From Pontederia crassipes (Eukaryota; Streptophyta; Magnoliopsida; Commelinales; Pontederiaceae), in the NCBI GenBank assembly GCA_030549335.1, contig JAUKPH010000028.1, positions 62,001-126,000 on the forward strand: DNA of 64,000 nt, given 5' to 3'. The notes beneath the pieces are model-generated. The model did no database searches, had not been told where the DNA came from, and was given only the letters and a program-made list of their open reading frames with translations. The first letter of the stretch is position 1; each line of letters opens with the position of its first letter. Position numbers and translations under genes: made by a program. Positions 1 through 64,000 of this stretch are shown here, piece after piece.

Positions 1-2050
1 TTCAAACCTTCGATGTTTATTTTACCTCAATTAATTGTTTCTGTGTATAAATATAAGATACCATTTCTAAGTTGAGCAAACATGGCATTCTGTTTTGCTA
101 AAATTTTTGGCACTTGATCAATTCTTGAAGAGTTTCTTCCCGTGATCAATTGTGTTTAGAAATTGTGGAACAAAACACTTCAATATATAAAACATAACTC
201 ATACGGAATACAGACACTTCAATCAGCTAAGAGAAACAAAGGTCGTACACGAAGCAAATTAACAAGGGATTCCTATTAATTACTTGGTAGTTGCTGGAGA
301 AACCTTGTATAGTGAATGATGAGCAAGAGATGAAGTGCAGGTTTCTCTCTCTCTCTCTCCTTCTATGTATATCTTCTCGGACCGTTGAGCTTGTTCATTC
401 CCCATGAATGCGAGCTTCCATCAAGCTGAGGTTAACCTTCCCAAGGCTCCCAAAGTTGCCACTTCTTGAAGGAACAACTTGAGACGACGAACAAGGGACA
501 TGTTGTAAGGTGATCTGGAACAAGGGGCCGCCGCCATGGTGAGAGATGATGAGCCACAGAGAGAGAGAGAGAGAGAGGAGCAGCAAAGAGCAAACAAGCG
601 TGGCACGGTTTATCAACAGAGAGAGAGAGAGAAGCAGCAAAAGAGCAAACAAGCGTGGGACGGTTTATCAACAGGTCACTTCGTGGACGTAAGTACGTCC
701 GTACGCATCATCAATTAATTAATTAATGCAACTAAAATGGCGAGTTAAATAAGCCAAAATGGGCTGATGGACATGAATTACTTCTGAATATCATTATTAC
801 TATTTAATTAGACAGGTTGAAAATTTGATCAAACTTATATCTGATGAGATTTGGGCAATTTTGGTTTAGAATATCCCAGACATTTCACTCTTAAATTGTA
901 TATAGAATTAGTTTGGATTCGGTTTTTGAAATCATTATTCGATTCGATATATATATATGTATGTATATATGTACCTGTTTAATATGGTGTTCTATGTATT
1001 TTTCATTCCAGCTAAATTAGGGAATTAATATGGATTTGAATACCATTTCGAACACTGCAGTGGCACTCGAAAAAAAAAAGTATTCTACTTTATCCCGCAG
1101 TCGGTTTTATCACTGATTTTTTTTTCTTACACTTTTAGCCTTCATTATCATTTCCATGAAACGAGAATAAAAAAGAAATATGAAATGAACTTTTCCATTT
1201 AAAAGGTAAATGAAAAATAGACATGGGTGTTTTTTTTTATTTTTTAAAGTATATTTTATTTATTTTTCTTTTACCCTTCATTATCGTGTCAAGCGAGCAT
1301 AGAATTCGATTGGTGGTATGCAATTTTATCTTTTGACAACTCCTATTTTCTCTATGCAGACTTTTTTTTACTCTCGTTTGTGTTATAAAGGTTTGATCTT
1401 TTGTGATATACAAAACCTAATTAAAACTAGTTAGCGCATCTGTTTTTGATATGTTATGGAATTTTAATCCAGTTGAAAACATATCTATTTCTAATTATGT
1501 TTAACACACTCCATAACAAGAAAAAATGTTCTCACAAAATTTTGAAACTTAGTTTTCGTGATTGAAAATTAATCTCGCAAAATTCTCACAAGTGAAATAA
1601 TGTCTCCATATATAAACTCTCTAAAATCTAAATATTAAGATTATGAGTCAATCATTTTTACTAACATATATCTACTATGTTTCAATTTGATCTCACTACG
1701 TAGACCATAATCAAGTAATTAACTTTCCGTTCGTACACACTTATAATTTCTTTGTTTACATGCATTAATTTCTCTATGTGTGCTATCTGAACTATTTCAA
1801 GTCAAACTTCATATCCAAGAACACTGCGTTATTGTAGTTAAGGTAATAAATCATCACCATCATATCATATCATATATAGTAATTAATAATAATAATAATA
1901 ATTAAATTACATGAGAAAAGTACGTATGTCGACGGTAGTCACACACACAAGCAACTGCTGCCTTATTTACTTAGTACGTTAGTACGTACTCAAAGATGCA
2001 TGCACCATGCAGTAGCTACTACTTTACGTGGTCGATCGATCCCGGCGGCT
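1..2050. other. Intergenic, AT-rich, with GA/CT repeats
   Basis: No gene recognised. CT/GA microsatellites occur at about 345-360, 558-576 and 617-632. Positions 557-671 hold a two-unit tandem duplication described separately. Reading frames on both strands across 395-718 are driven by the GA repeats and show no recognisable domain. From 720 to 2050 the DNA is AT-rich with homopolymer runs and no coding signal that I can support. Confidence 0.6.
557..671. repeat. Two-unit tandem duplication with GA run
   Basis: Unit 1 (557-616) and unit 2 (617-671) both begin with CAGAGAGAGAG, continue with an AGCAGCAAA.AGAGCAAACAAGCG core and end with ACGGTTTATCAA. They differ mainly in GA-run length and a few substitutions, so this is a local duplication of about 55-60 bp seeded by a microsatellite. 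Confidence 0.85.
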
Positions 2051-2365
2051 TCAGGCGGCGCCCTTGTAGGTGACGACTTGGTGCCTGCGCCTGATGAACT
2101 CGCCGGACTCCCTGTCGACGTCCTCCTCGGTGTTGGTCACCTGAGCTCGGAAGCTTGAGGGGTCGTGGAGGTGCATGGCCACGCCGAAGCGGCCGACCGT
2201 GGCGCCCATCAGCCTGTCGGCCACCGGCTCGTAGGCCTCCCTGCGCAGGTTGGGGAAGTGGGGGCCGTCGATCATGCTCGTCGTCTTCTCCAGCCTCGAC
2301 ACGTAGCTGCAGTAGTCCTCCCCGGCTGCTCTTTCATACCTCTGCTGTGGGTTGCTCCTGTACAT
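2051..2365 (-). CDS. Small plant-specific protein of unknown function
   Basis: Intact single-exon frame of 104 residues. It is GC-rich against very AT-rich flanks and starts with MYRSNPQQRYER. It is hydrophilic, with no membrane segment or signal peptide. The middle has a LEKTTSMIDGPHFPNLRREA stretch followed by YEPVADRLMGATVGRFG, and the C-terminus is basic (EFIRRRHQVVTYKG). This resembles small conserved unnamed plant proteins rather than a random frame, but I cannot assign a function. A TATA-like motif lies about 170 bp upstream on the same strand. The codon composition contrast and TATA spacing support a real gene; the alternative is a captured fragment. Confidence 0.65.
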   Translation of the reverse strand: MYRSNPQQRYERAAGEDYCSYVSRLEKTTSMIDGPHFPNLRREAYEPVADRLMGATVGRFGVAMHLHDPSSFRAQVTNTEEDVDRESGEFIRRRHQVVTYKGAA

Positions 2366-2530
2366 TTCTGACTTCTTTTTTTCTCTTTTACTTCTTGATT
2401 CTGCACGCCTGATCGATATATCGATCGATCAAGCAGCAGCAAGCGATTTACCAACTGCAAGGCTTTATCTTCAGCTTAATTCACTTCAAACTCCTTATGG
2501 TTCCCTTCCCGTTCCTTCACGCCTACCTTA

Positions 2531-2540
2531 ATTTATAGCC
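2531..2540 (-). promoter_or_regulatory. Candidate TATA box for the small gene
   Basis: On the minus strand the sequence reads GGCTATAAATTAAGG, a good plant TATA match about 165-175 bp before the start codon at 2365. This would leave a 5' leader of roughly 130-140 bases. No transcript evidence is available. Confidence 0.45.
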
Positions 2541-2565
2541 ATAGTTGAATGTGGAGCTTTGTTCT

Positions 2566-5500
2566 GATCGTGAAGGAATAAGAATCCACTTTAACAAGTT
2601 GCGTGCGTGCGTGTCTGCGTTAGCACCAAATGCCGTCTTCATCAGGCATTTTGGACGGCCATATGAATGCAACGCAATGCATGGAGCTGCGGCTTGTTTA
2701 CGCGTCGTTTCCATTGGCCAGATACCCCGAATATATTGTGCTGGCGTCCTTTGTGAAAGTGGCAAAGTGCATGCAGAAGCTTGGCCTCATCAGGTCGATC
2801 GCCTCTGTGTTTCTTGTTTGGAAGATTAAAGAAGTTTCAAATGGCTTCTATTAGTTCTTCTTTTCTATATAGCAGTTAACTCGTTTTTAATATATGCACA
2901 CAAATTAAGGGAATAAAGGACTTAATAACATCTTAAAGATCTTAATCACACAATTAGCAACATATAGAGTTGATTGATGAGACAGCTTGACACATGCTTT
3001 TTAATCGTCGATTAATATCATGATTGATGGGATGGAGGAGGAATATTGGTCGTAATACTCTCTTTATTTTCCAAGCAACTTTACCTCTGAAAAAAAAAAC
3101 AAAAGATATAGATGGTTGTGATGAAGTTTCTCGCGGATCTTATGCTCTTTGTAATTTTCGACGACTCTTCAAATTGTGAAAGTCGATTTTTCTGACAATT
3201 TTTTATGATTTTCGACAGACCTTATATATGTTATCTTCATAATTTCCGACGAAAAAAAATTATTCACAAGTTGCTATAAGGACATATTTCCGATGGTTTA
3301 ATCTGTCTTCCGACTGATATGAATTTTTTTCGAACGGATGTTCTGATAAAAATTCATGAGAAATGATCATTTTCGATGGATTTCATATTATTTTTATGGA
3401 AAATTAGTTGAAAATAATAATTTTTTATAGTGGAAAAGTTCATATTGCACTTGGTGTCTTCAACATAAATGGGTGTACATCACAAGCTCCATGACCACAT
3501 TAGTAATAAAAGTAAGAAATTTGCGAGATTCCTTGTCGCTTTTTTATCCGTTCTTAAAGACCTATTGCAATCCAAAAAATTAATTAAGTTGAAAATATGT
3601 TGTTCACTCACCTGTTGAAAGAAGTTTTTTGATATATTTTGTGTGGCTTCTTCTTTTTAATTTCACCTGTTGAAAATATGCATGTTGATCTTAATAGGTA
3701 ATGTGAAGATGAGCCATATATTTTTCCACACTTACACCCAGCAGGTCATCCCCCAATTAGTCCAATGACTAATCCAAATTTGCTTCTCTTTCCAAGACAT
3801 TATGTATCAATTAAGGTATATGTCATTTGATTCCACTACATCATCCATAATGTATATATAGAACTATAGATATTCAAAAAATAGAGGGAAAAGACTATAT
3901 TTATGAAATTAAAATTTCTATTTTGGCCTCAGAATGAACTAATGTGATTGAATTCCTGAAATCAAATGTAAGAGTTCTGTGCACAGAGATTCGTTTACTA
4001 CTTTTCCAGAGAGAATAATTTAAAGGAGTGCATGGTGTATGAATCAGCATTGAATTATGCATTCTTGACAAGCTAAAAGTTGCCTGTCATCCCATCTTGG
4101 ACAACATCACTAGCTACTCAAAAACGAAAAAAAAAGGGAAAAAAAGGTACAAAGAGACCGGAATATATATATGACGATAACGCCTTTATATTTATCTTGA
4201 CCTTCAGTAACTTAATTCGAGAATATATTTCTAGGATTCAAATTTTTAAAACCTAAGCAGCAAAGGAGCCGTCCATGAAGTCCTTAAATTTTGCTTTCTT
4301 TCTTTCTTCTGTTTAAATCGGTGCAAACTTTGCTATCTATGAATTACTTCCTGTAAAAATTGAAGAGGGAGAAGATTAATATGCAAGTCAAGGAATATGA
4401 TAACTTGCAATGTGGCACTTCCAGAAATTCCCAAGCACCCATGCTTTGATTCTTATTCTGGAGAGAGAAAGAAAGGAATTTAAATGGGCGTTTTGGATCA
4501 CATCCAACCTCTACCTGTATGTTGCTTTTCATGAACATGGTGTTACTAGTTAGTCACACTACAAAAGCACTCCAAGACATTATCAAGAATCAAGATTCCT
4601 TTCAAGTGGTGAGGAGAGATTATCAGACTGCATTTCACTACAAGAGTATAATCACTTTCCTTACCTCTTTTTTACAGAATTATAATCGGCTCAGTTTCAA
4701 GTTCTGACTCTACTCTCAACAAGGTCATCTACGAAAAGCATTGCCCCTACTTCACTGATCTCTTTTTTTTTTTCATTTTTCAAGATTCTCCTCATTTACC
4801 AGTATAAGTCCACATTGGAAACTGATATATACTACGCTCCATTGGTCCCAAAAAAAAAGAGAGAGAGAGAGTAAATTTTAAGGACGGCCATTTAATTTAA
4901 AGGTATTTCCAATATGATTAGTCAACTTCATTTTTTAATGTCCTGATTATCAAACTTCATAAACATTCAATTCCGATTAGTGCGACCAGTTATTGCCCAT
5001 TTGAGATGCCGACATGACGCTAACATTTATTATTATTATTTTAAGTTTTCAGTAGTGGTGATCATGATTGAAATTTTGAAAGTTGAATGATTGTGTCTTG
5101 AACATTTAAACAAAATTATGTTTGAACAAAAGAGAAAAAAATACTTGCGTGATTTTAGGTGTCACATGATCATTCACGTCATATGTCATCATTCAAACAG
5201 CAGTACAATTGTAAATGGACAATAATTAGTGATAATATATGTTTGATCATCCTAATGTTATAAAGTGAAATTAGATGATCATATTAAAAATATATGACCG
5301 TTATTAAAATTTAATAAAATAAAATAAAACTCCGAAGCACCTGCTCAATCAGTAAACAACATGCCACATTAAGAAAAATTCGGTTGCACTTGAAATGCTA
5401 TCATCATAAATATGACGAGGTACAATATCAAATGCTGAGTCCTGGATTTTCATTCGTTAAACATTTTGCATGTTTAACCAGTTTATGAAGTGGACAAGGG

Positions 5501-6235
5501 GCATGCAGGGGGATAAACCGGCTCCCTTTATTAAGCAGGTCACTGAGATAATTCATCCTCTAAAGTCAAATAAAGAGTTCATTAAATAAAAGTATAAAGA
5601 GATAAAGTTTATATCACCATTTATGATAGCGCTAAAGCATTTAAGAAACACAGAAAGCAGTCCATTGTAGACTGCGTCCTTGAACATGTGTGCAGCATCT
5701 TGGCTGAAACAACCTTTTCATTAATCACAAATAGACTGAACAAAGTGAAAAGAATCATAGTGCAGGCTCTGTTGGAGAGTTAAATGGTAAACCATCCAGA
5801 TATCAAGAAGCACATCAGCAGCAAAAATGAATGTATTACTTCAGCCAGGATGAGACTTCAAAGTAAAGGAAATGAATCAACAAAAACCTGAGAGTAATCT
5901 ATTAAGTTAATATACATATCGAATAACCATAATGAGATGACAGAATGGTTAGAAAGAAGCTCAGAACATACTTTACACGACCAAGAGAGCTGTTACATAG
6001 CAACAATATGGAGACCATACTTTCAAAGAAGCTATAACCTCCCGCATAAAGCTATACTCAGGACTCACGAGCACGTCAGGCCAGGTACAAAGAAGGCCCA
6101 CAGAATTCCTGTCTGAAACTATCCTCAGATGGGTCTCCTAAATCAGATCAACATGTCAACCACAGTTTCAGCATGATATCATAAATTACAAAGAAGCCTC
6201 AACTTTCCACAGAGATTTCAGTTACCCAAATTCTA
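2566..6235. other. Intergenic between two minus-strand genes
   Basis: AT-rich DNA with short uninformative frames. A CACTA-like terminus lies at about 3140-3432. The part nearest 6235 probably contains the 3' untranslated region of the glycosyltransferase gene. A GA run follows a poly-A at 4850-4872. Nothing else here is recognisable. Confidence 0.6.
3140..3432 (-). mobile_element. CACTA (En/Spm)-like terminal fragment
   Basis: Read on the minus strand from 3432, the segment begins CACTATAAAAAATTATT, the classic CACTA start. It carries several short subterminal motifs of the type TTTTCGACGA, TTTCCGACG, TTCCGATGG and TTCCGACTG on either strand. Such repeated subterminal motifs are typical of CACTA transposase binding regions. 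The partner terminus and a 3-bp target duplication were not found, so this is probably a solitary end or a decayed non-autonomous copy. Confidence 0.5.
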
Positions 6236-7903
6236 TCACTCATCTTCTCTCTTGCAATTCTCAGGTAGGAGATATTTGTACTGATCAGCATTCTGAATTA
6301 GATATGCTGGAAGATGAACAGCAGAAAAAGAATGGGGTATCGGACCTAACTTCCCAATAATCTCTTTGAATGTATATTCCTCTGGAAGCATATCAAAAAG
6401 GTCAGCCCCGCGACATATCACTTTCTGAATCCTAGAAGGCTTTAGGTAGTATGAAAACCTCACACGATCCACATGGCTGTATGCCTTCATCTTAAACACA
6501 AACTCACTAATGTGACGGAAGCAGAAGCTACAATGCCATCCTGAATCCGACAAAATATCATCGGTTTGACGGTAATGGGCATATCTTGTTTTTCCAACAC
6601 GATACCTATGAACTGAAGCTCTCCAGCTTTTATTATCCACCAAAAACTCAAAAGAGTACAAATAGTTGCGTAAACGAAGATGAAGTTTCTCGGGAATTTC
6701 ATCACACCATCTTAGTAGATTAATTGTGTGGCCACTGGGGATCTCATCCACATCGGACATGATCAACAAGTCATCATCCCCAATGCCCGCAACCCTGATA
6801 AGCTGATCCAATGCTACTCTCTGATACGACTCCTCAACAAAAGGGTTCTCTCCCCTAACAAACCTCCCACCAATGGTTCCATATGTGAGCCGCGATTCCA
6901 CAAACTGAAACTGATCCCGATGCATGGAAAAGAAATGAGGCTTCTGATGTCCAGTGAATGTGGAATTAGACTCCAGAAGAACAAATTCTGACACATAAGG
7001 AGATAGTTCATGCCAGCGGATTGCAAGCATATCCACTTCATTGCTAAAGAGCACAGCATCAAATACTCTGCGAGGGGACTGACGAACTCCCCAACCATGC
7101 AGTTGGCACAGTTTCTCCATGGACACATTAGCATGGTAGTAATGAGGAAGTTCTCTGAAAGGTCTTGGAGGGGATTCCCAGAGAGGCCGAAGGAAGTAAG
7201 TGATCTTTTGGCCATGCAAATAGATGCCAATGACGAAGCTGGGAACAACCACACAAAGGAGAAGTAGGGCCTTGAAAACAAAGCCACGAAAAACATAGCG
7301 AAGTTTTGACATAGTTTTCACTGCTCTTGTCGCCTGCAACAATATGAAACACCGAAGATTGACATCAGCAAGGCAATTTGCACAATTAATCTTGCATATC
7401 AATTAAGCTCTTATCAGAATACAAACCCAAACCCTCCTCCAAGAGTTAGTCATGCATTTACATACTTGAACAACCATGGTCTGAAAATCACAATAATTGC
7501 CAAATTGCTTGATAAAAGAACCTAAGGTTATGAAAATCCCTGAAAGTTGAGAACTTTTCAAAAACGATCACAAATTATGTAATGTAAAAACGTAAGTAAA
7601 GAGGAAAAAAAAACAACAGGTTGATGTAAACGATCAAATTTACGCAGAATTTAAAAGTTACCAACTTTTCAAAAATTCAAACAAAAATTAAATTAAATAG
7701 TCCTTTTCTTCCGCATCTCGGTTTATTGGACAATTATTCATGCACCAAGAACAGAATACGCCCTAAAGACAACAAATTGAACATCCCAATCAGAAAAACA
7801 ATACGTTTGCCCCAGGAACAGATCAGAAGAAAGGCATCACCTGACTGCGGAATTCGTCACATATGTCGTCGGATTTCTTGGGCTGATACCATCCCTCGAG
7901 CAT
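6236..7903 (-). CDS. Family 17 glycosyltransferase (GnT-III-like)
   Basis: Two exons: 7841-7903 (21 codons, starting [13 protein letters not shown]) and 6236-7333, joined in phase 0 by a GT-AG intron; 386 residues. Residues 39-60 form one hydrophobic signal anchor, so it is a type II membrane protein, probably of the Golgi. The GT17 domain follows. It includes [17 protein letters not shown] (61-77), [12 protein letters not shown] (138-149), the acidic DVDEIP motif (215-220) expected to bind metal and nucleotide sugar, and a conserved C-terminal region ending LLPENC. The family includes animal beta-1,4-mannosyl-glycoprotein N-acetylglucosaminyltransferase III. Plant N-glycans are not known to carry bisecting GlcNAc, so the plant substrate is uncertain. 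The longer frame beginning at 7402 reads through the intron and is not used. Closely resembles full-length plant GT17 proteins. Confidence 0.93.
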
Positions 7904-9272
7904 GATAAGTTGGGGCAAAAGAAAAAAAACAACCTTTTTTTCCTCAAACTTCAGCGTACGGGTGGATCGGCGGCAGAGAAGAGGGAGCAGAGGATGCTCG
8001 ACAAACGGGCGCCTGTCGCGATTTGGGAATCCGGCGCAGATCCGACGGATCGATCGGTGGATTGAGCGCGGGCGGTGGCGCGTGTGCTCCTATTTTGGCC
8101 TCCGTCTGTTGGTTCCGCTTCGAACGATGCTAAAAAACTGGAAATGAGTTGGTAATTATTCGACGCGTATAGCCGTTAAGGCAGGAGTCGCCCTCTTTTA
8201 TCATCATTTCTCTTTCTCTTATTTCTAGGATATTTTTTAAAATTATTTTGTACTGTTATTAGTTAGTGCCCCAAACTTTTTTTATTTCTAAATATATTTT
8301 AAAACAGTATTTTATTAATGTTAATTCTTCCTTTCTAATATTATGACCATTTTTGCTTAATATAAAAAATCAGACAAAATTTTATTTATAAACTTGATTT
8401 ATCCTTAAATAGTTCGAACTCCCAGTAATATTTAAATAATAACTTATTATATAGGATGGCTTGAATTCACAAGAAAGTTGTATATTCATGTAAATGTTTA
8501 ATTCATAGATGATTTTTTTCGATCGAAATCTATTCAGAACTTCTAACACCTGATTAATTCGATATTATTCTGATCGAATATGGACAAATCCGATTGTACC
8601 AACCATACTTGATTAATTCATAGATGTATTTTTAAAACATAAATGGGAAAATAAATCCAGGTGAGTACAGTTAGAATTTGATATGCATAACTGTTTGCAT
8701 AAATTTTACTTCTTTATAGTACCATATTTTAATTTTCGTTATTTCTGAAATAATAATGTATCGTGATACAGATTAATACCTATGATGTTTTCAAAGAGAG
8801 ATTGAACAAAAGATAGCAATCGTCGTCATATATTACTAAGTTGAGTTAAAAAAAAACTTTCATGATCTCAATTTGTCTTGTGTTTGGACATCAAAAGTAT
8901 ATGCAAATTTATCTTCGACAAAATACTTATAATAATGTTTTCGGAAAAGGCTCACCGTTTGTTAAGAAATGTAAAAGAAAAGTGTCATCTTTTGTTAAGA
9001 AAAAGTTTCTTTTTTTTAAGAGTTAATATTATTTTCAACTTAAATATAAAAAATTAAAAAAATAGTATGATAAAATTTCATCATTATCGATTCAAACTAT
9101 CATTGTGTCTAATTGTATATTTTTTAAAATTATTAGAATTTGATTAATTCGATGTTCAAAGATTCTAAATTTCAAATCTCAAATTACTAATCTCCAACGT
9201 CCTAGAAGCATAACCCTACTATCCAATTATTCCAACCAACCTTGATTACCTAACAATATTATTGATCATGAC

Positions 9273-9273
<1 letters not shown>

Positions 9274-9325
<52 letters not shown>
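9274..9325. repeat. (TAA)n microsatellite
   Basis: About seventeen uninterrupted TAA units. Confidence 0.95.
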
Positions 9326-9326
<1 letters not shown>

Positions 9327-9899
9327 TAATTGTTGTGACAATAATTGAAAAGGTCTTCAATACAAAAGCGGAAAAGAACTCAATTATTTGTCTATTGCAA
9401 CGCGTACTCCACGTCTTTCCAAGAAATCAAGAATATTAGTAAACTTTATTATCGGTCATTACATTAAGTATGCTGTAAGGTCAATACAAGAAATTGGAAG
9501 ACTTCGTCATCCAAAAAGTTGTGTTGACTACGGGAAAAAAAACTACTTAGTTAACATGTTTTCTTCAAAAGATTAAGTTTGCAAGTCACTGCATCTTAAG
9601 TCAGTGACCCAATCAAATTAAACACACGAATAAATGAAGACATTTTTGTACAAGTTGATTTGGTCCATGTATTAAAAATTTGATGTCCCAAATTATTATT
9701 AGCAATGCAAATTAGAAGAAAATTAAAAATATATATTTATTATGTTATTCTTACTATAAAAACTTTTAAAATTGTACGATATGTAAAATAATACCTATTA
9801 GTTAGTTAAATTATCATTCATTATTTAAAACTGTTTACTCACATAGAAGAAGAAAAGAGTTAGAATATGCAACTCATATTTTACAACAATTCGCAAGAG

Positions 9900-10345
9900 G
9901 TGTTTCATGGGGTCGATTCCTTGAATTCAAAAACTCAATCCGACCTGACCTGATACAACTCAATCAAGGGTCGGATTCGGGTTGAAATTCTAACTCGAGT
10001 TGACTCGATCCGACTTGATAGACTCAATTTTTTTCCTTTTTTCATTTTAAATAATTTTTTAAGTTAATTTAACAATTTTATGTCATTTAAAACTTAAAAA
10101 ATATAAAATAAACTATTTTAAATGCAAAAAGTATATAGATATTTAAAATAATATTTTTATATTTAAAAATACTTTATTTTATATTGAAAATATAATAATA
10201 AAACTTTTTATATTAAAAATATTTAAAAAAATTAAAAAAAAATGATCATCGTGCAACCCGACCATCCGAACCGTTCTCAATCGAGTTGGGTTGAGTCATA
10301 GTGGAAAAAAAAAATCCGACCCATTACCATTCCTAATTGGCGGAA
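9900..10345. mobile_element. Possible MITE with GGGTCGGATT-type ends
   Basis: Both ends of this AT-rich block carry related motifs in opposite orientation: GGGTCGATTCC and GGGTCGGATTCGGGTTG on the left, and the reverse complement of GGGTCGGATTTT on the right. The interior is almost pure A/T. This is the layout of a decayed miniature inverted-repeat element. No clear target duplication was found. Confidence 0.35.
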
Positions 10346-10737
10346 GATATCACAAAACCGAATGGCTTCATAACATTGAATTAAAAAAAACCGAAAATAA
10401 ATTTCACAATACTTTTTCTTGAAAGAAAAATGCACGTGAAGCAACTAAATCCAACGCCACGGAGCGCGAACACCCTAGACTCCGTCAGGTGGAACGTGTC
10501 GGACTCGAACTAATATATTTATGTTATGGGACACGGACCCAAGTCCAAGGTCGAACCAAATCCAAATCCAAATCTAGCCGTACAGACGAGATGACACCTC
10601 TCGATCTACACACCGTGTCCTTTTTCCAACGACGGCGCGCTCGCCTCACCTTTCTGGCCATCCCTCCACTTGCTCCTACTGCGCCCAAAAAATCTCTCGT
10701 TATCCCCCTTCCCCCTCCTTCTGCTCCCTCGCCGAGC

Positions 10738-13446
10738 ATGGCCGCCGGCAGCCTTCTACTCGGCAACCTGGCGCTCCTCGTCGACTCGAGCTCCCCCCGT
10801 GGCGCCGCGGCTGCCGAACGCGGCGCCAAGTCATGGCACCTGGAGGTCGCCATGGCGCGAGCCACCAGACTCAGGGAGCCTTCCTCCTCCCCACTGGCTG
10901 TTCACGCCAGGAGCTTCCACGACTCCGCAGATGCCCTGGGGGAAGGGAACGCCGCGGCGGCCCCTCGTGGGGGACTTGGCAGAAGGAGGCGGGTCTGTAC
11001 CAAGGTGGACGCCGCCGGATCCGACGGCGGAGGCGAGGATGCAGGGGACGATGAAGACTACGACTGGGAAGAGCAGCTCCGGGGCCGGCTGAAGGAGATG
11101 GAGGAGATGAAGGAGCTGGAGAAGAAGGCGGCTGAGCTGGTGGAGGCGGAGCTCGAGGGGGGCGATCCGGAGAGTGAGGAGCAGAAGAGGGAGAGGGTCC
11201 GACGAGAGCTCGAAAAGGTCCCTCCTTTACTTCCACTCTCTCTCTCTCTCTCTCGCTCTCGTTTAGTTGCTTGCTTTCTGTGACAGATATCATATCGCAT
11301 TCGTCTTCTGCTAAAATGTTCCAACTAAGTGTTGTAATCTATGCATAAGAAATAGGAAAGTTGGTTGAGTCGGAGTGCTCAAGTTTCAGAAGGCCAAAGT
11401 GTTCCAAACTGGCGTTCTTATTTCGTCCATAGAAGATCCAATTTTTATGCAACTTTATTGATTCTTATTGTCTCTTTTGCATTTCTTTATCTTGTGATAA
11501 GGTTAGGTGGCAAAAGAGCAAGCTGAACGGAGGCAGACGGCCAAACTGATGTTTGAACTGGGGCAAAAAGCATATGGGAAGGGAATGTATGCCCGGGCGA
11601 TTGAGTTCCTCGAAGCTGCTCTTACCATCATCCCTAGACCCACACTCCTCGGCGGCGAGGTATTAAACAGCGACAATTTGTAACCTGCAAATCACACACA
11701 TTAATTTGTTTGGAGTGCATTCAGGCTCTACTAGATTGTGAAACTTTTGTTTCATTGCTTGAGCACTGAATAAACATATGCAAAACAGACCATCATGTCA
11801 AAATCCTTATTTTTTCATCCTTATCCTGCAATGAAGCACCTGAGAATTGTGGATGATTTCACGGAGTGGTCCAAGGTAATTTACTTCTGCAGATTCAAAT
11901 ATGGCTGGCCATGGCTTACGAGGCCAATAATCGTCACAAAGACTGCATCGCCTTGTATCAACAGTTGGAGAAGCAGCATCCCAGCGTCAGCATAAGACGG
12001 CAGGCTGCGGAGCTCAGGTACATCTTACAAGCACCCAAGCTTAAGATATCCAAGGAGGAGATGGTTACGATTCCATTGATCGGATCTAGTTATGACAGGT
12101 TAGTCACTTTCTTGTGTCTTAGTAAATAGTAATGGACTTGCAATTAGTTATAGACTTAATGTATTCCACATTCTTTGAATGTAACCCTTTTGCTCAAAAA
12201 TCAACATTGGGTCCATAGCTCAGTGGTAGAGCATTTGACTGCAGATCAAGAGGTCACCGGTTCGAACCCGGTTGGGCCCTCTTTTTTCATTTATTTTTCA
12301 AATGCACTTTTTAGGGCTGCATTCTCAAAGGTTCTAAATGAATTATTATTTATTATTCTGAATAAGTTAAGCAAATATATCCCAGCTGCCGAAATCTTTG
12401 AATAAAACGTCATTCAAAAAAGATTGCATGGACCATAAAACTGTGGCATGACCTTCAAAAGGAAGGTTATATGATTCCACTTTGAGATTTTAACTTCTGG
12501 CTTAGTCTCCAGATGAAAAATAAACTCTTTTTAGCAATAAAAATAAAATTAATTTCCTCTCAAAAACAGTAAAGTTAATTTTGAAGAAAGCTGCAACATA
12601 TTGTTACTTGCATTTAGCGAGTTTAGTTGCAATGGTCCTATGATGAATGTTGAATCTGATGAAAAGCTTCCTGACTAAAGTGTAAATTATGTTGTGAGAG
12701 TCTTTAGAGAACAGTGACTTGATCATTAAAGGGCATCTGAAACAAGATTAAGAATCCTTTTCATTTTATGAATTCAGATAAGCTCAGTGAACGAGTTCTT
12801 TTTTTTATTATTTTTTGAAGAAGTTCACGAGTTCTTTTTTTTTTAATTAGGTACCTTCAGTGTTTGCTTATCTGTTTCCATGGCCTGTTGGAATTTCTTG
12901 CATTTCTTGTTAGAGAGAAAGTGAATTAGTTTAACTTGCACCACCTGATAAAGGAATTTATAAATCAGGCAAAACAAATGGATGACACTGCTGGTAACAT
13001 TGAAGAAAAAGGTTTTCAAATTCACTAGTTTCAGTTGATCCCTATCAGCATTGATGATACAATGTGTCAAAAGTTTTGCTCTGTATCTAACATATTAAGA
13101 TGCAAAATTCAATTTGTCTTCCTGAACTTCATAATTAGGACAAAAAAATCACTCGATGATGTCAGACTCAAAAGTAGAAGTGATTCTTTTCCTTAAGAAA
13201 AAAAACAGATTGCTGATTTCTGTTGCATTGTCTAATGCTAGTTATGCGGGTACATGGAGTGACAAGTACAAGGACCAAGATCTGAGAAGAAAAACCACAA
13301 CCAAGCAAGTTCCATCACCAGGAGACTACTGGGGTGACTTCATTCCCTGGCGCCGACCAAGCGGATGGGCGAGGAACCGTGCCTTCTGGTTGATCATTGC
13401 TTTGTGGCTTGGCTTAATTGGAACAGCCTTTCTCCTTCAAAGATGA
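10738..13446 (+). CDS. Chloroplast TPR-like membrane protein
   Basis: Four exons: 10738-11217, 11507-11659, 11893-12098 and 13242-13446; phases agree and give 347 residues. The first ATG with no better in-frame choice nearby is 10738, giving MAAGSLLLGNLALL. The first 70 or so residues are rich in Ser, Ala and Arg and poor in acids, as in a plastid transit peptide. A coiled acidic segment follows (about 115-165). A TPR-like helical repeat region lies at about 165-265 (KLMFELGQKAYGKGMYARAI, then IWLAMAYEANNRHKDC). The C-terminus is a conserved PGDYWGDFIPWRRPSGWAR stretch and one membrane helix (about 328-345). This matches a conserved plant family of thylakoid or envelope TPR proteins of unknown role. 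Exon 1 is much more GC-rich than the rest, a 5' GC gradient common in monocots. A tRNA gene lies in intron 3. Confidence 0.88.
12209..12280 (+). tRNA. trnC-GCA: tRNA-Cys (GCA)
   Basis: A 72-base cloverleaf. The acceptor stem GGGTCCA pairs with TGGGCCC, with one G-T pair. The D arm is GCTCAGTGGTAGAGC, the anticodon loop is CTGCAGA with anticodon GCA, and the T arm is ACCGG-TTCGAAC-CCGGT. The discriminator base is T, as expected for cysteine tRNA. A and B boxes (TAGCTCAGTGG, GGTTCGAAC) are intact and there is no intron. The sequence is of the nuclear plant type. It lies wholly within intron 3 of the TPR gene, on the same strand. Confidence 0.97.
12282..12287 (+). terminator. Pol III T-run terminator of tRNA-Cys
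   Basis: A run of T residues begins two bases after the discriminator base, as expected for RNA polymerase III termination. Confidence 0.85.
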
Positions 13447-14540
13447 GGAGTTGAGGACCCAAGTGGTTGGATGGTGCACACCAAATTTATATTAGCGTTG
13501 TCCGTCGATCGAGCCCGCGATCAAATGTGCTACTGGATTGAATTTGATACATCCTTTTAGTGTCAACATGTATAGAAAAAAAAATACCATTTAGTTACTT
13601 GTTGCAACTTGTCTGATGATCCCTTTACAACAATGAGTGAATTCTGATGTAATTATCATTTATGGGAACGGTCTCTTTTAGATGGCCTATACATTACCTT
13701 TATATGTAATAGAATCTACTTTACATTGCTTTTGTCAATAGCTGATTGAATTTGGCGGTGCTCTCAGTCGTCAGCTTAAAGTTATCAATGGTTCTTGTTC
13801 TTGCATTATCTCCTCAAGAGATGCATTCCAGTGATGGACTGGAAATACACAGATGCCACCAGAGTTGGTGTTTTCTGTTCAGACATACAATGAGGTAAAG
13901 TTTACGTAGTCCTATGTTGCTAATTAACCCTTTGATCAACAATTCGAATGTTGGCTGTCGAACATACTGTATTGAGCATGAAGGGGAGAAGATATGTAAC
14001 CACAATACAGTTGTAAGAAGTGACTTAAAATAAACCTCATATTCATAATAGTTAATCTCTATTCACGAAGTAAATATCAGAGATCCTGAATCGCTAAGGC
14101 AACCTCCCTCCCCCCCACCCACCCACCCAATCTGTCCACTCAAAGCTCCCGGATGGCAAGAAAAAATAAGGTCTTACTCTCTACCCTCCTCGGCACATAG
14201 CTCGGAGAAGGCTCCCACACCCTTATCAAGTTAAACATGTGAGTCCTTTCTTGGAGCTATTGTGGAGCGATACGAAGTCGTGTTCGCAATCATTTCCGAA
14301 ATCTTATCCAAGAAAATAGTTCGGCCTTGAGACACATACCTACGATAAGTCTTGTGAACTAATAATTAAACCCTTAGGTAGCATGTGGACTGGTTGCTAT
14401 TTTGAATGTGCTCGAGATTCTGGAGGGTATAATAATTGCATGGAGGTTAGGCCTTATTACTATTTGAGTGGTGAATTCTTCACACCAATATATAAATGTA
14501 GTCGCCACTATTGACGATTTCCCTTTCCTATTGTTTGCTA
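13447..14540. other. TPR gene 3' region and intergenic DNA
   Basis: The first few hundred bases probably form the 3' untranslated region of the TPR gene. A C-rich CCCA repeat lies at 14103-14130. The segment before the recognisable LINE endonuclease may be the 5' part of that LINE but is too decayed to call. Confidence 0.5.
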
Positions 14541-17500
14541 TTTATGCTAGTAATTGCCCTCTACTAGAAATGATCTTTGGCATTCTTTTAGCTCTTTTGA
14601 TTTTGATGACATGCCTTGGTTTTTAATGGGTGACATGAATACAATATGTTCAGCAGGGAAAAAATGGGGAGGAGCCCCTTTCTCACTTAAAAAATCTTTA
14701 TATGTTCTATGTAACTTCTTGCAATGTTAAGGTTTAATTGATATCCCACTCATTGATTCTTAATATACTTAGTGTAACAATCGTGTACAACATGCTAAAA
14801 TAATGTGTAAATTAGATTGTGTTCTTATTAATTATCATTGATTTGTTGCTTTCTCAAATATTACCACTAAGGCTTTAAATAGGGGCACATCAGATCACTC
14901 CCCCATTTTACTGGACAAGAGTAATAAGATCCATAAGTGTAGAGCTTTCAAGTATGAACACTTTTGATTTGAGTATCAGAAAGCTAGAAATATTGTTAAG
15001 GAAGTTTAAACTAAAAGAAATAACTCCACAACTATCAAAAATCTCTAAAGGACATTAGGAAATTGACTACTAAATGGAACAGATCCAACTTAGGAAAGTT
15101 AGAAAAAAGGGCTACACAAGTTCAGCAGGAAATTACACAATTAGAACACAAGGATGAAAGGTAGGGTCTATTTGACTATGAACTTAACTAAGGTCCAAAT
15201 ACAACCAACATGCAGCTTTTCTCAAACAAATAAGTATTAAATGGTGATCTAAATCAATAGTTAATTATATCTGGGATGGAGACAAAAATACTAAATTCTT
15301 TCATCCGACTACTATTATCCGACATAAAAGAAACCTTATCACTTATATAAAAGATGAAGCTGACAACTCAATATCAAATGAACCTGATATTAAATCTTGC
15401 TTTGTGAATCATTGTTCTCAACTCTGGGCTCCAAATTACCTCCATCCTCCTAACATTAGTGACCGACCAAGTTTGACTACGCTTGACCCTTATTGGTTCT
15501 CTATGCTTACAAATCCAGTCTCTGATAGAGATATTGCTTCTGGCACCTTGCTCCGTATAAAGCTCCGAGGACTCGATGATTTCACTTGTGAATTTTTTCA
15601 TAATTACTGGGACATAATTGGACATGACACCTGTAATGAAATTCAATCTTTCTTCTCTCATAATAGACTTCCAACTGTATCTGATCTCACTGCAATCACC
15701 TTTATTCCAAAAAAAAACAAATTCATCCAGGATTACTGATTACAGACCCATCAAAACTCCTGGCAAACAGATTGAAGCTCTCTCTAAATTCATTAATTAA
15801 TAAATCACATGCTACTTTTGCTCAGGGTATATAGACTTCCAACTTGATCTGATCTCACTGCAATCACCTTTATTCAAAAAAAACCAAATCCATCCAAGGT
15901 CACTGATTACAGACTCATTTCCTTATGTACTATTATCTGTAGGGTGATTGCAAAACTCCTGACCAACAGATTGAAGTTCACTCTAAAATCACTAATTAAC
16001 AAGTCACAGGCTGCTTTTGTTCGAGGTATATCTATTCAAGATAATTTATTCTTAGTACAAGAAATCTCTCACTCCATGACTATGAGTAAAAAAAACATAT
16101 AATCCTTAAGTCAGATATGGAGAAGGCTTTTGGTAGGGTTTCCTGAAATGCAGTTTATATTATTTCACATTTGATGTCATTCCCTCCCAAATTTATTAGC
16201 TGGATCATGGTCTGCATACAATCTTCCACATTTACTTATAATATAAATGGGACCTTCTATTCTTAATTTAAGAGTCGTAGAGAACTTAGATAGGGTGACC
16301 CCCTTTCACCCTACTTATTCATATTAGTGTCTCAAGTCCTATCTTCCCTATTAAACCACCAAATGATTAGAGGAAGTATGTGTCCCTTTCATATTGGTAC
16401 CCCTATCTATTAGTCATCTCCTTTATGCAAATGATCTAATTGTCTGTATGGCAGCCACTATTGCAAACTGCACCAAACTAATGAAATTTTTCTCTCAATA
16501 CAAGCTATTACTGAACCTAAGAAAGAGAAATAGGATAGTATTATTAACATACCTATTGACATCTTCCCTTTCACATATCTGGGGGCCTATATCTTATAAA
16601 AGGCTAAATAACAATTCCTATAACCATATCATCTCCAAAACTCACCCAAAGCTATCAGGATGGAAAATGAAAATATTTTCTTAGGCAGGAAAAATTACCC
16701 TCATCAAAGCTACTCTCTCCTCAATCCCAAACTACTCATTTGGATTAATATATACCTCTGCTAGCCTGCTAAAATCCTTAGAACGACTATTCATGACCTT
16801 TCTCTGGACACCATATGGTGATAGGCATGGCGTTCACCTCATTAATTGGCACATCACTCAATTACCCAAGTCAGATGGTGACTTAGGCATTAAAACACTA
16901 GCTCATATGAGAGCTGCCCTACTTGCAAAGTGTGCCATATCCCTTTTAAATCAGTCAAATGACCTATGTAGCCCTTTTGTGACCCAAAAGTATGGTGTCC
17001 TCCACCCTTGAAATGCACCCACCGACTCAAATAATAGTCATCATAAACATGCTTGGAGCTGAAAATTTCTTATGCAAATGTTTGACAAAATTAAGCTTGG
17101 TCCAAGAAAACATACAGGTGATGGTTCAACTACTCGTGCATATTATGATCCATGGCTTTTTAATTTACTTTTCAGTCATATGTCTACTTTTGTAAATGTT
17201 TAGTCTCCTCTGCCTGGTTTAAAGATTACTTATCTGATTTCCATTTCGAATTGAAATTTATGCCTTCTTGTTGACTATTTTGCTCCATGCTTGATAGAGA
17301 AATTTTCAACTATTATATTGTCTGTCATTTCCTGTGATGATTATTAGGTGTGGACCTTAGAATCCTTTAAAACTCCTACTTTAAAGTCAGTATATAAGAT
17401 GATCAGTCGGCCACCTGTGTCGTCGCCCCTTGCTGGATGGTGTGGCTGGAAAACGATCTGGAAGCTCAAGATCCCCCTTAAGATCTAGGTGTTTTTGTAG

Positions 17501-18420
17501 AAATTTGTCCACAATAGACTACCTACGTTGCACATGCTTATGAATTTTCACTCATTTATTAACATCTTCTGTCCTTTATGTGGTTATGCTATAGAGATAA
17601 ATGTCCATCTCTTTTTTTAATGCCATATTGCCTTTCAATTTTGGAACCGCTTTCAATCCCACACTAATTATACCTTCAAATTCTATCATCAATGGTGGGA
17701 TGGACAATGGGCTCTGGTCAAGACCTTCCGGACTCAAAGTTTCGTTCCCAGATTCAAATCTTGTATGCCTTAACCTTATGGGAAATCTGGAAACTACGAA
17801 ATGATACATTTCTCTTCTCACCAGACAACCGTAGGGATGGCTTGGTCGCAGACTTTGGCCCCCTATCATGAACTCAATTCTCACCTTGATTCGGAGGGAA
17901 CTTCCCCATCGAACCATTCCTTGATTTCATGGGAGCCCCCACCAGTGTCATGCTTCAAATTGAACGTGGACGGCTGATTCTTCAGCTTTGGGGTGGGGAG
18001 CAGGCTATGTAGTCAGATACTCATCTTCCTATTTTGTTTGTTTAGGCACGTGATCGTCGCTCTTCTCATCGGCGTTGGCAGCAGAATTGTGAGTAATACG
18101 ATGTGGGCTCTTTCATTGCATACGATGTGGTATCTCAAAGCTCATTGTAGTAATCGACTCCTCGGTGGTAGCCTCTATCATCAACAACAAAGTGTTATGC
18201 CCCTGGCGCTTGAAGAACATGTTTTGTGACATTAAAGCTGCAATTGATACTTTTCTTCACTTTAAATGTGCTTACTTCAATCGTTCTACAAATGCAGAGG
18301 CTGGTTTCTTAGCAAATTTTGGTCGTAGATCGCAAGACGATTTTTTTTGGAGGACACCCCACCCCTTAGAATCCTCGGTGTTTTGTACCCCAACACTATG
18401 CTTTATAATACTTAATTAAC
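14540..18420 (+). mobile_element. Decayed L1-type LINE with RNase H domain
   Basis: Broken reading frames in plant L1 order. The endonuclease domain lies at about 14545-14730 (PWFLMGDMNTICSAGKKWGG). Reverse transcriptase runs from about 15370 to 16700; it includes the finger region (DYRLISLCTIICRVIAKLLT) and the catalytic box read as LLYANDLIV near 16420. A zf-RVT-type segment lies at 16790-17010 (FLWTPYGDRHGVHLINW). An RNase H-like domain begins with KLNVDG near 17957 and ends near 18320 (FNRSTNAEAGFLANFG). Many stops and frameshifts make it inactive. The catalytic box has N in place of the first D of the usual xxDD. A 168-bp internal duplication breaks the RT. The 3' end is near the A-rich stretch at 18430. 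Confidence 0.85.
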
Positions 18421-19897
18421 TTCTTCTCAGAAAAAAATACAAAAATTAATTTATAAGTGATTTTCATGTAGAATGTATTCTACTAATGAAACTATGGCAC
18501 GGGAGGAGAGGAAGGCTCCATTTGACATCATTGGCGGATTGATAAGCGAATAGTTATTTAATTAACGGATAGTGGATTAATTAGCGGATAACGGATGATG
18601 ATTAACGGTTAGAGATTATAACAAATAAGTGTTTAGTAATATTAACGGTAGAATTAGTTGATGAATATAAATGACATAATTAGATATATGACAAATTATT
18701 TAATTTAAGCACTACACAAATTATATTATAAATACAATAAATTTAATATTTATATTTTAATTAAATTAAATAAAATTTGTCAACTATTTAAATTTTTTTA
18801 TTCAAATTAACTCCTGACCAACAAATTTGTCAACTATTAAATAAAATAAAATTTGTCAACTATTAATATTATAAAAATATTAATTGTGAAATTATTTTTT
18901 ATTCATTGTTAACATATAAATAATTTGTAATTAATTAAGCATGAATTGTAAAAAGAAATATAGTTAAGTGATTATAAAATAAAAATGAAGATAAGTTAGA
19001 AAGAAATAATATATTTGAATATGGATAAAATTGGAGGAATTTATAAAATGCTAATCTCTAATCGTTAAATGCTAGAAGAAATATTTTCGTATGAAACGCT
19101 AAATGCTAGTTATTTTTATTAGTTAAAAAAATAACGTTTAAACAGCTAAATGTTATTTGAAACATTAATTTTAATATTGCCAAAACAGAACTGAATGAGA
19201 GAGGAAGGCAACGAAGTTAAAAATAAATTAATGTTATCTTTTCAAAGACAACTTATTTCACTATTTTACTGTGCATGTAATAAAAAATAAGTATAACATA
19301 AGAATAAATTTTAACTTATAAGAATTATATTACGTGAGGGACATGAAATTTAAAAAAAATCTTATGAGAATATATTTTTTAGATTAATAATTATGTAGAG
19401 CATTTCGTTCTAAATCTTGATGTGAGTACTTAATTTGTTATTATTTAACTTAAAAATTATTATCCATCATATATACTTCATAAGTAAAGTAATTATATAT
19501 ATTTATTGGACTAATTTGATAACGAAAATAAATCCTACGAAAAATAAATAGTAAAATCGAATTAATTATATATATATATTAAAATACTTTAATCACAATT
19601 ATCAAATATATTATTTAATTGCTAAAGTAATTAGCACATAATTTTATTAATATAATAAGAAAAAAATGAATGTTTTTTACATATATATTTTCATCTATTT
19701 TTACATAAAAATCTTTTTTTTCCTAAGAAATAGTTGTCCCCTAACGCGTGCAGCCGGGGGTGACTTCAAGTAACGTCGCAGCCGCGGCGCTCTTTAAAGC
19801 ACGAGCTCCACTCCTCGTTCTTATTATTACAAACCTAAAAAACCACCAGAACAAAGAGGAAGGAAACCCTAGAAATCTGCGAGAGGAATCGACGACC
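18421..19897. other. AT-rich intergenic DNA before the helicase gene
   Basis: Extremely AT-rich. A possible decayed MITE at about 18530-19190 has weakly related motifs at both ends, not strong enough to call separately. The last 160 bases (from about 19740) are GC-richer and hold the promoter and leader of the helicase gene. Confidence 0.5.
19864..19871 (+). promoter_or_regulatory. telo-box (AAACCCTA)
   Basis: An exact AAACCCTA lies 27-34 bases before the helicase start codon, in the leader or core promoter. Telo-boxes are common in promoters of plant translation and RNA-processing genes, which fits a housekeeping RNA helicase. Confidence 0.55.
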
Positions 19898-25560
<5,663 letters not shown>

Positions 25561-26300
25561 GGAATGGCAACATTTTTTAAAGCAACTTTCCAAGCCAACA
25601 GTGATTGTGTTCGTGTCCTGTAGTTGATATCTAATGAACAGATGTGTTCGAGTTTTTTTGTCTGCCTGCTTGTTAATGAACATGACTCATCCTCCCATAT
25701 GTGAAGACTTAGAGTCACTAGTTTATGATCAGTCAGATGACAGGAATGGCGTGGTGTCTTTCCGCCATCAGCACCAGGTTTCTAACTATTTTTGTGCATG
25801 ATATTGGATTTGGTAATAGACATTGGTTATTGTAACAAAAGAAAAGAGAAGTACGAAACAAGAATTCCTGTGGACCAAAAGAAAATTTTTCTACTAACAC
25901 ACTTTCTGTAAAGCTGTATGTCCAAGGGCGTGGTAACCTTAAGCAGGTTGGAGTTTATTTTGTCTCATGTTTTATGTTTGCATCTCGGAGTACCCCTGAA
26001 GCTCTACCTGTTTAGCAGGTCAGTTGAAACCAAATTCTGAAGTAAGTCTTCTTTTAGTTTGTATAGATGTTCGTCTGATGTCTAGAGTAGCAGTAGGTTT
26101 GTACAGCAATGTCAATCCTAATGTTAGTTATTCAAGAATCTAAGACTTTTTTGCTTCCTCACAGTCGCAGGGGTTTAAGGGTAATAAAAATTGGTTTGTT
26201 GTGTGTGAAATCCAAGAATAAAGTGAGTGCAACCAAACAGGGGTTTTAAGGGTAAAAGAAGTTTCCAGCACAAGGGATCCAGTTGTGTTTAGGTTTAGCG
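25561..26300. other. Helicase 3' region and intergenic DNA
   Basis: Probably includes the 3' untranslated region of the helicase gene. No other coding or RNA signal was seen. Confidence 0.5.
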
Positions 26301-28955
26301 CGCAGCAAGCTTGCACTCTCGCTGTTTGGTTAACAAATTTTATTACATCTAACTATATTTTTATTCTGTTTCTTTTTTGGTTAAAAAGGAATAAATTTTA
26401 TATTTTATAATTAAAATATTTTATTATAAATAGTTTACATTCATTATTATTATAATCATAGCAATTATAATATAATACTAGGTAGTTAAAATAATGAAAA
26501 TAAAAAAATGGTGAAAAAAATGAAAAGAAGTAGAATATCCCTATAGAAGAATAGAGATATTCTCTAGATGAAATTATATATAATGGTATCATGCATTTTT
26601 AGGTAAATTTGTAAAAAATAAAATTTAATTCACTTAATTCTATTCTTTATATGGCAGTTTGGTTGGCTAATAAACAATGGAATATTTAGTTATTTTAAAA
26701 TATAGTCAAACACTTTTTAGAATATGAATATCACATCGAAAATCATAAAAACACATAAAAATAACAAAAGTGTCATTTTTATTCTTCTCAAAAGAATATA
26801 GATATTCTTAAGAATAGCTATATTCTTCCTTTTAAAAAATTTTGAATTGTTCTTTTATTTTTTATTTCTATATTAATTAATTAATTATTATTATTATATT
26901 AAACATAAACTATTTATAATAAAATATTTTACTGATATCATATTTTAAAATTTTATTCTTTCCAATCTAAACACAAATAAGAATGAGAATATTTCTACTT
27001 TTTTAATAATATGATATTCTGCTACTTTATTTTCCTAAAAAAATATTCTTCAATCATACGCCCCCAAAGATTTAAAACACATATCTAACTTAACAATGAT
27101 TCATACATAAAATGGCATAATAATTCTTTTCTATTTTTGTCAAACAATTGTCGGATTGAAAAGTTAAAGCATAAAAGTATCAATTTTTTTTAAAAAATGA
27201 AAATAATATGTCTTCATGGTAATACTTCATTTCCTAAAGGGCATAAATTGTGTTCACTTATTATATTTTTCATTCTTGGTAGAATGAGAATGAATAAATA
27301 ATTTTAAATCAAATCAATCTTTACCAAATTAATTAATTTCTCTTTTATTATCAAATTAAACCATCTATCTCTTTCTCTATTTCTCGTATGAATATTAATA
27401 AAAATCAATCTATCATTTTTTATTTTTAAAAATAAATGATTAAAATAATTATGTGAATAAAAGTTAAATAATATAATAAAAAAGTATGCAAACAAAAAAG
27501 TAAAAGATAAAAAAATAAGTGGCAAAAAAAATATTATTCACTAACTATTATACATATGATATATATAATAAGGGATAAAAATGTAATAAATAAAACTTTT
27601 ATTGTTTAACTCGTCAATTTTTACATTACAAATCACGTTCTACCATCCCATCTCTTGCACCATTCCATCTCACTCATTAGTTAATTACCAAAATCTTAAG
27701 AGGCTGTTCGATATGAGATAATTAAAATAAAATATTCATTATTTAATTAAATTTTTTTAAGGTCCACCATATTACCTCACTGAAATTTAAAATAGTAGAC
27801 ATGAGATACAACTTTTCCTATTACCAATCGATTGAAATATATTTTGATGAAGATATTCGTTTAATGAAAAATTTAAACTAAATATTTTATTAATAAATAA
27901 TACCATTAAACTTCATCTTTTTTTATATTATTTGGAATATTTTGTAAATAACTTTTAATTTTGTCTCATTTTTTTATCTATATTCACTTATCTATTTTTT
28001 GTTTTATTTATTTTTTAATAAATACGTGATTAAAATTTGAAATAATTTTGAGAATATTTTGGTAAGTTATTCTTAAGCTCTTTTACTATTATTTATATTA
28101 CCATTACTTACCAAAACGCTGTAATGTCATAATACTAATAATTTAATGAATAATAATTTATTAAAATAGCAATTTGAATTATTGATTAATTAAATCGACA
28201 TTAAATGGCCCTAAGGGATTGATGTCAAATTGCTAGCTCGTTCAATCAATTGAAATCCTTAATTAACATTTCCTAAACCGTTAATTAATATTTCCTTCTG
28301 CTTTTTCTCCAAATAATAAAAAACTAATTTTGTTTTGTCACCTGATTATATATTAGTTCCTTTATTTTTCACGTGAAAAAATATTTTTAATGTTTGGATA
28401 CCAATTTGAGCGGGTTGAAAACGTCTTGCTTTTCTGTACATTACGTCATAAAAAATTTAGTTGTGACAACTTAATGGAGAAACGTTACCCAAAAAAAAAA
28501 TATAATTTTTTAGTATAATGTTAGGCAAAATAGAAAAATGGAGAATTCATAGGCAGAGTATAATACGTTGGTCTATTATGCCATAAGGAAACAAATAGAT
28601 CCCAAGACAAATTATAACAACATTTTCTTATCACAAATTCTGATATTAAAAAAAAAATAGACAAAGTCAGTTCGACTAATGATTCTAACTTTTTAACCTT
28701 TAATAAACACATATATAAACTTTCTAAATTTAATTTCTTTCCCATATCATTCTAAATTTACTTTTCACTGATTTAATTGATTAAGCTGCCAAATTATGTT
28801 TCTATCTAAACATGTTGCCATTTTTATTGCCATGCACGTGTCAAATTTCTGAGCGACTTAGCAAAAATAACTCATCGCCAATACGAAAACGAATCCAACA
28901 ACAAAATACGCTGAAATTTAATTAATTAACTTACGAGTTATTTCCATTTCCTTAA
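26301..28955. other. AT-rich intergenic DNA with MITE-like blocks
   Basis: Very AT-rich. A block at about 26390-27070 contains a TTTATAATTAAAATATTTTA segment near 26400 and its approximate inverse near 26910, the layout of an inverted-repeat element. The same AT motif recurs in the MITE at 61981-62404, so they may be one family. A second weak inverted pair lies at about 27698 (TTAAGAGGCTGTTCGATAT) and 28215 (reverse complement of CTTAGGGCCATTTAATGT). No gene is recognised. Confidence 0.4.
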
Positions 28956-29614
28956 AGCCTCGTTTGGTTGGGGAACCGGGCGGGAATTGCGGCTTTGTTC
29001 CGTTCGATTCCGTCAAACACCGTTCCAAAATCTGATTCCGAAGTGGAAAGATGAAATCGGGGTCACGTGACTCCGATTCCACCACTCTATTTTAGGTGGA
29101 ACCGGAGGTTGCCCCTTTTTTTTTTTGTTTTGGTATTGACGTGACATTTATTTTTTTTTCAAAGTTTATTTTCTTTTCTCTTCACACAATATCTTCACTA
29201 TAATAAATTATTTAATAGATGTAAAATAATTTTAATAAGTGTTTAATATAATATTATTTATTACCTATTTTTGCATTAAAAAAATTTAATATTTCATTAA
29301 ATATAATTAATTTAAAAATGATTTTTTATATTTAAATAATATAATTTTTAACAAAAATTTTCCCATAAAATTTTTTATTTTACAAATTTATTTTAATTAA
29401 TAATAAAATTATACTTCACAATTATAATAATTACTTTTAATTCAAAATCCACACAAAATTTATTCATCACATCTACTTTTTTCTATCACATCAACTACCT
29501 TATGCCTCATCATCAAATTCCACTCCAATCAAACACACCTCAAACTAATTTGTCAATTCAACTATGCACGGGGAACTTAAGAGGAACCGCGATTTTGTTT
29601 TCAAACGACCCTAA
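28953..29614. mobile_element. Harbinger/Tourist-like MITE upstream of GP210
   Basis: The ends are inverted and related: the left reads GCCTCGTTTGGTTGGGGAAC, and the right read on minus gives GGGTCGTTTG. TAA lies on each side (28953-28955 and 29612-29614), fitting the 3-bp TWA duplications of PIF/Harbinger elements. The interior is AT-rich with GC-richer ends. It finishes 232 bases before the GP210 start codon, so it lies in or next to that promoter. Confidence 0.55.
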
Positions 29615-29846
29615 GAGTTACCAATTTCAACTTTAATTAATTAATTGATAAAATAATTAGAAAGTTTAGCTTTTTATTCTTTAAACTAATAAAAGTAAAC
29701 TGTAACTTTTCTGACGCTTCCCTTTCTGCTACTTGCGCTCCACTTAGCAGCACTTCTAGGTTTTCGTTTGCTCTCTCGTCCCTCTCCAAACCCCTCTGCG
29801 CCTTCTTCACGCGGGATCGAGCTGTAGATTCGGGCGGAGGAGCGCA

Positions 29847-32800
29847 ATGCATCGCCGTTCTCCGGAGCCGGCGTCGGTGCCGGCGCTGCTGGCGGCAGCG
29901 TTGGCGGTGGTCGCCGTGCTGGCGTCGCTGGTGGCGCCGACGACTCCCGGCCCCCACATTACGGAATTGAACGTACTGCTGCCTCCTCGCATGTCGAATC
30001 CAGTCCAGTACCGTCTTCAAGCCACCGGTGGTTGCTTTTCCTGGTAATCTCCTCCCGGCCGGCTTGTCACTGATTGGAAACACAGATTACTGAGTCGTTT
30101 TAGAATGTATATATGTCAATTGTATACGTCAATTGACATATGTCAATTGACATATGTATATATGTCCGACCCCACCTAGTGGGATAAGGCTTTGTTGTTG
30201 TTGTATATGTCAATTGTCAACCTTGTATCTGATTTGGATAGCTCTCTTGTATAACCCAATAACTTTGCTTGACTGTTTGTGGTCTTTGGTTCGAGATTGT
30301 TTCTTGGTAAAGCAGCCAGCAAAAGCATCCTAGAAGTTGCCACCTTGTCTTTTCTTGTCGAGTCAATTATACAATGCAGCTTGGAACATAAAAGGATTGC
30401 AATTTCACATTATCTTGACAGTGCCTCAAAGTAATATTAATTTCCAATAAACCTGCCCTAAAATAATTAGTATACACCAAACTTGGCAAGTGGACGTAAA
30501 TGATGTGGTGAAGTTCATATTGTAAAAATGGGGGTTAAGCAGTCTAGCCACCCTCATTTTTCTTGTGTAAACCCTGGTATCCAGTAGGAGCTACCTCTGA
30601 CTAATCTAGTTCGAGGTCGTGAGTGTAAAGGTGTAGCAACCTCTCGCATTGTGGCCCTAGGGTTTGATCCTAATGCTTCCTCATTCAAGAATTTAAGCTG
30701 CTATCAAACTGTTGGTTGCCATCTTCATCTGCCGAAACAGGTGCACGTAATTATTTTCTTTCTTTCTCTTCCTGTTGTCAGGTCATGGGATCATCATGAC
30801 ATTTTGACTGTTGAGCCAGAGTTCAACACCAACAGCATGTGCTCGACAAGTGCTCGTTTGATATCCATTGCCCCTTACAGTGGTCGAAGGGAGACAGCAG
30901 TTTATGCTTCTGATCTCCACAGTGGAGCAACAATTCGGTGCAAAGTTTTTGTTGATATGATATCACGAATTCAAATATTTCATCATGCTAAAAAAATTGA
31001 CCTAGATGAACTTGCAACGCTACGCATCCGTGCTTTCGATAATGAAGGTATGCCATTATTCAGCTCTTTATAGTTCACGAGAAATCACATCAACTATGTG
31101 AGGAGTGAGGACTAGGAGCTCTTGTACAATTACTAATTAAGAATGAGCCATCTTTTTATTCTTGCGAAAGGCTTGTGGCTATAAATCCTGGATTTCTATT
31201 ACTTTCTGTTGAAGAAGGTTGGAGTTTTCTTTTCTGCCCTGCATATTAGTAGGTTGTTTGTGTTTGAGTAGTTTCTGGAACACTGTAGAATTGACGAATG
31301 AAGAAGAACTATAATCTGAATCTAATGACACTTTCTCTCTTCAAAAAAAAAAAAAAGACTAATGGCACTTGGCACTTAGAAGACTATTTCTTGTACGACA
31401 TATGAAGTTATTTAAGTATCTGACTCAATTCAGAACAACAACATGGAAATTGTACTCTGCGCTCTGTGCTGCCTTGGCTCTACTGATGAAAATAATACTA
31501 GCACAACTAATAGTGGTGCTTGGAGTTATGTAAACCTATAGTATGTATCAATTGATGTTATCAAACTTTGCCACTTATGTTGATTTGTTTCTTCTTGATG
31601 CAGAAAATGTGTTTTCCTCATTGGTAGGCTTGCAGTTTCTGTGGAAACTTTTGCCTAAGTCTTCTGAGGATGAAAGTACAAATCATCTTGTTCATGTTCC
31701 ATTGAAAGAAACACCGTTAAGTGACTGTGGGTGCTTTTGTGGTCATCTGGAGACCCAAATCGATCTGGAAGATAGAGTAAATACGAGCTAATGCTTAAAT
31801 GAGATATTTGATTCTATAAAGTTCACTTAATTGTGGACATTGTGGTTTATATGTTTTTGTTTCCTCTTTTCTGCATTACTTTGTCTTTCAGGGTGTAGGT
31901 TCAGACTTGTATGTCGTACAAGGAGTTGCAATCGGGCATGAGTTTGTAATTGCAAGTTTACTTGAACCACAACTTGAACACGTGGTGGATACATTAATGC
32001 TAACTGTTGCAGAAGCTATGTCATTAGATCCTCCATCCCCAATTTTCATCACGATTGGTTCTTTAATTCGCTACAATCTTAGAGTTATCCGTATGAAGAC
32101 TACACAAAGTAACTATCCTTTATCTTTAATACTAAATATGTTCATTAAGTAGTATAATAGTACTTGATTATTTCGTTTTGTCACATAGCTTAAGATTCAA
32201 CAACCTATTGTTTATAAATTCGTGACATTCCTCAAATGGACTTTAAATGGTTGGTGAAGTTGATGTATGGATCCTTTTTTACTCTCTGTTTGTGGTTGTG
32301 GACTTTGTAATCAAGAAGCATATTTTTATACCATGTTTTTTAAATAAAAAGTTCTTTCTCTATTGTAAAGGTATTTTTCTGATTGGACATGTTTTCCCAA
32401 GAAAACTTTTCAATTTTAAAAAAATACTATCTTCTATTACTTTTCATTTCTCTCTTTTTTTAGAACTTTTCATTTCTCTTTTTGAACAAGGAATTTGATT
32501 TAGTACCATCGCAAGCAGTTGGCAAGGTCGAGCGGAAGGTAAGGAGTGTGTATGATGTGATTTTGAATGGTGTATTCTGGTCTTTTAACCGCTCTTGACT
32601 TTTGGGAGAACTCTAAGACTAGATTATACAAGAGAGAATTTTGATGTAAGCAAAAAATGAATACTTCATGTCCTGCATATTTTGCTTAATAGAATTTCAT
32701 ATTTATCTTGTAGTGATTGATCTGCCATCGCCTCATCATCGGTGGCATGTGATGAATTCTTCAGTCGCCCAGGTGGATAGCATATTGGGAGTTGCTCATG

Positions 32801-35800
32801 CCTTGGATATTGGACGGACTGATGTCATTGTTGAGGACACTAGAGTTTCTGGCCATGTGCAGACATCATCCATCCATGTTGTAATACCAGGAAAATTGCA
32901 TCTTTACTTGGTGCCCTTGTATGATGCCTCTATTCCATTTGGCAGGTTAAGCTCAATAACTTCTACTGGCATTTGGTATATTTTTCCGGGTCAAGAATAC
33001 ATCATCTATGTCAAAGCCTTCACAGAAGAACCTGATTCAAATGAAATATTTATCACAGAGGTACTAAATGGTAAAAAAAACAGGTTTCTTTTTGTTTTTC
33101 TGTGCTTCTAATATATAAAATCCTGTCACCCAAGATGAGACCTGACATATCATTGTAGTAGAATAATCAAAATGATACGATGTTTTCGCTGCGTCATAGA
33201 AGAATGCATCATCTATGATCCATGTTTGAGTTTTTCATCATTGCATCTAAGTTGCAGTTTTGAACATAAATGTACCTTCACTAAGAAGTGCTTTGTAAGA
33301 GTAATCGAGTTTCAACGTAAACTAACTTTTATTCAGAGCTCAATACATATAGATAATGGTATCTTCTCAGAGAGACAACTGTCTGCATATTTTTATGTAA
33401 ATGATGAACAGAATAATTCTTTTAGTTTGATTTATTCCTTCTATGGCAGAAGAATGATCTTACACTAGAAAGCAGCACTACTGAGTTCTGGGATTTACGT
33501 GCTGCACCAAAAGATGTTGCAAATACTTATGATTGGCAAAAATCAATGTTGCTTAAACCAATATCTCAGGGACAAGGTACTCTGTCTGCATCTTTTAGTT
33601 ATCAAAGAGAGAACTCAAAGATACCTGAGGTAATGTTGATTTCTTCTTTTGTTCTCGACATTTGGGTTCTCCATGGTTTTCTAAATACTGAAAGTTGTGC
33701 TGTAATTTTTAATTTCTAGGTTATCACAGTTGTGCAGCATGTTCATGTCTGCAGCAAAGTAAGATTAAGCTTTGGCAAAGGGGAATTCTCCAAAGTTCTT
33801 AGACTTCCCTCGGCTCCTGGGATGCTCCAAGAAGCTGAACTGAAGGCAACAGGAGGTTGATCTCATTGTATAATACTATCATCTAATTGATTTAATGACT
33901 TCAAATAATCTTGTTACTACATTCTTTAGGGTGTGGAAAACAATGGAAGGATTACAAATGGTTTTCTTCTGATGAGTCAGTTGCATCTGTATCTGCTTCT
34001 GGTTTTTTGCAAACAAAACAGCCTGGTCAAGCCATTATTAAAGTGGTTTCTGTCTTGGATTCATTAAATTATGATGAGGTGAACATATTTTCCATATAAT
34101 CATCATCCATGATAGTTTGTTTCCATTTCCTCAAAAGTTTTCTTTTTCATCTTTCAAAATACTTTAAATAACATTTGCTGAAATCTGATGTACAACCAAT
34201 TTTCCTAAAAGCTTAAGCCGTTAGGAAGAGCAATATAATAATTATATATTCTTAACAGGCCCGCTCACGTGTGGGCTGGTGACAATTTTGATTTTTGTTC
34301 AGCCCATCACGTGGACAACATTTAATGGAGGAAAATATTTTTTTAATAAGAGCTTAACGAGGTTTGAACTCTTGACTTCTGGTACCATGTTGAAATTTGA
34401 TGTGCCATCCTAAAAGCTTAAGCCGTTAGGAAGAGCAATCAATCAAAGTAACTTTTCTTCCTATTTATCAGGAAATGTAGAGCTTCATCCCTTGTATTCT
34501 CATTTTGTTCTCTACTTCTCTCATTTTGCACATAAATATCTGTCTGCTTTCATCTGCCTTGTTATGGGTATTTTAAGGCATAAGTGGGAAAAATATTGTT
34601 CTATTACATTATTTCTAATTTCAGATTCTGTTATGTTTTTCCATGTTAGTTGAGCAACTGGTAATGATAACATTCTGATGATTCTAAATAAAAGGATATA
34701 ATTCTTAACTTGAGGTGTGAATTCTTCACCCTGTAGGTGCTTATTGAAGTTGCAGTACCTTCTTCTATTGTGATATTGCCAACTTTTCCTGTTGAAGTTA
34801 TTATTGGAAAACAACTTGAAGCAGCTGTCACATTGAAAACATCAAATGGTCCTTACTCCTCCCTCTCTAGATTCTTAATTGTTTGTGTTTGTAACCTCCT
34901 CATGGATCTTCTTTTATGTTTCTTTAGGAGATTACTTCAGCATATGTGATGCATTTACTTCATTTGTCCAGTGGAAGTTGTTTCCAGAGGGTGAATCGTT
35001 TAAGTTTCTCAATAATACTGATGCCATGAAGACTTTTGATATCTTTCCAATTGGAGAGGACTCCAGCTCAGTTTATGGTTGTCCTTGTGCTTTTGCATCA
35101 CTATATGCTTCTAGTGCTGGCCGAGCTATGTTGCATGCGAGTTTGTCCTTCGAATCAGCATCTTTTGATGCCCCAGTCTTTCTAGAAGCAACCATTTCAA
35201 TATCAGCATATCATCCACTTGTTGTATATCAGGCCGAAAATGGGAACCAACATGGCGGTTATTGGGTTGACCTCTCTAGGGTAGATGTTGGTTTTCCAGA
35301 TTTGCTTAGTGCAGGCCTTGATGAACTCTATCTTGTCCCTGGGTCGACAATGGATTTGTTATTGCTTGGAGGACCTGAAAGATGGGATCAAAAGGTTGAC
35401 TTTGTCGAAAATGTCAGCATCCTAGATGAGCACGATTTGTCAAAAGTTCCTTATATTGAACAACATGAATATTCCGGAGGGAGAAGATTGTACAGAGTTC
35501 TCTGTCGAACAGTTGGGAAATTTGTAAGTTTACAAGTAACATAATGATGCTAGATCATTGTTTTCTTCAAGTTTTGTTTCTTAATCATTTACTTTAGTAT
35601 ATGCATTATTATCATTATATGTTTATTTGTTTTTCACCAGTTAATTTATCTTCACAGAAATTGCTGTTTTCACGTGGAAATCTAGTTGGAGATGATCACC
35701 CAAGTCCTGCTATAGCTGAAGTGGAATTGCCGGTTATATGTGATTTCCCTTCATCAATCACTATAATTGCCAATGAACCAGGTATATGCAAATGAAATTT

Positions 35801-38800
35801 TGGTCATCCAAAAAGTTTTTTCCTTCAATCGACCTTTAAACTTCTTGAAGAGATTCTCCTAAAAAAAAACTTCTTGAAGAGACCTACAAAGTAGTTAACT
35901 CCAAGTGCACCCGTTGCCAGCAATCCCTGCCAGCAGCACTAACTCCGTCCCGGGCGTGGGTCGCCGGAGGCGCCACCCTGTTGCAAAGCCTCTCCCTTGA
36001 ATCCAAAATGCGGCGTAGGGCACTGCGCCTTCACGATGGGTGGGGTGGACCATGTTTGTCTGCGCTCGTGACAATCGCTCTCCCCGCCAGATGCCAGCAC
36101 ATTGCTACAGGTGCCTAGAGGTCGGCCATTTCGCACGTCGCTGCTCGGGTCCCCTTTGATGCCTCCGGTGCCGAGGAGAGGGCCACCGGAGATCATCTTG
36201 TCATCACACACCACCGGCACATGCTCTGTTTCGTGGCTCACCAGAGCGCCCCCTGACCCATGCGCTTCCCTCCCCCATAGTCCTGTGGTCACCGGAGATT
36301 CAACATGGCATCGATCTTCGGTGAGGTTAACGGCACCTTCCCAGATGTGGTAGTCCTCCGTACCACGGCCATCACGGGAGCAGGTGCCTCGCCGCGTGGC
36401 GTCCCTGTAGCTGCTCATCCTGGGGTCCCTGCAGCAGCGAGATGCCCTCCTCGCTACCCTGACCACCCTGTCGCTGCACCTGCAGGTTCTATGGAGGCCA
36501 TGGAAAGCAGAAGATGGAGCGGTCGTGGCGCCTGCCGGGACACGTTCTGTGGACATTCATGGCCTACCGCTCCATCTCGTATGGCGGTCGGTCGCTTTGA
36601 CGGTGGCGCGACAGATTGGGAAACCCACCTCTGTCGCTCTTCCCACTCTTGGCTCGCTGGACTTATCCACCATCTCCGTCAACGTCGAACTTTGCCCAGG
36701 CTGTATCCTCCCCACGTCGGTCATTCTCTGTGCGGGCGCCGGCCGCTTCATTCTCCGGCTGCAGTGCTCGGACGGCGATGCGTCGTGGGTGGAGGTGGTC
36801 GCTGGTCCCCGGCCAGCAGCGCCGCAGTCGTCAGCGGTCAGGACACCTGCAAACCAGCTTGTTTTGTCAGTGCACGCGAGGGGTCATGCGTGCCAGCCGT
36901 ACCGACATTCAAATTTTGGATCCCCACCAAACCTGCAAGCCCGTCGCCTGCCAGCTGAAGTCACCCGGATCCAGATCGTGAGCGGATTCCACCGCCTCCC
37001 ACCTTGAGCCCAACACGCATCAAACCTCCAACCCAACCATGAACCCAATCCTCCACTCCACGAATCCAAACCCTCTAACCGAACCTGATCACACCCGTGC
37101 CAGATCCTGGGTCGTTATCTCAGGGAGTGGGAGGTTGATATGGCCCTCCTTCATAACACCAAGCTAGCTGATTGCAGCTTTGGGATTTGGGTCCAGATCG
37201 GGGGTCGTGTATGTCGGAGCACCTTTCCCTTCATGCAGTGGGCCAATCAGGAGGATGCATTATTGGCTAGCAAGCGGACCTCCTCTCTTTGGTGGATTCT
37301 TGGACAGCTTATTTCTCGATGACGGCTCATCTCCGGAGACGTGGGCACGGCGCTGGTTATGCATGCTTATATGGACCCTGGTCGGCATCCTTACGCGACA
37401 CCTTGCAGATGCCCAATCGATAAGGGGAGGGATGCTGGAGCAGAGGGATTTAGAGATTTTATTGATTCGTAGTCGTTGGCGGATGTTCATGCTCTTGACC
37501 GGCCGTTCTCGGACCACACACCCCTCATGTGGCAGTCCAACGACGGTCAGGCGCAACGCTCACTCTTTCGCTTTGAGCGATCATGGCTCCTAGAGGATGA
37601 CTTTCGCTAGGCAGTGGCGGAGCATTGCAGAGTGTGGCGGCCTCAGACTCAATTGCTAGGACTTTGGTGGCTTGTTTGGATAGCGTGTGGTCTTTACTTT
37701 ACCAGCAAGATAGATAGATGACGACAAATTCGAGAGGATCGGGCACGGCGCAGGACAAAGGCTATGGGGGTGGTTGCTTGCGCAGATGGACCGCTTGGAG
37801 GACTCCCGTCACCTCACAAACACAAAGGCAACCGAGTGTCGACGCACTCAAGAGACCATCCGGTAGAGGCAGTGCTCTCGATAGAATTGGCTTCAGGAGG
37901 GAGATGCCAACATTCGATTCATCCACTTATATGCGAGCTTTCGCCGGAGGGCTAATAGGATTGAGCGGATTGAGGTACAGGGTCAACAGGGCAACAGATC
38001 ACTGGACACCATCGAATCGGAGTGACCATCACCTCCTACTTCTGTGCATTATCTCGGCGGCAGACATTGGGCCCTTGGCTGGGCTCTTGGGGACATCCCC
38101 CAACTTATTGATGCGCAATTTTCTCTTTTGATGTAGGCTATCACCGAGAAAGAGGTCACTGAGGCCCTCTGGGACCTTAATAGCGAGGCCCTCCGGTCAT
38201 TGAGCGTATGGAGCACTGACTTCATGATTCGAGTTCACAATTGCTATCATGTGGTGGCAAATTCATTCTACTTCGTTTGGTTCTTTCGGCGCTCTTGACA
38301 TACTACATGACGACCCTCCCATGGTTCCCTCTCAGGCTCTGGCGATTTTCCTTTTCGTGACATGATTGGTCACCGGGGGGCCACTTTATATGGCATTCCC
38401 CGCCTGTTGGCCTTGGCTACGCACCCTGAGGCGACTCCGGCGGAGACGTGGGCTGAGGTTGGTAGCCTAGGCTCGGGCTCATGGTCCCTCCTGTTTGGCT
38501 CACACCTTTCAAATCAGCGTTTCATGGAGCTCCTGACACTTCATTAGTGGATTGCCTGCCCCTCTCTTCCCAGACCATTCTAGATCAGGCAGTTGGGTAT
38601 GGCTATCAAGAGTCCTCGGCGAGCAGCCTCTACATTTGTTTCCTGCTCACCACCACTTTGTCAGAGGAGTTCAGGACTGACTGCTGACTCATTTGGCGCG
38701 TTCGGGTATCGCTGAAAGTCAAGATCTTTGCTTGGCTCATGCAACGTGGTAGGCTTCTTACTAGGAAGTATAGGGCGAGATGGGCGCCCCACAGTGACAC

Positions 38801-41800
38801 ATTCTATGTACTGTCTGGCGAGGCAGAGGAGAACATCACCCATCTATTTTTAAGTGCCCGACATTTCGAGGGATTTGGCGGCAAACGAGCATCGCGGGCA
38901 TGTTATCACCTGACTCGGGGACCACACACAAGATTTGGCCCGTAGAGACAGGTGGAGAGCAGAGCGTCGCTGGCGTGCGTGGGGCCATTTGGCTTCAGTT
39001 ACAACTGAATAATTTTTTGTGGGGAGAGATGTCAGGCTAAGCGCATTGTACACACATTCTCTTTCTTATTTGGGAGTGGGGATTTGATTAGTCGAGATAC
39101 TTTCCTTCCTTTTGCTGCTCTCTTTGAGAGCCTACACTTGTATATGACCTTCATTCCACGGTTATATATATATATAGATGGATGACAACCACAACATTGG
39201 TGGTCATCCTTTTTCTCCTCAAAAAAAAGAAAAAAAAACACCAGGTACAGGCATTCCCAGGATATCAGAACAGGCCTTTCCACAAATATATATAAATGGT
39301 TAGGTTTGTGCTGATGTATTTTATCTTGTGAAACAGCAAACACACTTGAAGCTATAGAGGCTTCTTTCACTGCTGATCGTGGTCCTGGAAGACTTCGCAT
39401 TTCTCATATCACAGTGCCAAACGGATGCACAATACGCACATCTGCTGTGAGTGTTCATGCAACCGGAAGATTTTTTGCAAACTCATCCTCTCTTTATGTG
39501 ACGTGGGAATTAAGTGATTGTGAAGAACTGACATACTTCAAAAGCAATGAGGATGCTACTTCGGCTACTTGGGAGAGGTTTCTGGTTCTGCAAAATGAGT
39601 CAGGACTGGTATGTTTCCACTACTACATACTTTTCATGTGGTTAATGTTGCCGTATTTTGCAGCATCTTTCTTTTCTTTTGAAAAAGTGGTTCACTATGT
39701 AGCTGCCTAATATGGGTTGTTCAGTTAGATTTGTTTTGGGCTGATTCCTAAAATAGACAGGTACACATCATATTTGGGGCTAAATTCTGGAAGCGCATGG
39801 CTGTTTTTTAACTAACATTTTTTCTCTATCTTACAATGTCACAACGGGTCTTCTGGATTCCCTTTTTTAACAAACACTTTTCTAGTGCCACTTCCATTCT
39901 CTTGCTGATGGGTCTTTATCTCTTGTGATGCTTGTGTGCTTTGATTTGATTAAAATGCTTATGGGCATTTGAGGTGGTGATCAAGTGACAAGTGCAAGTA
40001 TTTAGTGCAATCTCCAAACTTAAGTTTCTTGCTTATTGGCAGTGCACTGTTCGTGCTACTGTAGGTGGACCTTCCAGAATGATTGCAGATCCTCTATATG
40101 GGGAAGTTTATGGATTTCTTGAGGGATCTGAAAGCATGCTCACAGATGCAATAACTTTGCAGGTTTGCTCAAATATATGGTTTTGTGTTGTGATTTCGAG
40201 GAGATAAATTTAGTTGTTTTCCTTTCAAAAATTGTTATTCCTTCATATTTGCAGTTGGTTTCTTCTTTGCGAGTACTACCAGAGTTCACCTTGTTAGTTT
40301 TTCATCCTGAGGCAAAGGTATGATTCTTTCAGCTTAGACATTCCTCAGTAATCGAAAGACTGCTGCTTTTTCGCATTTTTTCCTTCTCATTTGTTGTTCA
40401 AATATGTATGTGCTTCCATATGATGAGATTGTGAAGTTCATAAAAAATTTAAGAATGATGTTTAATTCATCTAGTTTGCTTTTTGTTTTCACAAACTTCC
40501 ATTTTGTATGCCTTGTAATCTTCAGTTTCCAGAAATCCATAATACACAATATAAATGCTTGTTTCTTTGTTTTTTCTTTCATTCTCGATGATGTTTTCTG
40601 TTTTATTATTTTAGGTGAATCTTTCTGTTACTGGGGGAACCTGCTTCATAGATGCTTATACAAATGATACACAAGCAGCACAGATAAGCCAACTTCCTGA
40701 TAGTACCACATGCTTATATTTGACTGTTCATGCAAGGGGCTTAGGGACAACTCTTGTGACAGTTCGTGACATTGGTCTTTCTCCTCCTGCTGTTACTTCA
40801 GCCCTGGTATAAATATGTGCACTTTTTTTTCAATATATATTTTATTTGACAATCTCTTTCTGATGTTTTGAGATGATGAGCCTTGCTATTGTCTTCTTCA
40901 GACTTATTGGTTTCATTGTCTCAAGTTTGAAATATACAATGTGGTTATTTCATTGTCTCAAGTTCTACAAAAAGGTCTCCTAAAAAAAATTCTACAAAAA
41001 GGATATTGTTCTCATGACAAGCACCTCAAAAGATGTAACTAATTTCTGACTGCTAACTGTAATTGCTTTCTGTAATTCTGTTTGCATTTTCAATAATGTC
41101 ACAATGTATAAAATTCTGTATAGTTTGCTGTCGTTTTCTTTTTCTGTTGAAACTTGATCAATAATATTGTTGAGTAATGACAATAGCCTATAACGAAGAT
41201 GTTGTATCTCTTGCAAATTTCAGCGATAACATGCTGATTTTCTTAACTGCCACAACCCTTCAATTCCCATGACAAACTGTAGACTAAAATTTTTGGTAGG
41301 AATTTTACATTCTGATGGTTAATCAAAACTTCTTGACTAAAATTTAAGTAGAAGGCTTCTGGAGGTTTTATCTACTTGCTTTTATAGTATTGAATAGTTT
41401 GCACCTGCTTTCTTCAGAAGCAACTTTTGGACTGAAGCTATTTAGCATTCAGGGAAATTAATGTTAACTGTCTAAGGGGCAAATCCTTTGAGGCAAGTGC
41501 TCAATGCTAGCAGCAGTAGACGAGAGCGGGCACTTATATATACTAGTTTGCCCTTGCTTTCACAGAAAGACTAATGCACCCCTTGAACACATGATCCTTT
41601 GGTGACGAACAGAGTAACCTAATTGTTGCTCCATATCTTGCCTTCAAAACTCTATGAGGTAGCACCATCTGGAAAATGCATGACTTGCATCTTTTTTTTT
41701 CCTTCAACATTTTGGTTGGTTTTATTAATTGGATTTGCTTCATGTTGAAATGACTCGTCACACCTTTCGTCTGAATATCAAATTCTCGTTATCCTTGGAA

Positions 41801-44800
41801 AATGCTTGTTTTTTTACAATTTTTTCTGTTTCAATTATCAAACTGAGTCTCCTCAAATAGAAGTGATATATGCTCAGAAAATCCTATGATAAATACAGGT
41901 TAAGGTTGCTAATGTCGATTGGATTAAGATTATATCAGAAGAAGAGATATTCCTCATGGTAATGGTTTATCTGCTGGTTAGTTCTTTCCCTTGCAGAACA
42001 ATGCATGATGCATCTGCTTTACAATTTGTAGGAAGGATCTACTAGAAGTTTTGACATTTCGGCAGGGACCGAGGATGGAAGCATATTTGATTCTTCCCAG
42101 GTATATGTCATTTACTCATTTTGTTTAGTCTCCTCAACGTCCATGTATTTGATTGATATATCTAACTACTTTTCGTATAGTGTAAACTCTTTGAGAGTCC
42201 TTGCATCTGCTCCCTCCTTGAAAGTTGCATATGTTACATCAGCTTTCTTACACATTTTGTCCTGGGGTCATAGTAAATGGATCGGCTTGAATTTTCTTGT
42301 TTGAACTATCATTAGGATCTTGTCTTCTTGTGAGCTTCTCACATTTCACTAACTTGTCATTGAAAGTGGTTTTTTCTTTGTGATCTTTTTCCTTGAAGTA
42401 TATGTACATGAAAATAAGAGTGCATTTCGAGGATGGCATACTTGAGCTTGTCAACAGGAACTTTTCCTCAGGGGATTCCATAGTTTGTGAACCTGTCTTT
42501 TCAATAAGAGCAACAAGCCATGGTGTTACTACTGTCTATGTAAGTACAAAATAGTACATGCCTATCATCACAGTATTTTAATGACTTTTTGCTTTTTGTA
42601 ACATGTGATTGCTGATAAAGTATTCAATTTCAGCTCAGTGTCAGACAACTGTCTGGTTATGAAGTTTTCAGTCAACTTGTTAAGGTTGAAGTATATAGAC
42701 CACTGCGAGTACATCCTGAATATGTTTATCTTGCACCTGGTGCTTCTTATGTGGTAATCTTTTCTATTTTTTAGCTTGCTATGTAGTGCATGACTACAAC
42801 ATGTCAAGTGCTTGTTCTATGGAAGAGCTCATTTCTTCTCAATTTTGTTATGCACATACTGCCAAAAGCTATATGCTCAATCTGAATATATTTATTGCCT
42901 GCTCTTCAAGTATAAAGTTTAATTATACTCTGTTCGTATGTGTTATGTTATTTTTTGAAAATCGAGATGCTTCATCCGAGTATTATCATCTATGCAGCTT
43001 ACTGTTAAGGATGGCCCAAGTGTTGGAGCTTTCATTGAGTATTCCAGCATGCATGAAGAGACTGCCATAGTCGAGAAATCTTGGGGAAAAGTTTTAGCAA
43101 ATGCCAAAGGAAATGCTGTAAGTAGTTGAGCCTCCTTTAGGTTTGTTTCTTTAACTACTTTTGCTTACATTTCTGTCGACTCACAATCAATCTAAGGATG
43201 GTTGGCTGTACTCTTTTTTTCTTGAAAGAGCCAGTCTTATTTTATGATTAATTTAATAATCTTGTCACTTAATTGAAGCAGTCATAATGTTGTTGCTTCT
43301 GTGGATTAGACTATTCGTGCATCTGTTTATGGGAATGGGGGCATGCTGATTTGTGAAGCATATGCAAAAATACAAGTTGATATTCCAGAACAGATGATTT
43401 TGAACCCACAAAGTGCTCAACTTTGTGTGGGGTGCAAAATGCCAATTTTTCCCGTTATTCCCAAGGTACGCAACTGTGCTGGAAAAAATCGAGTCAGTGT
43501 CTAGTAACTTTTATCAGCAATTATCTCATTCAATGATGTGTGATGCAGGGAGATTTGCTTTCCTTCTACGAGGTTTGTCAAGACTTCAAGTGGACAATTG
43601 CAGATCAGAAGGTGAAGCTAATTTAATCTTTAATGATCTCTGTGCATCTTGAAACTATTGCGGGTTATTTTCTTCCTTTAAGTGGAAATTTAAGACCTTT
43701 TTTAATACTAGGTGATCACATTTCAAACGACTGAAAGTTCGCATGCTAATGCTTGTGAAGGAATGGAGTACCCATGTTACACGTTTGATAATGCTCATCC
43801 ATATATTAATACGTTGTCTGGGAGGTTTGCACCCTAACATGGATACAATCTGTTTGACAAGCATATATTGCTGGGTATTTCTGTCCAATAGAAAGAATAA
43901 GTTGATTCTCTTTGGTGTTGAATATGCTATACGTTTTCAACTACTCTTCATGAAGTTTGTCCTTATTACTGTATATAAAGGAAAATAGTGTTGGCCATTA
44001 GATTTTATGAGTATTCTTTAGGGATCGATCTGGGAGAGTTCTAAGTTCAAAATTTGGCACCATAATTCTTGCAGATTTTACCATAATAGATAAACAGAGA
44101 ATAGCATAAACGAGGACATTCTCCTGAACAACTAGGTTATTTCCTTTTTTTTTTTTTGAGAAGGAAAAGGATGACTACCAAGCCTTGTAGTTGTCATCAA
44201 GGTATATATATCACTATGAAAGGATTAACATGTACAAATGTAGGCTCTCAAGAAGAGAGCGGCAAAAGAGGAAGGATGTACATATACATGAACTTAACCA
44301 AAACCCCACTCCCCAAAAAAGTAAAGTAGTGTGATGTTCAATATTCTCAACTTTCTTGCCCCCCACAAAAAAACAATCTGGTTGCACTGGAGCAAAATAG
44401 CTCAGGTACTGGCCAGAAAGGTCATCAACAGTGCCCCCAACTCTGTCTCTGCCTGGCAAGAGTGCGGAATGACTGTCAAAAACTCAGAATGTCTCTACTT
44501 CTGAGGGGAGTGCTCCTGGCGTGCACATCAGTGACCAAAACTCTCTGGAAGCTGTGCACTCATAAAAAAGATGAGCGATGTCCTATGCCTTGCCACACAG
44601 TGGGCAATGTGTTTGTGTTAGGCGCCCATCTTGTCTTGTATACTATGGTGAGGATCCTGTCACGCTGCATGAGCCAAACAAAGATCTTGACTTTTAGTGA
44701 CACCCGAAAGCGCGCCATCTGAGTGTGCAATCTGCCCTGAAAGTGTTTCCACTAGGTTATTTCCACTTGACAGAGTCTCATATAGTGCTTCTACATGTTT

Positions 44801-47800
44801 ATGTGAAGTTCGAAATAGGTACCATGGGATGCATTTGACACAGCCATTATGCACTTGGTTTTTTGAAGTTTGAAATTTAAAAGATGTAGGATTATTATAG
44901 TTAGCGAATGGTAAAGAATGAGATGAATAGGGGTACTTACAGAATCAATATGTAAAATTATCGCTGGTCTAGATAGAAAAAATTAGAGGCTGAAGCATGG
45001 AACATCTGCCTTTTTATGTTCACATTGATTGTCGATATTGCAATTTCCAACTATTCTTTTGACCACCATTTGTTAATGGCCACTATTGCACATTAGGTTC
45101 TCCGCTGTTATTAAACTTTCTCTCGGATTTTCAAATCCTGGAAGTAATAAAATGTGAATCCAAATTTGTTATCATTGATGATGCAAACTCAAGTAGGTTG
45201 CAATAAGAAGCATGGGAGTGGGGTTTTGAGTAGCTGAGGTACACCTTTTTCTCTTTCCCACTCTATTCTTGAGAGCTCACACTTGTACATTTTGACCATT
45301 TCATAGTTATATATATACATGGATGGCAACCACAAACTTTGGTGGCCATCCTTTTTCCCCTCAAAAATAAAAAATAAAAAGCATGGGACAGAAAATGACT
45401 CCTGATACTGAAGCTGTAATCTTTTATTAGTATAATGTATTGTATCAAATAGCTCATCTTTGATTGCTTTGTAAACTAGCACATTTTTTTTTCATTGTTG
45501 TTACATGCAAATAGGAACATGGAGGCAAAGTTTTATTGCTTTAATAACCTTTGGAGATACTCCTTAATGGATTTCCTCTATGAACAGGTCTGCAGGCAAA
45601 ACAAAAGTTTCTCTAATGGTATCATGTGATTTCATAGTATTTGGTTCTCCTAAAAAAGTGTTCTATAATGCATCAAAAACTTTAGAAGTGGTACCTGACC
45701 CTCCTTTGTCTCTTGGAATACCTATAACTTGGGTTCTACCCCCTTTTTATACAACTTCAGAACTTTTGCCTAGATTGTCCAACTCCTATGGACAACTAGA
45801 TTCAAATAACCACAGAAGGACCTCTTACTCTGTTATGAGAGTCTGTGGAAGGCATGACCAATCAAAAGATGTTACAACTGTTGATGGAGGAAAAATTAGA
45901 ACAAAAGGAAGCAAGGATCTCACTTGCATCCAAGCAAAAGACCAAACAACAGGAAGAACAGAAATTGCATGCTGTATAAGAGTCGCTGAGGTTAGTTATT
46001 CTCTGAAAATCATTTATATGTGAGATTCTGTTCCTTTAGAACTATTGCATTCGCTTTAGTTCAAACTATAATGTGTCATCATTTTCCCTCTCTCTCAAAA
46101 AAAAATCAAACTATAATGTGTCTGTGGTTAGCATGTTGTCCTTCATTCATTTTCCTTCATGAAATTCAGATCATTAATTATTATGTCAGTCTTATGTTTG
46201 GTTGACCCTAAATTGTAGGATTGTTATCTCTGAGTGATGCGAGAATTGATAACAATTAAATGCTAATAAGTGCACTAGTCGCACAAGTAATAAAGTGTAA
46301 GAGTAGAGTGTCGAACCCACGAGGAATTAATTTATTTAACTATACTAATTCCAGAGGCTAATAAGAGACGACATAAAGTTTGGGTAAAAAGAAGTTGTAG
46401 AAAATAAAATTACAGAAAAGTAAATAGTAAAACTAAATTAATCTAATCTAATCTACTGATGCATAGGGCTTATGATGATAACCGAAATTGTAGACAAACT
46501 GAATTGACCAAAGATGACAAGTTAGGTTCTAACGACGGATTAGAGTCTACTCATATTATTGATTTCCGTAAAGGATCAATCAACCTATCTTAATTCAAAT
46601 TAGATTAAGTCTATTCCATCATGGATCATAATCTAATCAAACATGATATTAAGATGCATTAAAATGCAGTCTCTAAATTATTATCACTCATAACATGATA
46701 ATGATTAATAGACCACACAACTAATATTCTTTATCTTACGAGTTGTGATATGCAATACTTGGACTTAAACATCAAGAATTAATTCCACAAAAATCATACA
46801 ATCAAAAGTAACTATTCCTACAAGGATGATAGCTAATTATGGAAGGCAATTAATCTCTGGAAAAGCATTAATAATAGCATGCATATTCGGAAGAAAACTA
46901 AACTATAATCAATTATGAAATAAGGTTTAACAATTTGCTTTTAACGATTAAAACTATTACACAAGTCTTAAACAGAAAAAACTAAATTATCTGGATTACA
47001 GAGGATAGAAAGATGTATAAACTAAGCCTAAAATCATTCCAACATTAAGTAGAACAGATAATACTCTTCGGGAATTACCGATGAACTGCCGCTGAATTCT
47101 CGTCTCGTCTTGAGTCGATCCAGCAGAAATCTTCTCAACGATCCTTCTGAGTCTTCTCACGTTCTTGGCTTTGGAGAATAGGTTGTAGGCCTTAGCATCC
47201 CTAGCATGCTCCCTTCTGGCTGTAGAAGAAACAAAAACATTTTCTTATTCAAAACAAGGAAAATTCGGAGTTGAATTTGTTTTGAAATTTTGGCCTTGTC
47301 AAACTCCGAATTTTGGGTTATAATATATTTCCAAATCATCCTAGAATCATATAATATGAGTAGGAATCCTTGTGCACTTCAAATTCTTCCAAAAATCTGT
47401 CTAAAAGTCGAATATGGGCTTCATCACGGGCTGTTAGAATGATTTAACGACTTAAACAGTATTCGAATCGCATTAGGAATGGGTTTTCACGGCCTGTGAG
47501 ATGGTTTTCACGGCTTAAAAACATGGATTTCACGGCCCGTGCAGGCCTGGCCACGGCCGTGACTCGGGCTGGTTGAAAAATCGCATTTTAACGGGTGAAA
47601 TAGAGTTTCACGGCCCGTTAAATTTCCATCACGGTCCGTTAAAGTAGCATTTCAGCCTTGCTTCACTGTTTTTCACTTTCTGGCTCCGTTTGATTTGAGC
47701 GCGGTTTTTTCTGTTGGCTTCGTAATTCAATTTTCTTGCTTCCTAGATAATAAAATACAACATTTGGATAGATCTTTATTTTTGTAAAATTAATGTAAAT

Positions 47801-50800
47801 AAGCCCATAAAATGATACATGCTATTAGAAAATTCAAAATGAGATTAAATGCAAGGCTAAATATATGTTATATTTTGCATGCATCACTGAACCACAAGTA
47901 AGAAAGTTCCATGCATGTAATATATAATTAACGCAACACTAGTGTAGCTCAAACTCTGAATATGACAGCATTTTATCTTAATAATTAATAGGATTGGGAT
48001 ATGCTAAGCAATCTTTAAAGAAGTAGAAGAATTTGTTTGAATGGTTGACAATGATATGGTGACAAACAATGTTGTCAAACACGTAAAACGGACACGACAC
48101 ATAGGGCTGGGAAACAATGTAACTCGTGAACACGTAATATTGTAATTGGCATGAACCTAAAGACAACAAACAACAACAACAACAAAGCCTTATCCCACTA
48201 GGTGGGGTCGGCTACATGGATCATACGACGCCTCGTTGATCCATGTTCATAAGATTCGACATGATTTTATGTTGGCTGTCGGGGCCTAACACAACCCTCC
48301 TCCTTTATCCGGGCTTGGGACCGGCTATAAAATATAGGCGGAGTTTGGCATGAACCTAAAGACAACATTGTAAATTCTTTATAGTAAAGCAAAATTTGCA
48401 TCACGTTATCAAATATTCAAAAAGCAACATGTCAAAGGACCAATATCCAAATTCCAAATTACCAAAAGTAAAATAAGTTTTGACATCCAAGTCATCAGAA
48501 TTCAAAATAACAAATCCTAATTCAGTAATTCCTAACTTAGTCTTAAACAGGCTATATAATCTTAATCCTTAAAAAAAGCTATATAATTTTAAACCTAATT
48601 AAACAGGTTACTTACTGGAAAACAAGTCGTAAAGTCTTATATAATCTTAATCCTAAAAAACTCCTGCTTGCCGGTACGACACCAGTAGGGAAACCTCAGC
48701 GTAGGCCTCCTTGCTCACGAGCAGGAGCCCTGCACTGCGCTTCCTGCATGCTGAGGACGTGAACAGGGAGACCACAACTCAGGGCTCCCTGCTTGCGAAT
48801 TGAGGGGAGGAAAAGAATGGTGCGTGCAAAGAAAAGAATGGAGAGAGAGAGGAGGGATTCAACATAAGGTGTCAGCGCACGACAGCACGCAGCAGGCGGC
48901 AGCAATGCACGGCAGCAACGCACAACGGAGGTAACTAGGGCATTGAATCTTGGGTTTTTTCCTTATGGTTGTGTTTGGTGATAGGTTCCTAATCCAATTT
49001 TGATCCTAATTAGATCACTTCGAGGGGATCAAACCTCCAATAGACCACTACGAGGGGGTCAAGCCTTCGAGATATTTGCTCTAAGCAATTATCAAAGAAG
49101 ATTATATACTCGTATATGATTAAAAAGAGTTCCAAGGGGCCCTATTTTATAGGGTAAACTCAAACAAGTCCTAGTGGAACTAGAAATAAAAGAAATATCT
49201 CCTCAAAAAAAAAAAAGAAATAGAGTGCTAATCAAACTAGGAAGTAAATAACTAATCCTAATAAAAGGAAAATGAACTATTTCTACTAATATTATGAATT
49301 AGGTTCCTATCATTCCCGCCCTCTTCAAAATAGCCTTGTCCTGAAGGCTATGCAGAAACATGTGAGAGAACTTTTCCTTTCGATGCTTTATCGGATGCTG
49401 CCTCTTGATAATTTGAATAAAATAAAAATCCATCTTTAGAAAGTAGCTTTGACTATGCATCGGTAGCATTGGAACAAGCTTGCATTCGCTGAAGAAAGGG
49501 AATTTGAAATTGATCAAATTCTTTTCGCATGAATAAAATTGACCTTGAGCCTTTGGAGCATCACAATTTTCAAATTTTCTTAAGGCTGAATTAACCGTCA
49601 TAAGCATGAATAAGTCCTTTTTAATATATGATTCTTCAATACACGATGATTGCATGATAATAATGCATTTTGCACTAGATTCTTCAGAAGTTGTTTTCTC
49701 ATTTGACTTAGAATTATAGATGTCTCATCTTTAAAAAATATAAGCAGCAACTATAGTAATGGGCCATCGAGCTTTCACTTCTCGTCGAAGATCGGGGAGA
49801 AGTCCTTCAACAAAAGTTTTCACCAATCGATGTTCGCTCCAATTTTTAATTTGACTTGATAATAATTCGAAACGAGTTTGATACTCCTCAATCGTACTTA
49901 ATTGTTGAATATTTGCAAGCTCATCTTCTACGTGATTTCCCTTGTTTACTAGTTGATATTTGTTTTAGTCGTTGAATACTTGTAAAATTCTTTGAAAGCG
50001 TTCTTCAATTCGAGTAAGATGATCGGCTAATGTTAAAATCTTTGAAGTCGATAAATCCTATGAAGCCATAGATTTTTCCTGCACATTTGAAATATTAGAT
50101 TATGAACTTAAACTATTAAAAGGTTATGATAGACGTTGGTTGATAGTAGTAAGCGGCAGTGATGGCGATGCAGTGGCAGCGGAAGACGAAGATAACTAGG
50201 TTATCGGTCCAACCAAAAATTCGAGATATCACAATTGTCGAAAAAAATCGAACAACTCTGATACCAATTGATAGGTTCCTAGTCCAACTAGGATCCTAAT
50301 TAGATCACTTCGAGGGGATCAAACCTCCAATAGACCAATTCAAGGGGGTCGAGCCTCCAAGATACTTGTTCTAAGTAATTATTAAAGAATATTATATTCT
50401 CATATATGATTAAAAAGAGTTCCTAGGGGCCCTATTTATAGGATAAATCCAAACAAGTCCTAGTAGATCTAGAAATAATAAAAAAATAGTGTTAATCAAA
50501 CTAGGAAGTAAATAACTAATCCTAATCAAAGAAAAATTAACTATTCCTACTAATATTAAGAGCTATATTCCGGCCCTCTTCACAATAGCCTTGTCCTTAA
50601 GGCTATGCAGAAACATGTGAGAGAACTTCTCCTTTCGATGCTTGATCGATGATGTCTCATGATAATTTGAATAAAATAAAGATCCTTCTTCGTAACGTAG
50701 CTTTGGCTAGGCATTAGTAGCTTTGGATCAAACTTGCATCGGCTAAAAAAAGAGAATTCGAAGTTGGCCAAATTCTTTTTGCACGAATAAATTTGTCTTC

Positions 50801-53800
50801 GACATTCTTTAAGGTTGAGTCAACTGTCATAAGTGAATGAGTCATTATTAGTATCTTCAATCAATGACTTTCCAATAATAATGCCTTTTGTAGTAGATTC
50901 TTCAAAAGATGGAATTGTCTTCAATATCTTCTTGTTGAGATAAAGTTTTTAATAAAGATTTCTAAAGAAACTGAAGTGTTGGACTCTTCTGTTTTTTATG
51001 AAAATATTATTGCACTTGTGCTTCTGAATGATTTCTTCAAGTGTCGATTTGATCTATGCCTCTCTTCGTTTAAACGTTATTCTTCCCTTCGGGCAAAAGA
51101 AATAGCAACGAACTATAGTAATGAGCCGTCGAGCTTTCACTTCTCGTCGAAGATCGGGGAAAAGTCCTTCAACAAAAGTTTCCACTAATCGATGTTCGCT
51201 TCAATTTTTAATTTGACTTTGATAATAATTCGGAGGAAAGCCACTGGAGTTCTTTGTGATAGAAAGGTACCCAATAAAGTTAAAGGAAAATTCTATCGTA
51301 CTGCTATAAGGCCAGCAGTGTTATATGGTAGTGAATGTTGGGCTATGAAGGGACAACATGAACGTAAAGTGGGGGTAGCCGAAATGAGGATGTTGAGATG
51401 GATGTGTGGTCATACAAGATTAGATAAGATTAGGAATGACCATATACGTGAACGAGTCGGAGTGGCTCCTATTAGTGAGAAAATGGTAGAGAATCGTTTG
51501 AGATGGTTTGGTCATGTTCAGAGAAGACCATTAGATGCGCCAGTAAGAAGAGTAGATCAAATAATCTGGAGTCCGATTAAAAGAGGGAGAGGGAGGCCAA
51601 GGCGGACACTTGGCGAACTAATAGAGCAAGATCTATTGGTGAATAATATACCGAAAGGTTTGGTTACTAATAGAGCGGAATGGCGTCGTATGATCCATGT
51701 AGCCGACCCCACCTAGTGGGATAAGGCTTTGTTGTTGTTGTTGTTTGATAATAATTCGAAACGAGTCAGATACTCCTCAACCGTAATTAATTGTTGAATA
51801 TTTGTAAGCTCATCTTCTACGTGATTTTCCTTGTTGATATTTGTTTTAGTCGTTGAATACTTGTAGAATTCGTTGAAATCGTTTTTCTATTCGAGTAAGA
51901 CGATCGGCTAATGTTAAAATCTTTGAAGTCGATAAATCCTGTGAAGCCATAGATTTTTCCTGCACATTTGAAATATTAGATTATGAACGTAAACTATTAA
52001 TAAGTTATGATAGAGGTTGGTTGATAGTAGTAAGCGGCGGTGATGGCGATGTAGTGGCAGCAACGGATGCGATAGATGGCAGCGAAAGACGAAGATAACT
52101 AGGTTATTGGTCAAACCAAAAACCCGAGATATCACAATTGTTTGAAAAAGATCGAACAGCTCTGGTATCAATTGATAGGTTCTTAGTCCAACTAGGATCT
52201 TAATTAGATCACTTCGAGGGGATCAAACCTCTAATAGATCACATCGAGCAGGTCGAGCCTCCAAGATACTTGCTCTAAGCAATTATCAAAGAAGATTATA
52301 TTCTCATATATGATTAAAAAGAGTTCCAAGGGGCCCTATTTATAGGGTAAACCAAACAAGTCCTAGTATAACTAGAAATAAAAGAAATAGAGTGCTAATC
52401 AAACTAGGAAGTAAATAGCTAATCCTAATAAAAAGAAAATTTACTATTTCTACTAATATTAAGAATTAGGTTCCTATCATTTGGATGGGAATTTTTAAGT
52501 TCTTGCTAGTTATCGAGAACTAATTGATTAGATAGAAAAATTTAGGTTTGGTGTTTGGATGAAAAATGTAATGATGATAATTTAAAAAGTTGATTTGATA
52601 GATAAGTTTTGGTGGGTGTTTGGATAAAAAGTAAGAAGTAAGAATATAATTAATTATTTTATGAGATATGAAATTACTAGCTGGGTTATTTCCTTAGATC
52701 TCTCTTAAACTATTGCGATTTTCTGCATCTAACCCTAATATATGAACTCATCTAGCGCCTCCCTAAATTATTTTACAATTTTCACTTTAGTTCATCCGTC
52801 TAGTTCTATTAATTTTCTTGTCATTTTTTATTTATTAAATTACTAAACTACCCTTCTCACATCTCTTATAATATTTAAAAGTTTAAAATAATACAATATA
52901 ATAAATATAAAAAAAAGAAAAAATGTGGGGTTGCCCTCCTCTGCAATCTCGTCGTCGGCGAGATCACGGGGGTAGGCGAGCCATCGGCGGCGAGGGACTC
53001 GCCATGTCGGAGGGGTTCGATGGCAGGGGCTCTAGCGGCAGCAGTGTGGGGGGGGGGTGGGGCTCTGTCGCGGGCGATGGGGAGGTAGCAGGAGAGCCAT
53101 GGGAGGGAGGGATCGACGGGGAGGGGGAAGAGCCTTCATCGTGGGGCGATGGACTCGCCGGTGTCGGAGGGGATCGGCGGGGGAAGGGGCTCGGGGTAAG
53201 GCAGCGGCGGCGATCGTGGGGAGGCAACAAGAGAGCCATCAAAAAGGGGGGAGGGGACGCTGGTGTCGGAGGGGATTGAGGGGCAATAGCAGAGCCAACG
53301 CCAAGCTTTCACCAGCTCTTCACTCCCTCATACACTCGACAACAATTCCCCTCCCCTCGTCGTGGCTCTTCCCTCCCTCGGACTCTGGCGAGGGAGAGGA
53401 GGAACATCATTTTTACATTTTTTTATTCAATATAATTATTTATTGTTATATATCTTTTCAAACATTAAAGAAAGGAGAAGGGTAGTTTAGTCATTTAATA
53501 AATAAAAAAAATTGAAAATGATGGGAAAGTTAACGGAACTAGACGGATGGACTAAAGTGGAAATCTCGGAATAGGAATAATTTGGGGAGGCCCTACGGTG
53601 AGTTCATATATTAGGGTTAGATGCAAAAAATCGCGATAGTTTAAGGAAGGTCTAAGGAAATAACCCTCGTAGCATATAAAAATATTATATATAATTACTA
53701 ATTTAAAATTTTATTAAAATATAAGTTGTGTCGCAATATATTAATATTAATCTTGATTAAATAATTTGTATGTTATTAATATTATAATTTATGTAAATCT

Positions 53801-56800
53801 TAATATCCAAATATAATATTTTTTTTTCTAACAATAACTGAAAATTTTAATTAATAAAATTCTATTATAATAAATATAATATTATACGTAATATTTTACA
53901 TTAATTTTATTTATTTCATATTACAATACAATAAATACAATTATAATGTTTACATCAATTGAGTTAATTACTATGATTCTTTTATAATTTTATTATACTA
54001 TAATACTAAGCAAATTATTATAACTAATTAATACTTTTTTTAATTATTAGAACTAAATAATTTTATTTCTAATAATATATTAATAAATAAGTATATATAT
54101 TATTGTATTAAATAATGTTATATATATGTACAAAAGTGACCTAAAAAGTAAAAAAGTGAACCAGGCAAGAACTTTGGAACCAAAGTTCTGGTCATGTGCC
54201 TGTTGACCAGAACTTTGGTTCTGGTTCTCTCTCTCTGTCTCTCTTTGCATGGTGCTTGCCTGAACTGGTGGGAACTAAGCCAAGTTCTGGCCCTAGTTCC
54301 CACCGCCAAACAGGCCTATGGCTGGCTACCGGAACTTGTGCAAGAACTTGCCCAAGTTGGTAAGTTATGCCAGACACTTGAATTGACGGGAACTTTTAAC
54401 TTCCCGTCAGTTCAAGTCACGTGACAACTTGAAAGTTCTCCCAAGTTCTCGCTTCGAGCGAGAACTTTTCAAGGTCTTGCTCGAAGCGGCCGAACTTTTT
54501 TTTTTGCCTTTTTTTCCTTCTTGCTTTCAATTAGTAGAATATTATTATATTATCTTAAATAATAATCATATTTATTAATATATTATCATTTTGCTTATAA
54601 AATAATTTTTTTAACTTAATATAAATATTTTCATAAATTACAATATTAATAGCATATTTAAAAATTAGTCAAAATTAATATTAATATATTACGACACAAT
54701 TTATTTTTAAAGAAATGTTAAACTAATAATTACATATTATTATTTTATCTAAATACATATAGGATTTTAGTTTACTATAATTTTATACCTTATAAAATAA
54801 TAAATTATATTCATAGTTCTTACTTTTTATCCAAACACCTATTAAAATTTATCTATCAAATCAACTTTTCAAATTCTCATCGTTACTTTTTTCATCCAAA
54901 CATCATACCTAACTTTTCTATCAAATCAACTAGTTGTCGAGAACTAGTGGGAACTTAAAATTCCAATGCCAAACACAGCCTATGGGTTTGGGATCACGTG
55001 GTCACACCGAGTGACCACTAAATTTGGCCAAACAATAAAGTGGGATCACTGGAAACGAGCGTGTCCAGCGATCTCATGATGTGTCCCAGCATAGGATGGA
55101 GCACGAATTGGCGGCGTAGGGTCATAGAATCGTCCGATTCTATGAGTTGGGATGCGATTTTGACAACATTAGTGACAGACATGATACTATATGCATGCAA
55201 CATGCATCACTTTTGCTTATCTTTGTTGACTGTTTATATGGTTTATCTTTTGGGAACTTTTTCTGGCTGAGACCTGTTGGGAGTAGCTGCCACTTTCAGT
55301 TTAGTTACTATAAATTCATATGTTATATGCTTTAATCTAGTGGGATAAGGCTTTGTTGTTGTTGTTATATGCTTTAATCTATTTTTCTTTCAGCTACCAT
55401 TTTAACTTACTTTCAGCAACTTAGAAGTACCACAGTAGAGTTATTTGTGTACATTTCAATGGAAAACCTTTTTTTTTGAAGGCATAATTGTTCTCTTCCT
55501 ATTTAGGTTTCACAAGTACGGGTGGCTACAACAGAATCTTCACTCCATGTTGCTTACTTAGCTATCAACGCAAACCTTGAGTTGCTTGTTAGTTACTGTG
55601 ATGATTTAGGTACTTTGCAATATTTTATTTAATAGATATAATATGTTCTTTTTATGAATTATATTAGATAAAAGTTTCATATTTATCTATATTTTCCCAT
55701 TTGGCTGTTATGCTAGCCTGCCTGAATGTTGTTTATCAGGATATCCTTTTGCTGAAGCATATGGTGCAGTTCCTTTCGAGGTTGAGACTAATCGTCCTGA
55801 TATTCTGTCAATATTCATGGCAAAGGGCGTCAACACTACACATAATGGGAATGAGATTGTCATTCTGCAGGTTTTGCCGCCGTCCATTTTTTGTTTCTTA
55901 AAACTTGTTAAGGATCTCATATATGAATCTCTTAATGGTTTTGTTTATGTACTTCATTTCTCCCTCAAAAAATACATGCTTTGCATTTATCTTTGTGCAT
56001 TGCTAATCTTTTCTTTAACATAAAGGCCAAAAATCCTGGTTCAGCGCTTGTAAGGATATCCATCAATGATAACCCAAGGCAGGCAGACTTTATAATGGTA
56101 TGAATTCTTCTTCCTATTTCAAACCTCAGGAATACAAATAAGTCATCCTCACTTGGTTTCTTAGATTAAAACCATTTTTCCTTTGTTTAATAAGATTGTA
56201 ATAATTTTAGATTATTCATTATCTTTATCAAATATTACTAGCATATTAAAATATTTTAAAAAGTACTGGAAAAAGAAAAAATCCTGTGGACAAGATGATT
56301 CCTGGCTGCCGTTTGTAAGGTGGTTGCATGATGACAGCTCTCCCTGCTTATGCAGAGAGTTTGTACCCACAGCTCAAATCTTGGAACTCCCAATCATCAG
56401 AGGAGCAGCTTAACCCTTGCACCAAATTCTGCCTCATCTGACCCTTTGTTGCAAGGTTTTAGGATATGAATTATTTTTAAACATTTATTTTGCTGCAACT
56501 TTGTCAGGTGTCAGTTGGTGCCCAACTGTATCCCAGAAATCCAGTTGCTTATGTCGGTCAATATCTTAACTTCAGTATTGCTGGTGATGGTGAGTACCTA
56601 GCTGGTCAGTAGAGTATTTATGCATGCATGTGCCTTTTGGTTTCTTTCATTATAATTTATATGTAAAGTTGTTAATTCTTTTGTTATTGCTTCTGCATAT
56701 ACACATTTCAATTCTTTTAACTACCTTAGATCCATATCTAAATCGTACACATGTCTAAATGAAAGTTGCGAACTACTTTCTTGTGTTCACTAAATGATTG

Positions 56801-59666
56801 ATATTAGTGAACTATTTAAATCTCAGTTCACAAGTAATACACCACAAAATGTTCAACTACTTCCTTTTGTGCTGTGTGATATTAGTGATTATGCTATGTT
56901 TCAGACTCATTAATCCATGGTGACATATTAACAGTCATCATTATATGAAGCAAAAAAGACGTGTGTATAATTCTGATGTTTGTTTATCAAGATGCTTGAA
57001 TGATTATTCCATCTGCTAAATGAGATCATCTCGTGTAAAGGATCAGCTATGCAGGAATATCTTATAGTATTTTAAAGAAAAAGATTGGGTGTTGTGAGCA
57101 GCTGATTGTTTCTCACAAACAAGTCACAACCCTAAGGACCTACAGCATTAACAGAAATCACTCCCCCACCCTCTTTCAGGATTTCATCCTAAGAGTAAAA
57201 CCTCTTTCTGGGTTCAGCTGAACCAACCACATAAGACTATAGTGTATTATTTTAGTGATGGAAAAACATCATGTCCACCATCTTATGCTTAATGCATAAT
57301 TTTTCCATATTAAGATGCACGTATCTGCAAAGCTTATTACATCCTTGTTTATTGAGGTATGCTTGCATATCAAATTCTTGCAATAAATTTGTGACTGCAG
57401 TATATAGCCATTTTTCCTCGTCTTTCTTGTGAAGCCATTTTTTCCAGTTTTAATACCCTCAAAGACAGGTTTTAAGTTATAATAGATCTTCAAACTTGTA
57501 TCCTTATAAATGTGTTTTATTGTCTCATCTTTTTCTTATTCATAGTCTAAACAAAAGCTGATGCAAACTTTAGTCAAACTCACATCTGTTATCAATTTGT
57601 TTACTCCCTGTATTATGTTAGGTATCCCTAATCTTCAATCAGGCAAGTGGCTAAGTGGTAATGACAGTGTTCTATCAATAAATAGGATCAGTGGTGAAGG
57701 TTATGCCCTTGGTGAGGGTACAACTCAAGGTAAAGTCATTTTTGACAGTGAAAACTAGCTTCGCACTTTGGTATAAAATCTAATGCCTTCCAAACGCCAT
57801 GCATTTTGTCCAGTTATTTTTCATGACTCGAATATGAAGTTGCAAACCTTAGTCACTGTGATGAAAGTGAACCACATTATAGTTGATGCACCAAAAGAGA
57901 CACTGACAAATGTTTTATCCCCAGCCCAAGGTTATAAGTTCTCTGTAAAATTTAGGTTTGTCCTCCATCCCCTGTTGTATTTTATGCGTATTTGTTTATG
58001 AATACTTATTTAGAACATCAATTAACTTCGTTCTCTTGTTAGCCCTCGAAAAGAAATTTTGTACGTTACTCATCTCCATCGTTGTGAGCTATCACTTATG
58101 CTCCTTGCATGTTGTATTTTCTCCTTTTTGTAAGCAGTCCTCTGGAAAAGAAATTAGAGGCTACTGGCACTCATCTGGATAACCCATTTGATTGTCATGT
58201 TGAACCCCCCTTTATTGGGTATGTCTTACGGTTGTTGTATTTGATTTGAATGAGAATTAAGGAACTCCGTGTGATCTTCTGTTTGTTTCTCTTATTGGTC
58301 ACAGATATACAAAGCCATGGATTGATCCTATTACGAGAAATGCCTTTTGCCTCTTCTTTCCTCACTCTCCAGAACAGTTGATTAGTTTTATGTCCAAATC
58401 AGATATGAGATCAGATGGTACTAACAGCCAAAAGATCATGTACGTTTCTGTTACTGCAACAATGAAAAGAAGCCCAAATGTTAGTGCCTCTGCACATGCA
58501 TTATTTGTTGGAGGATTCGCTGTGGCAAAGATTGGGACGGTTGTAAGAATTACATACTGTTTAGTTCTTTAAGAGTTTGTGTTAAAGCAAGTATTTTGTT
58601 CATTGTTCTCAAGTGTTTTATAATCTTTGGTATGCAGCTTAATATGACCCCAACTACCAATCGAAGTGTGATACGGGTCATGGGAAATACAGGTGCTTTA
58701 TTTTAGTATTTCTTTTTCTATTTTTTGTTGGTAGGTGTTGTAATAGGTATGCTTATTTCACATTTATTTACATATTCCAGACGTTGAGATAAATTGGAAA
58801 GCTAAACATCTTATGTCAATCAGTCCTTTCATCATAGTCAGTTATGGTTTTGCTGGATATACTGATTATGAGGTTAGTTAATAATCATAGCCGTTACTTT
58901 TTGTGGTATATCAGTTGTGAAATGAGATCTAGCTGATTTTTCTGCCTCAGGTTAAAGTCATTAAAAATCAAGAATTCAGAGACAGAATTACGATTGCACT
59001 GCCTGCCAATGGTATGTAACCTTTATTTTGCTCTGCTTAATTCCTGTGGCCACTTGTTGAACTGCTAAAACGACAAAACCTTAGAATGATTTGATTGACA
59101 GTTAATCATTCCTTTTTGTCTTTTCTTTTGAGACTGGTGCTTGAATACAATTGCGAATATGGAACTTCCATGAAATAATAAACTTAATGCCATGGGCGTC
59201 AAGATAAAATATTGATTTGTGGTTTTTATCACAATATTGTTTAGGCTCAAAATAAAGAAGAATCATCTGATGACACTTGCAAAATGCTATCGATCACTAC
59301 TAAGGAAAGATGGCTAAACATTTTAATGGCTACACAGGTCAGAGAATGGAAATTGATGTTTACTATGACCCTGGAGAAGGATTTCCACAGTCAGGAATGA
59401 GTGGCATCTCATGGCTTGCAGTTATAATATGTGCTCTTCTGCTCATACTCACAGTTTTTATCTTCATGAGGTTGCTCGACAGACCAAGCAGGCTTGCACC
59501 GTCAAGGCCTGCGGCACCTCCTGCAGATGTTCCAGCGGCTGGTAACGTTCAGTCATCTCCACGCACGCCCCAGCCTTTCATGGAGTATGTGAGGAGGACG
59601 GTTCATGAAACTCCCTACTACAAGCGCGAGGGTAGGAGGAGATTCGATCCTCAGTATACCTATTAA
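29847..59666 (+). CDS. GP210: Nuclear pore membrane glycoprotein GP210/NUP210
   Basis: Thirty-six exons give 1960 residues in one open frame: 29847-30043, 30782-31047, 31604-31776, 31892-32108, 32714-33060, 33450-33629, 33720-33855, 33930-34078, 34737-34848, 34928-35523, 35658-35781, 39337-39608, 40043-40162, 40255-40317, 40615-40806, 41899-41958, 42032-42100, 42399-42539, 42634-42753, 42998-43117, 43310-43465, 43549-43611, 43712-43824, 45588-45990, 55507-55609, 55740-55870, 56026-56097, 56508-56589, 57622-57729, 57814-57955, 58138-58218, 58305-58542, 58638-58692, 58781-58872, 58951-59011, 59338-59666. The N-terminus has a signal peptide (about 12-35). The long lumenal part holds Ig-like folds, including a bacterial-Ig-like unit at about 506-555 (YKWFSSDESVASVSASGFL). 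One membrane helix lies at about 1875-1894, followed by a 65-residue tail ending EGRRRFDPQYTY, strongly conserved in plants. The protein anchors the pore complex in the nuclear envelope; the Arabidopsis counterpart is EMB3012. Length matches the family. Introns 11 and 24 are swollen by transposons. The exon 9 donor (GTCCTT) is weak. Confidence 0.95.
30159..30211 (+). mobile_element. 37-bp RTE 3'-tail insertion
   Basis: Insert 30167-30203 is CGACCCCACCTAGTGGGATA plus AGGCTTTG and TTG repeats, identical to the last 37 bases of the RTE family. It is flanked by TATATGTC on both sides (30159-30166, 30204-30211). It lies in GP210 intron 1, next to a cluster of GTCAATTGAC palindromes. Confidence 0.85.
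31322..31370 (+). mobile_element. Micro L1 tail insertion, intron 2 of GP210
   Basis: Insert 31334-31358 reads TCTCTCTTC followed by a run of 14 A and GA. It is flanked by CTAATGACACTT (31322-31333) and CTAATGGCACTT (31359-31370), a 12-bp duplication with one mismatch. It resembles the TTTCTCCTC-An tail of the L1 family seen in intron 11. Confidence 0.65.
32439..32479 (-). repeat. Candidate micro-insertion (T-run, minus)
   Basis: ACTTTTCATTTCTCT occurs exactly at 32439-32453 and 32465-32479. The 11 bases between, read on minus, are TCTAAAAAAAG. This looks like a minus-strand micro LINE tail with a 15-bp target duplication, but low complexity leaves replication slippage possible. Confidence 0.4.
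34203..34439. repeat. Dispersed-type repeat with 32-bp direct ends
   Basis: A perfect 32-bp direct repeat beginning TCCTAAAAGCTTAAGCCG occurs at 34203-34234 and 34408-34439, with about 170 bases between. The middle contains an inverted pair CACGTGTGGGCTG / CAGCCCATCACGTG (34266-34313). It also has a GGTTTGAACTC motif near 34362. It lies in GP210 intron 8. The layout suggests a non-autonomous element, but I cannot name the family. Confidence 0.6.
35838..35882 (+). mobile_element. Micro L1 tail insertion, intron 11 of GP210
   Basis: The 13-bp insert TTCTCCTAAAAAA (35854-35866) lies between two exact copies of AAACTTCTTGAAGAGA (35838-35853, 35867-35882). The insert equals the extreme 3' tail of the L1 family whose long copy lies just downstream. 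Confidence 0.82.
35883..39236 (+). mobile_element. L1-type LINE remnant filling GP210 intron 11
   Basis: Long GC-rich insert with many stops. ORF1 has two CCHC zinc knuckles (36103-36201): CYRCLEVGHFARRC and CLRCRGEGHRRSSC, with a stop codon between. Later pieces include FRFERSWLLEDDF near 37570 (endonuclease/linker), EVTEALWDLNSEA near 38150 (RT N-terminal region) and a zf-RVT segment at about 38700-38870 (RVSLKVKIFAWLMQRGRLLT). The end has a hairpin (39180-39209) and CCTTTTTCTCCTC with an A-rich tail. Frames are disrupted, so it is inactive. The left border is approximate and its target duplication is unclear. Confidence 0.85.
40963..41002 (+). mobile_element. Micro L1 tail insertion, intron 15 of GP210
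   Basis: The 14-bp insert TCTCCTAAAAAAAA (40976-40989) lies between exact copies of TTCTACAAAAAGG (40963-40975 and 40990-41002). Same insert motif as at 35854. Confidence 0.85.
44131..44764 (-). mobile_element. 5'-truncated L1 copy with 14-bp target duplication
   Basis: Body 44145-44750 on the minus strand, with a poly-T at 44145-44157 (poly-A of the element). It is bounded by exact ACTAGGTTATTTCC at 44131-44144 and 44751-44764. On minus the coding part gives FRVSLKVKIFVWLMQRDRIL, the same zf-RVT segment as the intron 11 LINE. The 3' hairpin lies at 44169-44198. It is in GP210 intron 23. Confidence 0.93.
45208..45388 (+). mobile_element. Short 3' L1 copy with 10-bp target duplication
   Basis: Body about 45218-45378, ending CCTTTTTCCCCTC and an A-rich tail. 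It is flanked by AAGCATGGGA at 45208-45217 and 45379-45388. It matches the 3' end of the intron 11 LINE, including the hairpin (45321-45351). Confidence 0.85.
46061..46122 (+). mobile_element. Micro L1 tail insertion, start of intron 24
   Basis: The 28-bp insert 46078-46105 (ATCATTTTCCCTCTCTCTC then nine A) lies between exact 17-bp copies of TCAAACTATAATGTGTC. It resembles the CATCCTTTTTCTCCTC-An end of the L1 family. Confidence 0.82.
46230..47891 (-). mobile_element. Probable solo LTR (Gypsy-type), 1.65 kb
   Basis: Body 46235-47886 begins TGATGC and ends GCATCA, inverted TG...CA termini. It is flanked by CTGAG (46230-46234) and CTGAA (47887-47891), a 5-bp duplication with one change. On minus its 3' part contains CCTCGTGGGTTCGACACT and ACTTGTGCGACTAGTGCAC, phrases I associate with the 3' ends of LTRs of a common plant Gypsy group. 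No internal coding region lies next to it. It is in GP210 intron 24. Confidence 0.6.
47486..47640. repeat. Scattered CACGGCCCGT-type repeats
   Basis: Within the solo LTR, variants of TTTCACGGCCCGT occur about six times in 150 bases with irregular spacing, together with palindromic CACGGCCGTG. No tandem period is evident. Confidence 0.6.
48146..48367 (-). mobile_element. RTE-derived non-autonomous element, copy 2
   Basis: Body about 48169-48344 on minus, flanked by an exact 23-bp duplication (48146-48168 and 48345-48367, containing GGCATGAACCTAAAGAC). On minus it begins ACTCCGCCTATATTTTATAG like copy 1, shares the 5' module to ATGGATCAACGA, then joins the RTE 3' end at GGCGTCGTATG, 38 bases later than copy 1 does. 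The tail is TTG repeats. Confidence 0.92.
48551..48591 (+). mobile_element. Candidate micro-insertion ATCCTT-A7
   Basis: GCTATATAATCTTA (48551-48564) and GCTATATAATTTTA (48578-48591) flank ATCCTTAAAAAAA. It has the same form as the other micro tails but one mismatch in the duplication and a less exact tail. Confidence 0.5.
49188..49221 (+). mobile_element. Micro L1 tail inside LTR 1, with empty site
   Basis: The 16-bp insert ATCTCCTCAAAAAAAA (49197-49212) lies between two copies of AAAAGAAAT (49188-49196, 49213-49221). The sister LTR has a single AAAAGAAAT at the equivalent place (52380-52388) followed by the same AGAGTGC sequence, that is, the uninserted site. Confidence 0.9.
49728..49921 (-). 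pseudogene. Gypsy gag fragment
   Basis: The minus strand encodes about 60 residues of a retrotransposon Gag core, including QQLSTIEEYQTRFELLSSQI and VEGLLPDLRREVKARWP, ending at a stop. The same region is repeated in the second internal unit (near 51100-51230 and 51745-51830), where it is interrupted by an RTE insertion. Confidence 0.85.
51218..51758 (+). mobile_element. 5'-truncated RTE LINE inside the Gypsy array
   Basis: Body 51233-51743, bounded by an exact 15-bp duplication TTTGATAATAATTCG (51218-51232, 51744-51758). It encodes the C-terminal part of an RTE/BovB-clade ORF that is open to a stop at 51716: AIRPAVLYGSECWAMKGQHE, MRMLRWMCGHTRLDKIRND, RLRWFGHVQRRP and TNRAEWRRMIHVADPT. The 3' end is short, GGGATAAGGC then TTG repeats. 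The homologous empty site, ACTTGATAATAATTCGAAAC, survives in the first gag unit near 49854. Confidence 0.95.
52683..53666. mobile_element. MULE-like TIR element with GC-rich core (Pack-MULE candidate)
   Basis: Terminal inverted repeats of about 225-240 bp start GGGTTATTTCCTTAGA on both strands. They share long phrases such as TTTGCATCTAACCCTAATAT and CATCCGTCTAGTTC. Between them, about 52921-53410 is strongly GC-rich with three imperfect copies of a GACTCGCC.GTGTCGGAGGGG motif (near 52990, 53150 and 53255). Long TIRs plus a GC-rich core fit a Mutator-like element that captured host sequence. A 9-bp target duplication is not clear (TTACTAGCT against TCGTAGCAT). It sits in the left arm of the larger foldback element. 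Confidence 0.65.
54168..54465. repeat. Cluster of three hairpin palindromes
   Basis: Arms: AGAACTTTGG/CCAAAGTTCT (54168-54189, 2-base loop); 16-base arms starting CTTGAATTGACGGG with one mismatch and an 8-base loop (54377-54416); GTTCTCGCT/AGCGAGAAC (54445-54465, 3-base loop). All lie near the centre of the large foldback element. Confidence 0.8.
55323..55380 (+). mobile_element. 26-bp RTE tail insertion with 16-bp duplication
   Basis: Insert 55339-55364 (AGTGGGATAAGGCTTTG plus TTG repeats) lies between exact TTATATGCTTTAATCT copies at 55323-55338 and 55365-55380. It is identical to the last 26 bases of the RTE family. It lies in GP210 intron 24, about 125 bases before exon 25. Confidence 0.93.
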
Positions 59667-61384
59667 TCATGTGATCTCTTGCATGACGCATAAAGTATTT
59701 GTTCAGCTGCATTCACAAAGCTAAGCTCAATTGAGAGGCATTTTCTTCTCCTCGGTGAGCATGTGACCTAGATTTTTTTTAGCGTAGTACCACGGCATAT
59801 TTCTAATCTATGTTCAGAAAGATTTAATCTCGGATGTACATGTATGATCTGATCTGTATTTGTTACTTGGGGCTTCAGTTTTGATCCTGGTGAATCCTTT
59901 ACGGGCTTCAGCTTTAGAAGATTTTTTAATGTATCTTTAGGGGATTTTATAATTTTGGAGTTCAAAGATCCAAAATTTACCGCTCTATTAATATTCCACT
60001 GTGTAAGTTGTCATCTTTTTACTCGCGCGCTACTCCATTTTTTTAGATTTTTTAAAAAAATTTTGACCATAACAATTCTAATCGTATATTTAAGATTCAA
60101 GACATTGTATATATGGTGTACTGTCTCATTTTTATTTTACATCCCAAAGTGATTTTTAAACATATCATTGCATGAGAAGTTACGTTTAGAATTTATGATT
60201 ATTTGTTGTATATTGTGGATTCGTGTAAATAAAATTTTAGATCAGATAAATACAAAAAAGTAATATGCAATCAAGTAACTAACAAACTCAAAAAATTATT
60301 TCTCTTATCATCTTTGTAGACCTAGAAATTGTGTTCTTTTATACTTTTCATACACTTTCACTCGAGTCAATGCATATTGTTAATTTTTTATGATACTTTC
60401 ATTTGACAATTATAGACTTATGTTTTACTCTTGTTAATTAAAGATTAATATAAATAAAGAGTATTTTTATTGGTGATATTTGAATTCAAAACATTTTTGT
60501 GTCTCTTTCTTGTTCCCTTCCTTATGCTTTGCCCCTTGGTTATGCAAAAGTGGGGGCACGTTGTGGGGTGGTCCCCAGCCTTTTCGCAGTAATAAGTTAA
60601 AGTGCAACTGCAAATGTGACGATAAATATCTTTTATTTTTCAGCGAATAATAACAATCGATCAAGTAACATATAGAAAATTGTAAGAAAAAAAATAGTCT
60701 TCATTTTAGTTTTCAAGTTAGTCGACTCTAATTTTGTTCAGAAAAGAAAAATAGAATATTCTTTTCCCCGATTGGTTTTCTGAGACAACGCAAAAATTTT
60801 TGTGAATCATATTCAACGGAGCAATGTTCACCGACTTCGTTGCCATAAAGATCAAAATTTTTATTAATTTTTATTAAGAGTCTTATTTGTTACTGTCAAA
60901 CGTGTGATTTGAGATGATTTTATCGAATTAATTGGACTCGATGGTGAGCTGATCTTTTAATTTATGATCAGTACGTTCAATAGCGCCGCCTGGATTGAAT
61001 AGTCGTTACCGTTTCTTCGAACAGTTGAGTACGGAAAAAAAAACCAAATTCGATGTGTCTTAATTAATCAAGTGCAATGACTCTGAAGCCTCTGAAGTCA
61101 GAAAAACCTAAGTACAGGTATTACAGATTCACTTTCCTTGAATCCAGTAGTGGAGGCTGTTCCTGTGTAAGATATAATACCTGCACAGGAACAAAAGATT
61201 AAATATAGTAATATTGCATATTTTTTACAGAAATATGTTTCTTATCAATCCTGTACAGCACATTATAAAATATTTCTAAACAAAAAGAAGGTATTAATTT
61301 CAAAGAATCATCTTCTCCCGTAGCTAAGTCAGTTAGAATTCGAGCATTATTAATTGTTGTTGCACAAAACTGATGGTTGTTATT
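59667..61384. other. GP210 3' region and AT-rich intergenic DNA
   Basis: The first part probably forms the GP210 3' untranslated region. The rest is AT-rich with no coding, RNA or repeat signal that I can support. Confidence 0.5.
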
Positions 61385-62975
61385 TCATTGGAATGTGAAT
61401 AATGCTTTCTTAAATGACAAATTATTTGAGAAAGTTTACGTGACCTTTCTGAAGTTTCATGAGTTTTCCTAGCAAGGTGAAGACTAGTAATAAAGTTTGT
61501 AAACTTGTTAAATCTTTCTATGAATTAAAATAAACTTCTAAGCAATGGAATATTAACTTGACAAAAACACTTTTAGATGCTGACTTTGTTCAAAGCAAAA
61601 ATGATTATACATTTTTTACTAAGCATCAAGGTGCCAATTATATTACACCATTGGTGTACGTTGATGATATTCTATTTGCTGGAAACAATAAAAACATTAT
61701 TGATTCAACAAAGGCTGCCTTGGAAGCTAAGATCAAAATGAAGGACTCAAGAGAGCTGAGATATTTCTTTGAACCGGAGACTCTCAGGTCCACTAAAGAT
61801 ATTTTCCGAACTCAGCACAAATACTGCATCAGTTTGCTATCAAATTTTCGTGTTACAACAACAAAACCGATTGAAGCCCCACTTGAGTTGAATCAGAAAC
61901 TCACTACTCATGAATATGATTTAAGGATTCATAACGATTCTTCTCAGATCGATAATCTGCTTAAAAAATTCATGTATATTGGATCGTTTGGATGAAAAAT
62001 AATTTTGGAAGAATAATAAATTTTATTTAGAAGAATATAATATTCTTGTCATATTTTTATTCTACCTTATGTTTGGTGTTCAAAAAAATAACTTTTAAAT
62101 ATATTATATTTTATAATTAAAATATTTTATTATAAATACTTGACATTTATTATTATTATATAAATAATAATATATTGTCAAATTTTAAAAAAATAAACAA
62201 GGATGAAAATGTTGAGGATACAGATATTTCATCATTTTGATGGAATACAAATATTGTGATTTTATGAAATATAATAGTGGTTTCACGATTTTCAATATAA
62301 TTTTACAAAAAAAAACAAAATTTGACCAAATTATTCTACTCGTGTTTGGTCATTTCTCAAGATTATTAAGATATTCTGACCTATAACTTAGAACCAAACG
62401 ACCCGTAGAATATCAAAGTCTTACGGGTCATCTAATCTCCGCCAACTATTCAACACCTTAATCAATTCATGCATTTGCCACAATAATCCCATTTAGATGG
62501 GACTATGCGCATAATGAAGTATCTAAAAGGGTGATGGGCGTATGTTTTCTGCAACGAAAAACACAATTGTTTTTTCTTATGCCGATATAAATTTGGCATC
62601 TTGCCATCTTGTATTTTCTCTAGAAAAATTATTTATGCGTTCTTTGTAAGGTTGGAGAGTCTCTAGTTTCCTGGAAGTTGAAGAAGTAGCATGTAGCTTC
62701 AAGATCTTTCGCAAAATCAGAGTATCAAAGTTTTAGCTTTGGTAGTTGCAAAATTGATCTGGTTAGATGGTTTATTAGTTGAACTTTGCTTAGCTTTGCA
62801 GTATCCAATTATGGTTTTTTTGTGATAGTAAAGATGACATCCAAATAGCTGACAATTCGATTTTTTGACGAGCGTACAAAGCATATCAAAATCGATTGTC
62901 ATTTTGCGGAGGAAAAAGGATTTCAATGGTTTATTCGTCTTTAACTTGTTTCAATCCCCAACTTTGAGGGGAAGT
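61385..62975 (+). mobile_element. Copia retrotransposon remnant (RT and RNase H)
   Basis: Reverse transcriptase pieces: NNAFLNDKLFEKVYV near 61393, KVCKLVKSFYELK near 61495, then an open stretch from 61558 with the catalytic LVYVDDILFAGN (near 61650) and SRELRYFFEPETLRS. After a MITE (61981-62404) the frame resumes with VEYQSLTGHLI. The RNase H end is recognisable near 62815-62920 (FFCDSKDDIQIADN, then ERTKHIKIDCHFAEEK in another frame). TTTGAGGGGAAG just before 62975 looks like the polypurine tract, with TGTCGTTG as a possible LTR start. It is inactive. Confidence 0.85.
61981..62404. mobile_element. MITE inserted in Copia reverse transcriptase
   Basis: The left end GGATCGTTTGG and the right end (minus) GGGTCGTTTGG are inverted repeats around a 424-bp AT-rich body, which interrupts the Copia frame between KKFMYI and VEYQSL. 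The target duplication could not be resolved (TA or GTA). Interior AT phrases recur near 26400. Confidence 0.75.
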
Positions 62976-64000
62976 GTCGTTGTATGTAGAATATACCTAT
63001 AGTAGGTTGATTCTTAACAGCTCTCACTTCCTCGTCCGGCAACGCAGAATTCTCATCGGATGCCTTCTTCTCGACCTCGATCCAAGCTGCCATTTTTTTC
63101 AGTCGCTTTTCCGCTCTTTCATGTAAACCATTTTGCCAACCAAAAAGACAATTCAATCAACCTAGTGATTAAAAAAAAATCGAGTCTTGGATTGCCATCA
63201 CTACTTTAGCAGCACACCTGCTACATTTCCTCCTCCACGGCCTTGGCTTTAGTCACTGGAGCTATGACTGTAGATATTTCAACTGCTGTCGGCTTCTTGT
63301 TCTTGATCAGAACTTGCAGCTTGAGCTCGTGGCAGAACTCAAATATCTGGCTCAAGATATCTTTAGCTGAAGAACACATTGTGCTCGAGCCGTAGCTGCA
63401 CCTTCTCTTGCTGTCGATCCTCCTCAAGCACTTCCCAGCTATCGACTTGATGATTTCTATAGCTGGTCACACCCTCCCCTCTCTATTCCGACCAAAGGAA
63501 AGGGATGGGCTGCTACCCTTATAAATATATATGTATATATATTATATATAATTCTCAAACATACAAAAAAAATGTTGACATGAATATGACAATAACATCA
63601 ACATTTCAATCCAAAAACTGACCAAACGAGAAGGCAATTACTCTTGCATACTCACAATATAGCCGATGCTACCACTTATTTGGATGGCCGCTTTGAAAAT
63701 TCACTCTTTCACACACACAAAAATAGCTGATACAAGTTGCTCGATATAGCAAATAGAAAACTCCCCAAATGAGAGAACTAAGGTGAATATCATACAAAAT
63801 TTTGCCAGCTTAGAGCTCCAATGGATGGAAAAGCAATCATGGGGAAACCATGTAGGTTGTATCCCAAGTAAAACAGTCCTGTAATATACATATATATAAC
63901 TATACACGATTAAAATGAAATCTCAACGTGTGCTGAAACTGATTATATACATACAATCTGTGGTGCACGAAAATATGGCTCGCACCCAGCTTGAGAAAAC
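62976..64000. other. Right-edge region, unresolved
   Basis: Possibly begins with Copia LTR sequence. Two minus-strand coding-like, GC-richer pieces lie at about 63035-63110 and 63221-63470 and are listed separately. The rest is AT-rich with a TATA-type repeat near 63520. No gene model can be supported because the window ends. Confidence 0.4.
63221..63470 (-). pseudogene. Coding-like fragment of unknown function
   Basis: A minus-strand frame of balanced composition that contains KCLRRIDSKRRCSYG, KDILSQIFEFCHELKLQVLI and ends KAKAVEEEM at a stop. A second short piece at 63035-63091 gives MAAWIEVEKKASDENSALPD. I do not recognise a family. These could be exons of a gene extending beyond the window or a captured fragment. 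Confidence 0.3.

Follow-up and report, generated by a model that had tools for sequence, protein, structure and literature searches.

A 25-bp gain in one LTR of a Gypsy-like array of Pontederia crassipes and a class of short inserts resembling L1 3′ ends

Results

Features of the window and the LTR array

The window analyzed is a 64,000-nt stretch of Pontederia crassipes (contig JAUKPH010000028.1, positions 62,001 to 126,000, forward strand) in an assembly of 1,132,208,429 bases in 43 contigs (1.13 Gb). Its base composition is A 30, C 18, G 19, and T 33%. A GT17 protein is encoded at 6236–7402 (Pfam E 4.5e-180); relatives at 80–82% are found in Colocasia, Anthurium, Ensete, Canna, Iris, and others, with one record at 85%, while the first-listed match, from Turnera, is partial (60%). 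Judged by this protein, the plant is a monocot. A Gypsy-like array, which reads on the minus strand in the order LTR1-internal-LTR2-internal-LTR3, occupies the region considered here.

48974–48978 (left of LTR1) and 52480–52484 (right of LTR3): TTTGG, 5-bp target duplication
48979–49312: LTR1, 334 bp, bearing the insert
50269–~50575: LTR2, inner LTR, with an empty site and an altered far end
52173–52479: LTR3, outer LTR, 307 bp, with the empty site AAAAGAAATA at 52380–52389

On the minus strand, LTR2 is adjoined by TTGGTATCAGAG, which, read by eye, we take to be primer-binding-like. LTR1 and LTR3 have TG..CA ends and carry TTTGG on both outer sides, and are therefore taken as the outer pair of a single insertion. 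These two LTRs are identical at 281 of the 307 compared columns (K2P distance 0.090); the distances are 0.144 between LTR1 and LTR2 and 0.125 between LTR2 and LTR3. A per-site rate of 1.3e-8 a year, which comes from grasses and is perhaps wrong in the present host, would put the age of the LTR1/LTR3 pair at about 3.5 My; the insert is younger.

The 25-bp gain in LTR1

When the three LTRs are aligned, LTR2 and LTR3 each show one 25-column gap at the same place in LTR1.

49188–49222, plus strand: micro insertion, consisting of the repeat AAAAGAAATA (49188–49197), the insert (49198–49212), and the second repeat (49213–49222)

The insert is TCTCCTC followed by A8, placed between 10-bp direct repeats, though the division between insert and repeat is arbitrary within the run of 12 A's at the site. 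A sequence-only reading of this DNA had described the gain as ATCTCCTCAAAAAAAA with a 9-bp duplication. The 25 bp are the same, whereas the repeat is 10 bp; the border implied by its ATCTCCTC-A8 is one base off, and the L1 part is 7 nt. The single copy that it placed in LTR3 at 52380–52388 is indeed single but extends to 52389. Its statement that the length difference equals insert plus duplication is exact locally, in the base-by-base alignment; over the whole LTRs the difference between LTR1 and LTR3 is 27 bp (334 versus 307), owing to two further 1-bp gains in LTR1. The duplication score at the LTR1 site is 20, a value reached by 0.5% of null pairs made by re-pairing flanks at random.

LTR2 provides a second empty site, with substitutions at the site. 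Since the outer LTRs share the TTTGG duplication and stem from one event (TG..CA, TTTGG), and the insert is present in only one of them, it is younger than the LTR pair, in agreement with the earlier proposal that it postdates the separation of the LTRs.

The same site in other family members

LTR3 was searched against the whole assembly, where 40 of 1040 candidate places were scored, and 30 loci were taken from the 42 listed matches. These loci gave 45 LTR rows (43 distinct by our own count, two LTRs being seen from two loci each). The insert is present in one of the 45 rows, namely LTR1, so that the check named in the sequence-only reading, other copies of the family, does not place it in most LTRs. 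The query is itself empty and favors empty copies; LTR1 is not among the matches listed and was seen in the flank of fetched locus L017. Despite the empty query, the matches listed include some copies that bear a different gain, about 32 bp long. Rows of L009 and L014 have an unrelated 32-bp duplication adjoining the site, and one row of L014 has a 9-base deletion. The remaining rows are empty save for substitutions and indels of one or two bases.

A 10-bp direct repeat could mediate precise loss, so that the insert might be ancestral and have been deleted from LTR2, LTR3, and the rest. LTR2 and LTR3 would then each need the same precise loss, and the count of one row in 45, although biased as the rows are best matches to the empty LTR3, also stands against deletion. 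With the empty sites already contrary to it, we regard deletion as next to impossible. Insertion in LTR1 is by far the simplest reading, both sister LTRs being empty, and the earlier claim of a true insertion stands.

Ends of longer L1 copies and the 3′ hairpin

Three longer L1 copies in the window serve for comparison with the insert.

38688–39239, plus strand: 3′ part of a long frame-broken L1, with zf-RVT, hairpin, spacer TTTTTCTCCTC, and an A-run from 39221
44131–44764, minus strand: 5′-truncated L1, 606 bp, with a 14-bp exact duplication, hairpin, spacer TTTTCCTTCTC, and A13
45202–45388, plus strand: 5′-truncated L1, 155 bp, with the 16-bp duplication AATAArAAGCATGGGA (one mismatch), hairpin, spacer TTTTTCCCCTC, and an A-rich tail

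All three share an end plan: a hairpin, an 11-nt pyrimidine spacer (TTTTTCTCCTC, TTTTTCCCCTC, or TTTTCCTTCTC), and an A-run. The zf-RVT match (PF13966, E 1e-9) covers amino acids 1–58 from 38688; no target duplication was found for the L1 at 38688–39239. Six pieces of this long L1, at 35.8–39.0 kb, have broken frames; zf-RVT (E 1e-9) and a sub-threshold DUF4283 (E 0.01) were found in them, and neither an endonuclease nor a reverse transcriptase domain was.

The 81-nt hairpin pieces of the three ends have folding energies of −16.3, −17.4, and −9.8 kcal/mol (z −2.0, −2.3, and −0.6). The third folds hardly better than shuffled sequences. In an alignment of eight L1 ends, 96.5% of the 85 stem cells are paired, as against 14–74% for slid versions; covariation is weak, with one compensatory pair, and 80 of 500 shuffles score as high. 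The loop is CAACAT and its variants, and the ATCC of the hairpin arm is intact at its place in seven of the eight aligned hairpin-bearing ends. When the window and 48 loci were searched with a profile built from the three window ends, 12 matches had an E of 0.0018 or better; three of the 12 are its own seeds and the weakest is perhaps not real, L001 and L017 having been dropped beforehand. One further end, in L043, has a 57-nt tail with a 16-bp duplication.

Other short stubs in the window

Inserts similar in plan to that in LTR1 are found at four other places in the window.

31322–31370, plus strand: 9-nt stub TCTCTCTTC + A14, 12-bp duplication with one mismatch
35838–35882, plus strand: 7-nt stub TTCTCCT + poly(A), 16-bp exact duplication
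40963–41002, plus strand: 6-nt stub TCTCCT + A8, 13-bp exact duplication
46061–46122, plus strand: 19-nt stub ATCATTTTCCCTCTCTCTC + A9, 17-bp exact duplication

Comparison with the longer ends shows that the stub at 46061–46122 ends within the 3′ arm of the hairpin. The duplications of these stubs have L1-typical lengths, 10 bp at LTR1 and 12–17 bp at the other four. Each stub has a poly(A) 3′ end, with A8 beyond the repeat at LTR1 and A-runs of at least eight at all five. The 3′ letters match L1 of the same genome, as one window L1 ends in TTTTTCTCCTC-A and two end in variants of it. The nick sites, assigned by eye, are AT/AAAA at LTR1, TTT/AAA at 35838, CAAG/TTCT at 40963, and AGT/TCAA at 46061, and some stub starts are A-rich (AAAC, AAAA) while others are not (TTCTAC, TCAAAC, CTAATG). 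With target sites so varied, the endonuclease preference appears only partly L1-like.

The term "L1 tail" used in the sequence-only reading is supported, as the longer L1 ends of the window finish with similar letters and poly(A), one of them 3′ of zf-RVT. The gain in LTR1 is very probably an L1 stub, that is, an aborted copy of the last 7 nt of the local L1 family plus poly(A). Taken by itself the stub at 49188 is unremarkable, and the interest lies in the class to which it belongs.

Stubs among A-runs of the window and fetched loci

A strict scan of the window for poly(A) micro-inserts flanked by duplications gave six matches, against a mean of 0.125 and a maximum of one in 40 block-wise dinucleotide shuffles; the scan left out the LTR1 insert because of its A-rich repeat, and three of the six (48551, 32439, and 12791) are doubtful or of another kind. 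The match at 32439–32481 (minus strand), TCT + A7 within a repeat of 15–17 bp, is too short for L1 assignment. That at 48551–48592 (plus strand), TCCTT + A7, is doubtful, a similar string without duplication lying at about 48637–48661. The match at 12791 is a local repeat.

A wider count was made over the window and 47 loci, from which L034 (satellite) and L001 and L017 (the window itself) had been dropped, as they were for the stricter test below. There are 1090 A-runs with a length of six or greater, and 52 of them come after a stretch of five or more pyrimidines that includes two C's. The flanking-duplication score is at least 18 in 18 of these 52 (null 1.8%) and at least 20 in 11 (null 0.5%); the other A-runs reach 20 in 59 of 1038 cases (null 2.1%). 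The class of A-runs is mixed, since runs without a pyrimidine tail also exceed the null for duplications.

Inspecting the 18 by eye, we judge 11 to be stubs, five in the window (46097, 35861, 40982, 49205, and 31343) and six in fetched loci (two each in L044 and L022, one each in L033 and L043). The seven not counted are a minus-strand GAACTTCTTC repeat, 48571, and 45652 in the window, and sites in L031, L029, L044 (one), and L046. The tails of the accepted stubs are mostly pyrimidines and resemble spacer variants of the longer L1s; they are 5–9 nt long in 10 of 11 and 19 nt at 46097. Deletions are common in old L1s, and one may ask whether the stubs are older, longer insertions later trimmed to their last few bases. 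In 10 of the 11, the left duplication is separated from the A-run by just 5–9 pyrimidines. Independent deletions would seldom clear everything as far as the duplication and also stop this close to the A-run at site after site; later trimming is thus highly improbable.

In the stricter test, a duplication is found in the window at three of nine pyrimidine-tailed runs versus two of 97 others (P 0.004), and in 190 kb of sampled sequence at two of nine versus nine of 320 (P 0.03). The "random" sample of 200 kb consists of 20 of 140 planned stretches, drawn from parts of the 18 contigs with LTR matches only. In the LTR-flank loci alone, none of four pyrimidine-tailed runs and none of 80 others has a duplication. 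Stubs and hairpin-type ends number five and three in the window, and six and nine outside it. In the sequence read they are of similar number, and stubs are no majority outside the window.

Genome-wide counts of ends

Target duplications were seen in the local set, the window and fetched loci, whereas ends in the whole assembly were counted by string alone. When up to two mismatches are allowed, the assembly contains GTGGTCATCCTTTTTCTCCTCAAAAA at 2310 places and its reversed control at one; this count is that of a large L1 family. TCTCCTC-A8 occurs 1614 times and the reversed control 30 times, a 54-fold difference. Double-strand-break repair makes tandem duplications and fillers in plants, and filling of a staggered break could give an insert of this kind with no retroelement involved. 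A pyrimidine tail with poly(A) repeated at unrelated sites, and a string 54 times as frequent as its reverse (1614 versus 30), are not what such filler would be expected to produce, and repair can hardly be the source.

In L1, TCTCCTC is preceded by T. The string with a non-T base before it is found 536 times (control 18), and among the first 100 matches listed this base is A in 53, C in 30, and G in 17. Given the base composition of the window, the A-first pattern is host-like, with G somewhat low. The full end CATCCTTTTTCTCCTC-A8, which includes the hairpin arm and the T, occurs 457 times genome-wide (control 0). With a non-T base in place of the T it occurs 28 times, and as this base is C in 25, G in three, and A in none, mutation contributes next to no purines. 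Purine-preceded TCTCCTC-A8 numbers about 375, a value extrapolated from the first 100 matches listed (70% of 536). Only nine R-TCTCCTC-A8 have ATCC within 12 nt upstream (control 0), three of which are mutated L1 ends. Since ATCC is intact in seven of eight hairpin-bearing ends, the great majority start at TCTCCTC without a recognizable hairpin arm.

That 536 of 1614 TCTCCTC-A8 ends lack the T of L1 would also be expected if a separate RNA, from a tiny non-autonomous element or a gene, ended in RUCUCCUC-A(n). However, no one base regularly precedes the stub (A 53, C 30, and G 17 among the first 100 matches listed), and tails resembling several L1 spacer variants occur, which makes such a source very unlikely. 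This and the three preceding alternatives (deletion, break repair, and later trimming) are rejected on the points given.

Where the ends stop

Purine-preceded ends were counted at four lengths of L1 sequence. There are 157 ends of 6 nt (control 38), about 375 of 7 nt (the extrapolated value), 173 of 8 nt (control 3), and 27 of 11 nt, corresponding to the hairpin base (control 1). Of the four lengths counted (6, 7, 8, and 11 nt), 7 nt is the most frequent, and ends of this length fall about 4 nt before the base of the hairpin. Chance matches of host bases to L1 push some ends one place up, so the true 7-nt peak is probably sharper. A rough estimate by hand that allows for this host mimicry gives about 230 ends of 6 nt, 640 of 7 nt, and 110 of 8 nt, and depends on the extrapolated value of 375. 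Were truncation to be spread evenly over kilobases, very few ends would be expected in the interval of 6–11 nt. Stops occur elsewhere too, as shown by the 19-nt stub inside the hairpin arm and by truncations at 57, 155, and 606 nt. The genome-wide counts suggest that copying often aborts, and that it tends to do so at one and the same distance from the hairpin of the L1 RNA.

Discussion

Proposed mechanism

Target-primed reverse transcription is established for LINEs in general. It explains the duplication, the A-run, and the 3′ letters, while the preferred stop needs a further cause. The best reading of the stubs, from the ends analyzed here, is target-primed reverse transcription that would often abort about 4 nt short of the hairpin. 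Judging from LINE biology, the L1 endonuclease would nick the lower strand at an A-rich stretch (upper strand AT/AAAA), and the T-rich 3′ end would prime reverse transcription on the poly(A) tail of the L1 RNA. The cDNA would extend over the A's and the adjoining 7 nt of spacer before ending. The upper strand would be cut 10 nt away and the stub sealed in. The reverse transcriptase may halt when its leading edge meets the hairpin, or because the enzyme still holds the hairpin by which a stringent LINE would recognize its RNA; many attempts would then abort before the enzyme clears the 3′ structure. We give the hairpin roughly an even chance of being the cause of the stop. Some 4 nt separate the stop from the base of the hairpin, and contact between enzyme and hairpin therefore has to be supposed.

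The main rival to a stop of the enzyme, the reading that we favor, is the copying of a cut template. In this case, cleavage of the L1 RNA within the spacer, immediately 3′ of the hairpin, would leave the fragment UCUCCUC-A(n), which the L1 machinery would copy in full. The peak in the counts spans only a few nucleotides, as would be expected of a template end, and A-run insertions with other tails or none hint at other short poly(A) templates. On the other hand, the 19-nt stub inside the hairpin arm and the truncations at 57 nt (L043), 155 nt, and 606 nt represent several stop places. We know of no processing step that prefers a cut 4–5 nt outside a hairpin, and we consider the cut template unlikely.

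A wider proposal can be put forward tentatively. It is possible that most attempts of the hairpin-ended L1 family in this plant end once the poly(A) and some seven nucleotides have been copied, the reverse transcriptase having to clear the bound hairpin in a manner like promoter clearance. The sealed-in stubs of 15–25 bp, hardly visible to repeat annotation, may then outnumber the visible copies. L1 activity would in that case be undercounted, as homology-based annotation cannot pick up stubs of this length, which resemble simple A-runs or indels. Stub ends concentrated at one place relative to a 3′ RNA structure would be a natural record of the first failure of reverse transcription, and the cause of LINE truncation would become testable by counting.

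Comparison with known systems

5′ truncation of LINEs is widespread and its cause is debated. Like 5′-truncated LINEs of the L1 clade, the stubs have poly(A), duplications of 10–17 bp, loss of the 5′ part, and the 3′ letters of the local L1. They differ in that only 5–9 nt of L1 are left in 10 of 11 stubs and that the counted ends peak at one place.

A 3′ hairpin before poly(A) is likewise present in the plant L1 lineage "ME1 / monocot 1a", also a monocot L1, for which the accessible text of Ohshima (2013, PMC3747384) proposes a need for stringent 3′ recognition of the stem-loop. The same text describes CGAG, conserved on the 3′ side of the stem, and a loop that contains UCU. Both are absent from the present ends, which have a pyrimidine spacer and another loop, and by this description the 3′ sequences are not the same.

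The use of another repeat copy as the empty site, as in the sequence-only reading, is also known. Nested-transposon empty sites are described as a method in the accessible part of PMC2912911, where insertions of 50–10,000 bp are kept; it is a method rather than an element, and stubs of the present size lie outside that range.

With regard to the cause of truncation, the accessible text of the review PMC4859970 disputes poor processivity as the explanation and turns to host factors instead. Its table includes an Alu in SERPINC1 noted as the shortest, with, by our reading of the columns, a length of 6 nt and a poly(A) of 40 (A40). This Alu is likewise L1-made and consists of few template nucleotides with poly(A). 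It is a single case accompanied by a 1.4-kb deletion, and the table entry speaks of neither a genome-wide class nor a fixed stop. A literature search, confined to open papers and weak as evidence of novelty, found no report of a dominant few-nucleotide L1 class. Compared with these systems, severe truncation was already known, whereas the frequent, nearly fixed stop seems to be new.

Surroundings of the LTR array and fetched loci

The LTR copies in L009 and L014, two loci fetched from the same assembly, have a 32-bp gain in common, which adjoins the insertion site of the L1 stub and is built from repeated LTR letters. This gain is likely a subfamily mark.

Two RTE 3′ ends in the window form an inverted pair:
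48167–48232 and 51682–51747, 66 nt, 100% complementary

One of these RTE 3′ ends, at approximately 51240–51745, is nested within the LTR array's inner domain and has a duplication, TTTGATAATAATTCG, identified by eye. The window also contains a tRNA gene at 12209–12280 (Rfam RF00005, 70.8 bits). Locus L034 (G000 C12:11854714–11864713) comprises ten kb of satellite-like sequence, in which a repeat unit with TGCGAAATTT and CGCGCG occurs in many copies, and these repeats give rise to false duplication matches.

Short insertions with other tails

A-runs are also inserted between imperfect duplications with the tail absent or dissimilar to the L1 end, at four sites:
L043, ~3867
L043, 4005, minus strand
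L036, ~2081
L047, ~5436

These insertions may reflect abortion at a still earlier point, or priming on other RNAs.

Very short insertions with duplications are also seen for RTE-like tails that end in (TTG)n, two being taken from a computed listing and the others picked by eye:
window, 55321–55381
window, 30110–30217
L018, ~1221
L022, 882 in plus coordinates, minus strand
L042, ~3531

The start points of several of them are located at, or just 5′ of, a small hairpin-like CCCCACCTAGTGGG, and in one case (55321–55381) the start falls inside it. The RTE-like tails are a second family with extreme truncation; in comparison with the L1 stubs, their truncation sits on the opposite side of their own hairpin.
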